Assembly (NCBI RefSeq): GCF_019599505.1
Contig: NZ_RKLT01000003.1
Coordinates: forward strand, 186,001-250,000
Source: Haloarcula nitratireducens
GTDB taxonomy: Archaea; Halobacteriota; Halobacteria; Halobacteriales; Haloarculaceae
Reading direction: 5' to 3'
DNA length: 64,000 nt
The translations under genes were made by a program, and so were the position numbers. This document shows positions 1-64,000 of the stretch, one piece after another. Positions within the stretch are counted from its first letter, which is position 1. Every line of letters starts with the position of its first letter. The notes beneath the pieces are model-generated. The model searched no databases. It saw only the letters and a list, made by a program, of their open reading frames with translations, and was not told where the DNA came from.

Positions 1-156
1 GACGCCCGGAGCGGGATTGAACCGAAACAAGAAATGCTCGCTCCCGTTGGTCGCTGCGCGTTCTCGTAGGGTTCAAACCCGTTCGTTACGCATTCACCGA
101 ACTCGTTCTTGCTCGGCGACAAAACGCCTCGCTGGAGGTCGAGTTCGGAAGAAGTA
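1..156 (-). repeat. tRNA-Asp tail repeat: partial T-arm/acceptor copies
   Basis: Downstream of tRNA-Asp (reading leftwards) there is an antisense T-arm-like piece at about 71-85. A linker at 31-66 with core GAAATGCTCGCT and CGCTGCGCGTTCTCG follows, and then a second sense copy of the T-arm and acceptor 3' end at 4-23. That copy differs from the tRNA by one deleted T in the T-arm. No cloverleaf can be built from these pieces, so they are fragments rather than a second tRNA. A very similar linker occurs beside the tRNA-Arg fragment near 43206-43236. Confidence 0.7.
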
Positions 157-229
157 CGCCCGGAGCGGGATTTGAACCCGCGTCACGACCGTGACAGGGT
201 CGTATGATGGGCCACTACACCATCCGGGC
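157..229 (-). tRNA. tRNA-Asp (GTC anticodon)
   Basis: Read on the minus strand, the gene folds as a full cloverleaf. The 7-bp acceptor pairs GCCCGGA with TCCGGGC, the anticodon stem CGACC/GGTCG encloses the loop CTGTCAC with anticodon GTC, and the T-arm contains GTTCAAATC. The discriminator is G and no CCA is encoded. Partial copies of its 3' end lie just downstream at 4-23 and 71-85. Confidence 0.95.
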
Positions 230-514
230 ACGCTGCCTTGCTGCACTTCTTCGTATCCCGGTGTTAGTATTAAGGCTTTCCAAAGGAAGGCGCCCTGGGA
301 TGGGTACCCGTGGCGGGACCCAAACTTCTATATCTGGGCTGGCCGAACTGGCCGGTACGCGAGGTCATCCCAAAGCTCCCGGCGTGGGGGAGATGGGTCG
401 AGTAGCTACTGCCGGCCGAGTTAGTAAGCGTTATACCGATGCCGACAATAACGACCTGTAGTATCTCGTGACAGCAACCTTCTCCAGTAGCAGGCCCCAC
501 GCACACGCACACAC
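230..514. other. Intergenic region between tRNA-Asp and rpoH
   Basis: The region carries the promoters of the divergent tRNA-Asp and RNA polymerase operon. A TATA-like stretch GCGTTATACC lies near 428-437, about 80 bases before the rpoH start, which would give a short leader. I see no convincing gene; the short open frames here have no coding character. Confidence 0.5.
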
Positions 515-742
515 ATGGTAGATGTAAGTCAACACGACCTCGTCCCCGACCACAGCGTCGTCGACGAGGACGACCTCGACGCGGTGCTCGAGGAGTACGA
601 CATCAAACGAACCGACCTTCCGAAAATCAAACGAGCCGATCCGGCGCTCCCGGAGGAAGCCGAGATCGGCGACGTCATCCGAATCGAACGCGACTCGCGA
701 ACGACCGACGTCGCGGTCGTCTATCGACTGGTGGTGGAATAA
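515..742 (+). CDS. rpoH: DNA-directed RNA polymerase subunit H (Rpb5 C-terminal type)
   Basis: This 75-residue protein is the archaeal counterpart of the C-terminal assembly domain of eukaryotic Rpb5. It binds the largest subunit at the jaw of RNA polymerase. Recognisable features are the N-terminal [10 protein letters not shown] segment, the [11 protein letters not shown] stretch and the closing VVYRLVV strand. It is the first gene of the polymerase operon; its stop codon overlaps the rpoB2 start (TAATG), implying translational coupling. Length is normal for the family. Confidence 0.96.
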
Positions 743-2307
743 TGGACACACAGGACCGACGCGCAATCTCGCGTGAGTACTTCGCCAAGGAACGGCTCGC
801 AGAACATCACTTCCGCTCGTTCAACTCCTTCCTCGACCGGGGGATGCAACAGGTCGTCGACGAGAAGGAGACCATCGACACCGACATCGGCGACAAAGAG
901 GGGCAGGAACCGGTGTGGGTCGAACTCGGCGACGTCCGCGTCGTCACCCCCCGAGTCCGAGAGGCCGACGGCAGCGAGGAACTGCTCTACCCGCAGGAGG
1001 CTCGCCTCCGCAACATCACCTACTCCGCGCCGGTGTTCATGGAGATGGCCATCGTCCGCGGCGGCGAGGAGGAACCCGAGGAAGTCGTCGATCGGACCGA
1101 GACCAAGATCGGGCGGATGCCCGTCATGGTCGGCTCGAACAAGTGTAACATCGCCGGTTTCTCCGACGAGGAGCTCATCGACATCGGCGAGGACCCCGCC
1201 GACCCCGGCGGCTACTTCGTGGTCAACGGCTCCGAGCGGGTGCTGATGACCAGCGAGGACCTCGCCCCGAACAAGATTCTCGCCGAGTACGACACGAAGT
1301 ACGGCGACGAGGTGCAGGTCGCGAAGACCTTCTCCCAGCGCCGCGGCTACCGCGCGCTCGTCCTCTGTGAGCGCACCCGCGACGGCCTGCTCGAAGTCTC
1401 CTTCCCGTCTGTTTCGGGGAGCATCGACTTCGTGACGCTCGTTCGCGCGCTGGGCCTCGAATCCGACGAGGAGATCGTCCACCGCGTCAGCGAGGACCCC
1501 GAGATCGTGAAGTTCATGCTCGAGAATCTGGAGGAGGCCGAGGTCCAGACGACCGAGGGCGCGATCGAGACCCTCGGCCAGCGCGTCGCCTCCGGCCAGG
1601 GCAAGAACTACCAGCTGAAGCGGGCCAACTACGTCATCGACCGCTATCTGCTGCCGCACCTCCACGAGGAGGGCGTCGACGAGGAGGAGGTCCGCATCAA
1701 CAAGGCGTACTACCTCTGCCGGATGGCCGAGGCCTGCTTCGAACTCGCGCTCGACCGCCGCGAGTCCGACGACAAGGACCACTACGCCAACAAGCGCCTG
1801 AAGGTCAGCGGCGACCTGATGACCGACCTGTTCCGGACGGCGCTGAACAAGCTCGCCCGGGACGTGAAATACCAGCTCGAACGCGCGAACATGCGGAACC
1901 GCCAACTGTCTGTCTCCACGGTGGTCCGCTCGGACGTGCTGACCGAACGGCTGGAACACCCCATCGCGACGGGGAACTGGGTCGGCGGCCGCTCGGGCGT
2001 CTCGCAACTGGTCGACCGGACCGACTTCATGGGGGTTCTCTCCCACCTTCGCCGCCTGCGCTCGCCGCTCAGCCGCTCGCAGCCCCACTTCGAGGCGCGT
2101 GACCTGCACGCGACCCAGTGGGGTCGCATCTGCCCCTCGGAGACGCCGGAGGGTCCGAACTGCGGACTGGTGAAGAACTTCGCACAGGCGATGGAGCTGT
2201 CACAGGACGTCGAGGACAATCAGGAACTGAAGCAGGAACTCGCGGATATGGGGGTCCAGGGCATCCCCGGAATCGAATCCATCCAACAGCAGCCCGCGGA
2301 CGATTAA
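742..2307 (+). CDS. rpoB2: DNA-directed RNA polymerase subunit B'' (N-terminal half of Rpb2)
   Basis: This 521-residue protein is the N-terminal half of the second-largest polymerase subunit, covering the protrusion, lobe and start of the fork. Split rpoB is typical of haloarchaea and many methanogens. The highly conserved [13 protein letters not shown] stretch lies near residues 461-475, close to the C-terminus. It starts within the rpoH stop and is followed by rpoB1 after one base, so the two halves are co-translated and assemble into one functional subunit. Confidence 0.97.
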
Positions 2308-2308
2308 C

Positions 2309-4135
2309 ATGAGTCAGGGACGCGAAGCCAAAGTATACGTGAACGGTAGCCTGGTCGGGACACACCCCGACCCCGAACAGCTCGCAGAACAGGTCCGGCA
2401 GGCCCGACGGCGGGGAGACGTCTCCCAGATGGTCAACGTCTCGGTCAAGGACCGCACCGAGGAGGTCATCATCAACGCCGACGCCGGCCGCGCCCGGCGT
2501 CCGCTGCTGGTCGTCGAGGACGGCGAGCCGCTCATCTCCGAGGAGGAGGTCGAGCAGGTCAAAGACGACGAGCTGGAGTTCGAAGAGCTCGTCGAACGCG
2601 GCGTGGTCGAGTTCATCGACGCCGAGGAAGAGGAGGACATCCTCGTCGGCGTCGACGAGAGCGAACTCACCGAGAACCACACGCACCTCGAAGTCGACCC
2701 GCAGCTGATGTTCGGGATCGGCGCGGGGATGATTCCGTACCCCGAGCACAACGCCAGCCCCCGCATTACGATGGGGTCGGGGATGATCAAGCAGTCGCTC
2801 GGGCTGCCGAGCGCGAACTACCGCATCCGCCCCGACACGCGCCAGCACCTGCTGCACTACCCGCAGCTCTCGATGGTCAAGACCCAGACCACCGAGCAGA
2901 TCGGCTACGACGACCGGCCGGCCGCACAGAACTTCGTCGTCGCCGTCATGAGCTACGAGGGGTTCAACATCGAGGACGCGCTCGTGATGAACCAGGGGTC
3001 GGTCGACCGCGCGCTCGCCCGCTCGCACTTCTTCCGGACCTACGAGGGCGAGGAGCGGCGCTACCCCGGCGGACAGGAGGACCGCTTCGAGATGCCCGAC
3101 GACGAGGTTCGCGGCGCTCGCGGCGAGGAGGCGTACACGCACCTCGACGACGACGGACTGGTCAACCCCGAGACGGACGTCGGCGAGAACGCCGTCCTGC
3201 TCGGGAAGACCAGCCCGCCCCGGTTCCTCGAAGAGCCGGACGACATGGGCGGTCTCTCCCCGCAGAAGCGTCGTGAGACGTCCGTGACGATGCGTTCGGG
3301 CGAATCGGGCGTCGTCGACACGGTCACGCTGATGGAGGGCGAGGACGGCTCGAAGCTCTCGAAGGTCTCGGTGCGCGACGAGCGCATCCCCGAACTCGGG
3401 GACAAGTTCGCCAGCCGACACGGCCAGAAGGGCGTCGTCGGCCACATCGCACCGCAGGAGGACATGCCCTTCACCGAGGAGGGCGTCGTCCCGGACCTCA
3501 TCATCAACCCGCACGCGCTGCCGTCGCGGATGACGGTGGGCCACATCCTGGAGATGATCGGCGGGAAGGTCGGCGCACTGGAAGGCCGCCGCGTCGACGG
3601 CACCGCCTTCACCGGCGAGGACGAGGAGCGACTCCGCGGCTCGCTCGAGGAGCACGGCTTCGATTCCTCGGGCAAGGAGACGATGTACTCCGGCGTCACC
3701 GGCGAGAAGATCGAGGCCGACATCTTCGTCGGCGACATCTTCTACCAGAAGCTCTACCACATGGTCTCGAACAAACTGCACGCTCGCTCGCGCGGGCCGG
3801 TGCAGGTGCTCACCCGCCAGCCCACGGAGGGGCGCGCCCGCGAGGGTGGTCTCCGTGTGGGTGAGATGGAACGGGACGTGCTCATCGGGCACGGCGCGGC
3901 GATGGCGCTCAAAGAGCGCCTGCTCGACGAGTCCGACCGCGAGTTCATCAACGTCTGCGGCCAGTGTGGGATGACCGCCGTCGAGAACGTCGAGCAACGG
4001 CGCGTCTACTGTCCGAACTGCGAGGAGGAGACGGACATCCACGAGGTGGAGATGTCCTACGCGTTCAAGCTCCTCTTAGACGAGATGAAGGCGCTCGGCA
4101 TCGCCCCGCGAATCGAACTGGAGGACGCAGTCTAA
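2309..4135 (+). CDS. rpoB1: DNA-directed RNA polymerase subunit B' (C-terminal half of Rpb2)
   Basis: This 608-residue C-terminal half of the B subunit contributes the hybrid-binding and wall regions and part of the active centre. The hallmark [14 protein letters not shown] motif is at about residues 365-378. A C-terminal four-cysteine zinc site (CGQC near 550-553, CPNC near 568-571) matches the Rpb2 clamp zinc ribbon. The GNGPAN-like start and [12 protein letters not shown] stretch are also conserved. It lies one base after rpoB2 and one base before rpoA1. Confidence 0.97.
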
Positions 4136-4136
4136 G

Positions 4137-7043
4137 ATGAGCTCTCAACAGACACCACAGGAGATCGGTCAGCTCAGTTTCGGGCTGATGGACCCCGAGG
4201 AGTACCGCGAGATGTCGGCGACGAAGGTCATCACGGCCGACACCTACGACGACGACGGCTTCCCCATCGACATGGGGCTGATGGACCCGCGACTGGGCGT
4301 CATCGACCCCGGCCTGGAGTGCAAGACCTGCGGGAAACACAGCGGGTCGTGTAACGGTCACTTCGGCCACATCGAACTGGCCGCGCCCGTCATCCACGTC
4401 GGGTTCGCGAAGCTCATCCGACGGCTCCTTCGGGGGACCTGTCGGGAGTGCTCGCGGCTCTGTCTCGACGAACACGAGCGCGACGAGTTCACCGACCGCC
4501 TCCAGCGGACCCGCGACCTCGGCCGCGACCTGAACGACGTGACGAAGGCCGCCATCCGACAGGCCCGAAAGAAGGACCGCTGTCCGTTCTGCGGCGAGAA
4601 GCAGTACGACATCAAACACGAGAAGCCGACCACCTACTACGAGGTCCAGCAGGTGCTCGCTTCCGACTATCCCGACCGCCTCGCCGCCGCGATGGAGGAG
4701 GCCGAGGACCGCATCTCGCCGCCGGAACTCGCGGAGGAGACGGGGATCGACTCGGACCGCGTTCAGCAGATCCTCAGCGGCGAGTTCCGCCCGCGACAGG
4801 AGGACCGCCGCGCGCTGGAGAAGGCGCTGTCGGTCGACCTGACCGAGGAGGACATGAACAAGCTCATGCCATCGGACATCCGGGACTGGTTCGAGGACAT
4901 CCCGGACGGGGACATCGAAGTGCTCGGGATGAACCCCGAACGGTCCCGCCCCGAGTGGATGATTCTGACGGTGCTTCCGGTGCCCCCGGTCACCGCCCGA
5001 CCCTCGATCACGCTGGACAACGGCCAGCGCAGCGAGGACGACCTGACCCACAAACTGGTCGACATCATCCGCATCAACCAGCGGTTCATGGAGAACCGCG
5101 AGGCGGGTGCCCCCCAGCTCATCATCGAGGACCTCTGGGAACTGCTGCAGTACCACGTCACCACGTTCATGGACAACGAGATCTCGGGGACGCCGCCGGC
5201 GCGACACCGTTCCGGCCGCCCGCTGAAGACCCTCTCCCAACGGCTCAAGGGGAAGGAAGGCCGGTTCCGCGGTTCGCTCTCGGGGAAGCGAGTCAACTTC
5301 TCGGCTCGTACCGTCATCTCGCCGGACCCGACGCTGTCGATGAACGAGGTCGGCGTCCCGACGCGGGTCGCCCGGGAGATGACCCAGACGATGAACGTCA
5401 ACGAGCGCAACCTCGATAAGGCCCGTCGCTACGTCGCTAACGGACCGGAGGGCCATCCCGGCGCGAACTACGTCCGACGACCGGACGGCCGCCGGCTGAA
5501 GGTCACCGAGAAGAACTGCGAGGAACTCGCAGAGAAGGTCGAACCCGGCTGGGAGGTCTCCCGACACCTCGTGGACGGCGACATCATCATCTTCAACCGG
5601 CAGCCGTCGCTGCACCGGATGTCCATCATGGCCCACGAAGTGGTCGTGATGCCGTACAAGACGTTCCGGCTCAACACCGTCGTCTGCCCGCCGTACAACG
5701 CCGACTTCGACGGCGACGAGATGAACATGCACGCCCTGCAGAACGAGGAGGCCCGCGCGGAGGCCCGCGTCCTCATGCGCGTGCAGGAACAGATGCTCTC
5801 GCCGCGCTTCGGCGAGAACATCATCGGCGCGATTCAGGACCACATCAGCGGGACCTACCTGCTGACCCACACCAACCCGCACTTCAACGAGACGCAGGCG
5901 CTCGACCTGCTCCGGGCGACGCGTATCGACGAGTTGCCCGAACCGGACGGCGAGGAAGACGGCGAGGCGTACTGGACGGGACGGTCCCTGTTCTCGGAGC
6001 TCCTGCCCGACGACCTCAACTTGGAGTTCACCGCCTCCGCCGGCGACACGGTCTCCATCGAGAACGGCGAGATGACCTCGGGGACCATCGACGAGGACGC
6101 GGTCGGCGCGTTCGGCGGCGAGGTCGTCGACACCATCGCCAAGGACTACTCGAAGACGCGCGCCCGCATCCTCGTCAACGAGGTCTCGGCGCTGGCGATG
6201 CGCGCCATCATGCACTTCGGGTTCTCCATCGGGATCGACGACGAGTCGATCCCCCGCGAGGCCGAAGAGCAGATCAACGACGCCATCGACTCCGCCTACG
6301 ACCGCGTCGAGGAGCTCATCGACACCTACGACCGGGGCGAACTCGAATCGCTGCCCGGCCGGACCGTCGACGAGACCTTAGAGATGAAGATCATGCAGAC
6401 GCTCGGCAAGGCGCGTGACTCCGCCGGCGACATCGCCGAGGACCACTTCAGCGACGACAACCCGGCGGTCGTCATGGCCGAGTCCGGCGCCCGCGGGTCG
6501 ATGCTGAACCTGACCCAGATGGCCGGCTGCGTCGGCCAGCAGGCGGTCCGGGGCGAACGGATCAACCGCGGTTACGAGGGCCGCACCCTCTCGCACTTCG
6601 AGGAGGGCGACCTCTCCGCGGACGCCCACGGCTTCGTGGAAGCCTCCTACCGCTCGGGGCTCGGGCCGAAGGAGTTCTTCTTCCACGCGATGGGTGGCCG
6701 CGAGGGGCTGGTCGACACGGCAGTCCGTACCTCCAAGTCCGGCTACCTCCAGCGCCGGCTCATCAACGCGCTCTCCGAACTCGAAACGCAGTACGACGGC
6801 ACCGTCCGAGACACCTCGGACACCATCGTCCAGTTCGAGTTCGGCGAGGACGGCACGTCGCCGGTCAACGTCTCCTCCAATCAGGACGAGGCGGCCGTCG
6901 ACGTCGAGCAGATCGCCGACAGCGTCCTGAACGAGGAGTTCCAGGACGACAAGCAGAAAGAGAGCTTCCTCGGGCAGCGCACCGAGCGCACCAACCTCTC
7001 GGAACACGCCGACGACTGGTGGATGGCCGAGGGAGACGACTGA
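4137..7043 (+). CDS. rpoA1: DNA-directed RNA polymerase subunit A' (N-terminal part of Rpb1)
   Basis: This 968-residue largest-subunit N-terminal part carries the catalytic magnesium motif NADFDGD at about residues 521-527. N-terminal zinc sites appear as CKTCGKHSGSC (about 62-72), CRECSRLC (about 101-108) and CPFC (about 149-152). An insertion near residues 188-240 reads like a Cro/CI-type helix-turn-helix (ELAEETGID, RVQQILSGEFRP, ALEKALSVDL), which is unusual inside the clamp region and looks lineage-specific. It is followed after three bases by rpoA2, which supplies the rest of the subunit. Confidence 0.97.
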   Translation: MSSQQTPQEIGQLSFGLMDPEEYREMSATKVITADTYDDDGFPIDMGLMDPRLGVIDPGLECKTCGKHSGSCNGHFGHIELAAPVIHVGFAKLIRRLLRGTCRECSRLCLDEHERDEFTDRLQRTRDLGRDLNDVTKAAIRQARKKDRCPFCGEKQYDIKHEKPTTYYEVQQVLASDYPDRLAAAMEEAEDRISPPELAEETGIDSDRVQQILSGEFRPRQEDRRALEKALSVDLTEEDMNKLMPSDIRDWFEDIPDGDIEVLGMNPERSRPEWMILTVLPVPPVTARPSITLDNGQRSEDDLTHKLVDIIRINQRFMENREAGAPQLIIEDLWELLQYHVTTFMDNEISGTPPARHRSGRPLKTLSQRLKGKEGRFRGSLSGKRVNFSARTVISPDPTLSMNEVGVPTRVAREMTQTMNVNERNLDKARRYVANGPEGHPGANYVRRPDGRRLKVTEKNCEELAEKVEPGWEVSRHLVDGDIIIFNRQPSLHRMSIMAHEVVVMPYKTFRLNTVVCPPYNADFDGDEMNMHALQNEEARAEARVLMRVQEQMLSPRFGENIIGAIQDHISGTYLLTHTNPHFNETQALDLLRATRIDELPEPDGEEDGEAYWTGRSLFSELLPDDLNLEFTASAGDTVSIENGEMTSGTIDEDAVGAFGGEVVDTIAKDYSKTRARILVNEVSALAMRAIMHFGFSIGIDDESIPREAEEQINDAIDSAYDRVEELIDTYDRGELESLPGRTVDETLEMKIMQTLGKARDSAGDIAEDHFSDDNPAVVMAESGARGSMLNLTQMAGCVGQQAVRGERINRGYEGRTLSHFEEGDLSADAHGFVEASYRSGLGPKEFFFHAMGGREGLVDTAVRTSKSGYLQRRLINALSELETQYDGTVRDTSDTIVQFEFGEDGTSPVNVSSNQDEAAVDVEQIADSVLNEEFQDDKQKESFLGQRTERTNLSEHADDWWMAEGDD

Positions 7044-7046
7044 ACC

Positions 7047-8228
7047 ATGACGAACGTCACCGAAGACATCGAAGCCGTCGTCGAGGACACGGAGCTCCCG
7101 CGCCGGCTGAAAGACGAAGTGTACAGTTCCATCGAAGCCCGCGACGTCACCGTCGCGGAGGCCGACGAGATCGCCCAAGCCGTCGAGACGCGCTACATGA
7201 ACACGCGCGTCGATCCGCTGGACCCGGTGGGGACCGTCTCCGCGCAGTCCATCGGGGAGCCGGGGACGCAGATGACGATGAACACGTTCCACTACGCGGG
7301 CGTCGCCGAGATCGACGTGACCCAGGGCCTGCCGCGGCTCATCGAGCTGGTCGACGCGCGGAAGACGCCCGACACGCCGATGATGACCGTCCACCTGGAC
7401 GAGGAGCACGCCGCCGACCGCGAGCGCGCACACGAGGTCGTCTGGAAGATCGAGGCCACGCGCATCCTCGCTCTGGGTGACATCTCGACGAACGTCGCGG
7501 ACATGCTCGTCCAGATCGACCTGAACGAGGACACCCTGCTCGAGCGGTGGCCGACGATGAACGACACCGAGGCCATCGCCGAGGAGATCGCCGAGATAAT
7601 CGAGTCGAACCTCGGCGTGCAGACCCAGCAGGCCGGGACGGTCATCGAGTTCGGCCCCGAGGAGCCGAGCTACCGCGACCTCCTCCAGCTCGTCGAGGAG
7701 CTGCGCGACATCGTCTTCAAGGGCATCGAGGAGATCTCCCGCGTCGTCATCCGCAAGGAGGAGACCGACAACGGCGAGGAGTTCGTCCTCTACACCGAGG
7801 GCTCGGACTTCGGCGAGGTACTGGGCATCGAGGGCGTCGACGCCTCCCGGACGACGTGTAACAACATCCACGAGATATACCGGAGCCTCGGCGTCGAGGC
7901 GGCCCGCGAGACGCTCATCAACGAGACGATGAACACGCTCGAAGAGCAGGGTCTGGACGACGTGAACGTCCGGCACCTGATGCTGGTCGCGGACATCATG
8001 ACCAACGAGGGGACCATCGAGTCCATCGGCCGCCACGGGATCAGCGGGTCGAAAGACTCCGTGCTCGCGCGCGCGGCCTTCGAGGTGACGGTCAACCACC
8101 TGCTCGACGCCGCCATCCACGGCGAGGTCGACGAACTCGACGGCGTCACGGAGAACGTCATCGTCGGCAAGCCCATCAAGCTGGGCACCGGCGACGTGGA
8201 CCTCCGGATGGGCGCGAGTCAGGACTGA
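7047..8228 (+). CDS. rpoA2: DNA-directed RNA polymerase subunit A'' (C-terminal part of Rpb1)
   Basis: This 393-residue C-terminal part of the largest subunit contributes the jaw, trigger loop and cleft. The motif [20 protein letters not shown] near residues 62-81 is the conserved trigger-loop region. The closing [15 protein letters not shown] is typical of archaeal A''. The last bases overlap the start of the nusA-like gene (TGATG), so the two are probably translationally coupled. Length is normal for haloarchaea. Confidence 0.97.
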
Positions 8229-8653
8229 TGCGGATCGAAATCTCGGACGAAGCGCGCCGACTGGTCGCCCTCTTCGAGGACGAGGCCGACGTCACCGTCC
8301 GGGATTGCGTCGTCGACGAGGCCCACGACCAGATCGTCTATCTGATCAAGCGCGGCGAGATGGCCGACGCCATCGGCCCGGGCGGCCAGACGGTCGGCAC
8401 CGTCGAGGAACGACTCGGCCGCGACGTGAAACTCGTCGAAGACGCGGAGACGGCCGAGAACTTCGTCGCCAACGCGCTCGCGCCGGCGGCGGTGTACAAC
8501 GTCACCGTCTCCGAGAACGACGACACCGTCGCCTACGTCGAGGTGGCGCAGGAAGACCGCGGGGCGGCCATCGGCCGCGAGGGGCGCAACATCGACGCCG
8601 CGCGCCAACTGGCGAAGCGGCACTTCGGGATCGACGGCATCGAGCTGACCTGA
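8228..8653 (+). CDS. nusA: NusA-like transcription factor (two KH domains)
   Basis: This 141-residue archaeal NusA is a short form lacking the bacterial N-terminal and S1 domains. Two KH-domain loops are visible: GPGGQTVGTVEERLG near residues 50-64 and GREGRNIDAARQLAK near 116-130. It probably binds RNA during elongation or termination. It closes the RNA polymerase operon and begins within the rpoA2 stop codon. In many archaea rps12 follows directly; here a convergent transducer gene intervenes. Confidence 0.93.
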   Translation: MRIEISDEARRLVALFEDEADVTVRDCVVDEAHDQIVYLIKRGEMADAIGPGGQTVGTVEERLGRDVKLVEDAETAENFVANALAPAAVYNVTVSENDDTVAYVEVAQEDRGAAIGREGRNIDAARQLAKRHFGIDGIELT

Positions 8654-8677
8654 AAACGAGCCGATCGAGCTTTTCAC

Positions 8678-11089
8678 TCAGTCGTCGCCGGCCACCGAGC
8701 TATCGGTAGCGTCGGGATCGTAGACGTCCGTGTCGGTCATCGGCGTCTGTGCCGTCTCCACGTCGAACTGCGCGAGGAGGTCGCGGAGGTCGGTCGCCTT
8801 GCCGGACAGGGACTCGATGCTCGTCGTCACCTCGTTGATGGTGGCCGTCTGTTGCTCCGCGGCCGCGGCGACGTTCTCGGCCTGACTGGCGGTCTCCTCG
8901 CTGATGGAGCCGACTTCGTCCACCACGGCGACGGTCTCCTCGGTAGCGCTCGCCTGCTCGTCCGTCGCGTGGTTTATCGACTGGATACCGTCGTTGACGG
9001 CGTCGACCCGGTCGACGATGGTCTCCAGGGACTCGATGGCGTCGTCGACGGTCTCGATGCCGTCGGTGACGCTGTCGCCCATCTCCCGGATGTCGTCGAC
9101 GGCGGTGCTCGTCGAGGACTGCACGTCGTCGATGACGGCCGACACCTCGTCGGTGGCCGCGCTGGTCTCCTGTGCGAGTTGCTTGATCTCGTCGGCGACG
9201 ACGGCGAATCCCTCGCCGGCCTCGCCGGCGCGGGCGGCCTCGATCGAGGCGTTGAGCGCGAGCATGTTCGTCTGTTCCGCGATGTCGTCGATGAGGTCGA
9301 CCACCTCGCCGATGTGAGCCATCTCCTCGTCCAGGGCTTCCACCCTGTCGATGGTCTCGTCGGCGCGCGCCTCGATATCGTTCAGCACGTCCATCGCCTC
9401 GGTGGCTCGCTCGCTGCCGGTCTCGCCGACGTCGGCGGCCTCGTCGGCGGTGCCGGCTACCTCGTCGGCCTGTGCGGCGACCTCCTCGATGGTCGCGGAG
9501 AGGTTCGACATCTCGTCCGCGGCCTGCTGGAGGTTCTCGTGCTGTCTGTCCGCGCCGGAGGCGATCTCCTGGACGGACTCGCTGACCTCCTCGCTGGCGT
9601 CGCGGACCTCGGTGGCGCTCGCGGTGATCTGGTCGGCAGAACCGTCCACGTCGGCGGCGAACTCGCGGATGTGGACGACGGTCTGACCCAGCTGGACGAG
9701 CATCGCGTTGAACGCCCGTGCGATTTCGTCCATCGCCTCGGTCCCGGTCTCGGTGTCGAGTCGCTGGGTCATGTCGCCCTCCGCGGCCAGACGCATCACG
9801 TCGGAGAACTCCTCGGCCTGTCGTTCGAGCGAATCGGCGAGTGCCTCGGCCTCTCGCTGGGCGGTCTCGGCGTCCGTCTTCGCCGCCTCGATCTCGGCGA
9901 CGAACTGTTGGAGGTCGGTCTGCATGGTCGAGAGCGACTCGCCGAGGCGACCCGGCACCTCCTCGTCTAGAACCGGGTCGTCGAACTCCTGTGCGGCCAG
10001 CGCGTCGGCCTGGTTCGCGACGGTAGCGAGATACGATTGGATGTCGGTGAACGCCCGCTCGACCTGTCCGATCTCGTCCATCCGCTCGCTCGACTCGTCC
10101 TCGCCATCGATCCGGCCAGCGGCCAGCGCCTCGGCGCGGTCGGCGACGCCGGTCAGCGACCGCTTGATGTCGCGGCCGACGAACGCGCCGAAGGCGACGA
10201 ACCCGAGCAGTGCGAGACCGACGAGCGCGAACAGGTACTGCTGCACCTGGTTGCGTAACGCGAAGACGTTCTCGGCGGGTGCGCGCTTGACGACGACCCA
10301 ATTGGTCCCCGCCACGGGCGCGTAACTCAGCACTTCGTCGCCGGCCTGCACGACGCCGCTGGAGCCGTTCGCAGCCGCCGAGACGGCACCCCGCTCTGAA
10401 TCACTTTCGTAGGAATCGAAGATGAGCGAGGTGTCGTCGGCGAAGACGATCTCGTTGTTCGCGCTGCCCGACTCGACCACCTGTGTCTCACCGCCTTCGA
10501 TGGAATTACTGAACGCCTGTGAGCGCCGGCTGACGTTGTAGAAGGCGACGGTCATATAATCGGTTCGCGGGACAGTGCTGGCGAAGGCCATGTAGTAGTG
10601 ATCCTCGTATTTGAACACCTTCGACCGTGCGACGTCGTCGGTACCGCTGAGGACGAGCGAGCCCCGGTTCCACGCGACGCCGAACTGGAAGAGCGAGCGG
10701 CCCGGATACTCTTCGACCGTACTCCGGTCGATTCGCATCGTCGACTGATTCACGAGGTTGATCGCGTGAATCGACCCGCCCATCCGCTGTTTTTCGTTGC
10801 TGAACGTCGCTTCGGCCCGCGTCGCCGTCGCGTCGCTGACGAAGTAGTGATTCGACAGCAGCCGCGTCGTCCGCGACTGTCGTTCGAGCCAGCCCTCCAT
10901 CGAGTCCGCTTCCTGCTCGGTGGTCGTTCGCAGTTCGTTCGTTCGCTGGTCGGTCAGTTCGCCCGCGATGGCGTTCTGTGCGGTCAGGCCAGCGCCCGTC
11001 ACGACGACGGCGATGACGGCCACGGCGACGGCGAACTTCCGGAGGTAGCTCCGCCGTATGAAATCTGGGAGAAGTTCGGTTGTCTTCAT
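8678..11089 (-). CDS. Methyl-accepting chemotaxis-type transducer (Htr family)
   Basis: This 803-residue membrane transducer has a first membrane helix near residues 16-37, an extracytoplasmic sensor of about 245 residues and a second helix near 286-306. One or two HAMP-like segments and a long coiled-coil cytoplasmic signalling domain follow. The hairpin tip is clear near residues 600-630 ([31 protein letters not shown]). It should control CheA and hence archaellum motility; the ligand cannot be read from sequence, though the layout is dCache-like. It lies antisense between nusA and rps12, breaking a widely conserved operon. Confidence 0.94.
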
Positions 11090-11270
11090 CGACTCTCGGC
11101 TCTTCTGTAGCGGTTTTTCGACGCTCTACCTAAGTTCTCGCCCCCAGTTATCACGAGTAAGTATCGCGGCCGAGACGGGAGAAACGATGTTCGCCGTCCA
11201 CGGTGCGATCGTCGGCGTCGTGTGTGCGAACGCCACGCATCGGCCGTCTCGGTCGCCGACGAAAGAGGAG

Positions 11271-11280
11271 TCTTAAGTAT
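11271..11280 (+). promoter_or_regulatory. TATA-like box of rps12
   Basis: TCTTAAGTAT lies 25-34 bases before the rps12 ATG, the spacing expected for a leaderless haloarchaeal mRNA. It supports the start chosen at 11305 over the upstream in-frame start at 11203. Confidence 0.6.
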
Positions 11281-11304
11281 CTCGGCAGGATACGGAAGCG
11301 TACT

Positions 11305-11733
11305 ATGGCAAACGGCAAATACGCCGCGCGCAAACTCAAGAAGGACCGCCAGCAGCACCGGTGGTCCGACTCTGATTACGCGCGCCGCGAACGCGGGCTC
11401 GGCAAGAAGTCCGACCCGCTCGAAGGCGCGCCGCAGGGTCGAGGCATCGTCTTAGAGAAGGTGGGCATCGAAGCGAAACAGCCCAACTCCGCGATCCGGA
11501 AGTGCGTCCGCGTTCAGCTCATCAAGAACGGGAAGCAGGTCACCGCGTTCTGTCCCGGTGACGGCGCGATCTCGTTCATCGACGAGCACGACGAGGTCAC
11601 CATCGCCGGGATCGGCGGTGCGAAGGGTCGTGCGATGGGCGACCTCTCCGGTGTCAACTACAAGGTCGAGAAGGTCAACGGCGTCTCGATGATCGAACTC
11701 GTCCGCGGTAACGCCGAGAAACCGGTTCGATAA
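11305..11733 (+). CDS. rps12: 30S ribosomal protein uS12
   Basis: This 142-residue ribosomal protein S12 sits at the decoding centre of the small subunit. Start [16 protein letters not shown] is typical of archaeal S12. The conserved [20 protein letters not shown] stretch is present, and the loop carrying the P-site-facing residues is at [14 protein letters not shown]. An in-frame extension to 11203 is open but lacks conservation, and a TATA-like box supports this start. It is followed by rps7 two bases later, forming the expected S12-S7 pair. Confidence 0.96.
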
Positions 11734-11735
11734 CC

Positions 11736-12359
11736 ATGAGCGAGGAAGAACCACCCGAACCCGACGCCCCCGCCGGCACAGACGACGAGGAAGAGGAGAC
11801 GGCCCGCGCCGAACTGTTCGGTACGTGGTCGGTCACGGACATCGAGTACTCCGACCCCTCGACCGAGCGCTACATCACGGTCACGCCCATCGCGCACACG
11901 ATGGGCCGGCACGCCGACAAGCAGTTCAAGAAGTCCGAGATCAGCGTCGTCGAGCGCCTCATCAACCGCCTGATGCAGACCGACGAGAACACCGGCAAGA
12001 AGCAGCTGGCCACCTCCATCGTGCAGGACGCCTTCGACATCGTCCACGAGCGCACGGAGGAGAACCCGGTGCAGGTGCTCGTCCGCGCCATCGAGAACAG
12101 CGCTCCCCGCGAGGAGACCGTCCGCCTGAAGTACGGTGGCATCTCCGTCCCGAAGGCCGTCGACGTCGCGCCCCAGCGCCGCGTCGATCAGGCCCTGAAG
12201 TTCCTCGCCGAGGGCGTCTACGGCAGTTCCTTCAAGACGACCACCAACGCCGAGGAAGCGCTGGCCCAGCAGCTCGTCGGCGCGGCCAACGACGACGTCC
12301 AGGCGTACTCGGTCAACCAGAAAGAAGAGAAAGAGCGCGTCGCGGCCGCCGCTCGCTAG
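11736..12359 (+). CDS. rps7: 30S ribosomal protein uS7
   Basis: This 207-residue S7 binds 16S rRNA in the head of the small subunit and helps shape the E site. The acidic N-terminal extension (EEEPPEPDAPAGTDDEEEE) is a common haloarchaeal feature. Core motifs include NPVQVLVRAIENSAPREET and the C-terminal YSVNQKEEKERVAAAAR. It is co-transcribed with rps12. The usual next partner, EF-2, is displaced about 3 kb downstream by the biotin transporter genes. Confidence 0.96.
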   Translation: MSEEEPPEPDAPAGTDDEEEETARAELFGTWSVTDIEYSDPSTERYITVTPIAHTMGRHADKQFKKSEISVVERLINRLMQTDENTGKKQLATSIVQDAFDIVHERTEENPVQVLVRAIENSAPREETVRLKYGGISVPKAVDVAPQRRVDQALKFLAEGVYGSSFKTTTNAEEALAQQLVGAANDDVQAYSVNQKEEKERVAAAAR

Positions 12360-12430
12360 TCTGCGACTGTCTTTTTCGATTTTCTCGCTTCGAGAGCGGT
12401 CGCTGCGTCTCTCAGCGCGGTGAACCGTTG

Positions 12431-12440
12431 AGTATATTCT
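12431..12440 (+). promoter_or_regulatory. TATA-like box of bioY
   Basis: AGTATATTCT lies 23-32 bases before the bioY ATG, consistent with a leaderless transcript for the bioY-ecfA-ecfT operon. Confidence 0.55.
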
Positions 12441-12462
12441 GGTTGACGAGAGAGGATAGCGC

Positions 12463-13041
12463 ATGTCACAACAGCACGAGTCCGTCGAGTTGGTGGGCGA
12501 CGAGACGGTCAGGCACTTCACGACGGCGGTGCTCATCGCGGCGCTGACGGCGGCGCTCTCGTACGTCTCGATACCGCTCCCGGGGGCGCTCCCGCCGTTC
12601 TCGCTGCAGCACTTCGGGATGTTCTTCGCGGGCTTGCTGCTCGGACCGCTGTGGGGCGGGCTGGCGCTCTCGCTCTACCTCTTGGTCGGGCTCGCCGGCG
12701 TCCCGGTGTTCTCGAACGGCGGCGCTGGACTCGGGTACTTCCTCGGGCCGACCGGCGGGTTCCTGCTCGGCTTCCTGGTGGGGGCGGTCGTCGCCGGGGC
12801 GGTCGTCCACCGCGGCGTCGAGCCGCGCTCTCTCGCGTCGGTGTCGACCGCGGTGCAGGTCGCGGGGCTGCTCGCGGCGGTGGTCGCGGTCTACGTCGTC
12901 GGCGTCCCGTGGATGGCGGCCGTCACCGGGCTGTCGCTCGGCCGCGCGGGCGCGACGATGGCCCCGTACTTCGCGGTCGACGTGGTGAAAGCCGGCGTCG
13001 CCGTCGCCATCGTCCGGGGCGGCTACCTCGCGCGTCGATGA
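12463..13041 (+). CDS. bioY: Biotin ECF transporter substrate-binding subunit BioY
   Basis: This 192-residue integral membrane S-component binds biotin with high affinity. About six hydrophobic helices are visible. The family-typical segment LPPFSLQHFGMFFAGLLLGP and the YLLVGLAGVPVFSNGGAG region near residues 65-85 identify BioY. Its stop overlaps the ATP-binding subunit start, and the transmembrane T-component follows, so all three parts of an energy-coupling-factor transporter are present together. Confidence 0.93.
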   Translation: MSQQHESVELVGDETVRHFTTAVLIAALTAALSYVSIPLPGALPPFSLQHFGMFFAGLLLGPLWGGLALSLYLLVGLAGVPVFSNGGAGLGYFLGPTGGFLLGFLVGAVVAGAVVHRGVEPRSLASVSTAVQVAGLLAAVVAVYVVGVPWMAAVTGLSLGRAGATMAPYFAVDVVKAGVAVAIVRGGYLARR

Positions 13042-13739
13042 TCGCCGTCGAGGACCTCGTCTCCGGCTACGACGACCCGGTTCTCGACGGCGTCTCGATG
13101 TCGATTCCCGAGGGAGAGTTCTGCCTGCTCGTCGGCCCGAACGGGAGCGGGAAGACGACGCTGGTCCGCCACTTCAACGCGCTGTTGACGCCCGACGAGG
13201 GGACGGTCACGGTCGACGGGACCGACGTGAGCGAGCGGCCGGTCGCCGCGCGCACGAGCGTCGGGATGGTGTTCCAACGGCCGCGGGACCAGTTCGTCGC
13301 CGCGACGGTCGGCGCGGACGTGGCGTTCGGCCCGGAGAACCTCGGGCTGGACCGCGAAGAGATCGACCGTCGAGTCGGGGCGGCGCTCGCGGCGGTCGAC
13401 TTAGACGGTCGCGCCGACGAGCGGCTGGACGAACTCTCGGGCGGCGAGCAGGCCCGGGCGGCCATCGCCGGCGCGCTGGCGATGGAGCCGTCGTATCTCG
13501 TGTTGGACGAACCGTTAGCGGGGCTGGACTGGCCGGCGCGGGAGTCGGTGCTCGCCCACCTCGATACGTTGCACGCCGAGGGAACCGGCGTCGTCGTCGT
13601 CACCCACGACCTGCGCGACCTCCACGAGCGGGCCGACCGCGTCGTCGGACTGCGCGACGGCCGCGTCGTTCTCGACGACGTTCCCGAGACCGCACTCGAC
13701 GAAGTGGCGGCCCTCGGAGTGCGAGACCCCCGATGCTGA
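13038..13739 (+). CDS. ecfA: ECF transporter ATP-binding subunit (BioM-type)
   Basis: This 233-residue ABC ATPase energises uptake. It shows Walker [10 protein letters not shown] near residue 33, Q-loop VFQRPRDQF near 78, signature LSGGEQARA near 133, Walker [13 protein letters not shown] near 153 and the switch histidine in [10 protein letters not shown]. The frame stays open far upstream, but the ATG at 13038 overlaps the bioY stop (ATGA) and begins exactly where ABC homology starts. The stop overlaps the ecfT start. Confidence 0.93.
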
Positions 13740-14446
13740 GCTATCGGCCCGGAAACACCGTCGTCCACCGGCTCGACCCGCGGTCGAAACTGCTGGCGCA
13801 GTTCGGGCTCGCCGTCGCCGTCGTCGCTCACCCGACCGCGCCGTGGCTCGCCGGGGCGACGCTCCTATCGCTGCTGGTGTTGGCGGCCGCGCGGCTCTCG
13901 CCCTTCGCGGTCGTTCGCTCGTATCGGGTCGTCTTCGCGGTGCTGGCGCTCGCGCCCCTACTCGCGGGCATCGCGCTCGGCTCGCCGTGGTTTCGCGTCG
14001 AACCGGCGCTGCGCTCGGCGCGACTCGTCGCCCGCGTCGTCCCCGTGCTGTTCGTGAGCGCCGCCTACCTGACGACGACGCCGGTCAGGGAGACGCGCGC
14101 GGCCGTCCAGCGGCTCGTCCCGGGCAAACCCGGGCAGTTGCTCGGCGTCGGGATGGCGCTGGTCGTCCGCCTCTTTCCGGTCGTGCTGGGCGACGTTCGG
14201 GAGGTGCGGGACGCGATGCTGGCCCGCGGGGGGGAGCGCCGCCCGGTGTGGGTCCGCGCGCGGCTACTGGCCGTCCGCTCGCTCGACCGGACGCTCGCGC
14301 GCTCCGACCGCCTGAGCGTGGCGCTCCGGGCGCGTTGTTTCGCGTGGAACCCGACGCTGCCGCCGCTCTCCTTCGAGCGGCGCGATTATCCGGTGCTCGC
14401 CCTGGGAATCGCGCTCGCGCTGTCGCCGGCGACGGCGCTCCTCTAG
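13733..14446 (+). CDS. ecfT: ECF transporter transmembrane subunit (BioN/EcfT-type)
   Basis: This 237-residue membrane protein starts with [19 protein letters not shown], the hallmark N-terminus of EcfT/CbiQ T-components. It carries several membrane helices plus cytoplasmic coupling helices with Ala-Arg-Gly motifs ([17 protein letters not shown]) that contact the ATPase. It overlaps the ATPase gene by seven bases and is convergent with the next gene, overlapping its 3' end by four bases. Context with BioY argues for biotin as substrate. Confidence 0.9.
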
Positions 14447-15192
14447 TCGGCGGCCCGCTCGCCGTCGCCGCTGGCGTACGCTCTGGTGACGTCGACGAGC
14501 GCCTTCCGGAACTCCGATTCGTCGGGGTCGGGCGACAGCGACTCGAAGTGGCGCTTGAACTCCGCGAGGTCCACGTCGGCGGCGTCGTGGGCGGCCGCGT
14601 GGGCGAGGTCGTACATGCGGTGGCCCTCGCCGACGAGGTCGTGGCGCTCGCAGAGCGCCAGCGCGAACGCGGCGTTGACCGCGGTGATCTCGGGATCGGA
14701 CGCCGGCGTCAGCCGCTCCCAGCCCGGTTGCTCGACCGGCCGGTCGGCGACGGCCGCCGCGAGACTCGCTTCGAGGAAGCCGACGAGTTTGTCGCCCGGT
14801 GCCATCGCCATCCAGACGTCGTCGGCGTAGACGTCCTTCATGTGGTTCGCTATCTGGTAGCAGTGCGTGAGCTTCCGCCGCTCGACGGAGCGACCGGCCA
14901 GCGCGAGGAAGATGGCCTCCTCCGTCGATTGGGTGTGCGAGGGGTGGCCCCGCTCGTGGTGGTGCATGTGGGCGAACTCGTGGAGCGCGAGTTCGCGGGC
15001 CATCGCGCTGGTCGCCGCCTGCCGGGAGATGGTCAGCCGGTGGCCATGGTCGTCGTGGCTCACCCGGGTTCGCTCGTCCGGGCTCTGTTCTATCCGTACT
15101 GTCACGGGTCGCTCGAGATCGTACTCGGTCGAGAAGAGGTCCCGGGCCCCGAGAAACGGTTCGGCCGGCCCGCCCCGTACGTGGACATCCAT
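14443..15192 (-). CDS. DUF5781-like protein with HEFAH zinc-protease-like motif
   Basis: This 249-residue soluble haloarchaeal protein is of unknown function. [15 protein letters not shown] near residues 70-84 resembles the HExxH zinc-binding helix of gluzincin peptidases, with a possible further ligand in [10 protein letters not shown]. The rest is helical and lacks membrane segments or a signal. It is convergent with the biotin transporter operon and divergent from EF-2. I associate it with the family DUF5781 from memory; metalloprotease activity is inference from the motif only. Confidence 0.7.
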
Positions 15193-15332
15193 GTGTCACG
15201 TTCACAGGCGTCGGAAACGTATGGCTCTTGTGGAGCAGACACTCGTCACCGGATTTGCGACCGTGACGTCGCTCTCGATGGCGGTCATCTTCCGTTCGCG
15301 TCGCTCGGCTTCGGACCTTCGCGTGCGAATGG

Positions 15333-15428
15333 CACCCTCACGCGGAAACACCGGAAGTCCGCTCGACAGGGTCGCTCCCCGCCGAGCTTCCGCGTTCGAG
15401 TGTCTCTGACACCCTCACGCGGAAACAC
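15333..15428 (+). repeat. 19-bp direct repeat upstream of EF-2
   Basis: CACCCTCACGCGGAAACAC occurs exactly at 15333-15351 and again at 15410-15428, 77 bases apart. Some similarity extends further upstream of each copy (CTTCGCGT / CTTCCGCGT). The second copy ends about 38 bases before the EF-2 ATG, so the pair may be a duplicated promoter or operator element. Confidence 0.7.
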
Positions 15429-15465
15429 TATCCTTTTGACCCTCCTGTTGATACGCTTCTGTATA

Positions 15466-17652
15466 ATGGGCCGACGTAAGAAAATTGTTCAAGAATGTGA
15501 GACACTGATGGACGACCCGGAGCACATCCGGAACATCGCCATCGCCGCTCACGTCGACCACGGGAAGACGACGCTGACGGACAACCTGCTCGCCGGCGCG
15601 GGCATGATCTCCGACGACACGGCCGGCCAACAGCTGGCCATGGACACGGAGGAAGACGAACAGGAGCGTGGGATCACCATCGACGCCGCGAACGTCTCGA
15701 TGACTCACGAGTACGAGGACCAGAACCACCTCATCAACCTCATCGACACCCCCGGCCACGTCGACTTCGGTGGCGACGTGACCCGCGCGATGCGGGCCGT
15801 CGACGGCGCGCTCGTGGTCGTCGACGCCGTCGAGGGCGCCATGCCTCAGACCGAGACGGTCCTCCGGCAGGCCCTGCGCGAGGGCGTCAAGCCGACGCTG
15901 TTCATCAACAAGGTCGACCGCCTCATCTCCGAGCTGCAGGAGGGTCCCGAGGAGATGCAACAGCGCCTACTCGCGGTCATCCAGGACGTCAACGATCTCA
16001 TCCGCGGGATGACCGAGGAGATGGACGACATCGATGACTGGACGGTCTCCGTCGAGGAGGGCACCGTCGGCTTCGGCTCCGCGCTCTACAAGTGGGGCGT
16101 CTCGATGCCCTCGATGCAGCGCACCGGGATGGACTTCGGCGAGATCATGGAACTGGAGCGCGCCGACAAGCGCCAGGAGCTCCACGAGCGCACGCCGCTC
16201 TCGGACGTCGTGCTGGACATGGTCTGTGAGCACTTCCCGAACCCGGTCGACGCCCAGCCCCGTCGTATCCCGCGCATCTGGCGCGGCGACGCCGAATCGG
16301 AACTCGCAGAGGACATGCGTCTGGTCAACGAGGACGGCGAAGTCGTCCTGATGGTCACCGACATCGGCGTCGACCCCCACGCCGGCGAGATCGCCGCCGG
16401 GCGCGTCTTCTCCGGAACGCTGGAGAAGGGCCAGGAGCTGTACGTCTCCGGCACCGCGGGCAAAAATCGCATCCAGAGCGTCGGCATCTACATGGGCGGC
16501 GAGCGCGAGGAGGTCGAGCGCGTCCCCGCCGGCAACATCGCCGCCGTCACCGGTCTCAAAGACGCCATCGCCGGCTCGACCGTCTCCAGCGTCGAGATGA
16601 CTCCCTTCGAGTCCATCGAGCACATCTCGGAGCCGGTCATCACGAAGTCCGTCGAGGCCCAGAACATGGACGACCTGCCGAAGCTCATCCAGACGCTCCA
16701 GCAGGTCGCGAAGGAGGACCCGACCATCCAGATCGAAATCAACGAAGACACCGGCGAGCACCTCATCTCCGGTCAGGGCGAACTCCACCTCGAAGTCATC
16801 GGGCAGCGGATCGAGCGCAATCAGGGCATCCCGATCAACACCGGTGAGCCTATCGTCGTCTACCGCGAGGCTCCCCAGAGCGAGTCCCGGGAGGTCGAGG
16901 GACGGTCGCCGAACAATCACAACCGGTTCTACATCACCGTCGAACCGCTCAGCGAAGACATCGTCGAGACCATCAAGCTCGGCGAAGCCTCGATGGACAT
17001 GCCAGAACTGGAGCGCCGCGAGGCGCTGCAGGAGGCCGGCATGGACAAGGACGACTCCCAGAACATCGAGCACATCCACGGGACGAACATCCTGCTCGAC
17101 GAGACGAAGGGTATCCAACACCTGAACGAGACGATGGAACTCGTCATCGAGGGCCTCGAAGAGGCGCTCGACGACGGTCCGCTGGCCGCAGAACCGGTAC
17201 AGGGCTCGCTCCTCCGACTGCACGACGCCCGACTGCACGAGGACGCCATCCACCGCGGTCCGGCACAGGTCATCCCCGCCGTCCGTGAGGCCACCCACAA
17301 CGCCCTCGTCGACGCCGACATCAAACTGCTGGAGCCGATTCAGCAGGTCCGCATCGACGTGCCCAACGACCACATGGGCGCGGCCTCGGGCGAGATTCAG
17401 GGCCGCCGTGGCCGCGTCGACGACATGTACCAAGAGGGCGACCTGATGGTCGTCGAGGGCGTCGCGCCCGTCGACGAGATGATCGGGTTCTCCTCCGACA
17501 TCCGCTCGGCCACCGAGGGTCGCGCCTCCTGGAACACCGAGAACGCCGGCTTCCAGGTCATGGCCGACAACCTCCAGCCGGAGAAGATCACCGAGATCCG
17601 AGAGCGCAAGGGCATGAAGACGGAACTGCCCGCCGCGATCGACTACTTCTAA
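15466..17652 (+). CDS. fusA: Translation elongation factor EF-2
   Basis: This 728-residue archaeal translocase GTPase moves the ribosome along mRNA. G1 is [10 protein letters not shown] at residues 26-35, G3 is [10 protein letters not shown] and G4 is NKVD. The C-terminal DAIHRGPAQ near residues 592-600 holds the histidine that is modified to diphthamide in archaea and eukaryotes. The frame is open far upstream; the ATG at 15466 starts the family-typical [15 protein letters not shown]. The expected neighbours EF-1A and rps10 follow about 2 kb on. Confidence 0.97.
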
Positions 17653-17738
17653 GTCGCTTTCTCTCTCGCGTTTTCTCTCGACACCGCGTAGCTCCGTTCG
17701 TCCCACAGGCTTAGGCTCTATCCCGTCCAACCGGCCGT

Positions 17739-17960
17739 ATGGCGAATCGATTTCACCAACTCGTGGACCTCCTCGTCGCGGCGCTCATCGCGGGGACGTC
17801 GGTCGTCCTCTGGGGGCTCGTGGTCCCGCCGGCGGTCGCGCTCTGGTTGGCGACGCTCTTCGCGGCGATGTACTACTTCTCGCGGAACCCGTGGGGCACT
17901 CCGCGAGGCGAGCAGTTCAACGCGTTCATCGACGACCTCTACGACCGATACTTACCCTGA
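17739..17960 (+). CDS. Small two-helix membrane protein
   Basis: This 73-residue hypothetical protein has two hydrophobic helices near residues 10-30 and 33-50, followed by a short polar tail (PWGTPRGEQFNAFIDDLYD). I do not recognise a family with a known role. It stands alone between EF-2 and the ACT-domain gene. GC-rich codon use matches the neighbours, so it looks like a real chromosomal gene. Confidence 0.6.
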   Translation: MANRFHQLVDLLVAALIAGTSVVLWGLVVPPAVALWLATLFAAMYYFSRNPWGTPRGEQFNAFIDDLYDRYLP

Positions 17961-17981
17961 CGCCGCCCGCCAAACGGACGG

Positions 17982-17991
17982 TTTCTTATAC
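17982..17991 (+). promoter_or_regulatory. TATA-like box upstream of the leader/ACT/hom genes
   Basis: TTTCTTATAC lies 24-33 bases before the ATG of the 12-codon leader frame at 18015. If used, transcription would begin at or next to that ATG. Confidence 0.55.
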
Positions 17992-18014
17992 GTGCCCCTG
18001 CTGAGTCTCCCACA

Positions 18015-18053
18015 ATGAGCGGCACTACTTCACAGGAGGTGAGCGGGCGATGA
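18015..18053 (+). CDS. Possible 12-codon leader peptide before the ACT/hom operon
   Basis: An ATG opens a frame encoding MSGTTSQEVSGR whose TGA overlaps the ATG of the ACT-domain gene (ATGA). A strong ribosome binding site GGAGGTG lies inside it, about 9 bases before that ATG. A TATA-like box sits at leaderless distance from the leader ATG. The frame contains tandem Thr codons and precedes threonine-pathway genes, which is suggestive, but the frame is short and could be chance. Confidence 0.4.
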   Translation: MSGTTSQEVSGR

Positions 18054-18583
18054 GCGACTCGACCGACGAGGTGCGGTCCTACACAGTTCGGCTGGAACTG
18101 GTCGACGAACCGGGCGAGCTGTTGCGAGCGCTCGGTCCCATCGCCGACAGCGGCGGGAACCTCCTCTCTATCTTCCACGAGCGGGGTAACGTCACGCCCC
18201 GCGGACACATCCCCGTTGAGGTCGACTTAGAGGCGACGCCCGAGCGCTTCGACGGGATCGTCGACGCGCTTCGGGACGCAGGCATCAACGTCATTCAGGC
18301 CGGTGCCGAGCGCTACAGCGAGACGATGACGGTCATCCTCTCCGGGCATCTCATCGATACCGACCTCTCGGATACGCTCTCGCGCATCCAGGCGGCGACG
18401 AACGCCACGGTGACCGACCTCTCGCTTTCGGCCCCCGAGGGCACCGACGACGCCTCCAGCGCCCGCATCCGACTGGCGACCGAACAGGGCGCAGCCGACA
18501 GCATCCTCGAGACCGTCCGCGGGGTCGCCGACGAGAAGGAACTGCGGGTCATCGAGCCGCTGGCGACCGGAGGCGACCTATGA
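18050..18583 (+). CDS. ACT-domain amino-acid-binding regulatory protein
   Basis: This 177-residue protein has an N-terminal ACT domain (YTVRLELVDEPGELLRALGPIA; split here as conserved positions 6-27) and a second regulatory half. ACT domains bind amino acids and control biosynthetic enzymes. It lies directly before homoserine dehydrogenase and overlaps it by four bases. Because that enzyme lacks its own C-terminal ACT domain, this protein may serve as its threonine-sensing subunit. That role is inferred from context. Confidence 0.85.
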   Translation: MSDSTDEVRSYTVRLELVDEPGELLRALGPIADSGGNLLSIFHERGNVTPRGHIPVEVDLEATPERFDGIVDALRDAGINVIQAGAERYSETMTVILSGHLIDTDLSDTLSRIQAATNATVTDLSLSAPEGTDDASSARIRLATEQGAADSILETVRGVADEKELRVIEPLATGGDL

Positions 18584-19533
18584 GACTGGCCGTCCTCGGT
18601 GCCGGTGCGGTCGGCTCCTCGGTGGCCGAACTGGCCGCCGACTACGGGCATACCGTCACCGCCTACGCGGACTCACAGAGCGCCGCGCTCGACGCCGACG
18701 GTCTCGACGTCCCGGCCGTCTTCGACCGCAAACAGACCGACGGCATCGTCGGCGACGACGCCGCCGACGCGGCGCTGACCGGCGACTACGACGTCCTCGT
18801 CGAGGCGACGCCGACGACGCTCGGCGACGCTCAGCCCGGCTTCGGCCACGTCGAGGCGGCGCTCGAACGCGACCGCCACGTCGTGTTAGCCAACAAGGGC
18901 CCAGTCGCCGAGCGGTACGCCGACGTGCGCGCGCTCGAACGCGAGAGCGAGGGCACCGTCCTCTTCGAGGCCACCGTCGGCGGCGCGATGCCGGTCCTCT
19001 CGACCATCGACGACTTCGACCCCGAACACATCAACGCCGTCCGCGGCGTCCTCAACGGCACCGCGAACTTCATCCTCTCGCGGATGGCCGCCGAGGGACT
19101 CGGTTACGAACACGTCCTCGCGGAGGCCCAGGACCTCGGCGTCGCCGAAGCCGATCCGACCTTCGACGTGGACGGCACCGACGCGGCGCTCAAGGGCGTC
19201 ATCGTCGCCAACGTCCTCTCGGGGGACGACCGAGAGTACGCGCTCGAAGACGCCGACGTCGAGGGCATCCAGGACATCTCAGGGAGCGCGCTCGAGCTGG
19301 CCGCCGAAGACGGTCGCACCGTCCGACTCATCGCCGAGGTCGCCGACGGCGAAGTAAGGGTCGGCCCGCGACTCGTCCCCGAGAACGCGCCGCTCGCGCC
19401 GACGGGTACGCGAAACATCGTCCAACTGGAGACCGAACACGCCGGGCGACTCAACATCTCCGGACGGGGCGCCGGCGGTCCCGAGACGGCGAGCGCCGTC
19501 CTCGCGGACGTCGGCCGTCTCCCGGAACTGTAG
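18580..19533 (+). CDS. hom: Homoserine dehydrogenase
   Basis: This 317-residue NAD(P)-dependent enzyme reduces aspartate semialdehyde to homoserine in the threonine/methionine pathway. It shows the Rossmann glycine motif GAGAVGSSV near residues 7-15, the catalytic-domain stretch LNGTANFILSRM near 158-169 and the substrate-binding EADPTFDVDGTDAA near 187-200. It is short because it lacks a C-terminal ACT domain; the ACT function is encoded by the overlapping upstream gene. Confidence 0.94.
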   Translation: MRLAVLGAGAVGSSVAELAADYGHTVTAYADSQSAALDADGLDVPAVFDRKQTDGIVGDDAADAALTGDYDVLVEATPTTLGDAQPGFGHVEAALERDRHVVLANKGPVAERYADVRALERESEGTVLFEATVGGAMPVLSTIDDFDPEHINAVRGVLNGTANFILSRMAAEGLGYEHVLAEAQDLGVAEADPTFDVDGTDAALKGVIVANVLSGDDREYALEDADVEGIQDISGSALELAAEDGRTVRLIAEVADGEVRVGPRLVPENAPLAPTGTRNIVQLETEHAGRLNISGRGAGGPETASAVLADVGRLPEL

Positions 19534-19626
19534 GCGGTTTCCGCCGGGAGGGGCCGTCCCCGTCGCGTGACACCGCGTCCCAAATCGCCAGACAGCGCCA
19601 CTCTCCCCGGCGAGCGCTTTCGAAAT

Positions 19627-19636
19627 CGTTTTATGA
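19627..19636 (+). promoter_or_regulatory. TATA-like box of EF-1A
   Basis: CGTTTTATGA lies about 52-60 bases before the EF-1A ATG and is preceded by a purine-rich CGAAAT that could act as a BRE. The spacing implies a short leader of about 25 bases rather than a leaderless transcript. Confidence 0.5.
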
Positions 19637-19686
19637 ACCACTGGCTAAAGACTCCGATATAGCGCCCCTGCGCGTGAGAAACAACA

Positions 19687-20952
19687 ATGAGCGACGAACA
19701 ACACCAGAACCTGGCCATCATCGGCCACGTTGACCACGGGAAGAGCACGCTCGTCGGCCGACTCCTCTACGAGACAGGATCGGTACCGGAGCACGTCATC
19801 GAACAGCACAAGGAAGAGGCCGAGGAGAAGGGCAAGGGCGGCTTCGAGTTCGCCTACGTCATGGACAACCTCGCCGAAGAGCGCGAACGCGGTGTCACCA
19901 TCGACATCGCCCACCAGGAGTTCAGCACCGACGAGTACGAGTTCACCATCGTCGACTGTCCTGGCCACCGCGACTTCGTCAAGAACATGATCACCGGCGC
20001 GAGCCAGGCCGACAACGCCGTGCTCGTCGTCGCCGCCGACGACGGCGTCCAGCCGCAGACCCAGGAACACGTCTTCCTGGCCCGCACCCTGGGCATCGGC
20101 GAACTCATCGTCGCCGTCAACAAGATGGACCTCGTCGACTACGGCGAGTCCGAGTACAAGCAGGTCGTCGAGGAAGTCAAGGACCTCCTGAATCAGGTCC
20201 GCTTCGACACGGAGAACGCGAAGTTCATCCCCGTCTCGGCCTTCGAGGGCGACAACATCGCCGAGGAGTCCGAGCACACGGACTGGTACGACGGCGAGAT
20301 CCTCCTCGAGGCGCTCAACGACCTGCCGGCACCCGAGCCGCCGACGGACGCGCCGCTCCGCCTGCCGATCCAGGACGTCTACACCATCTCCGGTATCGGT
20401 ACCGTCCCGGTCGGCCGCGTCGAGACGGGTATCCTCAACACCGGCGACAACGTGAGCTTCCAGCCCTCGGACGTCTCCGGTGAGGTCAAGACCGTCGAGA
20501 TGCACCACGAGGAAGTCCCGAAGGCGGAACCCGGTGACAACGTCGGGTTCAACGTCCGCGGCGTCGGCAAGGACGACATCCGCCGCGGTGACGTCTGTGG
20601 CCCCGCCGACGACCCGCCGTCGGTCGCCGAGACGTTCCAGGCTCAGATCGTCGTCATGCAGCACCCGTCGGTCATCACCGAGGGGTACACGCCGGTCTTC
20701 CACGCCCACACGGCACAGGTCGCCTGTACCGTCGAATCGCTCGACCAGAAGATCGACCCGGCCTCCGGCGAAGTCGCCGAGGAGAACCCCGACTTCATCC
20801 AGAACGGGGACGCCGCGGTCGTCACGGTCCGACCCCAGAAGCCCCTCAGCATCGAGCCGTCCTCCGAGATCCCGGAGCTCGGCTCGTTCGCGATCCGAGA
20901 CATGGGCCAGACCATCGCCGCTGGGAAGGTCCTCAGCGTCAACGAGCGATAA
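19687..20952 (+). CDS. tuf: Translation elongation factor EF-1 alpha
   Basis: This 421-residue GTPase delivers aminoacyl-tRNA to the ribosome. It shows G1 GHVDHGKST at residues 13-21, G3 DCPGHRDF, G4 NKMD and then two beta-barrel domains with [10 protein letters not shown] and GFNVRG. It is followed after three bases by rps10, an arrangement conserved across archaea. Codon use is strongly biased, consistent with high expression. Confidence 0.97.
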
Positions 20953-20955
20953 CAC

Positions 20956-21267
20956 ATGTCCCAGCAGGCACGCGTTCGGCTCGCGGGCACGAGCCCCGAG
21001 GACTTAGACGACATCTGCGCCGACGTGCGGGAGATCGCCGAGAAGACGGGCGTCGAACTCTCCGGCCCCGTCCCGCTCCCCACGAAGACGCTGGAGGTTC
21101 CCACCCGCAAGTCCCCCGACGGTGAGGGGACCGCGACGTGGGAACACTGGGAGATGCGAGTCCACAAGCGGCTCATCGACATCGACGCCGACGAACGGGC
21201 GCTGCGCCAGCTGATGCGCATCCAGGTGCCCAACGACGTCTCTATCGAGATCGTCCTCGAGGACTGA
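20956..21267 (+). CDS. rps10: 30S ribosomal protein uS10
   Basis: This 103-residue S10 in the head of the small subunit has the archaeal motif [16 protein letters not shown] at its N-terminus. The conserved [18 protein letters not shown] loop and the [13 protein letters not shown] strand are present. Normal length. It is co-transcribed with EF-1A. Confidence 0.97.
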
Positions 21268-21459
21268 GCGAAGCGCCAGCTTCACGAAGGCCGGAAAATC
21301 AGCGGTCGTCCGGAAATAGGCCATCCGGCCTACTTTCGTCGGCACTCGACCGCTTCCCGAATCGCACGCCGGGACACACACCACACACCGTGTGAATCGC
21401 TATCGAAGGTCGCCCTCACGCGCAGGGTTTTTACCACCCCGCGTTCGAGAGGGAGATGC

Positions 21460-21531
21460 GGGCTCGTAGATCAGTGGCAGATCGCTTCCTTCGCAAGGAA
21501 GAGGCCCCGGGTTCAAATCCCGGCGAGTCCA
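21460..21531 (+). tRNA. tRNA-Ala (CGC anticodon)
   Basis: Acceptor GGGCTCG pairs with CGAGTCC (one G-T), the anticodon stem CTTCC/GGAAG encloses TTCGCAA with anticodon CGC, and the T-arm has GTTCAAATC. The discriminator is A. A TATA-like GTTTTTA lies about 30 bases upstream. Fragments of its 3' end recur downstream. Confidence 0.93.
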
Positions 21532-21778
21532 TTTCCTTCGCTCTCTACGTTCGCTTAGTCGTGGACTCGCCGAACATCGCGCACGCTTCGCGTCTGCTCA
21601 ATTCCGGCGAGTCAATGATTCTTGCGCCGCGAGTAAATCCGCGAGCGGTACGAATCGCTGTCGGTCCCTGGATTATAAGCTACGCCCGGAAATGCTCGCT
21701 CCGCTCGCGGGAACGGGGACGGCTTGATCTTCAGTCGAGTGCTAAAACTACTCGAATGGAAATCGCGTAGAATCCGGA
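21532..21778. repeat. tRNA-Ala and tRNA-Phe tail fragments
   Basis: After tRNA-Ala, an antisense copy of the acceptor end (TGGACTCGCCGA, 21560-21571) is followed by a sense copy (TTCCGGCGAGTCAAT, 21601-21615). Next to convergent tRNA-Phe, 21711-21743 repeats 33 bases of its anticodon-to-T-arm region with three differences. A GC-rich linker with core GAAATGCTCGCT lies at 21689-21711. No complete second tRNA can be folded. Confidence 0.7.
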
Positions 21779-21852
21779 TGCCGCCTCCCGGATTTGAACC
21801 GGGGACAGCTCGATCTTCAGTCGAGTGCTCTCCCAGTCTGAGCTAAGGCGGC
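21779..21852 (-). tRNA. tRNA-Phe (GAA anticodon)
   Basis: On the minus strand the acceptor GCCGCCT pairs with AGGCGGC. The anticodon stem CTCGA/TCGAG encloses CTGAAGA with anticodon GAA, and the T-arm contains GTTCAAATC. The discriminator is A. It converges with tRNA-Ala. Confidence 0.95.
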
Positions 21853-21940
21853 GCGCACTCCAAGCGAGGACGAGGGTAGAAAAAAGGATTTCGAAAGTCC
21901 GCTCGCCATCCAGCGAATCGTGTGTCGGTCACCCACGCCG

Positions 21941-22060
21941 CTACGGCAAAAAGAGGTCCGCACTGTCGAACTCCGCTCCGCAGTCGTCACAGACGTACTC
22001 CGTCCCGTTCACCGTCGAGACGCGCCCCCCGCATTTGGGACACGTCGAACCATCGATCAT
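21941..22060 (-). CDS. Tiny zinc-ribbon protein with two CxxC knuckles
   Basis: This 39-residue protein starts MIDGSTCPKCGG and ends DSADLFLP. CPKCG and CDDCG knuckles about 17 residues apart can bind one zinc. Haloarchaea carry many such small CPxCG proteins, several implicated in regulation or stress, but no function can be assigned here. The frame is open to 22156; the internal ATG is chosen because the zinc ribbon begins there. Confidence 0.65.
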   Translation of the reverse strand: MIDGSTCPKCGGRVSTVNGTEYVCDDCGAEFDSADLFLP

Positions 22061-22424
22061 GGTCTGCGGTAGCACAGACCCCGATAAATGACTTTCGACA
22101 GGTGTCAGTTCGGTAAGAGCAGCGGAACGAGGCTGCTTGATTCGACGTGCGCACATCCGCCAGTGGCTAATACCGGACGATCGGAACGAAAACGGGAGTT
22201 CGAATCCTAGTCGCCCACACGATGCTGGCTCCTCGCTTCGCTCGTCGCAGTCGCCGTCAGAAGTGGGTCCGGGCGTCCTGTGCGAACAGAGTGAGCGCAG
22301 GGCTCAGGAGAGCTTCGCTCTCCGGGCGGTTCGAATCAGGGAACGAAGCGTAGCGGAGTGACCGTGGTTCGAATCCGCCCGGATTATAGATTCGCCGCTC
22401 ACGGTTCGTTCGCGGTAGAATATA
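22061..22424. repeat. Intergenic region with tRNA-Val tail fragments
   Basis: No gene is visible. Reading downstream of tRNA-Val on the minus strand, an antisense copy of its T-arm and acceptor lies at 22363-22383. A diverged T-arm copy follows at 22322-22341, then an acceptor-end copy (TGGGTCCGGGCG on plus) at 22264-22275. GC-rich short inverted repeats such as GAGAGCTTCGCTCTC near 22310 separate them. A further T-arm-like piece (GGGAGTTCGAATCC) lies near 22195. Confidence 0.65.
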
Positions 22425-22498
22425 TGGGTCCGGGCGGATTCGAACCACCGACCTCGGCCTTGTAAAGGCCACGTCATAACCAACTAGACCACGGACCC
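22425..22498 (-). tRNA. tRNA-Val (TAC anticodon)
   Basis: On the minus strand the acceptor GGGTCCG pairs with CGGACCC. The anticodon stem TGGCC/GGCCG encloses TTTACAA with anticodon TAC, and the T-arm has GTTCGAATC. The discriminator is A. Confidence 0.94.
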
Positions 22499-22583
22499 GT
22501 ACTCTCACGTTTTCCACCGCCGGGAATAACCCTTTCTTTCTGGGGTCGGAACGCTTACCCGCTCTCTGGCCCTCAGTGACGGT

Positions 22584-23162
22584 ATGAATCGTCGTCCGCT
22601 GGCCGTCGTCTTCGGGCTGGTCGGCGTGCTCGCGTTCGCCGTCGTCGTCCTCCAGACCGGCATGTGGGTCGACCTCGTCGGCGTCGGAGACCACGAGGAG
22701 GGGAACGTGACGGTCTACGACGAGACGCCCGACGCCACTGCGGCCCCGACGCCGACCGCGACACCGATAGAGCGAGCGACGACTGTCGCGGCCCACAGCG
22801 ACGGAGGTGAGCAGTTAGCGACCGTCGAAGTCCGCATCTCGAACACTACCGCCCAACGCTATACGGGACTCAGCAACACGACGTCGCTGGGACCGAACGA
22901 GGGGATGCTGTTCGTCCACGAGGAGGAGGGGACGTACGGTTACGTGATGCGAGAGATGGACTTCCCACTGGACATCATCTTCATCGATGCGAACGGGACC
23001 ATCACGACCATCCACCACGCGCCGCTGCCGCCGGAGGGGACGGACAACCTCAAGGAGTACAGGGGCCGCGGGAAGTACGTCCTCGAAGTGAACCGCGGGT
23101 GGGCCAACCGGACCGGCGTCAGCGTCGGTGACCGGGTCGAACTGCCCGAGAGCGTCGCGTAG
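22584..23162 (+). CDS. DUF192 family exported protein
   Basis: This 192-residue protein has one N-terminal membrane anchor or signal (residues 7-25), then a Thr/Pro/Ala-rich linker, then a DUF192 domain. Family features are RYTGLSNTTSLGPNEGMLFV, YVMREMDFPLDIIFID and the closing YVLEVNRGWANRTGVSVGD. The domain should sit outside the cell. Its molecular function is unknown. It is followed 40 bases on by the ABC exporter on the same strand. Confidence 0.88.
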   Translation: MNRRPLAVVFGLVGVLAFAVVVLQTGMWVDLVGVGDHEEGNVTVYDETPDATAAPTPTATPIERATTVAAHSDGGEQLATVEVRISNTTAQRYTGLSNTTSLGPNEGMLFVHEEEGTYGYVMREMDFPLDIIFIDANGTITTIHHAPLPPEGTDNLKEYRGRGKYVLEVNRGWANRTGVSVGDRVELPESVA

Positions 23163-23201
23163 CCCGACGCGCTTTTGCGGCTCGGGCCGCTAGACCGGCT
23201 G

Positions 23202-25124
<1,923 letters not shown>

Positions 25125-25249
25125 CGCAGTGAGAAGGTCCTCTTCGAGCAGTCGATCGTTCGCAGTTGCGGACGATTGGCGGGAGTCGGCGACGCACGCC
25201 CCGCGGCGACGGCCGTGTGATTGATACGATTCCAGTCCCGTGTTACCGT

Positions 25250-25834
25250 GTGACAAGAGACAGTTCCACGGGCCGACGACAGTTCGTGAAGGCCGCCGGG
25301 CTACTGGCGGGCATCGGTGCCACCGGAGTCGCGGCCGGAGACGCCGAGGACACCACGCCCAAAGACGAGTCGGGAGACCGGAACGGCGACGGCGGGGAGA
25401 CGAACGACGAGTGTCTCTTCGACGGCCCGGGTTTCGTGACCGTCGAGAGCGACCAGGCGTTCGACGCGACTGTCGAGGCCATAGAGAACCGTATCGAACA
25501 GAGTCCACTGACCCTCATGACGACCGTCGACCACGCGGCGAACGCCGAATCGGTCGACATGGACCTCCCGCCGACGACGCTCCTCCTCTTTGGGAACCCG
25601 GCGGTCGGGACGCAGTTGATGCAGTCGAGTCGGTCGACCGCTATCGACCTGCCACAGAAGCTACTCGTCTGGTGTGAGGAGGGGACGGTCAACGTGACGT
25701 ACAACGACCCGGAGTACCTCGCGGCCCGCCACGGCATTGAGGGGAAAGAAGAGGTGATCGAAACCATCGCGGACGCGCTACGAACGCTCGCGACCGGCGA
25801 GAACGGGAACGATACAGACGGTAGCAGCGACTGA
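25250..25834 (+). CDS. Tat-exported DUF302 protein
   Basis: This 194-residue protein from a GTG start has a twin-arginine signal (GRRQFVKAAGLLAGIG), an acidic low-complexity spacer and then a DUF302 domain. Typical segments are TTLLLFGNPAVGTQLMQSS and LPQKLLVWCEEG. DUF302 proteins are small, often membrane-associated and of unknown function. The frame is open upstream to 25166, but the Tat signal argues for this start. Confidence 0.8.
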   Translation: MTRDSSTGRRQFVKAAGLLAGIGATGVAAGDAEDTTPKDESGDRNGDGGETNDECLFDGPGFVTVESDQAFDATVEAIENRIEQSPLTLMTTVDHAANAESVDMDLPPTTLLLFGNPAVGTQLMQSSRSTAIDLPQKLLVWCEEGTVNVTYNDPEYLAARHGIEGKEEVIETIADALRTLATGENGNDTDGSSD

Positions 25835-25892
25835 ACGAGCGAACGGTAAATGCCAGGCTGACAGTTAAACGCTTCGCGCCGCAAGTCGAAGT

Positions 25893-26804
25893 ATGCGAGT
25901 TCTCGTGACCGGCGCGACCGGTTTCGTCGGCAGTAACCTCGTCCCGGCCCTGTTAGAGCGGGGACACGAGGTGGTCGCGCTGACCCGCGACCCGGATAGC
26001 TACGACGCGCCCGACGGCGTCGAAGTCGTCGAGGGCGACGTCCTCGACTCGGACCTGACGCTGCCGTCGGTCGACGCCGCGTACTACCTCATCCACTCGA
26101 TGGAGGCGGGCGAGGACTTCCGAGAGCGGGACCGGAACGCGGCGAGAAACTTCCTCAAGGCCGCCGACGAGGCCGGCATCGAGCGGCTGGTCTACCTCGG
26201 CGGACTGGGCGGCGACGACGACGAGACGCTGTCGGACCACCTCAAGTCCCGCCGGGAGGTCGAACACATCCTCGGCAGCGGCGACGCGCAGCTGACGGCG
26301 CTGCGGGCGGCCATCGTCATCGGCGACGGCTCCGCGAGCTTCCGAATCATCCGACAGTTGGCGGGCAGGCTCCCGGTGATGGTGACGCCGGAGTGGGTCC
26401 GAACCGACTGCCAACCCATCTACATCGACGACGTGGTCTCGTACCTCGTCGGCGTCCTCGACGCGCCGGAGACGGCCGGCGGCACCTACGAGATCGGCGG
26501 TCCCGACGTCCTCACCTACCAGCAGATACTGCTGACGACGGCCCGGCACGTGCGCGGCCGGGAACCGCTCATCGTCCCCGTCCCCGTCCTCTCGCCGAGC
26601 CTCTCTGCGCGGTGGCTCGGACTCGTCACGGACGTGCCCGCCAGCGTCGCCAAACCGCTCGTCGACGGCCTGCGCAACCGCGTGGTCGTCGACGACCACC
26701 GCATCGAGGAGTTGATCGACGTGGACCTGACGCCGTTCGAGGAGGGCGTCCAGCGAGCGCTCGACGAGGAGAAGGCGGCGTGGAAGCGGGTCGTCGAGGC
26801 CTGA
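25893..26804 (+). CDS. NAD(P)-binding protein of the NmrA/NDUFA9-like SDR group
   Basis: This 303-residue atypical short-chain dehydrogenase-like protein has the N-terminal dinucleotide motif GATGFVGSNL at residues 7-16. YYLIHSME and VYLGGLGG follow in the middle, and GTYEIGGPDVLTYQQIL in the substrate part. Members include complex I-associated and quinone-interacting proteins. No classical YxxxK pair is visible, so catalysis is uncertain. Confidence 0.85.
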   Translation: MRVLVTGATGFVGSNLVPALLERGHEVVALTRDPDSYDAPDGVEVVEGDVLDSDLTLPSVDAAYYLIHSMEAGEDFRERDRNAARNFLKAADEAGIERLVYLGGLGGDDDETLSDHLKSRREVEHILGSGDAQLTALRAAIVIGDGSASFRIIRQLAGRLPVMVTPEWVRTDCQPIYIDDVVSYLVGVLDAPETAGGTYEIGGPDVLTYQQILLTTARHVRGREPLIVPVPVLSPSLSARWLGLVTDVPASVAKPLVDGLRNRVVVDDHRIEELIDVDLTPFEEGVQRALDEEKAAWKRVVEA

Positions 26805-26881
26805 GTCGGACGGGTCCCCGCTGCCCTCGTTCGGCGGCCCGGCACAAACAATTATGTCCGAGTGTCATGTATTGGCGTACC

Positions 26882-27322
26882 ATGACGACGGCGTACCTCG
26901 TGAGCACGGCCCTGATGGGGGTGTTCGTGCTCGCGGTTCTGGGGTGGATCGGGCGGAGCCGCGGGTGGTACCACTACTCGCCGAGCGCCGATCGCGTCGC
27001 GTTGCCCCCCGGCGACGATCTGGACGCGCAGTTCGCTCGGTTGTCGGGCGACCCGCTCGCGCTGACGGCGGCGTTCGCGCTGCTGGTGGTCGGTGCCGTC
27101 GGCGGCGTCGCGCTGTACATCGGCGGCCCGACCGAAATGCGAGCGGCCGCGGGGATAGCCGTCGCGCTCGGCGGCGGCCTCCTGCTGGTCGGCTATCTCC
27201 TCTTCGGCGTCTACCTCTCGGCGACGCGGCGGGGCCACCCCCGGTCGCTGGCCGTCGCCGAGTCCGCGACGGTGGCCGGTGTGCTCTTTCTGGTCGCCGT
27301 GACGCTACAGTTGGTCGGCTGA
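26882..27322 (+). CDS. Multi-pass membrane protein near the cytochrome oxidase genes
   Basis: This 146-residue hypothetical protein has about four hydrophobic segments (near residues 5-22, 60-80, 87-110 and 122-145) and a charged first loop. I do not recognise a named family. It is convergent with the cytochrome c oxidase operon, so a respiratory role is possible but only from position. The start at 26882 is chosen because hydrophobic coding begins there. Confidence 0.7.
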   Translation: MTTAYLVSTALMGVFVLAVLGWIGRSRGWYHYSPSADRVALPPGDDLDAQFARLSGDPLALTAAFALLVVGAVGGVALYIGGPTEMRAAAGIAVALGGGLLLVGYLLFGVYLSATRRGHPRSLAVAESATVAGVLFLVAVTLQLVG

Positions 27323-27377
27323 GCGCCGTGCCGTCGGGCTCTCTGTTCGGTCTGGAGAAGCGAGAGCGACATTCGGC

Positions 27378-27644
27378 TCAGAGGATCGAGTACGCGGCGG
27401 CGAAGGTCAGCGCCATCGCCGCGACAGTCCCCCCTAAGACGAGGTACGTCACCGACCGCGGTTCCCAGCGCAGGTGCTGGTAGTAGGCGGCGACGCCGAC
27501 GGCCTTGATCACCGACAGCACCATGATGACCCCGAAGGCCAGCCAGTAGGCGCTCTCGACGAGGCCGGCGAACTCCACGACGGCCTGTGCGGTCGCGAAC
27601 GCGAACAACACGACGTATATGACGGTGTATCCTTTCCAGTCCAT
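27378..27644 (-). CDS. Cytochrome c oxidase subunit IV-like protein
   Basis: This 88-residue membrane protein has three helices and the segment KAVGVAAYYQHLRWEPRSV, typical of small prokaryotic oxidase subunit IV proteins. It is the last gene of the oxidase operon, 11 bases after the fused subunit I/III gene. It probably stabilises the complex and carries no cofactor ligands. Confidence 0.85.
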   Translation of the reverse strand: MDWKGYTVIYVVLFAFATAQAVVEFAGLVESAYWLAFGVIMVLSVIKAVGVAAYYQHLRWEPRSVTYLVLGGTVAAMALTFAAAYSIL

Positions 27645-27655
27645 TTTCGGTCACC

Positions 27656-30283
27656 TCAGAGTATGTAGAACAGCGGGAACAGGAACAGCCAGACGATGTC
27701 CACGAAGTGCCAGTACAGCCCGAAGTACTCGATGGCCCTGTCGTCGCCCTGATAGGCCCCGTTCCACGCGCGAACGGTCATGTACCCACAGATGAGGAGA
27801 CCGATGACGACGTGTGCGCCGTGTAAGCCCGTGGTGAGATAGAACGTCGAGGACGCGATGTTCGTCGAGAGGTTCCAGCCGTTGGGGAACAGCTCCGTGT
27901 GGATGTGGAACAGGTGCTGCCACTCCAGCCCCTTGTTTATCAGGAAGCCGACGCCGAGCGCGAACGTACCCGCCAGCGCCGCGGTCGTCCCCCGCTTGCT
28001 CTCCCGCTCGGCGGCGACCATCGCCAGCACGACGAGGAAGCTCGACGTGAGCAGGAGGTAGGTGTTGACGAGCCCCGGCATCGTGACGTGTTCGGCGGGG
28101 ATGAGGTCGTGGTGCCACGCGGTCCAGCCGTAGGCGACCCGGACGAAGGCGTACGAGCCGATGAACGCCCCGAAGAGGACGATGTCGCTCGCGAGGAACG
28201 TCCACATCCCGAGTTTCGTCTTCTCGACATCGGCGAAGGGCCAGCGCTCGGCGATGGGCATCTCCGGGGCGTGGAACGGTTCGCGGGCCATTCCGAACAG
28301 CGCCCCGAACGTCGCGAGGCCGCCGACCGCGGCCAGCGTGACGTAGACGACGCTGCCGGTCCGCACGCCCGAGAGCCCGAGGAGGGCAAGGAACCCTCCC
28401 AGACTTATCAGGAACGGCCAGAGACTGGCGTGGCTCGCGTGTTCCTCGCCGCCCGTCGCGTGAGTTGTCGCCGACGGCGTCCCGGTGGCGGTCACGGGCG
28501 TCACCGACGCGGTACCGCCGCCGGGCTGATAGCCCGACGAGGCTCGCCGTCCAGTGGACGGCTCACCCCCGTCTGCCGCGGTTCCGCCGTCCGTCGCAGT
28601 CCCGACGTCGGCGGCCACGCCACTCCCGGATTTCCGAGTTCGTTCGGCCACCTCCTCGTCGTCGAGGAAGGAGAGCGAGCCGCCGGCGTAGCTCGGCACG
28701 CCGGGGAAGTTCTCCAGCGGCGGCGGCGAGGAGACGGCCCACTCCGCGGAGGTCGCGTAGGCCCACGGGCTGTCGCCGGCGTCCTCGCCGCGCCACAGCG
28801 AGGCGAAGAGGTTGTAGAACATGATGAGGAAGCTCGCACCCAACAGGAACCCGCCGGCGGTGGCCATCGAGTGCCAGATCTGGAGGTCCTGGGAGTACTG
28901 GAACACCCGTCGGGGCGTCTCCCACGCGATGAACATCGGGAAGTAGAGCAGGTTGAACCCGACGAAGTAGACGGCGAAGTGGAGTTTCCCGAGCGTCTCG
29001 TCGTACATCTTCCCGGTGATCTTCGGGTACCAGTAGTACAGCCCGCCGAAGAGGGCCGTCGCGCCCGCGACCATCACGTAGTGGAAGTGCGCGACCACCC
29101 AGTAGGTGCCCCGGAACTGGTAGTCCAAGACGATCGCGCCGAGGAAGACGCCCGTGATGCCGCCGATGATGAACAGTATCAGCGCGCCCAGCGAGAAGAG
29201 GAACGGCGTCTTGAACCTGACCCGGCCTTTCGCCATCGTGTAGATGAGCGAGAACACCATCAGGTCGAACGGCAGCGAGATGCCGATGGTGGTCGCCATG
29301 AACACCGTCTTGATGGGGAGGTTGATGCCGGTGAGGAACATGTGGTGCATCCAGACGGCGAAGCTCTGGAGCGCCACCAGCACCATCGAGATGATGAACC
29401 ACTTGCGGCCGACCAGTCGCCGTCCCGTGAAGGTCTGGAAACACTCGGCCATCACGCCCAGCGCCGGGAAGAAGACGATGTACACCTCCGGATGGCCGAA
29501 GAACCAGAACAGGTGCGCCCACAGCAGCGACGCTCCCGGGTTGTCGGCGTCGGTGGCCATCGTCGTCCCGTCGATGGAGTACTGGAAGTAGTTCGTCCCG
29601 ATGATGTGGTCGGAGGCGAGGATCATCAGCGCCGCTAGCAGCGCTGCGAAGGCGAAGAGCATCATCCAGACGGTGAGATTTATCGACAGCGAGAAGATGG
29701 GGATATCCCGCATCCGCAGGTTCTCGGCGCGCATCCGGTACATCGTCGTCAGGAAGTTCACCGACCCGAGCGTGACGGCGGCGGTGAACATGATGAGCGC
29801 CAGCACGACCGACGTGGCCCCGAGTCCCTCGCCGGGGATGTAGGCGGGCGTGTTCAGCGGCGCGTACATCGTCCACCCGCCGGCGAAGGTCATCCCCTGG
29901 AAGAAGGAGACGCCCATCAGGACGCCGGAGAAGAGGTAGAGCCAGTACGACAGCGCGTTCAGGCGCGGGAACGCCAGGTCGTCGGCCCCGATCTGCAGGG
30001 GGACGAGGTAGTTGGCGAAGCCGAACGCGAACGGCGAGATGAACCAGAACACCATCAACAGGCCGTGCGTCGAGACGGCCTGGTTGTACCCCATCGGCCC
30101 GAGCAGGTCGGCGGCGGGCGTGATGAGTTCGAGTCGGAACAAGAGTGCCAACGTGCCGCCGAAGACGAAGAAGAACAGCGCGGTGACTAGATAGAGGACG
30201 CCGATGTCCTTGTGGTTCGTCGTGAGGAACCAGCGGCTGATCGAGGATTTGGGCGGCAGGCCGTGCTCGTGGCTCTCGCTCAT
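27656..30283 (-). CDS. Cytochrome c oxidase subunit I/III fusion
   Basis: This 875-residue terminal oxidase core includes a subunit I part (about residues 1-560) with about twelve membrane helices and WFFGHPEVYIVFFPALG near 260, including the cross-linked His-Tyr pair. It also has the CuB histidines in HHMF near 311 and the heme ligands in HFHYV near 398. A Gly/Thr/Ala-rich linker leads to a subunit III domain from about 620 (FGAFIGSYAFVR; YWHFVDIVWLFLFPLFY). It overlaps subunit II by four bases. Fused I/III subunits are known in some bacteria and archaea. Confidence 0.95.
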   Translation of the reverse strand: MSESHEHGLPPKSSISRWFLTTNHKDIGVLYLVTALFFFVFGGTLALLFRLELITPAADLLGPMGYNQAVSTHGLLMVFWFISPFAFGFANYLVPLQIGADDLAFPRLNALSYWLYLFSGVLMGVSFFQGMTFAGGWTMYAPLNTPAYIPGEGLGATSVVLALIMFTAAVTLGSVNFLTTMYRMRAENLRMRDIPIFSLSINLTVWMMLFAFAALLAALMILASDHIIGTNYFQYSIDGTTMATDADNPGASLLWAHLFWFFGHPEVYIVFFPALGVMAECFQTFTGRRLVGRKWFIISMVLVALQSFAVWMHHMFLTGINLPIKTVFMATTIGISLPFDLMVFSLIYTMAKGRVRFKTPFLFSLGALILFIIGGITGVFLGAIVLDYQFRGTYWVVAHFHYVMVAGATALFGGLYYWYPKITGKMYDETLGKLHFAVYFVGFNLLYFPMFIAWETPRRVFQYSQDLQIWHSMATAGGFLLGASFLIMFYNLFASLWRGEDAGDSPWAYATSAEWAVSSPPPLENFPGVPSYAGGSLSFLDDEEVAERTRKSGSGVAADVGTATDGGTAADGGEPSTGRRASSGYQPGGGTASVTPVTATGTPSATTHATGGEEHASHASLWPFLISLGGFLALLGLSGVRTGSVVYVTLAAVGGLATFGALFGMAREPFHAPEMPIAERWPFADVEKTKLGMWTFLASDIVLFGAFIGSYAFVRVAYGWTAWHHDLIPAEHVTMPGLVNTYLLLTSSFLVVLAMVAAERESKRGTTAALAGTFALGVGFLINKGLEWQHLFHIHTELFPNGWNLSTNIASSTFYLTTGLHGAHVVIGLLICGYMTVRAWNGAYQGDDRAIEYFGLYWHFVDIVWLFLFPLFYIL

Positions 30284-31161
30284 GCCGGGACACCCCCGAG
30301 AGTCGCCGGAGGTCCGACGCGAGCCGCCGTCTGGGTGGCGGTTCCGTCGGTGGCCGTCGCGGTCCCATCCGGTCCAGTACCGCTCTGCGCCGTCCCGCTC
30401 TCGGTCTGCGTTCCGTTCTCCGTCTGCGTTCCGCTTTCGCTCTCCGCCCCGTTCGCGGTCTGGTTCGACGTGTTCGCGTACCACGTGTCGAACTCCTCGT
30501 CGGAGACCACCTGCACCGGAGCGACCATCATCGAGTGGCCGCTCCCGCACAGTTCGTAGCACTTGGCCGTGTAGTTGCCCGTCCGGTTAGCCGTGAACCA
30601 CGCCTGCGTGGTCTGGCCCGGGACGGCGTCGGTCTTCACCCGCAACTCGGGGATCCCGAAGTTGTGGAACACGTCCGACGACGTCACGTCCAATCTGACC
30701 ACCCGGTCCTGTGGCACGCGAAGCGTGTTCGTCCGGTGCCCGTTCGGGTAGGTGAACTCCCAGCCGAACCGGAAGCCCTCGACCTCTATCTCCAGTGCGT
30801 CTATCTGCGGTCCCTCGGGACCGTTCTCGATGTAGAGTAGCGTCGTGTACGTCCACGCGATGAGCGAGACGACGATGATCGCGCTGATGCCGAACGAGTA
30901 GAACACCTTCCGCCCGCCGGACCCGCCGGTCGGCAGTTCGCCCATCTGCGGTCGCTCGACTTTCCCCTCGTAGGGGTCCTCGCCCGCCGTCTCGCGGTAC
31001 TTGACGGCGTGATACAGCGTGTAGGACACGACGAGGATCCCCACCGCCGTCCCCAACAACAGGAACACCTCGAAGATGCTGTTGAAGACGTCGGCCGGTG
31101 CCCTGACGCTCCCCCCGTGAAGCGGGGACCCAGCCACGTTGCGTGGTACCGTGTGTCTCAT
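30280..31161 (-). CDS. coxB: Cytochrome c oxidase subunit II
   Basis: This 293-residue subunit has two N-terminal membrane helices (near 25-50 and 85-108) and an external cupredoxin domain holding the CuA site: H in VFHNFGIP and CYELCGSGHSMM near residues 200-211. The last 65 residues are an unusual Thr/Gly/Ser/Gln-rich tail with repeated TQTENGTQTESGT, resembling haloarchaeal surface linkers. It is the first gene of the oxidase operon, preceded by a perfect palindrome at 31202-31226. Confidence 0.95.
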   Translation of the reverse strand: MRHTVPRNVAGSPLHGGSVRAPADVFNSIFEVFLLLGTAVGILVVSYTLYHAVKYRETAGEDPYEGKVERPQMGELPTGGSGGRKVFYSFGISAIIVVSLIAWTYTTLLYIENGPEGPQIDALEIEVEGFRFGWEFTYPNGHRTNTLRVPQDRVVRLDVTSSDVFHNFGIPELRVKTDAVPGQTTQAWFTANRTGNYTAKCYELCGSGHSMMVAPVQVVSDEEFDTWYANTSNQTANGAESESGTQTENGTQTESGTAQSGTGPDGTATATDGTATQTAARVGPPATLGGVPA

Positions 31162-31201
31162 CCTTCCTTCATGATTTTTTGTAGCGTCTATTAGGTATTG
31201 T

Positions 31202-31226
31202 GGACAGATATATTACATATCTGTCC
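31202..31226. promoter_or_regulatory. Perfect palindrome between divergent coxB and the DUF6789-like gene
   Basis: GGACAGATAT and ATATCTGTCC form perfect 10-bp arms around ATTAC. The site is 41 bases upstream of coxB and 56 bases upstream of the rightward gene, and its centre is TATA-like. A related TATGTTACAT recurs at 31266-31275. Size and position suggest an operator for a dimeric regulator controlling both directions. Confidence 0.65.
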
Positions 31227-31281
31227 CCCGATCCGAAGATGTGCGCGAACCTTTTTGTTCATTGGTATGTTACATCACGAC

Positions 31282-31803
31282 ATGGAAGATACGTCATCCG
31301 GGGTCGAAGACCCCGTGAACGGCGAGTCCGTGGCCGACAGCGAGGAGTTCGACAGTCTGCGGGGTATCCTCGCCGACGGCGTCGTCGGCGCGGCCGGCGG
31401 GTTGGTCGGCACCGCGATGATGACGGTGGTCTTCCTCATCGCGCAGTCGCTCGGCGCGTTCGACCTCTCCGACTTCGCCATCCTCACCGAACTGGTGGGA
31501 CTGTCCGGGGTCGTCCCCGAGGTGCTGTTCGGCTTCTTCATCTTCCTCGGCGGCGGGATGTTCCCCTGGCCGCTCCTCTTCGCGGCGCTCAAGGAGTACC
31601 TGCCCGGGCGAACCGACCCGGTCTCCGGGGCCTTCTTCGGCGCGGCGATGTGGACCGGGTTCGTCCTGGCCTTCTACACCGGCCAGACCGGCCTCTCGCT
31701 GGTCCTGTACGCCGTGTTGACCCTCGTCGCCCACGTCGTCTACGGGATGGGGCTCGGAGCCGTCTTCAACTACTTCGCCACGCGACCGGACTCGATCGTC
31801 TGA
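31282..31803 (+). CDS. Multi-pass membrane protein (DUF6789-like)
   Basis: This 173-residue protein has a polar N-terminus, then about four membrane helices including a glycine-rich GVVGAAGGLVGTAMMTVVF start typical of a haloarchaeal family that often neighbours oxidase genes. Its function is unknown. An ATG 15 bases earlier (31267) is also in frame but overlaps a TATA-like motif. It is divergent from coxB with a shared palindromic regulatory site, suggesting joint control with respiration. Confidence 0.75.
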   Translation: MEDTSSGVEDPVNGESVADSEEFDSLRGILADGVVGAAGGLVGTAMMTVVFLIAQSLGAFDLSDFAILTELVGLSGVVPEVLFGFFIFLGGGMFPWPLLFAALKEYLPGRTDPVSGAFFGAAMWTGFVLAFYTGQTGLSLVLYAVLTLVAHVVYGMGLGAVFNYFATRPDSIV

Positions 31804-31875
31804 GTCGTCGCGAGGTGCGGCGTCGGGGCTTCGCGGACCGCTACGCTTGTGTCCCCGCGCGCACACCGCACACGC

Positions 31876-32589
31876 ATGAACCTGCAGTCGGCGACGTGGA
31901 CCGACGCCGAGCGCGCCGAGACCGATCTCGCGCTCCTCCCGGTCGGGAGCACCGAACAGCACGGCCCGCACGCGCCGCTGGGGACCGACGCGTTGACCGC
32001 CCGGACGGTCGCCGAAACGGGTGCGGGCGAGTACGACGGCGAGGTGATCGTCGCCCCGCCGGTCAACGTCGGTATCGCCGAGGAGCACCGCCACTTCGCC
32101 GGAACGCTGTGGGTCAGCGAGGACACTTTCCGGGACTACGTCCGCGAGACGGTCGCAAGTCTCGCCCATCACGGCTGGGACCGGGTCGTCGTCGTCAACG
32201 GCCACGGCGGCAACGTCGGGCCGTTGCGAGAGGTCTGTGCGCGTATCAGCCGCCACGACGACGCGTACGCGGTCCCCTTCACCTGGTTCGACGCCGTCGA
32301 CGCCGACGACATGGGCCACGGGGGACCGCTAGAGACGAGTCTGCTCCGACACAGCCACCCCGAACTCGTCCGCGAGGACCGGCTCGACGAGGCCGCAGAC
32401 GGCGCTGCCGACGGCTGGGGCGAGTGGGTCAGCGGCGTGAATCTGGCCTACGATGCCGCGGAGTTCAGCGAGAACGGGACCGTCGGCGACCCGCGCGAGG
32501 GCGGGGCCGACCGGGGCGCGCGACTGCTGGACGAAGCGAGCGCTGCGCTCGTCGAACTGCTCGACCGGGTGGCGACCCGCGAGCGGTGA
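31876..32589 (+). CDS. Creatininase-family amidohydrolase
   Basis: This 237-residue metal-dependent hydrolase fold has PVGSTEQHGPHAPLGTDA near residues 22-39, supplying metal ligands (E, H, D). VVVVNGHGGNVGPLREVC near 105-122 and GHGGPLETSLL near 150 follow. The family includes creatininase, MftE-type peptidases and formamide hydrolases of riboflavin/F420 synthesis (ArfB). The archaeal ArfB role is a real possibility but cannot be proved here. Confidence 0.88.
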   Translation: MNLQSATWTDAERAETDLALLPVGSTEQHGPHAPLGTDALTARTVAETGAGEYDGEVIVAPPVNVGIAEEHRHFAGTLWVSEDTFRDYVRETVASLAHHGWDRVVVVNGHGGNVGPLREVCARISRHDDAYAVPFTWFDAVDADDMGHGGPLETSLLRHSHPELVREDRLDEAADGAADGWGEWVSGVNLAYDAAEFSENGTVGDPREGGADRGARLLDEASAALVELLDRVATRER

Positions 32590-32596
32590 CTGCGGG

Positions 32597-33055
32597 TTAG
32601 GCCTCGGCCTCTTCCGCGTCGCCGTCCGCGTCCGCGTCGGATTCGGATTCCGCTTCCGCCTCTTCCTCGCCGAAGTCTTCGAGCGTGCTCCGCAGCTGCG
32701 GGACGGTCGACGTGAGGTCGCCGACCTGTTCGCGCGCGTCCTCGACGTCCTCGATGAGCTCTTCGATCTCCTCGATGGCCTCGGCGAGGTCGTCGGCGTC
32801 CTCGAAGGCGTCGGCGCGTTCGCCCATCGTGTACCACTTCTTGGCGTCCCGCAGGTGGTCCTCGGCGTCGCCCACGTCGAGTGCGTCCTTCAGCGCGTTG
32901 AGCGCGCCGAGCGTGTTGTCGGCGTCGAGCTCCCACACGTCGTCGCCCTCGGGGAGCGCCCCGCGCGCTTCCTCCAGCGAGGCCTCCACGTCCGAGCGCA
33001 TCTCGTCGGCGGCGTCGGCGAACAGTTCGTCGTCGTCCAGACTCGTCTGACTCAT
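32597..33055 (-). CDS. Acidic helical protein (DUF5790-like)
   Basis: This 152-residue soluble, strongly acidic protein is largely alpha-helical with coiled-coil character. Its conserved-looking WELDADNTLGALNALKDAL and AKKWYTMGERADAFED segments recall a haloarchaeal family of unknown function. The C-terminal 25 residues are almost pure Ala/Glu/Asp/Ser. It is convergent with the creatininase-family gene. Confidence 0.7.
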   Translation of the reverse strand: MSQTSLDDDELFADAADEMRSDVEASLEEARGALPEGDDVWELDADNTLGALNALKDALDVGDAEDHLRDAKKWYTMGERADAFEDADDLAEAIEEIEELIEDVEDAREQVGDLTSTVPQLRSTLEDFGEEEAEAESESDADADGDAEEAEA

Positions 33056-33257
33056 ACTGATTCGTTGGCGCGGTGACGGGTTAAAAGCCCGCCTGAAAGT
33101 GAAAGTGTAATCGCCGGACTGCAGTGGTCAATAAAATCGGAAACCGAAACCGAAGGTGTGCCGGGAGCTCCGTAGTAAGCGCCGTCGAGCGCAGAGCCGA
33201 CGCGGAGAAGCGAAGCGGGAACCAACGTTTATCCACGTCGCACCGCTAGCTTCGCGG

Positions 33258-33422
33258 ATGGGACTCTTCAGCGATGTCGGGCGGAAAGTCGAGAAGACGA
33301 AACAGGCGTTCACCGACGGCGAGCGAGCGGAGTACGTCTGTGTCGCCTGCGAGGAACCGCTCGACGAGAACTACGAATACTGTCCCCGCTGCGGCGAGGA
33401 TTCGGTCGAACCCGCCGCGTAA
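33258..33422 (+). CDS. Small zinc-ribbon protein
   Basis: This 54-residue protein has a basic N-terminal helix (GLFSDVGRKVEKTKQAF) and a C-terminal zinc ribbon with CVAC and CPRC knuckles. Such mini zinc-finger proteins are common in haloarchaea and mostly uncharacterised. A TATA-like run lies just upstream (GTTTATCC near 33229). The upstream in-frame start at 33156 is rejected as lacking conservation. Confidence 0.7.
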   Translation: MGLFSDVGRKVEKTKQAFTDGERAEYVCVACEEPLDENYEYCPRCGEDSVEPAA

Positions 33423-33552
33423 CCCCGCCTCGACAGCCGCCGTTCTCGGCTGCGGTAGCGGCTGTGACCGTCTCGAGGTGAGAGTCGATCGCCGTCTCTC
33501 ACGCGCCAAGAGGCGCCGCCGTCGCGGATCTCGATAGCGCGAGACCGAACCC

Positions 33553-34674
33553 TTAGCTCCGGACGTCCTCGCGGACCGTCGGAATGGGGTCGAGCGTCTC
33601 GTCGATGTCGCCGAGCACCAACATGGCGTAGTAGCGCAGGAACGCCACCAGCGGGACGTTGATGAGGAGGCCGACAACGAACAGCAGCAGCAGGAACAGG
33701 ACCCCGACGATCCCGGCGAGGACGCCGGCAGCGAAGCCCTGCCCGAGCGCGAACCAGACGACCAGCCCGACGACGAAGAACGGAATTCCCAGCGCGACGA
33801 AGGCGACCGCACCGAGGACGGCACCGACGATGCCGACGCCGATACCGAGGACCACCGAGAGGAGCAGATACGCGAGGTACTGCTTGGGCCGGTCGCGAAT
33901 AGAGCCGAGGAGACGCTGCCACCCGTCGAGGATACTGTCGTCCCGCGTGACCATCAGCGGGACGACGAAGACGTTCGTGAACCCGGCGACGACGCCGACG
34001 GCGACCAGTCCGAGGGCGACGAGGACGACGAGCGGTAGCGAGAGGGCGGCGACGATACTCCCGCCGAGGTCACTCGTCTCCCCGCCGAGGGCGAGGAGGA
34101 AGAACGCGCCGAGGACGACGATACCGACGATCGCCGTGACGATATCGAGGACGACGCGGAACGCCAGCAGTTGCAGTCCGTCGCCCAGGTGGTCGCTGAA
34201 GTACCGCCGGACGCGTACCTCCCGGGAGACGAGCGACTGCACGAAGACGAACTCCACGAAGTTGCTCACCAGTCCCTGAACCAACCGCACGAACACCAGG
34301 AAGACGAACGCGGCGACGAGGATCAAGCCGAACCCCGCGACGAGCGCCTCGGCGGAGCCGGGCATTTCTGAACCGGGACCCGACACCTGCGCCGCGAGAC
34401 CGCCGATGTCGGGGAGTGTGCCGAGCGCTCGGGTCACCGCGAACTCGCTGCCCGACCCCATCGGCCCGGTCGGGTCGGCCGGACCGGTCGGTCCCGACTC
34501 GCCGGCGAAGTTGGTGAGCACGTTCAGGATTCGGAAGGAACCCAATCCGCCGCCGCCGCCGATGAAGAACATCACGAACGCCAGTCGGAGCCACGTCCCC
34601 CGCTCGATGGGGAAGAGGAAGGACTGCGTGGCGTCGATCGCGTCGCCGATGTCGTCGATTGCGTGGAGGGCCAT
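33553..34674 (-). CDS. Multi-pass membrane protein (DUF7544-like)
   Basis: This 373-residue integral membrane protein has about six long helices rich in Val, Gly, Leu and Phe, and a hydrophilic N-terminus beginning MALHAIDDIGDAIDATQSF. A motif SILDGWQRLLGSIRDRPKQY separates the helix groups. It resembles a family of haloarchaeal membrane proteins of unknown function, possibly related to glycerophosphodiester phosphodiesterase membrane domains. No enzymatic motif is visible. Confidence 0.75.
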   Translation of the reverse strand: MALHAIDDIGDAIDATQSFLFPIERGTWLRLAFVMFFIGGGGGLGSFRILNVLTNFAGESGPTGPADPTGPMGSGSEFAVTRALGTLPDIGGLAAQVSGPGSEMPGSAEALVAGFGLILVAAFVFLVFVRLVQGLVSNFVEFVFVQSLVSREVRVRRYFSDHLGDGLQLLAFRVVLDIVTAIVGIVVLGAFFLLALGGETSDLGGSIVAALSLPLVVLVALGLVAVGVVAGFTNVFVVPLMVTRDDSILDGWQRLLGSIRDRPKQYLAYLLLSVVLGIGVGIVGAVLGAVAFVALGIPFFVVGLVVWFALGQGFAAGVLAGIVGVLFLLLLFVVGLLINVPLVAFLRYYAMLVLGDIDETLDPIPTVREDVRS

Positions 34675-34744
34675 CGACGGAACTGCACCGGGACGCGGGG
34701 TAAGATTTTCGACGCCGCCCGACGAATCAGCCGGCGAAGAGGCG

Positions 34745-35092
34745 TCACTCCCGGACGGTCTCGACTCCCATCAGCGGATAGCCGTCCTCCATCGCCATGC
34801 TCGTCTCGACGACGACCCCCTCGTAGTCGATGGTCATCATCACGTCGAGAAAGCGGCCCGTGAGTTCGGTGTAGTCGGCTCCGGCCGACTCGATGGCCTC
34901 CCGAAGCTCGTTCTCGCGGACCGAGACCGTGACCGCCTCGCAGTAGGGCTGGTTCTCGATGGCCTCCTCCATCGCCGCCGTCAGCGAGTCGGCGCTGGCG
35001 GGGCTGACCGGCGTCCCCGCGAACTGGTGGTACAGCGACCCGAACTTGATGCCCGCTTCGAAGCACGCGACCTGCGCGTCTGTCGGTTCCAT
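34745..35092 (-). CDS. mptD: Dihydroneopterin aldolase, archaeal type
   Basis: This 115-residue enzyme cleaves 7,8-dihydroneopterin to 6-hydroxymethyl-dihydropterin on the route to tetrahydrofolate or methanopterin. Family marks are ACFEAGIKFGSLYHQFAGTP at the N-terminus, with the catalytic Glu and His expected in this region, and DVMMTIDYEGVVVETSM in the middle. The size matches archaeal MptD, unrelated to bacterial FolB. The frame is open further upstream, but homology starts at this ATG. Confidence 0.87.
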   Translation of the reverse strand: MEPTDAQVACFEAGIKFGSLYHQFAGTPVSPASADSLTAAMEEAIENQPYCEAVTVSVRENELREAIESAGADYTELTGRFLDVMMTIDYEGVVVETSMAMEDGYPLMGVETVRE

Positions 35093-35167
35093 ACTCGCCC
35101 GTCGACCCGCGCGGCCATAACTGAACCGCAAGCTACCTATTGTGCGCTCTCTATCCCCCGCATACGA

Positions 35168-35941
35168 ATGGACGAGCCGGTTCTACTCACAGGTGCTGGC
35201 GGCGCGGTCGGGAAGGCCATCCTCGAAGGGATCGGGGACGCCTACGAGTGGAAACTCATGTTCCACAGCCCCCCCGCCGAGGAGCCCGACCACGAGTACC
35301 TCGTCGGCGACGTCATCACCGCCGAAGACGTCGAGTCCGCGGTCGAAGGCGTCGGTGCCGTCATCCACCTCGCCGGCGACCCGCGCCCGGAGGCCCCGTG
35401 GGACTCGGTCCTCTCGAACAACATCGACGGCACGAAGAAGATGTACGAGGCCGCCGTCGAGGAGGGCGTCGAGAAGTTCGTCTACGCCTCCTCGAACCAC
35501 GCCGTCGGCGCGTTCGAGACCGACCGCCGCACCCCCGAGATGTACCGCGCCGACGACGACTTCCTGCTCGACGGCTCGGAGTTCCCCCGCCCCGGCAACC
35601 TCTACGGCGTCTCGAAGGCCACCGGCGAGGTGCTCGGTCGGTACTACCACGACGAGTACGGCATCGACGTCTGTAACATCCGCATCGGCAACCTCACGCG
35701 CGGCCACCCGCCCATCGACTACGAGCGCGGCCAGGCGATGTGGCTCTCCTACCGCGACTGCGCCAACATCCACGCCTGCGCGCTCGACGCCGACTACGAC
35801 TTCGAGATCGTCTACGGCATCTCCGACAACGACCGGAAGTACTACTCCATCGAGCGGGCGAAAGACGTGCTCGGCTACGACCCGCAGGACAACTCCGCGC
35901 ACTTCGACGGCGAGGATAGAGTCGTGGAACGGGACGCCTGA
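35168..35941 (+). CDS. azf: NAD-dependent glucose-6-phosphate dehydrogenase (Azf type)
   Basis: This 257-residue extended-SDR protein has the dinucleotide motif TGAGGAVG at residues 8-15, the catalytic serine region YASSNHAVGAFE near 113-124 and YGVSKATGE with the Tyr-Lys pair near 147-151. The stretch GHPPIDYERGQAMWLSYRD closely resembles haloarchaeal Azf, which performs the first oxidative pentose phosphate step with NAD. A uronate dehydrogenase-like or generic epimerase activity is the alternative. Confidence 0.82.
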   Translation: MDEPVLLTGAGGAVGKAILEGIGDAYEWKLMFHSPPAEEPDHEYLVGDVITAEDVESAVEGVGAVIHLAGDPRPEAPWDSVLSNNIDGTKKMYEAAVEEGVEKFVYASSNHAVGAFETDRRTPEMYRADDDFLLDGSEFPRPGNLYGVSKATGEVLGRYYHDEYGIDVCNIRIGNLTRGHPPIDYERGQAMWLSYRDCANIHACALDADYDFEIVYGISDNDRKYYSIERAKDVLGYDPQDNSAHFDGEDRVVERDA

Positions 35942-35998
35942 ACACCCCTCGTATTCGTTGGTCCGAAGCAGCGCGAACCGGCTGTCCACTCGAAGTTT

Positions 35999-36610
35999 CT
36001 AATCGAACAACCCGGCCACGTCGTCGTCTTTCTGCCGTTCGCGCTGGACGTGGTCGCGCAGGCGGTGATACACCACGGCGCGGTGCTCCTCGTCCCGAAC
36101 AAGTGCGAACAGCAATCCGACGAACCGGCCCTCGCCGCGCTCGTCGAGTTCGTCGCGGGCGTACGCCACTGCGTCCGCGATGGCGTTCTCGTCGTAGCCG
36201 TCGGCCTCCGCCAGCACATCGGCGGCGACGGCCGTCGCGTCGAAGTCGAGGTCGTCGTAGCCGATGGCGTCGCCATTGTGGGTCAACCTCGGCGGGTCGT
36301 CCCACTCCATCGCTTCGGGGTCGGCCGCCACGCGGTCGAGAAACGAGCGAACCGAATCGAGGTCGACGCCGCGGTACTCCGACGGCAGGTCGGCGAGGTA
36401 CTCGCCCGCGCTCTCGGCCAGTCCGCGCGCGCCAGACCAGTTCTCGTCGCCGCCGTGGTGGACGACGGCGGTGAACTGGATGAGACCGTGGAGGAACCGC
36501 TCGTCGTCGCCGGAATCGAGGTCCAGCCAGTAGTCCTCCCACGCGTCGTGGGCGGCGTGGTACCGGCCGGCGTTGTAGACGGCGATGCCGGCCCGGAGGT
36601 GGGCGTCCAT
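35999..36610 (-). CDS. DUF309-domain protein
   Basis: This 203-residue helical protein begins with the DUF309 signature: AGIAVYNAGRYHAAHDAWED near residues 7-26, then FLHGLIQFTAVVHH near 39-52. The domain is a helical hairpin repeat of unknown function found in bacteria and archaea. The C-terminal half is acidic and less conserved. It is convergent with azf. Confidence 0.85.
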   Translation of the reverse strand: MDAHLRAGIAVYNAGRYHAAHDAWEDYWLDLDSGDDERFLHGLIQFTAVVHHGGDENWSGARGLAESAGEYLADLPSEYRGVDLDSVRSFLDRVAADPEAMEWDDPPRLTHNGDAIGYDDLDFDATAVAADVLAEADGYDENAIADAVAYARDELDERGEGRFVGLLFALVRDEEHRAVVYHRLRDHVQRERQKDDDVAGLFD

Positions 36611-36661
36611 AGCTGTCGGTAGCGCGGCGGGGCCGAAAACAGCGTCGCCCGCGACGGACCG

Positions 36662-38203
36662 CTATTCCATGTAGCCGAGTTGCTGGAGGCGCTCGGTGAC
36701 CTCCTCGGAGTTCTGCCCGCCCGCGCCGTCGCCGATGTCGATGGGGTCCCGCCGCTCCTCGGGGACGTCCCCGGCGACGATGGGAAGCACCTCGCCGACC
36801 ATGTCCGTCGCCGGCGCGGTGCCGCTGGCGGCCAGGATCGTCGGGGCCATGTCGGTGATGCTGATCTGGTCGAGTTCGCCCTCGCTCTCGAAGTCGGGGC
36901 CGGAAGCGAGGAAGATGCCGTTGGGCGTGTTCTCGGCCGCCCAGCGGTCGGGGCCGGTCTGGATGGTGCCGCCGCCGATGCCGTCGTTGACGTGGACGCC
37001 GGGGCGCTGGTCCACGACGATCTCGGGCGCTTCGTCCACGTAGGGACCGTTATAGATGTCCTCGCCGCGGTAGACGTCGGTGAAGATGTTGCCGTGTTCG
37101 TCGGTGACGCCGCGCAAATCCTCAATGAGGCGGTCCCGAACCGAGTCGCCGACGCCGGGCATCAGATAGACGGGACCCTGTCCGCTGGCGACGGCCTGCG
37201 TCCGCGAGAGGTCGATGGCTTCGAGCTTCCGGTCGCGTTTCAGCCCCGCGCTCTGGGGGACGAGTTGCTGGATGCGCTCGGGGACGGTGGCGGCCAGGAG
37301 GTCCACGATACCCGCTCGTTTGGCGACGCTCAGCGCGCGCTCGCGGGTGAGACCGAGGGGACGGAGGAAGTCCTCGACGGTCCGCTCGTGGGCCTGATAG
37401 CCGTTCTCGGCCAGCCACTCGTTGACGTAGAACTCGGTCGTGGTGGGGGCGCTCCCGTGGTCGGACATCAGGACGAGGTTCGTGTCCTCCAAGTCCCGTA
37501 AGCGGCCGAGCCACTCGTCGATGAGCTCCCACGCGCGCTTGGTCGGCTCCTCGTCCCAGAAAAAGTGCTGGAGGACGTTGAGGTAGAACAGCGTGACGTG
37601 GACGAAATCGAGGTCGCGCTCCTCGAAGAGCCACAGCGCCACCTCGAAGCGCTTTTCGAGCACGTCGAGGATGGCGTCGACCTCCGCCCCGCGCTCGTCG
37701 TTCGAGGACAGCAGCGGGTCGGGGTGAACCCGGTAGTCGAAGCGCTCTGCCAGTTCGTCCTCTAAGTCCGACGGCGACGTGTAGCCGCTGTCTATCGTCC
37801 GGTACTCGCCCTGGACGGCGTCGGGACCGCCACAGATGACCGGGCCGTCGATGTCCCGCGGGGGAAACATCGTCGGCATGTTGACGACGCCGGTCGACCG
37901 CCCCTCGTCGTTGAGGTAGTCCCACAGTTCGGCGGTGTGGAAGTCGCTGCCGTTGGTCACCTCGATGCGCTCGTTCGCCAAATCCACGCGCTCGAACCAG
38001 AAGACGCCGAATCCGCCGGGGTCTTTCCCCGAGGAGTAACACTTCCAGTTGGGGAAAGTCACCGGCGGGAGACAGCTCCGCGTCTCGGCCCACGAACTCT
38101 CCGCGCGCAGCGCGGCGAGGTTCGGTAAGTCGCCGGCCTCGATCCAGGGGTCGAGCAGCCGCCAGCTCGCGCCGTCGAGTCCGACGACGAACGTCCGCGT
38201 CAT
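36662..38203 (-). CDS. Type I phosphodiesterase/nucleotide pyrophosphatase-like enzyme
   Basis: This 513-residue alkaline phosphatase-superfamily hydrolase has an N-terminal metal-site strand VVGLDGASW at residues 5-13 and a second metal motif LMSDHGSAPT near 243-252. A later TDMAPTILAASG is the family's closing metal-ligand region. No signal peptide is visible, so it is probably cytosolic. It sits at the head of a surface-glycan cluster and may act on sugar phosphates or lipid-linked intermediates. Confidence 0.85.
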   Translation of the reverse strand: MTRTFVVGLDGASWRLLDPWIEAGDLPNLAALRAESSWAETRSCLPPVTFPNWKCYSSGKDPGGFGVFWFERVDLANERIEVTNGSDFHTAELWDYLNDEGRSTGVVNMPTMFPPRDIDGPVICGGPDAVQGEYRTIDSGYTSPSDLEDELAERFDYRVHPDPLLSSNDERGAEVDAILDVLEKRFEVALWLFEERDLDFVHVTLFYLNVLQHFFWDEEPTKRAWELIDEWLGRLRDLEDTNLVLMSDHGSAPTTTEFYVNEWLAENGYQAHERTVEDFLRPLGLTRERALSVAKRAGIVDLLAATVPERIQQLVPQSAGLKRDRKLEAIDLSRTQAVASGQGPVYLMPGVGDSVRDRLIEDLRGVTDEHGNIFTDVYRGEDIYNGPYVDEAPEIVVDQRPGVHVNDGIGGGTIQTGPDRWAAENTPNGIFLASGPDFESEGELDQISITDMAPTILAASGTAPATDMVGEVLPIVAGDVPEERRDPIDIGDGAGGQNSEEVTERLQQLGYME

Positions 38204-38303
38204 ACTGTATCTCGGAGCGACAGCCCCAATAGGTCTTTTCGTCTCCGCGCTCGCGGCGTTGGGACACAACGCCTATATCCGATTGCCGAATTAGCGTCAC
38301 ACA

Positions 38304-38978
38304 GTGCGCACAGTCGCCGTCATCCCCGCGTACAACGAGGCCGACACCATCGGCCCGGTCGTCGACGAGACCGGCGAGTACGTCGACCGCGTCGTCGTCG
38401 TGGACGACGGGTCCAGCGACGGCACCGCCGCCATCGCCCGCGAGCACGGTGCCGTCGTCGTCGAACACGTCTTCAACACCGGCGTCGGCGGGGCCGTCAG
38501 GACCGGCTATCAGTACGCCATCCAGCACGACTTCGACATGGTGGTACAGGTCGACGCCGACGGCCAGCACGACCCGGCGAAGATCCCGGAACTGCTGGAC
38601 GTGGCCGAGGACTACGACATGGTCATCGGCAGTCGGTACCTGAACGATAGCTATCAGAACTACTCGGCGACCCGCAACGTCGGCATCCGATTTTTCACCG
38701 AGGTGGTCAACCGCCTGGGCGGGATCGAGATCACCGACGTGACCAGCGGCTTCCGGGTCTATCGCGTCTCGATGCTCCGGCGCATCCTCCACCGCTCCGA
38801 TAAGCACTGGGCGATCGAGCAGACCCTGGAGGCCGCGAAACGGGACTTCCGCATCACCGAGGTATCGACCGAGATGCCCGTTCGGGAGGAGGGCGACTCC
38901 CAGTTCACGCTGGACACGTTCGTCCTCTACCCCGTCCGGATGACTGATACGATCCTGCGGGTCCTCCTCTTTCGCTGA
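38304..38978 (+). CDS. Family 2 glycosyltransferase (dolichyl-phosphate sugar synthase-like)
   Basis: This 224-residue GT-A enzyme from a GTG start shows VIPAYNEADTIGPVV near residues 5-19, VVDDGSSDGTAA near 33-44 and MVVQVDADGQHDP near 80-92 with the metal-binding DxD. It resembles enzymes charging dolichyl phosphate with a hexose for N-glycosylation. No membrane helix is present. It is divergent from the phosphodiesterase-like gene and leads a tight operon with the next three genes. Confidence 0.9.
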   Translation: MRTVAVIPAYNEADTIGPVVDETGEYVDRVVVVDDGSSDGTAAIAREHGAVVVEHVFNTGVGGAVRTGYQYAIQHDFDMVVQVDADGQHDPAKIPELLDVAEDYDMVIGSRYLNDSYQNYSATRNVGIRFFTEVVNRLGGIEITDVTSGFRVYRVSMLRRILHRSDKHWAIEQTLEAAKRDFRITEVSTEMPVREEGDSQFTLDTFVLYPVRMTDTILRVLLFR

Positions 38979-38980
38979 CC

Positions 38981-39334
38981 ATGGCATACACCCTCGTCAA
39001 CCTCATCGCGCTCGTCGTCGGCCTCGCGTTCCTGATTAACGGCTACGTCATGGTCAAGCAGGGCCGAGAGGCCATCGCCCTGTTCGTCGTCTCGGTGGCC
39101 ATCGGGTCGGGCCTCATCTTCGTCGCCGTCTTCCCGGACGTCTTCCAGGTCGTCGCCACCGTCCTCGGCCTCGAACTGAAGGCGCGGGCCATCCTCGTCA
39201 TCTCGAACCTGACGCTGTTCGTCGTCGCCACCTACCTGTTCAACCGCATCGGCAAGCTGTACGACCGCCTCTCGCGGCTCAACGAGGAGGTCAGCTTGCT
39301 GCGGACCGAACTCGAGGAACAGCGAAATGAGTGA
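38981..39334 (+). CDS. DUF2304 membrane protein
   Basis: This 117-residue protein has three membrane helices and a C-terminal coiled coil (KLYDRLSRLNEEVSLLRTEL). DUF2304 proteins regularly follow polyprenyl-phosphate glycosyltransferases and are thought to tether or assist them. Here it begins two bases after such an enzyme and overlaps the next gene by eight bases. Confidence 0.87.
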   Translation: MAYTLVNLIALVVGLAFLINGYVMVKQGREAIALFVVSVAIGSGLIFVAVFPDVFQVVATVLGLELKARAILVISNLTLFVVATYLFNRIGKLYDRLSRLNEEVSLLRTELEEQRNE

Positions 39335-40169
39335 GGCGGTGCTCTCGATCGACGTCGAACTGTTCGATCAGACACCGGCTTACCGCTCCGCCGAGGGGAC
39401 AACCGACCGCGAGAACGTCGGCCTCGGCGGCCTCGACTTTCTCCGCGAGACGCTCGGAGCGCGCGACGCGACCGCCACCTGTTTCGTCGTCTCGTCGCTG
39501 GCCGACCGGTGTCCCGACGCTATCCGTGCGCTCGCCGATTCGGGCTTCGAAATCGGCTCGCACACCCATCAACACCGCCTGCTCTCGACGCTCGACGCGG
39601 AGGAGCGGCGGGAGGAACTCGACCGCTCTCGGCGGGTGCTAGAAGAGCTCACCGACCGATCGGTTTCGGGATTTCGCGCGCCGGCGTTCGACATCACCGA
39701 CGACCACTTCGACCTGCTCGGTTCGACGGGGTACGGCTACGACTCAAGTATCGTCGCCAGCCGGCGGATTCCGGGGTGGTACGGCGGCGAGTACGACCTC
39801 CAGCGGCCCGCGCCGGCGACGGCGGTCGACCCCGACGCGCCCGCCGATTTCGCGGAACTGCCGGCCAGCGTGATGCCCGGCCTCCGACTGCCGCTGACCG
39901 GGACGTGGCTGCGCTTTTTCGGCCCGCGATACACGGCGCTCGGGATGCGACTGCTCGCTCGCCGGGACATCACGCCCGTGCTGTACGTCCACCCGTGGGA
40001 ACTGGCCGACCTCCCCGACGTGGAGGGTGTCCCCTCGCGCGTCTACTGGCACACCGGCGAGTGGATGCGCGAGGCGGTCGAGTACCTCCTCGACCGGCCG
40101 TTCGAGTGGACGACCGCCGAGTCCGTCGTCGAGCGCTGCGTCCCGCGCGCCGCCGGAGGTGCCCGGTAG
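39327..40169 (+). CDS. Polysaccharide deacetylase-like protein
   Basis: This 280-residue NodB-fold enzyme starts SIDVELFDQTP, whose Asp is the expected catalytic base. FEIGSHTHQHRLLS near residues 74-87 holds the two metal-binding histidines, and GFRAPAFDI near 114-122 is the next family motif. It probably removes N-acetyl groups from a surface sugar. It is located between the DUF2304 gene and the flippase-like gene in one operon. Confidence 0.88.
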   Translation: MSEAVLSIDVELFDQTPAYRSAEGTTDRENVGLGGLDFLRETLGARDATATCFVVSSLADRCPDAIRALADSGFEIGSHTHQHRLLSTLDAEERREELDRSRRVLEELTDRSVSGFRAPAFDITDDHFDLLGSTGYGYDSSIVASRRIPGWYGGEYDLQRPAPATAVDPDAPADFAELPASVMPGLRLPLTGTWLRFFGPRYTALGMRLLARRDITPVLYVHPWELADLPDVEGVPSRVYWHTGEWMREAVEYLLDRPFEWTTAESVVERCVPRAAGGAR

Positions 40170-40170
40170 C

Positions 40171-41184
40171 GTGGCGACGACGCGGCGCGACCTCCTCGTC
40201 TCCGTCCTCCAGTACGGCGTCGGCATCGTCGCCCTCGGCGTCTTGCTCACGCAGGTCGACTTCGCGGTCGTCGTCGACCGCCTCTCGAACACCTCGCCCG
40301 CCGTCGTCGCCGCACTCGGCGTCGTGACCGTCGCCGGACTGGTCGCCCGCTTTTACACGTGGAGCGCGGTCATCTCGCCGTTCACGTCGATTCCGCTGGG
40401 GACCGCCGGTCGCATCGACCTGACGGTGAACTTCATCAACCAGTTGCTTCCCTCGCGTCTCTCTGGACGCGTCGCCGCCCCATTCGTCCTCCGGGCCGAG
40501 ACGGGGATGGAGTACGCCGACGCGACCGCCGCGACGGGCGCGCACACCGGCATCTACGCCGTCCTCTACGGGGCCGCGTCGCTTGCCGGACTCGCCGCCG
40601 CCTACGACCGGCTCTCGACCGGCATCCTCCTTCTTCTCGCGCTCTCGACGGCCCTCTACTTCGTCGCCGGCGCGGTCGTCCTGCTGGCCGGCGTGAACCT
40701 GACGCTGTTCGACCGCGTGGTCGAGGCGACGGCCGACCTCGCGGCCCGCGTCCCGCGCGTCGGCGCGGCCGTCGCCGGGAAAGTCCGGGGAATCACGGAG
40801 ATCACGTCGTCCTCGACGGAATCGTTCCGCGCCGTCGCCGGGGATGCGGCGGTCTGGCTCCGGTACGCCGTCGGCTGGACCGGCGCGTTGGTCCTCGCGC
40901 CGGGTCTTCGAGTCTGGCTGCTCTTTACCAGTTTCGGCGCGAGCGTCGAACCCGCGGCGCTGCTCCCGCTGTACCTCGTCGCGGCCTACAGCGTGACGCT
41001 GCTCCCGCTGACGCCCGGCGGCATCGGCGTGACCGAGGCGACGGCGACGGCGGTGTTCGTCGGCCTCGGCGTCCCGAGCGACGTCGTCATCCCCGTCATC
41101 TTCGTCGACCGGTTCCTCGGCGTCTACCTGCCGGCGCTCGCCGGGTGGTACCCGTCGCTCTCGATGGACCTCTCGGTGCTGTGA
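40171..41184 (+). CDS. UPF0104/LPG-synthase-type membrane protein (AglD C-terminal-like)
   Basis: This 337-residue protein from a GTG start two bases after the deacetylase has about eight membrane helices. Characteristic segments are LTVNFINQLLPSRLSGRVAA near residues 84-103 and LLPLTPGGIGVTEATATAVF near 275-294. Similar domains are fused to the glycosyltransferase in haloarchaeal AglD; here they are separate genes of the same operon. A lipid or glycolipid transfer role is inferred. Confidence 0.87.
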   Translation: MATTRRDLLVSVLQYGVGIVALGVLLTQVDFAVVVDRLSNTSPAVVAALGVVTVAGLVARFYTWSAVISPFTSIPLGTAGRIDLTVNFINQLLPSRLSGRVAAPFVLRAETGMEYADATAATGAHTGIYAVLYGAASLAGLAAAYDRLSTGILLLLALSTALYFVAGAVVLLAGVNLTLFDRVVEATADLAARVPRVGAAVAGKVRGITEITSSSTESFRAVAGDAAVWLRYAVGWTGALVLAPGLRVWLLFTSFGASVEPAALLPLYLVAAYSVTLLPLTPGGIGVTEATATAVFVGLGVPSDVVIPVIFVDRFLGVYLPALAGWYPSLSMDLSVL

Positions 41185-41205
41185 GTCGACGACCCGGCGC
41201 TCTCC

Positions 41206-43011
41206 TCAGAACGGCGGGTTACGCCGGGCGCTGCACTCCCCGGTGCGCTCTAAGATGACGGTGTACTGGTTGGCGGCCAGCTCCTGCTCGTCGGCGAACT
41301 GGTCGGTCTGGGGGACGACGCCGTAGCGCAGGAGGTCCACGAACGACCCCGGCGTCGCTCGCTGCGGGACGAAGTTCGGCGGCCGTTCGCCGAACTCCGC
41401 GACGATCTCGTAGTTGTACTCGCCCTCCAGTAGCCCGCGGATGTACTCCGCCTGCGCTTCGCCGTTGCGGTAGTAACTCCCCTCCTTCAGATAGAGGAGG
41501 TCGCGATACCCCAGTTGGATGTACCGCGGACAGCGGACGAGGCGTTCGCCCTCTCCCTCCTCGCCGAACGCGTGGTTGATGTCCATCCCGTGGGGGATCG
41601 CCGCGTCCTGGAAATCCCGCCGATAGACCTCCATCGTGTCGCCCTCCTCGGAGTGCTCGTTCAGCCACGCCGTCGCCTCGTCCCGCGGCATCGAGGCGAA
41701 CCCGAGGGTGCCGACGCCGGCGTAGATGCTCGTCGTCACCAACAAGAGGGCGACGGCGGGCCGGGCGATCGAAGGGTTCCACTCGTCGAACTCGCCGAGC
41801 GAGCGCGCGAGCAACAGCGCGATCAGCGGGAACGTCGGGAGCAGGTGGTGAACGCGGAAGTCGTGCCACTGGCTGAACATCGCGACGTACACCGCGAGCG
41901 TGAACAGGACGAGCGCGGTGCCGTACACCTCGGAGCGCCAGCGGCGGAGGCGCGCCACGCTCACGAGGACGCCACCGAGGGCAGCGGCGAACAGCGGCAG
42001 TCCCAGCGCGCTGAAGTAGCCGCGCAGGAACCACCACCAGATCGGGGCGTCCGGTCCGGTCGGGTGACTCATCCGCGACATCGACCCGCCGAACACCCGC
42101 TCGACGAGCGGGTCGAACCCGGCGACGAGGAACGTCGGAAAGCCGAGTAGGATGGCGATGAGACCGAGCGCCGCCCCGCCGACGAGGAGGCGCGGCGCGA
42201 ACAGCGCCGCCAGGAGGCTCCGCTCGTCGTCGTACGCCCAGACGAGGTCCGCCCGGAAGAGGTAGGCGACGCCGATGACCGCGACGATGGGCGCGGCGGT
42301 GAGCTTGAAGGCGATGGCGACGCCGCCGAAGGCCGACGCGGCGAAGAACGACGCGTCGTCGCCCGTCTTGACGAAGACGTAGAGGAGATACAGCGTCAGC
42401 AGGCTGAAGAACAGCGCCGGCATGTCCTCGCCGCCCTCGTGTGCGATGGTGAGGAAGCCGAAGGTGAGCGTCAGCAGGATGGCCGACAGCCGCCCGGTGG
42501 TCCGGTCGCCCATCGCCGTCCCCAGTCGGTAGGTGAGGTACACCGACCCGACGGCGAACGCGACGTTGAACAGCCGGACGAAGACGAGACTCCACGTCCA
42601 GACCCACCGCGGCGTCTCGTGCCACACCGGGTAGTGGCCGAACTCCCAGCTGGGGAAGCCGACGGAGGCGAAGATCTCCGACTGCCCGGTCAGGAGCGCC
42701 ACGACCACCACCGGGAGCATGGCGAGGGCGAACACGTACAGCGTCGCTCCGAAGGGCACGCGGCTCCACTCGACGCCCGCCCGCAGCGACTCGAAACTCG
42801 GGTCCGCGAGCGTCGTCCCGTAGGGGACCATCGCGTCCAGTAGCCGGCTCTTCTCGTCGCGCGTGGCGAAGTTCGGGATGCGGTGCCAGAACCAGAAGCT
42901 CGTCAGGAGCGCCGCCCCGACGAGGATGTAGAGGAGGTACGGATCGGCTCCGAGGTCGTCTCGAACCTGCCGTTTCGCGCGGCCGAACAGTTGCCGTCCC
43001 GCACCGAGCAT
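41206..43011 (-). CDS. Membrane glycosyltransferase, GT39/ArnT-like
   Basis: This 600-residue protein has about a dozen membrane helices and the early acidic motif IPNFATRDEKSRLLD near residues 44-58, the catalytic-loop position in GT-C enzymes. The C-terminal part is soluble. GT-C proteins use lipid-linked sugars outside the membrane, which fits the neighbouring dolichyl-phosphate sugar synthase. The ATG at 43011 is preferred over one 33 bases upstream. It is convergent with the glycan operon. Confidence 0.8.
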   Translation of the reverse strand: MLGAGRQLFGRAKRQVRDDLGADPYLLYILVGAALLTSFWFWHRIPNFATRDEKSRLLDAMVPYGTTLADPSFESLRAGVEWSRVPFGATLYVFALAMLPVVVVALLTGQSEIFASVGFPSWEFGHYPVWHETPRWVWTWSLVFVRLFNVAFAVGSVYLTYRLGTAMGDRTTGRLSAILLTLTFGFLTIAHEGGEDMPALFFSLLTLYLLYVFVKTGDDASFFAASAFGGVAIAFKLTAAPIVAVIGVAYLFRADLVWAYDDERSLLAALFAPRLLVGGAALGLIAILLGFPTFLVAGFDPLVERVFGGSMSRMSHPTGPDAPIWWWFLRGYFSALGLPLFAAALGGVLVSVARLRRWRSEVYGTALVLFTLAVYVAMFSQWHDFRVHHLLPTFPLIALLLARSLGEFDEWNPSIARPAVALLLVTTSIYAGVGTLGFASMPRDEATAWLNEHSEEGDTMEVYRRDFQDAAIPHGMDINHAFGEEGEGERLVRCPRYIQLGYRDLLYLKEGSYYRNGEAQAEYIRGLLEGEYNYEIVAEFGERPPNFVPQRATPGSFVDLLRYGVVPQTDQFADEQELAANQYTVILERTGECSARRNPPF

Positions 43012-43323
43012 GCTCTCAGAATGCAGCAGCGCGGGTAAAAGCAAACCGGTCTCGGGCCAGTCGTGACGGCGTTCCAGGCGAGCGACAGAGCCGTCGCTCG
43101 CCGAGTAGTTCGCGGAAATGTAGCGTCCGGACGGAGTTCCACGCGAACGAAGTGAGCGTGGAGTACGTCCGGTCGTTCACGACCGGACGGAGATTTGAAC
43201 TCGCCGAGAAATGCTCGCTTCGCTGCGCGTTCCTCGTCTGCTCCAATCTCCGCAGAACGCATAACCGCTCACGGAAGCGAGCGACAGAACCGTCGCTCGC
43301 CGAGTAGTTCGCGGAAATGTAGC
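43012..43323. repeat. Native downstream tail of tRNA-Arg with repeated T-arm fragments
   Basis: No gene is visible. A 59-base block (GCGAGCGACAG to CCGGACGGAG) occurs at about 43078-43136 and 43278-43335 with a single difference. Between them lie a T-arm/acceptor copy at 43181-43200, a linker at 43206-43236 (core GAAATGCTCGCT, CGCTGCGCGTTC) and a piece CTCCAATCTCCGC at 43241-43253 that is antisense to the T-arm. These resemble the tRNA-Asp tail at 1-156. Confidence 0.7.
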
Positions 43324-43382
43324 GTCCGGACGGAGATTTGAACTCCGGTCCCTGGCTCCGCAAGCCAAGAGGATAGTCCACT
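43324..43382 (-). repeat. attL: truncated tRNA-Arg 3' fragment
   Basis: This 59-bp copy matches the intact tRNA-Arg from the discriminator side through the D-arm and then diverges (CCGCTTCGCGG). The 5' acceptor strand is missing, so no functional tRNA can form. It marks the left junction of the element. Confidence 0.88.
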
Positions 43383-43611
43383 CCGCTTCGCGGCCTATCC
43401 CGGGCCGATTAGACCTCTAACGACAATTTGCTAGCTTCGACAATACACAATAAATACTCCGCCCTTATAAAACCTAGGTCACTGGCTCTGGGCCAAGTTG
43501 GGTTCAGTCCAGAATCCAACAGTGTATGTTATTACTCATCAGCAGGTAGTGTCCAGTTAAGCGTGAAACGTGAAATGAGTGATTTTTTGTTTCATACCAG
43601 AAATAGCCGAG
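43383..43611. other. AT-rich intergenic segment inside the left element end
   Basis: This sequence between attL and the SWIM gene has no convincing gene. Short plus-strand frames lack start signals and coding character. Confidence 0.5.
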
Positions 43612-44397
43612 TTATCGGTCATAGAGACTGGATTGACTAGGATGTTGTTGGGCGTAATCAGATTCCTGAGTCGGCGGTGTCGTGGAATCTTTGTCTACTG
43701 CGGAATCATCATCCGTGGTAGTCTGGTCAGTAGAGCGGTCAAGGATAGAAAGTGCCTCAACTACAACCAGTATCGCCACAAAACGCATCCATAGTGTCCC
43801 GGGAGACATATTGAGAAGTACTAATACAATCTCTACGGGAATTGTGACTAGCACGGCAACTATGAGACCGCTGGCGAAAACACTGGTATCAACTTCGTCT
43901 GATTCGGATTCCTCTCTTGTATTCCGTTTGCTGTCAGTAGTGGACGAAGCTATCTCTACGCCAGTCTGTTGACTGTTTTTAGTGTCTGTATCTGGAGACG
44001 ATTCTGAGCTGTGGGAGGTACTTGCAGTAGATGTGGCCCTATTGACTTCGCTCTCATCTTTTGGAGTTGGATTAGACGATGAGCCTTGCTTGCTGAATCC
44101 GTCAGCATAGGGGTCTGAAGCTGGGGTGCTGTTGCGTTGCCTCACCGTATCTGCAACAGTGTTTGTTAGACCAGCCTGTGAATCAGTATCCATCTCCATT
44201 TTTACGTAGAGGATGTGCTTGCAGCCGCCGCTGGGTTGTCGTTTCTGCCAATCTGGACATTCACAAGAAGGTGTATCAAGTTCAACAAGATATTCAATGC
44301 CACGTGACCCGTTCACAAGATACTCGTTACTTCCAAAGCGTGCTGAAATGGTGATATTCTGATTCCTCGCGCGTCTTTTCCGTCTATCATCAACCAT
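43612..44397 (-). CDS. SWIM zinc-finger protein with C-terminal membrane helices
   Basis: This 261-residue protein has a SWIM zinc finger at residues 45-61: CEC, then CKH after eleven residues (CxCxnCxH). A long Ser/Thr/Asn/Asp-rich linker follows, then a hydrophobic region of about 45 residues (near 178-225) fitting two membrane helices, and a Gln/Ser/Asp tail. SWIM domains bind DNA or protein; tethering one to the membrane is unusual. A 16-bp palindrome lies just upstream. Function unknown. Confidence 0.72.
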   Translation of the reverse strand: MVDDRRKRRARNQNITISARFGSNEYLVNGSRGIEYLVELDTPSCECPDWQKRQPSGGCKHILYVKMEMDTDSQAGLTNTVADTVRQRNSTPASDPYADGFSKQGSSSNPTPKDESEVNRATSTASTSHSSESSPDTDTKNSQQTGVEIASSTTDSKRNTREESESDEVDTSVFASGLIVAVLVTIPVEIVLVLLNMSPGTLWMRFVAILVVVEALSILDRSTDQTTTDDDSAVDKDSTTPPTQESDYAQQHPSQSSLYDR

Positions 44398-44408
44398 AAG
44401 CAGAGAAA

Positions 44409-44424
44409 TATATTTGTAAATATA
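44409..44424. promoter_or_regulatory. Palindrome over the SWIM gene promoter
   Basis: TATATTT and AAATATA flank GT, a perfect 16-bp palindrome located 12-27 bases upstream of the SWIM gene ATG. It coincides with the expected TATA position, so a bound repressor would block transcription; it may instead simply be an AT-rich TATA element. Confidence 0.45.
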
Positions 44425-44460
44425 ATAATGTTCCTTACACTATGCTATAGCAGGCAGCAC

Positions 44461-45183
44461 TCAAATGTCATTTCTGTCAAATATCAATCTAACACTATTG
44501 TCTTTTAGCCATCCAGCTTTCTGCCCAAACTCTGGTATCTGATTACTAACTACGTCCCAGAACTCATCACCGTGATGCTGCTCAATCAAATGTGCAAGCT
44601 CGTGAACGACCAGATAATCCACAACTTCAGGGGGAGCCATAATCAGCCGCCAGTTCAAACTAATCGTCCCTCCAGTTGAACAACTCCCCCATCGGGTTCG
44701 CTGATTGCGAAGCTCTAGGCTCTCGTAGCTTACACTCATGGACTCCGCGTAGTGGTCCAGTCGCTCAACGAAGTGTTCCCGAGCTTGGCTCCGATAGAAA
44801 TTCTCCAGTACTTGCTTGACTGACGACTGTTCGACAGCACTCTTTCTCAGCCGAATCGCACCATCAGAGACCTCGTGTTTCGAGCGCGGTTCAATAACCA
44901 GTTCGTGGTCCTTGCCGAGAAACGGAAACTCTTCGCCGGCCTCGAAGGAACGCTCAGGAATATCCTCTCGATAGGATTCGTATGTGCGCTGTTTGTCTAT
45001 GACCCACGCCGCGTTATCTTTGAGCAAGTCGCTGGGCTGCGTCTTATCCGATTCTGGAAGCACGACAGATACCCCATGTATGTCAATATCAATCCGGGGC
45101 CCCGTCGAATCGGGGCTATATCGCACGTCGTACTCGATTGTCTGGCCCAGCAGTTCGATTTCCTGAGCGTGGGCTTCAGCCAT
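44461..45183 (-). CDS. YgjP/DUF45-family metallopeptidase linked to type I restriction
   Basis: This 240-residue predicted zinc peptidase has VVHELAHLIEQHHGDEFW near residues 188-205, with the HExxH motif and a third His. RWGSCSTGGTISLNWRL lies just before it, as in the family. It overlaps hsdR by eight bases and is the last gene of the restriction operon. YgjP-like genes recur beside type I systems, but their target is not established; turnover of a restriction subunit is one hypothesis. Confidence 0.87.
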   Translation of the reverse strand: MAEAHAQEIELLGQTIEYDVRYSPDSTGPRIDIDIHGVSVVLPESDKTQPSDLLKDNAAWVIDKQRTYESYREDIPERSFEAGEEFPFLGKDHELVIEPRSKHEVSDGAIRLRKSAVEQSSVKQVLENFYRSQAREHFVERLDHYAESMSVSYESLELRNQRTRWGSCSTGGTISLNWRLIMAPPEVVDYLVVHELAHLIEQHHGDEFWDVVSNQIPEFGQKAGWLKDNSVRLIFDRNDI

Positions 45184-48151
45184 AGTTCTGAATCAGGTAC
45201 TCTCGAATGGTGTCGATAAATTCGTCGTCGTCCCGAACCAGATGCCCAAGCTCTCGCTCGACAACCAGAACCTCAAGCAAAATCCGCTCGACTTCAGCGA
45301 TGGTCTGCTGATTAGTTTTCCAGCCGGCGTAGCCCCGGTCAACACGCTCATCGAATTGCGAGACGATTTCTTCAGCGACAGCTTCAGCTTGGTCGTCTGA
45401 CTCAATAGCGGAGGGCGTCTCCTCAGTCAGATGCGTGTAGATAGCAAACTCGGCGTCGTCCATGCCCTGCTGTGCTGCTTCCTCTTCGACACTCATTATC
45501 TCATCTTCGACCGATTGTAGGGCATCGACGGCCTCGGGGTCGCTAATCTGGTCGCCTTGCCAGCGCTCGATGATATCAGTCACGCGCTCACTCAACCGCT
45601 TGTATCGAGGATTCTGATTCTCGCGGGGATGCAGATGCTCTCGGGTAGCGTGCGCAATCTGTGACGCCTTCACACCGGGATTGTCCAGCCCTTCTACGTC
45701 TTCGAGGTACTCTTCCCCGAGCTTGTAGGTCGGGAAGTCCCGCTTGATTTCCGTGATTTCGACGTTCTCGCTAATTATGTCCCTCGTCTTCTCACGCATA
45801 TCCTCTTCCGGAGAGTCCTCGCCCCTGGTCGTGCGCTTGAACGCGACGTGGATACGACTCAGCCACTTGTAGTCGCGTTCAATGCCCTCACTAACGAGTC
45901 GGCCATCCGGGGCGACAGCTTCGTAGAGGTTCTGAAGGCGACGGAAGCCCTGTTTGAACTTCCGACGTTCTGGATGGGTGCTGACACGCTCGACGGCCTC
46001 GTAGGTCGCTTCTTGGGTGTCGTTCTTGGGAATGCCGTCGAAAATGTCCATGACCATCTCTAACTGGTCAACGAGGTCGTCAAAGAGTTCGTCCTTATCT
46101 CGGGCAGCGTAGGCTTGGGTCTCAGCGTCGTAGTCCAGCGCCTCATCAATATTCTCGAACACGCCCTGAAAGTCCACAATCTCGCCGTTCTCCTTCCCCT
46201 CAGCGGGGCGGTTCGTCCGGGCGATAGCCTGCATCAGATTGTGGTTCTTCAGGTTGCGGTCGAGATACATCGTTTTTAGAATCGGAGCATCGAAGCCCGT
46301 TAGAAGCATATTGTGGACAACCAGCAGCTTCGGCGTTTCTTCGTCTGCCTCCTCGTCGGTCTGCTTGAACGCATTGACGATGCTGTCTCGCTCTTCAGAA
46401 TCGGTATGGAACTGCCGAATTAACTGGGGGTCGTCGTTGGTCGCCGTGTAGAGAACTTCCACCTCGTCCTCGCCTCGACGGTCGATGAGTCGCTCACCGT
46501 ACATCGCGGCAGAGCGTCGACTGGGAGTGACGACCATCCCCTTCCAGCCGTTCGGAGCAATCTTCTCGGAATAATGGTGGTCAATCTCTTCGACCGCTCG
46601 CTCTACCCGAGGTTCGATTTCCGCGAGTGTAGTAGCATTGACGGTCTCGCGGATGAACTCTCGTTTCTCATCGGTAGTCATTCCCCGAAACTCTGCCTCG
46701 AATTCTTCGTCAAGTCCGGCCTCGTCTATCTCCCACCGCATATCGTGACGCAGCGTGAAGTAGACCGGCAGAATCAGCCCGTCGTCAATGCCTTGCTTGA
46801 CCGAGTACCTATGAAGGTAATCCTCACCCTCGGGGGAGAACTCTCGGAACGTGTTCTTGTCCTTCTCTCGTTCTCCTTCTCGAACCGGTGTGCCGGTAAA
46901 CCCGAAGTGGTAACAGTTGGGCAGCGCAGCATCGAGGCGGCTTCCGAGGTCGGCTTCCATAAATCGGTGAGCCTCGTCGGACATGACGACAACTTCGTCG
47001 TTGCCCTGTACGTCCGGGTCCACGTTTTCGAATTTCTGAATCGTCGTCAGGACAAGCTCGCTCTGCCCCTCCTCAATGAGCCGCTGGAGGTGGTCGATGC
47101 TTTCCGCCTCGGTCCAATGTTCCAGCGACAGGTTCGCCAGTTGGTCTCGCATCTGGCTGTTGAGCTTGTCCGTATCGACAATGATGAACACCTGCGGGTT
47201 GCGAGCTACCGAGCTTGTCAGGAGATTCTGCGCCGCGTAGAGCATCGTGAACGACTTGCCCGAGCCTTGGGTATGCCAGATGAGACCGCGTTTGTGGACA
47301 CCCTCGCTCACGCGGTCTAAGATAGCATTGACCGCGTAGTACTGCATATACCGAGGTACGATTTTCGCGTCTCCCCCGGCCCTACGCTCGTAGAAGACGA
47401 AGTTCTTTAGGAGGTTCAGTAGCGTCCGAGGATTGCAGAGCGCTTCGACCGCCTGCTTCACGTCGTTGTCGTCAGCGTAGGCTTCAGGGGCGTCGTTCCA
47501 TGGTTCGTAGAATTCCTTGGGTGCGCCGACAGCTCCATAGCGGAACTCAAACTGGTCGGCAGCTATGTTGAACAGGCCCGGCACGAACAGCCGGGGCACA
47601 TCGTCCTCGTAAGCATCGAGGTCGCTCACAGCGTCGTGCCAATCGTTGTCCTGTGTTTGGCTCTTGAGTTCCATCGTAACCAGCGGAATCCCGTTGATAA
47701 ATAGGCTCACGTCTGGGCGGATGGTCGTCTCACGAGAGACAGAGAACTGATTCACCGCGTGGAAGCGATTATTCTCCGGGTCCTCGTGGTCGATGAGGTC
47801 AACATAGACCGTCTCCGTCGAGCCGTCAGTGTGTTGTACATTGAACGTTTTCCCCTTAGTGAGCAACTGATGGAACGCTCGATTGCCGTCCATCAGGTTC
47901 TCGGTGTCGAGGTCTCGGCGGAGAGAGGAAACGAACTTGTCTACGTTGTCCTCGGTCACGGCGTCGTTGAGCGCGACGACTTGCTCTTTCAACAGGTTCC
48001 AATAGATTACTTCGTGACTGTCGCGCTCGTAGGCCTCATCGAGAACGTTCGCACCACGGTCGCCATCTTGTCCATGAGTTTCCCAGCCAACACCGTCGAG
48101 CCACGAGAGAAGCGAACGTTCGACGCCGCCCTCGGATGGATTGCTAACCAT
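45176..48151 (-). CDS. hsdR: Type I restriction enzyme, R subunit
   Basis: This 991-residue motor and nuclease subunit has an N-terminal PD-(D/E)xK nuclease near residues 145-168 (PDVSLFINGIPLV then ELKSQ). A superfamily 2 helicase follows with Walker A TQGSGKSFTML near 290-300, the DEAH box MSDEAHRF near 389 and GFTGTPVREGE near 412-422. The C-terminal helical part joins the methylase complex. No frameshift is evident and the length is typical, so it looks intact. It overlaps both neighbours by eight bases. Confidence 0.95.
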   Translation of the reverse strand: MVSNPSEGGVERSLLSWLDGVGWETHGQDGDRGANVLDEAYERDSHEVIYWNLLKEQVVALNDAVTEDNVDKFVSSLRRDLDTENLMDGNRAFHQLLTKGKTFNVQHTDGSTETVYVDLIDHEDPENNRFHAVNQFSVSRETTIRPDVSLFINGIPLVTMELKSQTQDNDWHDAVSDLDAYEDDVPRLFVPGLFNIAADQFEFRYGAVGAPKEFYEPWNDAPEAYADDNDVKQAVEALCNPRTLLNLLKNFVFYERRAGGDAKIVPRYMQYYAVNAILDRVSEGVHKRGLIWHTQGSGKSFTMLYAAQNLLTSSVARNPQVFIIVDTDKLNSQMRDQLANLSLEHWTEAESIDHLQRLIEEGQSELVLTTIQKFENVDPDVQGNDEVVVMSDEAHRFMEADLGSRLDAALPNCYHFGFTGTPVREGEREKDKNTFREFSPEGEDYLHRYSVKQGIDDGLILPVYFTLRHDMRWEIDEAGLDEEFEAEFRGMTTDEKREFIRETVNATTLAEIEPRVERAVEEIDHHYSEKIAPNGWKGMVVTPSRRSAAMYGERLIDRRGEDEVEVLYTATNDDPQLIRQFHTDSEERDSIVNAFKQTDEEADEETPKLLVVHNMLLTGFDAPILKTMYLDRNLKNHNLMQAIARTNRPAEGKENGEIVDFQGVFENIDEALDYDAETQAYAARDKDELFDDLVDQLEMVMDIFDGIPKNDTQEATYEAVERVSTHPERRKFKQGFRRLQNLYEAVAPDGRLVSEGIERDYKWLSRIHVAFKRTTRGEDSPEEDMREKTRDIISENVEITEIKRDFPTYKLGEEYLEDVEGLDNPGVKASQIAHATREHLHPRENQNPRYKRLSERVTDIIERWQGDQISDPEAVDALQSVEDEIMSVEEEAAQQGMDDAEFAIYTHLTEETPSAIESDDQAEAVAEEIVSQFDERVDRGYAGWKTNQQTIAEVERILLEVLVVERELGHLVRDDDEFIDTIREYLIQNYG

Positions 48152-49520
48152 ACTTGGCGATTTCCCCGGGCACTTCTATGGTCGTGTCAGTCGTGCGTAC
48201 TGTTCCCGAGAGAAGGTCTTGCATTAGACCGCGTTTGAGGGCCTTTAAGTGACTCACTAGTCGATTTTCTACTTGTATTTCTTGGTTAATACTTTCGATA
48301 ATATCCTTCAACCTTCTTTGCTGTTCAACAGGCGGTAGAAGTACCTCCACACGCTTGGCACGGAATAAAGAAAGTTTGGGCTGTCCCGAACCAACAGTAT
48401 GGCGACTAATTTCTCCCTGCCCATAGTATGATTGCAAATAAGCGAGAAGATACTCTGGAATCGCACCGTTTAAATTTGTGATTTTAGCCGCGTTATCGGT
48501 AAAGTGCACTCCATCTAGTTCCGGTGGAACGATGCCAATGCCACCGATGCTGTGTCCATTAAGAGTGAGGAACAAATCCTTGCTATTGATGTATCCTCTA
48601 TTCATCTCTTCAAATGAGTCCTCTTTCAGATGTTTTACCTCATCCTCAACTATCACACCGTCTTCCAAATCTGAAATCCGAATAAATCGATAGCCGGTGT
48701 CTTCATCAGAGTAGTCGTCACCAGGGGGGATTCTAATGCCGTTTTTCACATCCGCAATATTCCCTAACTCTATGATGTCCCACGATTCCGGGATTTGGAT
48801 TGGTTTGGGTCCTAGTCGTCTTTCAACTAATTCTTCTTCAGTAAAACCGCCAGATAGGAAATCGGATATGAGCGCTTCCTTAATTCTATCATATTGGCTG
48901 AGCACAGCGTCCGTTTTCTCAATCGCCCGGTCAACCGTGTAGAGTACGGTGGCAATTTTGCGCTGTTCCGAGAGTGGGGGAACAGGTAGGTTGATTTTGT
49001 TTAATGCTTCTAAGTATAATCCCCCCTGTGCCGTTGCTCTTGAGCGTGAATCTGCTTGTTTGTGGAATCGCTGACTATCAGTAACAAATTTTAGAAATTG
49101 AGAAGATACTTGTTTATTTGTTCTGAGAAGTGCAACGCTCCTCTGGAGAGCAAAACCTGACCTTTTACCAACAACTGCTGAACGTCCGATGCTCCCTACG
49201 ATTGTCATCAGTAAATCACCCTGTTGAATTGAATGGTTATTGTCCATCTGCTCAAAATCAGATGGAGAAATATAGCTCGGGTTTTTGTCAAAATCTATCC
49301 TCCCATTTTGTATATTCTGACTGCTAAGAATCTGAATCCCGTTTGACACACGCTTTGGCGGATTGTGGCTCCCATCGGAGACTAATTCAGTTACTTCGTG
49401 AATTTTTCTCTCATCCCAATCTGATGGAACATTCCCCCAATTGGTAGGTTTAATATTCTCTTGCTGTTCAGATTTATTATTCTCATCCGCAAAATCGCTT
49501 AGCGTCATATCCTCACTCAT
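48144..49520 (-). CDS. hsdS: Type I restriction-modification specificity subunit
   Basis: This 458-residue subunit has two target recognition domains, each followed by a conserved helical spacer. The first spacer includes NLPVPPLSEQRKIATVLYTV near residues 173-192 and the second LLPPVEQQRRLKDIIESI near 398-415. The two domains set a bipartite target that cannot be read from sequence. The gene is visibly AT-richer than hsdM and hsdR, as is common for rapidly exchanged S subunits. Confidence 0.94.
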   Translation of the reverse strand: MSEDMTLSDFADENNKSEQQENIKPTNWGNVPSDWDERKIHEVTELVSDGSHNPPKRVSNGIQILSSQNIQNGRIDFDKNPSYISPSDFEQMDNNHSIQQGDLLMTIVGSIGRSAVVGKRSGFALQRSVALLRTNKQVSSQFLKFVTDSQRFHKQADSRSRATAQGGLYLEALNKINLPVPPLSEQRKIATVLYTVDRAIEKTDAVLSQYDRIKEALISDFLSGGFTEEELVERRLGPKPIQIPESWDIIELGNIADVKNGIRIPPGDDYSDEDTGYRFIRISDLEDGVIVEDEVKHLKEDSFEEMNRGYINSKDLFLTLNGHSIGGIGIVPPELDGVHFTDNAAKITNLNGAIPEYLLAYLQSYYGQGEISRHTVGSGQPKLSLFRAKRVEVLLPPVEQQRRLKDIIESINQEIQVENRLVSHLKALKRGLMQDLLSGTVRTTDTTIEVPGEIAKYG

Positions 49521-51018
49521 AGTTTAATACCTCCATATGCTCATTCATTGACGCCTCTATTTCGTCGCGCTCGGCCTGCAATTCGCGTAACTTTGCCAGT
49601 TCCTCCTCCACGTTAATGTTTTCTTCCGGTTCGGTCGTATCGACGTACAGAGCGATATTGAGGTTGTAATCGTTCTCTCGAATCTCATCAAGCGACACCG
49701 TACGACTCACACGCTCTTCGGTCGCCCACTCTCGGAAGTTCTCGATAATGTGGTCGAGTCCATTCTCGGTGAGTTCGTTCTGATTCGATAACTCCTCGTA
49801 GAATGCCTCATCTGCGGCGTGGATAAACTGCACCTCGCCCTCGCGCTCGGCAGGCTTGTCCGAATTCAACACAAGGACGGCGGAGGGAATTGAGTTGTTT
49901 TGGAACAGGTTTTCCGGAAGCCCGACAATGGTCTCAATCATATCGTTTTCCAGCATCGGCTTTCGATACCGTTGCTCGTGCTTGCGGAACAGCACACCGT
50001 GAGGAATGACGATAGCGGCCTTTCCTCCGGAGTCGTCACCACGCTCGGGGTTCTTCAGTTGCTCCGCCATATGCATAATGAAGGCGTAGTCCCCTCGGTC
50101 AGCACGCGGCAGTTTCTCGTGCCAGTCGAAGCGCCCGTATGGGTCATCTTGGAGGTCGCTCTTGGCCCAGTCTGCCGAGAACGGGAAGTTCGCCAGCACT
50201 CGGTCGAAGCGCTCTAGTTGGTTGTCGTCCTCGGAGGTGAACGCCGGACTGGACAGCGAATCTTCGCGCTCTATCTCTCCGTTCAGCCCATGGATAGAGA
50301 GGTTCATCTTCGCAATCGCCGCGATATCCGGGTTGATTTCCTGTCCGGTGAACGTTAGCTTCGATGGGTCGCCGCCTTGCTCTTCGCGGTAGTAGCGAGC
50401 GGCCTCTATGAGCATCCCTCCAGAGCCGACAGTCGGGTCGTGGAAAGTATGCCCGTCCTCAAACTCGTCTACCAGCCGAACACAGAGACGCACAATGTGG
50501 GGCGGCGTGAAGAATTGACCCCCAGACTTGCCCTCTTCTTCCGCGAAGTGGCGAACGAGGTCCATATACGCCTCTCCGAGCATATCCGGCGGCACGCTGT
50601 CTCGGGAGAGGTCATATTTCGAAAGGTGTTCGACTAGCTTCCCGAGCCGGTCGTCGTCCAGCGCGTCGGCGTCAATGTAGTCAGCTCTGAAAACGCCTTG
50701 TAGTTCGGGATTCGCTTCAGTCAGCTTATCGAACGCCTCGTTGAGTGCTTGGTCTACGTTATCATTGACGGCGCGAATGTCTTCCCAGAGGTAGCCTTCA
50801 GGAACGACAGGCACGTCGTAGAGGTTATCCCTACGAGCGAAGTCCTCGCCGTATTCCTCAATGTTCTGCTCGTACTGCTTCTCAAATTCATCAGAGATAG
50901 ATTTGTAGTACACCAGCGGCAGAATGTATTCCTTGTAGTCGGTCGGGTCAACAGCGTCCCGAATAATGTCAGCACACTTAAAAAGGTGCGACTCTAGGTC
51001 GTTCAGCGAGAGAGGCAT
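49513..51018 (-). CDS. hsdM: Type I restriction-modification N6-adenine methyltransferase
   Basis: This 501-residue methylase has an N-terminal helical domain (LESHLFKCADIIRDAVDPTD), the SAM-binding motif DPTVGSGGMLIEAARYY near residues 193-209 and the catalytic NFPF near 276-279, a variant of NPPY/NPPF. It methylates adenine in the target and supports HsdR cleavage of unmodified DNA. An in-frame ATG at 51045 would add nine residues. It is the first gene of the operon and divergent from the zinc-ribbon gene. Confidence 0.95.
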   Translation of the reverse strand: MPLSLNDLESHLFKCADIIRDAVDPTDYKEYILPLVYYKSISDEFEKQYEQNIEEYGEDFARRDNLYDVPVVPEGYLWEDIRAVNDNVDQALNEAFDKLTEANPELQGVFRADYIDADALDDDRLGKLVEHLSKYDLSRDSVPPDMLGEAYMDLVRHFAEEEGKSGGQFFTPPHIVRLCVRLVDEFEDGHTFHDPTVGSGGMLIEAARYYREEQGGDPSKLTFTGQEINPDIAAIAKMNLSIHGLNGEIEREDSLSSPAFTSEDDNQLERFDRVLANFPFSADWAKSDLQDDPYGRFDWHEKLPRADRGDYAFIMHMAEQLKNPERGDDSGGKAAIVIPHGVLFRKHEQRYRKPMLENDMIETIVGLPENLFQNNSIPSAVLVLNSDKPAEREGEVQFIHAADEAFYEELSNQNELTENGLDHIIENFREWATEERVSRTVSLDEIRENDYNLNIALYVDTTEPEENINVEEELAKLRELQAERDEIEASMNEHMEVLNYE

Positions 51019-51110
51019 ACCCCGACTGTTCCTTGCAATCATCATATGTCCTGCGGTGACAGTCGCCTACTGTATCGCCTGCTCTCGTAATTCGGTTAGG
51101 AAAATACAGA

Positions 51111-51120
51111 ATATTTACAC
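51111..51120 (+). promoter_or_regulatory. TATA-like box for the zinc-ribbon gene
   Basis: ATATTTACAC lies 23-32 bases before the ATG at 51143, the distance for a leaderless transcript, within the divergent region shared with hsdM. Confidence 0.5.
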
Positions 51121-51142
51121 TAGGCTCCGTACAGAGGGTACT

Positions 51143-51490
51143 ATGAAACCACAACCGGGTGACGTTGTGGGGTGTATGGACTGTCAAGCAGACTTTGAAC
51201 TTCCACCTCCCGCTGAGGATATCATCTATATTCCAACCTGCCCAGAATGTGGTTCGGTCGTTGATGGGTACGAGGATGCGGTTGATTTTAGGAAGCGAAA
51301 TTCAGAGGCTCAGGAGGCCTGCAAGACACTCGAAAGAGAACTAGAGGAGATTATCGACCAAACCCAATCTATGCGAAATCGAGTTCCCGAAGGTTCATCA
51401 CTAGAAGCCCTTCGTGAAGCGACTACAAGACTACAGAGTCTTACGGCGTTTGCTACTAATAGAACTGAAGAGCTTACAGATGAAGACTGA
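51143..51490 (+). CDS. Zinc-ribbon and coiled-coil protein divergent from hsdM
   Basis: This 115-residue protein has an N-terminal four-cysteine zinc ribbon (CMDC near residues 11-14; CPEC near 33-36), then a long amphipathic helix (EACKTLERELEEIIDQTQSM) and a second helical segment. I do not recognise the family. It is transcribed away from the restriction operon from a leaderless-type promoter. A regulator or accessory of the operon is conceivable, from position only. Confidence 0.65.
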   Translation: MKPQPGDVVGCMDCQADFELPPPAEDIIYIPTCPECGSVVDGYEDAVDFRKRNSEAQEACKTLERELEEIIDQTQSMRNRVPEGSSLEALREATTRLQSLTAFATNRTEELTDED

Positions 51491-51995
51491 AGGATAGTCC
51501 CTCGAAAGAGACCACCTTCCTGACCTAGTATCTGTCAGCATGGAGGTCGGCAGGTTCCCATCGGTATTGAGGTCGCCCCTCGGCGGGATTACCACAATGC
51601 ATACTTCCATGGATTGGTGAATTTGCTCCATTCGAGCGCTGAATTTTCTGGCGCTTCCGAGGTCTGGGTAACTGGGTCTCGGTCTGGACCATTTCGTCAG
51701 CTGTCGAAGTTTTCAAAATCCCATCTCAGAGGACAGAATGCCGAAAAATCAGGCAAATTGCGCAGAATTTTGTGCGGCGACTTGCGTAGGTACTACCTCT
51801 AGGGGCGGGGTCTAAAAGTCAAAACTCCAATACTAATACATAAACATAATAATTACGATACTATATGCCAGATAGTAGCTTCCGTTGTACAGCGTTTTCA
51901 GGAACTACTCTGTTTTCACTAGTTTAGAAATGCCACTTGAGAAAAGGAATAGCTGTATGTAACATCTGTTAGATGTGATACGTATTTGTAAGCAT

Positions 51996-52126
51996 GGAGG
52001 GCTCTATGCTTCCTAGTTCGCTGGTTCAGTAGATGATTCAGCTAGATGGACCTAGTTCACTAATTCAGTTAGAATAGGTCTATACAATAGATTCGAAACA
52101 TCGAGGGCTCTATGCTTTCAAGTTCG
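51996..52126 (+). repeat. Iteron-like direct repeats
   Basis: Two near-identical 25-base units (GAGGGCTCTATGCTT followed by TCCTAGTTCG or TCAAGTTCG) are about 105 bases apart. Related CTAGTTCGCTGGTTCAGT and CTAGTTCACTAATTCAGT lie between them. They occur in an AT-rich setting and could be a former replication or regulatory site. Confidence 0.5.
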
Positions 52127-52207
52127 TTGATGTAGCTAGAGTTCTAGATACGTAGATAGAACTACTGAGTAAAAAGACTATAAGAAAAACAGCATCAGTA
52201 TCTTCGC

Positions 52208-52381
52208 GTGGGCGCGGGCAGCGCGACCCTGCCGACCAAGAGCCGACAGATTGCAACGGCCTCAGAGGCGACTGTAGCCGTTCGACGGGGTAAACGTAGG
52301 TTTGGTCTTGGACACGTCAGGAATCGCTCAGAAACAATCTGGGACGACATAGAGCGACGATATGACTCACGCCGAGAGTGA
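52208..52381 (+). CDS. Possible small basic protein
   Basis: This 57-codon frame from a GTG contains LPTKSRQIATASEATVAV and ends ETIWDDIERRYDSRRE, a plausible small DNA-associated protein. No promoter or ribosome site is clear, and the frame opposite is also open, so it may be spurious or a remnant. Confidence 0.25.
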   Translation: MGAGSATLPTKSRQIATASEATVAVRRGKRRFGLGHVRNRSETIWDDIERRYDSRRE

Positions 52382-52922
52382 CTTGCCCTCTGCGTGTTCA
52401 GTCGGGATACTGGTGGTCGGTATGGATTCCGCGATTCATCTAGTGCTTCTGAGAGGCGACTGAATCCGTTTGAAGGAGCAGATGGGGGAAACATCATGGA
52501 GGCCCAAAATATCGTTATGAGCCGGACTGAGCCATCTCAGAATCGACGCTGAGTGGCTTTGGGTATAGCTACTCGCTAGTGAGACCGGAGCCAATCAGCA
52601 TGGACGCTCTCGACTGGACGCCGTGATTTGCCACAGTGATAACAGAGACGACATTGGGCCATGAGATGGATGTATCGAGCCGAGAGGATGGTTGGGCCTC
52701 GGAACTCTTTCGAGCCTTTTGAGAAACCTTCCGAGCCACTCACCAGCAAATGTGACTAAGCAAAACGGCTGGTAATGCGGTCGGTCGGGATAAACCTCAA
52801 CGTCCAAGAGACTAGAATCATATCATATCTTAGTTCATATAATAATTATTATCACTTCTCGCCGCTGGCCATCCTGTGAGGAAAACGGGTTCGACAAGCG
52901 CCGCTCCATGCTTCGAAGCTAG

Positions 52923-53075
52923 CCGAGGAAAAATGCAGACTGGAATCCGCTGCTGGACGACTTCTTCCGACGACTCATCGTCTTCCCAGAAGAGTTACCG
53001 GGTTTGCTCCGAAGCTTGCCACCCTTGGGAGACGACCGAATCTTGTGGGAATGGGAAGAGGAGCCACGGTCGTAG
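52923..53075 (+). pseudogene. Remnant coding frame (truncated at the 5' end)
   Basis: A stop-free stretch of 50 codons without a start reads NPLLDDFFRRLIVFPEELPG and later ILWEWEEEPRS. Its protein-like composition and abrupt stop directly upstream suggest the C-terminal piece of a decayed gene. The family is not recognised. Confidence 0.35.
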
Positions 53076-53396
53076 TTGAGCAGGTCGCTGGTATCGGTCG
53101 TAGAGGAGCCGATACTCGGCTGGCGTGGCTGGACTTCTCCGGCTCGGTCAACGAGTCGAGCTTAGAAATAGCCGCCCTTGTCTACCAACTGAACCTCAAG
53201 CGTATCTCCGATTTCCCCAGCAGGGACGTGGATAGTCTTTGAGTTCAGGAGACGAACTCAGGTCAATAACTATGGATTGTTCGTCGAATCCGTACGTGGA
53301 TAGTGGTCTAAGCAGTAGTTTCGAGTGCCGATGAGAACATTTATTTAATTATGATTTGAACCCAGAGTTAGCGATTTGGTGTGGCGTTGAGAAAGG

Positions 53397-53615
53397 ATGT
53401 TTGAGAAACAGACACTCACTATTGTCGGCGTTGTGGCAACTGGGGCTGGGGTGGTTTTAACGATGTTAAGTAAGATGGTCAATTTATTTTCAAACGATAT
53501 GTCTACAATGGGAGCTGTAGTCCTTGCCGGAATGGGCGGTTTTCTTATTTCGACTTTAATTCTAACTATTGATAATAGAATTAAAATGAAGAAGATAATG
53601 GAGGGAGAGAAATGA
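53397..53615 (+). CDS. Small two-helix membrane protein
   Basis: This 72-residue protein has two hydrophobic helices (about residues 8-28 and 42-60) and a lysine-rich C-terminus (NRIKMKKIMEGEK). The AT-rich composition differs sharply from chromosomal genes, consistent with element cargo. It overlaps the next small gene by four bases (ATGA), so the pair is probably co-translated. Family and function unknown; a virus- or plasmid-type membrane protein is likely. Confidence 0.6.
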   Translation: MFEKQTLTIVGVVATGAGVVLTMLSKMVNLFSNDMSTMGAVVLAGMGGFLISTLILTIDNRIKMKKIMEGEK

Positions 53616-53806
53616 ATCCCGATGGACTTGTTGATGCCTTTGTCTCAACAATTATGCTCGGAGTGTTGCTTGTCGTCGCTGTCTATCTTCTCAACCCGGA
53701 TATTGGAAAGGTATTAATAGATATTCTTCCAGGATTTATTGAGTTGATAATATATACTATTATTATAATTGTATTAGTGTCAATGATTTCTCAGATGTTT
53801 GAGTAG
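53612..53806 (+). CDS. Small two-helix membrane protein, coupled to its neighbour
   Basis: This 64-residue protein has two hydrophobic helices (about residues 9-29 and 38-60, the latter Ile-rich) separated by a short loop NPDIGKVLIDILPG. It starts within the stop of the preceding gene. Its composition and pairing resemble small membrane protein pairs of archaeal viruses, but no family is recognised. Confidence 0.6.
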   Translation: MNPDGLVDAFVSTIMLGVLLVVAVYLLNPDIGKVLIDILPGFIELIIYTIIIIVLVSMISQMFE

Positions 53807-53936
53807 AGACTCAGTTTGTGAGGTGGTGAGTCATGTGATATGGAGTGTTGGCAAAGTACAGGTCGTCGGACTAATCAGGTTACCACCCAATAGTAGGTTG
53901 GATGCAAAGGGATAACGGGGCATACCCACTCTGAGC

Positions 53937-54488
53937 TCAGCACGACCGCTGTAACAATTATAAATATATAAATTACGCCAATTTCATTCTTATCATACAG
54001 TGGTTCAAGCCAAAATAAGATACAGTGCCGCTGGTGGTATTGTATTAATAGCTGTTCTTATTGGGGTCTTAGCAGATGTTATTAGTCCGAATGAAGGGCT
54101 TGCAATAGGTCTGCTAATTGGATTTGTTGGGATTGTATTTTCACAGATGCTTAATCTCATGGTGGTAGGAATTAGCGAATGGCGGTTAAGAACGATAGGG
54201 GGCGCTGTAATCGGATTGGTTGCTGCAATCGGGCTTCCAGCAATTATACTGGCTATCTTGGGGCTTCTTAATTTAGAACCGGGTAATACTCTTGGTCGAA
54301 CGTACTTTGTAACAATTGTTTCTAGCGGAGTGAGCTCTATTATTAGCTTAGATAATAATATGTAATTTAGGCTGGAGAACATCATAGCAAAGAGACTGGA
54401 CTTGATATAACCTATAGTAATGGACGGCTTCGCTATCTATGTTCCCAAGTTGATACGCGAGATTCCACATTATTCAGCACGACCACTG
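53937..54488 (+). repeat. 15-base repeat flanking the 54.0 kb membrane protein gene
   Basis: TCAGCACGACCGCTG at 53937-53951 and TCAGCACGACCACTG at 54474-54488 are direct copies with one difference, on either side of the gene at 54000-54365. Each is followed closely by an AT-rich run. Confidence 0.5.
54000..54365 (+). CDS. Four-helix membrane protein of the element
   Basis: This 121-residue protein from a GTG start is almost entirely hydrophobic, with four helices near residues 9-28, 32-55, 66-88 and 97-115. A TATA-like ATAAATATATAAATTA lies about 30-45 bases upstream. Flanked by near-identical 15-base repeats. Its role is unknown; codon use is AT-rich like the other small element genes. Confidence 0.6.
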   Translation: MVQAKIRYSAAGGIVLIAVLIGVLADVISPNEGLAIGLLIGFVGIVFSQMLNLMVVGISEWRLRTIGGAVIGLVAAIGLPAIILAILGLLNLEPGNTLGRTYFVTIVSSGVSSIISLDNNM

Positions 54489-54609
54489 AAACTTATTGCC
54501 GGTAAAGGCTATCAATAGGACCAGAAATAATAGAGACGCTAGGTCAACCCCACCTCGCTTCAATGCTTTTCAACTAACGCTAAATGAATGCTAGTGTGTA
54601 CTTGTTCGG

Positions 54610-54873
54610 TTAGAAATCGAGGAGCCCCCTTCTCAGTAGTCTTCTCGCTTCCAGAGCGTCTTCAGGTAGTTCGTCGTGGATGATTTCTAACTCTCGCTGA
54701 CTGAAGCTGAACTCGTCTTTTGCTGGTTCCGTGGGCGTCCTCCAGACGGTCTCGGCAAGCACCCGATTCTCAAGCTCGCGCTGCTGCTCTCGGTCGTCTG
54801 TCTCTCGGTACTGTCGGATGTACTCAGCAAGCTGTTCGGTGTCGATTTCGACGTTGGTGGTGTTGTCGGTCAT
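54610..54873 (-). CDS. Small acidic protein downstream of the integrase
   Basis: This 87-residue helical, strongly charged protein (DTEQLAEYIRQYRETDDREQ; ELPEDALEARRLLRRGLLDF) starts three bases after the integrase stop, so it is in the same operon. It has no cysteine cluster or classical helix-turn-helix that I can see. An integrase accessory or excision-direction factor is a reasonable guess from position and size. Confidence 0.65.
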   Translation of the reverse strand: MTDNTTNVEIDTEQLAEYIRQYRETDDREQQRELENRVLAETVWRTPTEPAKDEFSFSQRELEIIHDELPEDALEARRLLRRGLLDF

Positions 54874-54876
54874 GGT

Positions 54877-55986
54877 TTACCCCATCTTGTCGAGTGCGTC
54901 TCGACGCTCTTCTACGGGAACCTGGTCGTAGCGCATCGTCGTCGTCTCTGACTTGTGGCGGAGTTGGGCCTGCGCTGCTGCTAGCCCCTCTTCTCGGGTC
55001 ATATAGGTACCAACAGAGTGGCGAATCATGTACCACGAGATTTTCCGATTTTGCGCGTCTATGCCTGCAATCTCGAAGAGTCGCTTGAGGACGTGACGAA
55101 GAGCAGAGGTTCCGTAGGGATTCCCCTCGCGCGTCAGCCAGAGTTCGTCACGGCCTTCGTAGACCTCGTAGCGCTCTCGTTCGGTCAACCAAGCATTGAG
55201 CGCGTTTGCTGTTTCTTCGCGAATACTGACCGTCCAGTTGCCGACGTTCTTGCTGCTCTCTTCCTTTGGGATACGAAGCAGTGCGTTCTCAGCATCGACC
55301 CACGAGACGGTGGCTCGCTCGACCTCGACGGGACGAAGCCCGGCGTCCAAGGATGCCCACACGAGGCTGGGGAACTTCCAGCTATTCGCTTTCTCCCAGT
55401 CCTCTGGTGTGACCTCGGCCTTCGGTTTCGAGAAGCGCTGTGCCAGGTAGCTCTTCCACTTCTCCCGCTCAGTCGAAGTGAGACCACTGTAGCCAGGAAT
55501 TGAGCCGTACTCAAGTGCTGCTTCTCGGGTTTGTCGCCGTTCTTCTTTCACCAAGAAGTCGCGCGGTTCAGTGCTGGCTGACGGCTCGGTGAAGGTGATG
55601 CTCGGCTCCCACGTTTCACCTCCTCGCTCGTGAGCTTTCCATTTGAATAGCCGCTTGATTGCACTCTGGGTGTTGTTCCGCGAGTAGTCACCCTCGTCCT
55701 TGCGCGCGAGATGCCGCATATAGGCATCGGCGTCTCCGTGGTCAATGTCAGTCGTGAAGCTCTCCCGCTCGTCCCAGACCCAGCGGTAGAACAGGTCAAG
55801 CCGCTGAGCGGTGTTGAGAACGGTGCGCTGTGCATATCCGTCTGCTTTTTCCGGGTGCTTGCCAAACACCAGCAGCCACTCTATCAGGTCTCGACGGTGT
55901 TCTCGGTAGGTCATCTGCTGGCGTTCGTCGAGTCTCGCGCGCGCAGGTTCGGGTACGAGGGGAATGCCTTGGTATTCTTCAGGCAT
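54877..55986 (-). CDS. Tyrosine recombinase/integrase
   Basis: This 369-residue XerC/D-type integrase has an N-terminal SAM-like core-binding domain (about residues 20-120). Its catalytic domain shows arginine I in AGLRPVEVERA near 223 and box II as YMIRHSVGTYM, where the usual first histidine of HxxR is tyrosine. RHKSETTTMRYDQV carries the second His/Lys and the nucleophile Tyr near residue 352. It lies beside the intact tRNA-Arg, the expected place for the element's own integrase. Confidence 0.92.
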   Translation of the reverse strand: MPEEYQGIPLVPEPARARLDERQQMTYREHRRDLIEWLLVFGKHPEKADGYAQRTVLNTAQRLDLFYRWVWDERESFTTDIDHGDADAYMRHLARKDEGDYSRNNTQSAIKRLFKWKAHERGGETWEPSITFTEPSASTEPRDFLVKEERRQTREAALEYGSIPGYSGLTSTEREKWKSYLAQRFSKPKAEVTPEDWEKANSWKFPSLVWASLDAGLRPVEVERATVSWVDAENALLRIPKEESSKNVGNWTVSIREETANALNAWLTERERYEVYEGRDELWLTREGNPYGTSALRHVLKRLFEIAGIDAQNRKISWYMIRHSVGTYMTREEGLAAAQAQLRHKSETTTMRYDQVPVEERRDALDKMG

Positions 55987-56170
55987 CGTGGTCCCTCCCG
56001 GCAGGTTCGAAGCGCCGCGCTCTATGCTTTTCAGTGAGCTTGGTCTGACACGTTGGCCGAATCGCCAGACGGCGGTCGATTGGCCTGTTGTGCGTGGTCG
56101 GCTTGGCTATAGGCGTCATGTTTTTGTGCCCTGCCAAAGCCAGCAGCTTGCCGTTAGAAGGTCTGAGAAA

Positions 56171-56243
56171 CGTCCGGACGGAGATTTGAACTCCGGTCCC
56201 TGGCTCCGCAAGCCAAGAGGATAGTCCACTACCCTATCCGGAC
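56171..56243 (-). tRNA. tRNA-Arg (GCG anticodon), right end of the element
   Basis: On the minus strand the acceptor GTCCGGA pairs with TCCGGAC. The anticodon stem TTGGC/GCCAG encloses TTGCGGA with anticodon GCG, and the T-arm has GTTCAAATC. The discriminator is G. Its 3' 59 bases are supplied by the element and duplicated at 43324-43382, so the integration left a complete tRNA. Confidence 0.95.
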
Positions 56244-56377
56244 TCATATTGACGGAGGGTGGTCGGTATGAAAAGGGTGACGGTTCGCCCCCCGCCACGC
56301 GACGGGAGCGCACACCACGCTCAAAGGCCGATTTGAACCAACGCAAGACCAATTCTTTATCCGAGAGATAAGCACGT

Positions 56378-56863
56378 ATGGAGCGAAGAGCCCTCCTCAG
56401 TGGAATCGGAACGACCGCCGTGGCCGCACTCGCCGGATGCGCGTCGAACGCGAACCCCGGCGACGGCGGTACTCCGACCGATACACCCACGGACACGCCC
56501 GACCCAGAGCCACGTATGACCGACTCGACGTTCACCGTCACCGACGTTAGCTCTGGAACGCAGAGAGACGAGGCGAGCGTCGCCTTCGACGGCGATACGG
56601 TAACTGTCGAGGGGACGATCTGGGGAGCCAACGGCTGCAAGACCGGGGAACTACTCAGCGCCGACTACGACGCCGAGGCCGGCGAACTGACCGTCGTCGT
56701 CGGCACGAAAGACCGGGAGGACGCCGGAGGCGGATGTACGCAGGCCATCGTCGAAGTCCGGTATCGCGCGACGGCCACTTTCGAAGGCGGCCTGCCCGAT
56801 GCCGTCGTCGTCACGCACGACCACGGCGACGGCGGCAAGGAAGTGACGACAGTCACGCAGTAG
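56378..56863 (+). CDS. Tat-exported lipoprotein
   Basis: This 161-residue protein starts MERRALLSGIGTTAVAALAG with a twin-arginine motif and a lipobox ending at Cys21. A Thr/Pro/Asp-rich linker and a small beta-rich domain with two further cysteines (NGCKTGE; GGGCTQA) follow, probably disulfide-bonded. It should be lipid-anchored outside the cell. No known family is recognised. It lies just outside the integrated element. Confidence 0.8.
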   Translation: MERRALLSGIGTTAVAALAGCASNANPGDGGTPTDTPTDTPDPEPRMTDSTFTVTDVSSGTQRDEASVAFDGDTVTVEGTIWGANGCKTGELLSADYDAEAGELTVVVGTKDREDAGGGCTQAIVEVRYRATATFEGGLPDAVVVTHDHGDGGKEVTTVTQ

Positions 56864-56987
56864 CTGTCGAGAACCCCGATCGGTCCCCGCTCCGAGACTT
56901 TATATTCGGTAGCGACGCCACCGATAGCTATGCCGACCGTAGCGACGAAACCACCAGACGGCAGCGGCCCACTCGACCAACGACAAC

Positions 56988-56995
56988 GCTTAAGC
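56988..56995 (+). promoter_or_regulatory. TATA-like box of rpa
   Basis: GCTTAAGC lies 29-36 bases before the ATG of the replication protein A gene, sharing the CTTAAG core seen before rps12 and the histone gene. Confidence 0.45.
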
Positions 56996-57023
56996 GCGCC
57001 CCATCCCTGCGTCCCATAGATAG

Positions 57024-58487
57024 ATGGGTGCGATAGAGGAGATCTACGGCGACCTGGAGACGGACGTCTCCGAGGAGGAGTTTCGGGAGGCCGTCGAGGA
57101 GAAGGTCGAACAGATGGGAGGTCTCGCGGACGAGGAGACGGCCGCGATGCTGCTGGCCCACGAGCTCAACGAGGGCGAGGTCGAGACCGTCGCCGACATC
57201 GAACCCGGGATGGACGAGGTGAAGTTCATCGCGAAGGTGATGGCCATCGGCGAGTTGCGGACCTTCGAACGCGACGGCGAGGACGAGGACGGCCGGGTCA
57301 TCAACGTCGACGCCGCCGACGAGACCGCGAGCGTCCGACTGGCCTTCTGGGACGGGCAGGCCGTCGACATCGACGAGGGGAGCCTCGAAGTGGGCGACGT
57401 GCTCCGCGTGAAGGGCCGGCCGCAGGACGGCTACAACGGCCTCGAAGTCTCCGTCGACAAGGCCGAACCCGACGAGGACGCGACCGTCGACGTCGAACCC
57501 GGCGAGGGCGCGACCGCGGCGTCGCTGACGATGGGCCAGTCCGACGTGACCCTCCGCGGACTGGTCCTCGACACCGACGCCGTCCGGACGTTCGACCGCG
57601 ACGACGGCAGCGAGGGCCGCGTCTCGAACCTGCTGCTCGGCGACGAGACCGGCCGTATCCGGGTGACGATGTGGGACGACCGGGCCGACCGCGCCGAGGA
57701 GATCGACCCCGGCACGGCCGTCGAGGTGGTCGACGGCTACGTCCGCGAGCGCGACGGCTCGCTCGAACTACACGTCGGCGACGACGGGGCCGTCGACGAG
57801 GTCGAGGACTCGGTGGCCTTCGAACCCGACGCCGACCCCATCGAGCGCGTCGAGATCGACGAGACGGTCGACATCGCGGGCGTCGTGCGCTCGACCGACC
57901 CGGTCCGGACGTTCGACCGCGACGACGGCAGCGAGGGCCAAGTGCGGAACATCCGGATCCAGGACGCCACCGGCGACATCCGCGTGGCGCTGTGGGGCGA
58001 TAAGGCCGATAAGGAGATCGCGCCGGGCGACGAGGTGCTGGCCGCCGACGTGGAGATCCAGGACGGCTGGCAGGACGACAAGGAGGCGTCGGCCAACTGG
58101 GCCTCCTCAGTGGTCGTTCTCGACGACGCCGCGAGCGTCGGAACGACGCCCGCCGACGAAGCGGACGACGAACACGCCGGACTGTCGTCGTTCGGTAGCG
58201 AGGGCGGAAACGAGAGCGACCGGAGCGACGACGGTGAAGCGTCGTCAGCAAGTGCTACGGCGACTGCCGGGAACGGGTCGGACGGAGAGACCGCGGGCGG
58301 GGGCGCACAGGCCGCAGAGCAGGTGGAGTTCACCGGCACCGTCGTCCAGACCGGCGACCCCGTGGTGCTCGACGACGGCGAAGAGACGATGAGCGTCGAG
58401 ACGAGCGAACACGTTCAGTTGGGCCAGGAGATAACCGTTCGCGGACTGCTGGACGACGGACGACTCGACGCCGACGACGTGTTCTGA
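57024..58487 (+). CDS. rpa2: Replication protein A-type single-stranded DNA-binding protein
   Basis: This 487-residue protein has three tandem OB folds (about residues 65-150, 170-260 and 280-365). Each carries an RTFxRDxGxxGxVxN core, then an acidic Ser-rich linker and a short C-terminal OB-like segment (EFTGTVVQTGDPVVLDDG). It coats single-stranded DNA in replication and repair. The second and third OB folds share an exact 37-base DNA repeat. The rpa-histone-hdaI-cca order matches my recollection of other haloarchaea, which is why the symbol rpa2 is used. Confidence 0.88.
   Translation: MGAIEEIYGDLETDVSEEEFREAVEEKVEQMGGLADEETAAMLLAHELNEGEVETVADIEPGMDEVKFIAKVMAIGELRTFERDGEDEDGRVINVDAADETASVRLAFWDGQAVDIDEGSLEVGDVLRVKGRPQDGYNGLEVSVDKAEPDEDATVDVEPGEGATAASLTMGQSDVTLRGLVLDTDAVRTFDRDDGSEGRVSNLLLGDETGRIRVTMWDDRADRAEEIDPGTAVEVVDGYVRERDGSLELHVGDDGAVDEVEDSVAFEPDADPIERVEIDETVDIAGVVRSTDPVRTFDRDDGSEGQVRNIRIQDATGDIRVALWGDKADKEIAPGDEVLAADVEIQDGWQDDKEASANWASSVVVLDDAASVGTTPADEADDEHAGLSSFGSEGGNESDRSDDGEASSASATATAGNGSDGETAGGGAQAAEQVEFTGTVVQTGDPVVLDDGEETMSVETSEHVQLGQEITVRGLLDDGRLDADDVF
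57582..57939 (+). repeat. Exact 37-bp repeat between OB folds 2 and 3 of rpa
   Basis: The same 37 bases, encoding VRTFDRDDGSEG, occur at 57582-57618 and 57903-57939. Identity at third codon positions over this length suggests recent conversion or duplication rather than protein-level constraint alone. Confidence 0.75.
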
Positions 58488-58510
58488 GCGGAGGAACACT
58501 CCTACGGAAA

Positions 58511-58519
58511 CTCTTAAGG
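58511..58519 (+). promoter_or_regulatory. TATA-like box of the histone gene
   Basis: CTCTTAAGG lies 24-32 bases before the histone ATG at 58543, fitting a leaderless transcript and favouring that start over the alternative start six bases upstream. Confidence 0.55.
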
Positions 58520-58542
58520 CCGCAACACTCTCGATTGTGGGT

Positions 58543-58980
58543 ATGAGCGTCGAGCTGCCGTTCGCACCGGTGGACACCGTTATCCGCCGGAACGCGGGCG
58601 GATTGCGAGTGAGTGCCGGTGCGGCGGAGGAACTGGCGCGCCGGATTCAGGAACGGGGAGCCGAACTGGCAGTCGTCGCCGCCGAGGAGGCGACCGCCGA
58701 CGGGCGAAAGACGCTGATGCCCTCGGACTTCGGCGTCGAACGCTCCCCCGATAAGGACCGGCTGGAACTACCCGTCGCTCCCATCGACCGCATCGCACGG
58801 CTCGACATCGACGACGACTACCGCGTGGCGATGGACGCCCGCGTCGCGCTGGCGGACATCTTGGAGACGTTCGCCGACGACGTGGCCGCCGCCGCCGCCG
58901 ACCTCGCCCGCCACGCCGACCGGCGGACGGTGAAGGCGGCAGACGTCGAGACCTACTTCGAACTCGCCCAGTACTACTGA
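58543..58980 (+). CDS. hstA: Double-histone-fold archaeal histone
   Basis: This 145-residue protein has two histone folds in one chain, the haloarchaeal arrangement. Fold one begins ELPFAPVDTVIRRNAGGLRV and ends near the DGRKTLMPSDF loop. Fold two begins ELPVAPIDRIARLDIDDDYR and ends RTVKAADVETYFELAQYY. It can dimerise internally, and haloarchaeal versions act more as transcription regulators than bulk packaging proteins. Its stop directly abuts the hdaI ATG. Confidence 0.95.
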   Translation: MSVELPFAPVDTVIRRNAGGLRVSAGAAEELARRIQERGAELAVVAAEEATADGRKTLMPSDFGVERSPDKDRLELPVAPIDRIARLDIDDDYRVAMDARVALADILETFADDVAAAAADLARHADRRTVKAADVETYFELAQYY

Positions 58981-59966
<986 letters not shown>

Positions 59967-59988
<22 letters not shown>

Positions 59989-61376
59989 CGGGCCAGTTGG
60001 ACGCCGAAGGTATCGGCGAGTTCCGCGATATCGTCGCCGACGAGCACCTCGTGGCCCGATTCGAGCGCCGACTCGACGTGGGGGCCGAGACTCACGTCGA
60101 AGACGGCGTCGCTGCGGAGAAACGACGTCGCCGTCTCGAACTCGCGCGACCGCTCGACGACGTAGCGGTCGCCGTCGACGTAGGGGCCGGTCACGTCGGG
60201 GTCGGCGGCGTACTTCTCGTAGAAGCCCTTGGCGTGCCGGCGGACGTGGACCGGCGGCCCCTCGTGGCGTTCGATCGCCGGCCGCTGGGCGACTTCGAGC
60301 TCCGCGAAGAGGACGGCTTCGGCGCCGTCGCCCGCCGTCGATTCGCGCTCGGGTCCGTCCGCCGGCTCGACGGTTTCGGTGGCGAACGCCGCCGAGCGGA
60401 GGACGTCGAACCCGCGGCGGTCGAGTTCGTCGGTGAGGCCGTCGAGTGACTTTCGGAGCTGCGGCCAGAGCTGGTCCTCGACGACGTCGGGGGCGGGAAA
60501 TCGCAGGGCGATCGGCGTCGTCCGGCGGCGGTCGAGCGCCTCGGAAACGTCGTCGGCGTCGTAGGGAGTCGGCTCGCTCGCCTCGAACAGCCCGACTCGC
60601 GGGTCGGCCAGCGAGTCGCGCGCGTAGTGCTGGAAGCGCGCGACGTTGGTCGCAGAACACACCGCCGCGACGTTCCGCTCGGGATCGGTCGGGTCGATGA
60701 CCACCAGCGGGTCGTCGAAGGAGGCTCGCCCGTGACCTTCGGGGTCGAACTCGACCGGGGGGTGCCAGTCGGCGGCCGCGTCGAGGAGGGCGCGGAAGCC
60801 GCCGTACTCCAGTACCAGCAGCTCGGTCAGATAGCCCGAAAAGCCCCGCGTGCGGAGGTTACTCCCGTAGACGCCGATGCCCTTCAGGAACTGCTTGGTG
60901 ACGCGGACCTCCCCGGCGAGTTCGTCGTTCAATCGGGCTTCGAGATAGCGCGTGTGAAACGGCGTCCGGTCGACGGCCGACTGGATCGCCGTCGCGTCCT
61001 CGACGGCGTAACACGGCACGAGGTCGACGTCGTAGCCCTCGCACTCGCCGACGACGTAGGGGTGCTCGGCGTACTCCTCGCGCCCGTCGGGCAACACCGC
61101 GTGGCCGACCTCGAGCCCGTACTCCTCTAAGGTCTCTCGGGGCAACTCCGGCGGGAACGCGACGAAGACGTCGACGTCGCGGTCGCCGGCGGTCCACGTC
61201 CCCCGCGCCGTCGACCCGACCCGTATCACCTCGGCCTCGACCGGGAGCGCGGCGACGGCCTCGCGCGCCCGCTCCATTACCGTCTCGGCGGCCCGCTGTA
61301 ACCGCTCGCGTTCCTCGGCGTCGGGCGAGACCCGCGCTCGGACCCGCTCGACGACGGCGTCGAACTCGTCGCTCAT
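59967..61376 (-). CDS. cca: CCA-adding enzyme (tRNA nucleotidyltransferase)
   Basis: This 469-residue archaeal class I enzyme adds CCA to tRNA 3' ends, needed because the tRNAs here lack encoded CCA. The nucleotidyltransferase motif VGSTARGTW then DRDVDVFVAFP lies near residues 51-74 with catalytic aspartates. VTKQFLKGIGVYGSNLRTRG near 160-179 and the tail domain follow. It is convergent with hdaI, and tRNA-Asn starts about 100 bases upstream on the other strand. Confidence 0.94.
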
Positions 61377-61472
61377 GCCCGGCCGTTCTCGGAGAGTGCG
61401 TGAAAGCGTGTCGATGGGAGTCAGAAGCGAAAGCCCTAATTACCAACTCTGGTTACAAACGGGTGCGAGCAA

Positions 61473-61545
61473 GCCGCCGTAGCTCAGTTGGTAGAGCACC
61501 TGGTTGTTACCCAGGTTGTCCCAGGTTCGAGCCCTGGCGGTGGCG
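61473..61545 (+). tRNA. tRNA-Asn (GTT anticodon)
   Basis: Acceptor GCCGCCG pairs with CGGTGGC (one G-T), the anticodon stem CCTGG/CCAGG encloses TTGTTAC with anticodon GTT, and the T-arm has GTTCGAGCC. The discriminator is G. Confidence 0.95.
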
Positions 61546-61606
61546 TGAATTTCTGCGAAATTCACGGCCTAGCGGACGGAGTCCGCTTATGGCGTGAATT
61601 CCTGCG
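61545..61606 (+). terminator. Hairpin directly after tRNA-Asn and a repeat of the junction
   Basis: GTGAATTTC and GAAATTCAC form a perfect 9-bp stem with a TGC loop at 61545-61565, starting at the tRNA discriminator. It could be a terminator or processing signal. The junction sequence GGCGTGAATTTCTGCG (61542-61557) recurs with one change at 61591-61606. Confidence 0.5.
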
Positions 61607-61751
61607 GATGACGACTCGTGAGGAGCGGCGGCTCCGAACGCGGTCGTCCGCGAATACGCATCCCAGCGGACTCGAACGCGTGATGTCGGCCGCGAACCCA
61701 CCGACGCGGACCCGACAGGCTAAAGACGCGGAATCGAGAAGCAACCCACGA

Positions 61752-61826
61752 GGGCCCTTAGCTTAGTCTGGTTAAAGCGATCGGCTCATAACCGATTGAG
61801 CGCTGGTTCAAATCCGGCAGGGCCCA
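61752..61826 (+). tRNA. tRNA with CAT anticodon (probably Ile2, or elongator Met)
   Basis: Acceptor GGGCCCT pairs with AGGGCCC, the anticodon stem ATCGG/CCGAT encloses CTCATAA with anticodon CAT, and the T-arm has GTTCAAATC. The discriminator is A. The acceptor and loop resemble Ile2-type tRNAs, in which the C is modified to read AUA, but elongator Met cannot be excluded by eye. Confidence 0.85.
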
Positions 61827-61960
61827 TCGAACACCCGAGCGAAGCGGGCGTGTGAACGTACTGCGGATTCGAACCCCGGCAGGCGAGTGCGACGAGTCTG
61901 CAGTCGGTTCCAGATCCGGCAGGGCCAATCGTTCTGCGGGAGAGCGGCATCGTCGAGCCG
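61827..61960 (+). repeat. Tail fragments after the CAT-anticodon tRNA
   Basis: Two degraded copies of its T-arm/acceptor end follow. GGATTCGAACCCCGGCAGGCG lies near 61865-61884, and GGTTCCAGATCCGGCAGGGC, with two changes from the tRNA, starts at 61906. They are separated by GCGAGTGCGACGAGTCTGC. Neither can form a tRNA. Confidence 0.65.
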
Positions 61961-62000
61961 ACATACGGAAACCCGTCTCGCTCGTACGCTTCGCTAAACC

Positions 62001-62600
62001 ATGTCTGAGCTGGACGCGACGGACGTTACCATCTTGGAGTTGCTCATGGAAGACGCCCGGCGGTCGTATCGCGAGATCGCGGAGGACGTCGGTCTCTCGC
62101 CGCCGACCGTCTCGAATCGCGTGGACCGGCTGCGCGACCTCGGGATCGTCCAGGGGTTCACCGTCGAGGTGGACCGGACGGCGTTCTCCGGCGAGGACGA
62201 GTGTCTCGTCGTCGTCGAGACGTCGTTCGAGGAGACCGAAGCCGTCTTCTCTCGGTTGCGGGACGCCGACGACGTCGAACACGTCTTTCGAACCGCCGAG
62301 TCGACGGTAGTCGCCAAGGTGGTGTCGTCGCCGTCTGCGGTTCACGGGCTGTTGGGGGACGCGCTGAACGACGACCAAGTAACGGATTATCATATCGAGT
62401 CGGTACTGGCGTCGGCGTGGCAGCCGCAACTCGGTGCCGACGAACTCGACGTCGAGTGTTCGATCTGCGGCAAGCGGATCACCGGCGACGGCGAGACGGT
62501 CGAAGTCGATTCCGACGACACGTACCACGTCTGTTGTTCCGCGTGCGCCGAGAAGATCGCCGAACAGTACGAATCGCTCGAGGAAGGGCTCGGCGAGTAG
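62001..62600 (+). CDS. Lrp/AsnC-type regulator with C-terminal TRASH metal-binding domain
   Basis: This 199-residue protein has an N-terminal winged helix (ARRSYREIAEDVGLSPPTVS near residues 18-37), a shortened Lrp-like middle and a C-terminal TRASH domain with CSICGKRI near 154-161 and CCSACAEKI near 178-186. In haloarchaea this architecture is linked to copper sensing and control of copper export ATPases. The copper-binding protein gene just downstream supports that role. Confidence 0.88.
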   Translation: MSELDATDVTILELLMEDARRSYREIAEDVGLSPPTVSNRVDRLRDLGIVQGFTVEVDRTAFSGEDECLVVVETSFEETEAVFSRLRDADDVEHVFRTAESTVVAKVVSSPSAVHGLLGDALNDDQVTDYHIESVLASAWQPQLGADELDVECSICGKRITGDGETVEVDSDDTYHVCCSACAEKIAEQYESLEEGLGE

Positions 62601-62841
62601 CGCCGCAACTCGAAGGTGGGTTTGAGACGCGAGTTTTACGAACCGGCCGTCGTCCGGTCCGCTATTTTTGAGTCGTAAACCGTCGTGCGCGAACGTCGGT
62701 CCCATATCTCGGCCAACTCGACAGCATCCCGGGGAGTGGTGGGCTGAGAGCGGCGCTCGACGCGGAATCGCGCTCGTCGAAGCGAGGCCGACGATGATAG
62801 CCACAACCCAGGAAAACGTGGCACCCCTCCTTCTACATGCA

Positions 62842-63198
62842 ATGTCACTCTCCGAGACGGTTTCCGAGATCGATCGACTCGACGACGAACAGCGCGAATG
62901 CATCGAAATCTGTACCGAGGCCGCCGAGGTCTGTGAGTGGTGCGCCGACGAGTGCCTCGGCAGCGAGGACATGGAAGAGTGTGCCCGCCTCTGTCGGGAC
63001 GTCGCCGACATCGCGTCGCTGCACGCTCGGTTCATGGCGCGGGACTCGCAGTTCAGTTCGCAACTCGCCGAGGCCTGCGCGGACGCCTGCGAGGCGTGTG
63101 CCGACGAGTGCGAACAGCACGACGCCGACCACTGTCAGCTCTGTGCCGACGTGCTCCGAGAGTGCGCGGAGCACTGCCGCGACATGGCGAGCGCGTAA
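62842..63198 (+). CDS. Cys-rich four-helix copper-binding protein (DUF326/Csp-like)
   Basis: This 118-residue helical protein has about 15 cysteines, many in CxxxC spacing along helices (CIEICTEAAEVCEWCADEC; CADACEACADEC; CAEHC). This matches copper-storage or DUF326 four-helix bundles that hold Cu(I) inside. There is no export signal from this start, so it is probably cytosolic. In-frame starts upstream exist (62794) but add a non-helical segment. It pairs with the TRASH regulator upstream. Confidence 0.85.
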   Translation: MSLSETVSEIDRLDDEQRECIEICTEAAEVCEWCADECLGSEDMEECARLCRDVADIASLHARFMARDSQFSSQLAEACADACEACADECEQHDADHCQLCADVLRECAEHCRDMASA

Positions 63199-63625
63199 GG
63201 CGAAACCGAACGCGTCGGCCGCTGGGTGCTCGTCCGCTGACGACAGACGCTTTTTTTTCGAACTGGAGCCGGATAGCCGGCGCTCTGTCGATCCTCCCAG
63301 TACGCTCCGGGGCCGCGAAACGGCGTCGCACGACGCGGTAGCGATATCCGTCCGGCGGAAACGACGCGGAACGGGGACGCCGTCAGTCGACGCCTGTGCC
63401 TGTCCCCTTTCTGGCTCTGTCCCGTCCCGGCGGGGTTCTCTCCCTCTTTGACGCCGAGGTAGACGAGCGCGACGTCGCGAGTCGATAGACAGGGAATCGT
63501 CGGCCGGCCGGTTCTTGTACAGCTTCGGTTACCGTTCCGAAGCCCGCGGCGACGGAGACGTCGGTATCGAAACCGTCGGCAGTAACGTCCCCGGAGAAGC
63601 GTTCAGCGGTCCGTCTACCGACCGA
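63199..63625. other. Intergenic region without a recognisable gene
   Basis: GC-rich sequence; the open frames are shadows without start signals or coding character. A poly-T run near 63251-63258 after the copper protein gene may end its transcript. Confidence 0.5.
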
Positions 63626-63877
63626 CTAGAGGGTCGTCCCGCGAGCGACGCAGTACATGAGCACGACTCCGGTCCCGACGGCGAGGACGAACTGGCCGAG
63701 GACGGAGAAGAGAGCGCCGAGGGCCGAACTGCCGAACAGGAAGAAGGCGAGCGCGTAGGGGACGAGCGCGACGCCGACGAACGCGGCGATGAGTTTGGCG
63801 AGCGGCAGCGCTTCCCGCAGCAACTGCGTCGTCTTCAGTTCGCCCGTCGCGGAGTCGATGAACGGTCGGCGAGGCAT
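63626..63877 (-). CDS. Small two-helix membrane protein
   Basis: This 83-residue protein has a polar start (MPRRPFIDSATGELKTTQLL) and two hydrophobic segments (near residues 27-48 and 55-78). Coding character matches chromosomal genes. No family with a known role is recognised. It is convergent with the copper module. Confidence 0.65.
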   Translation of the reverse strand: MPRRPFIDSATGELKTTQLLREALPLAKLIAAFVGVALVPYALAFFLFGSSALGALFSVLGQFVLAVGTGVVLMYCVARGTTL

Positions 63878-64000
63878 TCACCTGGGAGTTCCGAGCCACT
63901 CGTAAGTATTGCTCGGTCCCGAGCGAGGACGGACCGAGAAACGGACGGTCGGTCGCGTGCGGCGTTACCGCGCCGGTGCGGCAAGCGGTAGACGATGTAG

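Follow-up and report, generated by a model that had tools for sequence, protein, structure and literature searches.

Behind the tRNA-Asp gene in a 64,000-nucleotide stretch of the Haloarcula nitratireducens genome (the window) lie an antisense T-arm, a linker hairpin and a second, partial copy of the tRNA 3' end. We estimate a probability of roughly 50% that this tail is a member of a haloarchaea-wide set of structured, non-coding tandem units behind tRNA genes, which would be selected as an RNA trailer and would multiply at T-arm joints. The sense arm of these units matches the tRNA beside it, the linkers come in several exchangeable types, and nearly all units lie downstream of a tRNA on the same strand. 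Sequence comparison gives good support for a haloarchaeal family of structured tRNA-tail units, and a function as an RNA trailer appears likely.

The tail occupies positions 156 to 1 on the minus strand. The gene and the parts of its tail are as follows.

157..229, minus strand: tRNA-Asp(GTC), the gene ahead of the tail (156-230 by aragorn; 157-229 by Rfam RF00005, 61.5 bits)
82..156, minus strand: trailer module, from the tRNA-Asp 3' end to the antisense T-arm; by eye, similar to a module in the genus orthologue L184
69..81, minus strand: antisense T-arm (inverted repeat I1, 92% complementary to the tRNA T-arm)
22..68, minus strand: type-B linker hairpin, with an outer stem of about 67-63 with 31-27
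3..23, minus strand: sense copy of the T-arm and acceptor 3' strand of tRNA-Asp (direct repeat 2-18 / 156-172; score 38)
10..82, minus strand: full hairpin of antisense T-arm, linker and sense T-arm (covariance model R1, 35.5 bits, the best match of the window)

The antisense arm, CGGGTTTGAACCC at 81-69, is complementary to the T-arm of tRNA-Asp with one base missing, and the sense copy, GGTTCAATCCCGCTCCGGGCG at 23-3, is one A shorter than the gene. Between them the full linker reads GAACGCGCAGCGACCAACGGGAGCGAGCATTTC, with the type-B core GAACGCGCAGCG..GAGCATTTC at 63-31. All three elements that an earlier note on this DNA had described behind tRNA-Asp (antisense T-arm, linker and partial second copy of the tRNA end) were thus located. 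The same note had pointed to a nearly identical linker in a tRNA-Arg tail 43 kb away and to flanking arms that follow the respective tRNA. The ends of the two linkers do match, around a centre that is shorter in the tRNA-Arg tail, and the arms of each tail match its own tRNA, tRNA-Arg in one case and tRNA-Asp in the other. The tRNA-Arg tail and the other tRNA tails of the window contain the following features.

43323..43395, minus strand: tRNA-Arg copy ArgA, whose 3' 60 nt are identical to tRNA-Arg ArgB and whose 5' part differs
43254..43321, minus strand: trailer module of the tRNA-Arg tail
43239..43253, minus strand: antisense T-arm of the tRNA-Arg tail
43208..43232, minus strand: type-B linker of the tRNA-Arg tail (R1 match 43252-43187)
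43180..43202, minus strand: sense T-arm and acceptor copy of tRNA-Arg (direct repeat D3; score 41)
43078..43136, minus strand: second acceptor and trailer copy in the tRNA-Arg tail (direct repeat D1, 59 nt, 98% identical to 43277-43335; score 52)
61863..61931, plus strand: tRNA-Met tail unit (R1 match 61863-61920; direct repeat 61809-61829 / 61911-61931)
21600..21616, plus strand: sense 3'-end copy in the tRNA-Ala tail (direct repeat D3)
21714..21743, minus strand: copy of the anticodon-arm region, not the T-arm, in the tRNA-Phe tail (direct repeat D1, 93%; score 50)
22264..22383, minus strand: tRNA-Val tail, with an inverted copy at 22364-22383 (I1, 100% complementary) and two direct partial 3'-end copies
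61590..61606, plus strand: copy of the gene's last bases and trailer in the tRNA-Asn tail (direct repeat D2, 94%)

The tRNA-Arg tail has the same module order as the tRNA-Asp tail, plus the extra acceptor and trailer copy at 43136-43078, and its linker reads GAACGCGCAGCG-AAGC-GAGCATTTC. A pattern search for GAACGCGCAGCGN{0,30}GAGCATTTC found exactly two places in the window, the Asp and Arg tails, and none in 100 shuffles. In the tRNA-Met tail, the sense T-arm and acceptor copy extends to 61931; the tRNA-Asn repeat is mostly trailer; and the tail of the second tRNA-Arg (56171) has no copy of its own 3' end. The copied anticodon arm in the tRNA-Phe tail indicates that other tRNA parts can be copied too. 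By folding energy, the tRNA-Arg tail folds better than shuffles on both strands (z about -3), and the tRNA-Asp tail alone folds no better than shuffles (minus-strand z -0.06 as DNA and -1.24 as RNA). It is covariation that carries the case for structure.

To compare tails across genomes, we scored each tRNA against every tail and counted the tails for which the own tRNA was strictly best among other types. In the nearest genome (G001; 97% identical over the tRNA-Asp/rpoH stretch, 99% complete, 43 tRNAs), the own tRNA was best in 22 of 43 tails compared to 1 of 43 upstream regions. A genome of a different haloarchaeal family (G087) gave 17/43 tails and 0/43 upstream regions. For a genome of the same phylum outside the haloarchaeal order (G068), the counts were 2/50 and 2/50, and neighbouring tRNA genes accounted for each of the five tails with a score of at least 30. 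The self-similarity proposed earlier therefore exceeded chance, in tail versus upstream and own versus other tRNA, in G001 and G087 and not in G068. About half of a genome's tRNAs have no tail copy. Pure chance was ruled out as an explanation by these controls and by search controls that returned zero matches.

We then examined how the linkers are placed. Type B, the linker type of the tRNA-Asp tail, gave 22 matches in 18 of 32 genus genomes, lying 49-163 nt downstream of a same-strand tRNA, namely Arg(gcg) in 10 cases, Leu(tag) in 10, and Leu(gag) and Gly(gcc) in 1 each. For type A, a search of genomes from 84,980 species with the pattern AGTCGCAGCG..CGACCGTCT found at least 120 stretches; because the pattern fixes 10 + 9 letters, the constancy of those letters proves nothing. 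The resulting convenience sample holds at least 131 matches in 128 loci, 8 of them viral. Among the matches listed, a same-strand tRNA lay upstream within 500 nt in 84 of 131, with five in other placements; the distance was 41-378 nt with a peak near 57-62 nt, and 37 tRNA names were represented. The remaining 47 listed matches comprised the 8 viral ones, many on bacterial contigs, others at locus edges, and haloarchaeal arrays with no detected tRNA. Within the whole G001 genome, all six type-A places are in tRNA tails, 55-182 nt away. The linker patterns read backwards gave zero matches in the same searches.

Some arrays lie apart from a detected tRNA. The type-A linkers of L056 and L080, loci from two Halorubrum species, adjoin a different palindrome, and no tRNA was detected in the 8 kb of either locus. 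In L070, where the linker lies at 4433, and in L110, where it lies at 3074 of the reverse strand, the copied sequence is the 3' end of a gene that resembles purH and has an AICARFT domain; by eye, in these two species, degenerate copies of the gene end, inverted and direct, surround the type-A linker. This arrangement suggests that what is targeted may be the 3' end of a gene, whether or not that gene encodes a tRNA. On an 828-kb plasmid of Natronorubrum bangense, L228 1501-1623 is a tail-like unit with no annotated tRNA; the plasmid table carries no RNA genes, so a tRNA may be present there. The neighbouring frame in L052 had no Pfam match.

The tails share a common plan, tRNA - T - (aT - L - sT.acc - T)n, in which T is the trailer module, aT the antisense T-arm, L the linker hairpin, and sT.acc the sense T-arm with the acceptor 3' strand. 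The trailer module is often a hairpin like TTTTGTGGC-GAAC..GTGA-GCCACAAA; its strict form occurs in 62 of 174 tails, compared to an average of 4.1 and a maximum of 10 in shuffles. Among the type-A matches listed, 84 units were used, and the copy was anchored (at least 16 of 22 matches) in 68 of them. The sense copy spans from about T54 to the tRNA 3' end. In 51 of the 68 anchored units listed, identity to the tRNA extends just one or two bases before T54; in 54 the copy ends at about the tRNA end, and in 14 it continues into the trailer. Mean identity in these 68, which were selected for at least 16/22, is 94% over 22 nt. The own tRNA scored at least as well as the best other type in 79 of the 84 sense copies listed, which bears out the earlier proposal that tRNA 3' ends are copied. 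The antisense arm follows its own tRNA in 19 of the 84 listed units, and spans only the near-universal T-arm. CCA after the discriminator was found in none of the 68 anchored copies listed, which rules out mature tRNA as the copying template and indicates that the template is the gene or the precursor. The linker starts no more than 100 nt from the tRNA in 63 of the 84 type-A units listed, leaving no room for a cargo gene. By eye, modules join one another at T-arm sequences in either orientation. A TTTT run, a possible terminator, lay within 15 nt in 11 of the 40 copy-bearing tails and in 7 of the 46 others. An insert of another kind, GTTCGC-stem-GCTCAC and similar, occurs in the G001 tails of tRNA-Arg(cct), Ser(tga) and Asp (L008, L029, L020); it lies inside sense copies, between the T-arm and the acceptor, and by eye seems to fold better on the opposite strand.

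To assess whether the structure is selected, we examined covariation. Alignment A1 used 32 of 46 units with a 36-nt linker, the 14 with out-of-register flanks being omitted, which favours helix 1. In A1, 90.6% of cells pair compared to 77.4% after shuffling, both sides have changed in 104 cells compared to 32.9, and the covariation score is 0.388 compared to 0.149, a value reached by 0 of 500 shuffles; slid versions scored 0.05-0.12. RNAalifold recovered the linker stems unaided and did not predict the aT/sT helix. Less selected than A1 are the units listed, of which we used 84 for the outer stem, 76/84 for the tips, and 74/84 with at least 6 of 9 pairs for wobbles in the aT/sT helix; related genomes in these sets are not independent. 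In the outer stem, adjacent to the linker, pairing reaches 0.94 and 0.96 among the 84 listed units compared to 0.37 and 0.42 in shuffles, with A-T, G-C and C-G all common; the third and fourth positions of this stem pair in only 0.64 and 0.45. Inside the covarying stems, a tandem G.A mismatch is retained in 72-73 of 76 units listed, and a three-base GNA tip is present in 63 of the 76, with all four bases at N. The stems thus covary beyond both shuffled and slid controls, which supports the earlier suggestion of a selected structure. A general abundance of low-complexity hairpins in haloarchaea was rejected as an explanation: the strict tip motif, with at least four paired bases, occurs at one place in the window, on the other strand of the tRNA-Arg tail, and is therefore not scattered everywhere.

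From 32 A1 units, none from the window, we built the covariance model R1. At E up to 1 it found four matches in the window, each in a tRNA tail: one for Asp (82-10, E=3e-8), two for Arg (E=0.0017, and E=0.0082 on the other strand) and one for Met (E=0.0023). Across whole genomes it found 20 matches in G001 and 18 in G087, and G068 had none. All 20 in G001 and 16/18 in G087 lay no more than 500 nt downstream of a tRNA on the same strand, and the two remaining G087 matches adjoin, by eye, tRNA 3'-end-like sequence. The earlier note had made its idea depend on linkers not lying mostly away from tRNAs. This held for type B (22 of 22) and for the model (36 of 38), and less completely for type A, in the proportion given above for the matches listed. 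Searching 148 genomes of the phylum, R1 was positive in 22, with 3-23 matches each, and all 22 belong to the 24 genomes given as members of the same genus, family or order. It had zero matches in the other 126 genomes of the phylum, 106 of which were placed outside the order from table order, being unlisted by name. Beside this split of the model between haloarchaeal and other genomes, the exact type-A pattern gave 28/53 and 0/241. What had been noted in two tails of one genome is thus a class-wide and modular unit.

Which molecule folds can be approached from strand asymmetries. In the units listed, wobbles in the aT/sT helix were 42 G.T compared to 11 A.C, and in the inner stem 7 compared to 0; the outer stem (3 compared to 2) and the trailer hairpin (2 compared to 4) showed no bias. 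The G.A pairs assign the fold to the tRNA-sense strand, as the opposite strand would have C.T. Together, wobbles and G.A pairs indicate folding of the tRNA-sense strand, either as RNA or as single-stranded DNA. According to a passage in PMC3544259 that recounts Heyer 2012, 11 tRNA fragments were found in H. volcanii, all but one from pre-tRNA 3' trailers, which, as far as that account goes, indicates that trailers can be transcribed and stable. Given the orientation with transcription, the tolerated wobble and these trailer fragments, we lean to RNA as the folded form.

In the reading we favour, selection would act on RNA, on the 3' trailer of the pre-tRNA. Once tRNase Z has cut, the trailer would fold, with the antisense T-arm pairing with the sense copy behind it, and this pairing would spare the tRNA's own T-arm from antisense invasion. 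Units would multiply and swap linkers via recombination or template switching with joints at T-arm sequences, so that each new unit would re-copy the local tRNA from T54 to its end. Weighing against this reading are the tails with no copy, the two helices with no wobble bias, the GNA tips, the antisense arms that mostly do not follow their own tRNA, the aT/sT helix missed by RNAalifold, the limited share of tails with the strict trailer hairpin, and the ordinary folding energy of the tRNA-Asp tail. More tentatively, and with less confidence than an even chance, we suggest that the units may constitute a mobile or self-copying element that carries no genes, is spread across the order and resides chiefly at gene 3' ends, nearly always at those of tRNAs; it would rewrite its arms from T54, have a selected fold of the sense strand, and be accounted for by no recombinase family tested.

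Single-stranded DNA could fold in the same way. The units might be a folded single-stranded DNA cassette, like a cargo-less array of integron attC sites, exchanged by a recombinase at G53/T54 with the tRNA as the fixed end. According to a passage in PMC4686876, DNA mini-hairpins that have a G-C stem and a GNA tip, whichever base stands at N, are extraordinarily stable, and by this rule, as given there, the GNA tips in 63 of the 76 listed units speak for single-stranded DNA. The sharp start of the copies at G53/T54, the tandem arrays and module swapping, and the orphan arrays adjoining tRNA 3'-end-like sequence also fit such a cassette. However, we found no candidate recombinase. The integron integrase TIGR02249 was over the cut-off in 0 of 41 relatives, and also in 0 of 14 control genomes, so that this detection lacks a positive control. 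Y1 transposase PF01797 was absent from G001, whose 22/43 tails are positive; it is present in 26 of 41 genomes, and past mobilisation is thus possible. With IntI below the cut-off and Y1 missing from G001, neither integron nor REP/IS200-type machinery need be present. The spacing (linker no more than 100 nt from the tRNA in 63/84 listed) leaves no space for a cargo gene, and the tolerance of G.T is equally expected of RNA. We therefore consider a DNA cassette unlikely.

The units vary between species of the genus. At the tRNA-Asp/rpoH locus of 29 same-genus genomes, 0, 1 and 2 sense copies were present in 7, 18 and 4 genomes, and several linker types and several trailer types occurred in varied combination, the linker labels in this comparison being rough (L176 is really type A). 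Between G001 and the window, the trailer of the tRNA-Asp tail is partly common, and the trailer start and the linker differ. Modules reassort between species at this orthologous site. In a genus subgroup (L186-L196), the whole tRNA-Asp gene is tandemly duplicated, with a spacer of about 50 nt, ahead of the tail units. Since about half of tRNAs and 7 of 29 Asp orthologues have no copy, the units would have no essential role in tRNA maturation. The units could also have arisen with no selected function, by template switching, end joining or gene conversion between T-arms, with hairpin-templated repair keeping the stems complementary. Joints at T-arm sequences common to all tRNAs, tandem duplication of whole or nearly whole units (as in L091 and in the tRNA-Lys(ctt) tail of G001) and the seven Asp orthologues with no copy agree with this. 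Against it, the tandem G.A persists amid covarying stems, where palindrome repair should erase mismatches, and linker letters are common across the order while phylum genomes outside it have zero model matches. On balance we doubt this explanation, and rate it as unlikely.

Integration at tRNA genes is a further possible source of partial copies, and the window itself contains, at tRNA-Arg(gcg), an integrated element about 12.8 kb long. It runs over 43396-56170, from the intact tRNA-Arg (56171-56243) to the ArgA remnant, and the two bounding tRNA-Arg copies have 60 nt in common. It encodes a tyrosine integrase (54877-55986) beside the intact tRNA-Arg and a type I restriction system (HsdR 45176-48151, HsdS 48144-49520, HsdM 49513-51045). 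G001 has a single tRNA-Arg(gcg), and its tail starts with the same sequence as that of ArgA. We read ArgA as the probable distal end of the integrated element, with the old tail kept. No tail unit was found at the integrase end of the element; units stay on the old downstream side. An array in L164 that has no tRNA nearby sits just past an integrase gene.

Attachment cores of T-loop-type integrases run from T54 to the tRNA end, and the sense copies have the same span. Each sense copy could accordingly be a scar, the attR left by such an integrase after loss of the element, and integration is the usual account of archaeal partial tRNAs in the relevant parts of PMC9897764, PMC7921747 and PMC3119063. 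The window element, with no unit at its integrase end and the old tail at its distal end, and the L164 array are poorly explained by scars. Virus or plasmid cargo was also rejected. A 126-nt unit used as query matched none of 50,697 phage records and two, both haloarchaeal, of 72,556 plasmid records, and the 8 viral-contig matches among the type-A matches listed are unlinked to tRNAs. Scars also leave the antisense arm, the common linker and the close spacing unexplained; in 63 of the 84 type-A units listed the distance from tRNA to linker (100 nt or less) is too short for an element gene between copies. We regard this origin as highly improbable. The earlier note had proposed that the structure could affect tRNA 3' processing, termination or integrase decoys. 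Least probable of all is that the extra T-arm and acceptor copies are kept as decoys to absorb elements otherwise entering the tRNA: the 94% mean identity of the anchored copies (chosen for at least 16/22) would suit a decoy, but the window element sits at the tRNA itself and not at the tail copy, and a decoy needs neither antisense arm nor common linker.

The nearest analogue known to us is the E. coli tyrT locus, where 178-bp tandem repeats carry a copy of the tRNA 3' end and an RNA (RtT) is made from them. Like the tail units, these repeats stand in tandem behind a tRNA whose 3' end they bear. To our knowledge they have no antisense T-arm or common covarying linker hairpin, and they belong to one bacterial tRNA operon, whereas the tail units occur at most tRNA types of a whole archaeal order. 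RtT has an Rfam family, and Rfam release 15 at the gathering score gave no RtT homology for the window and 10 unit loci, which matched only RF00005 tRNA. Enterobacterial REP/BIME elements alternate sense and antisense motifs with exchangeable linkers and form hairpins, and the tail units resemble them in all these respects. Unlike REP/BIME, the tail units are bound to tRNA tails with a motif specific to the adjacent tRNA, and G001 has no Y1 transposase. The attC R-box has the consensus GTTRRRY / RYYYAAC; the T-arm copy reads GTTCRAA in most units, with C as its fourth letter, and does not match GTTRRRY. Tandem units, structure over sequence, a fixed joint near GTT and an array-proximal fixed site are shared with attC arrays as portrayed in part of PMC9668308. 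The tail units differ from attC arrays in that their arms copy a tRNA, there is mostly no cargo space, and no integrase was found over the cut-off. Remnants of att sites likewise place a copy of the tRNA 3' end downstream of an intact gene, according to portions of PMC9897764, PMC7921747 and PMC3119063. Unlike these remnants, the tail copies are separated from the tRNA by about 80-200 nt, which hold a shared hairpin and an antisense arm.

A section of PMC7921747 counts 11 partial tRNAs in Haloferax gibbonsii. Partial tRNAs beside intact ones, in that species and in Haloquadratum, are generally ascribed to integration in excerpts of PMC7921747, PMC3119063 and PMC9897764. Our literature search, mostly outside subscription journals, found no published description of the tail unit or of its analogues. 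If the reading we favour is true, some haloarchaeal 'partial tRNAs', such as the 11 of Haloferax gibbonsii, may be unknown structured elements and not scars, and the annotation of integration sites and of small RNAs behind tRNAs would be affected. Haloferax and Haloarcula are genetically tractable, and the tail units would offer a genetic system for how a repeat tracks its adjacent gene and for whether long tRNA trailers function.
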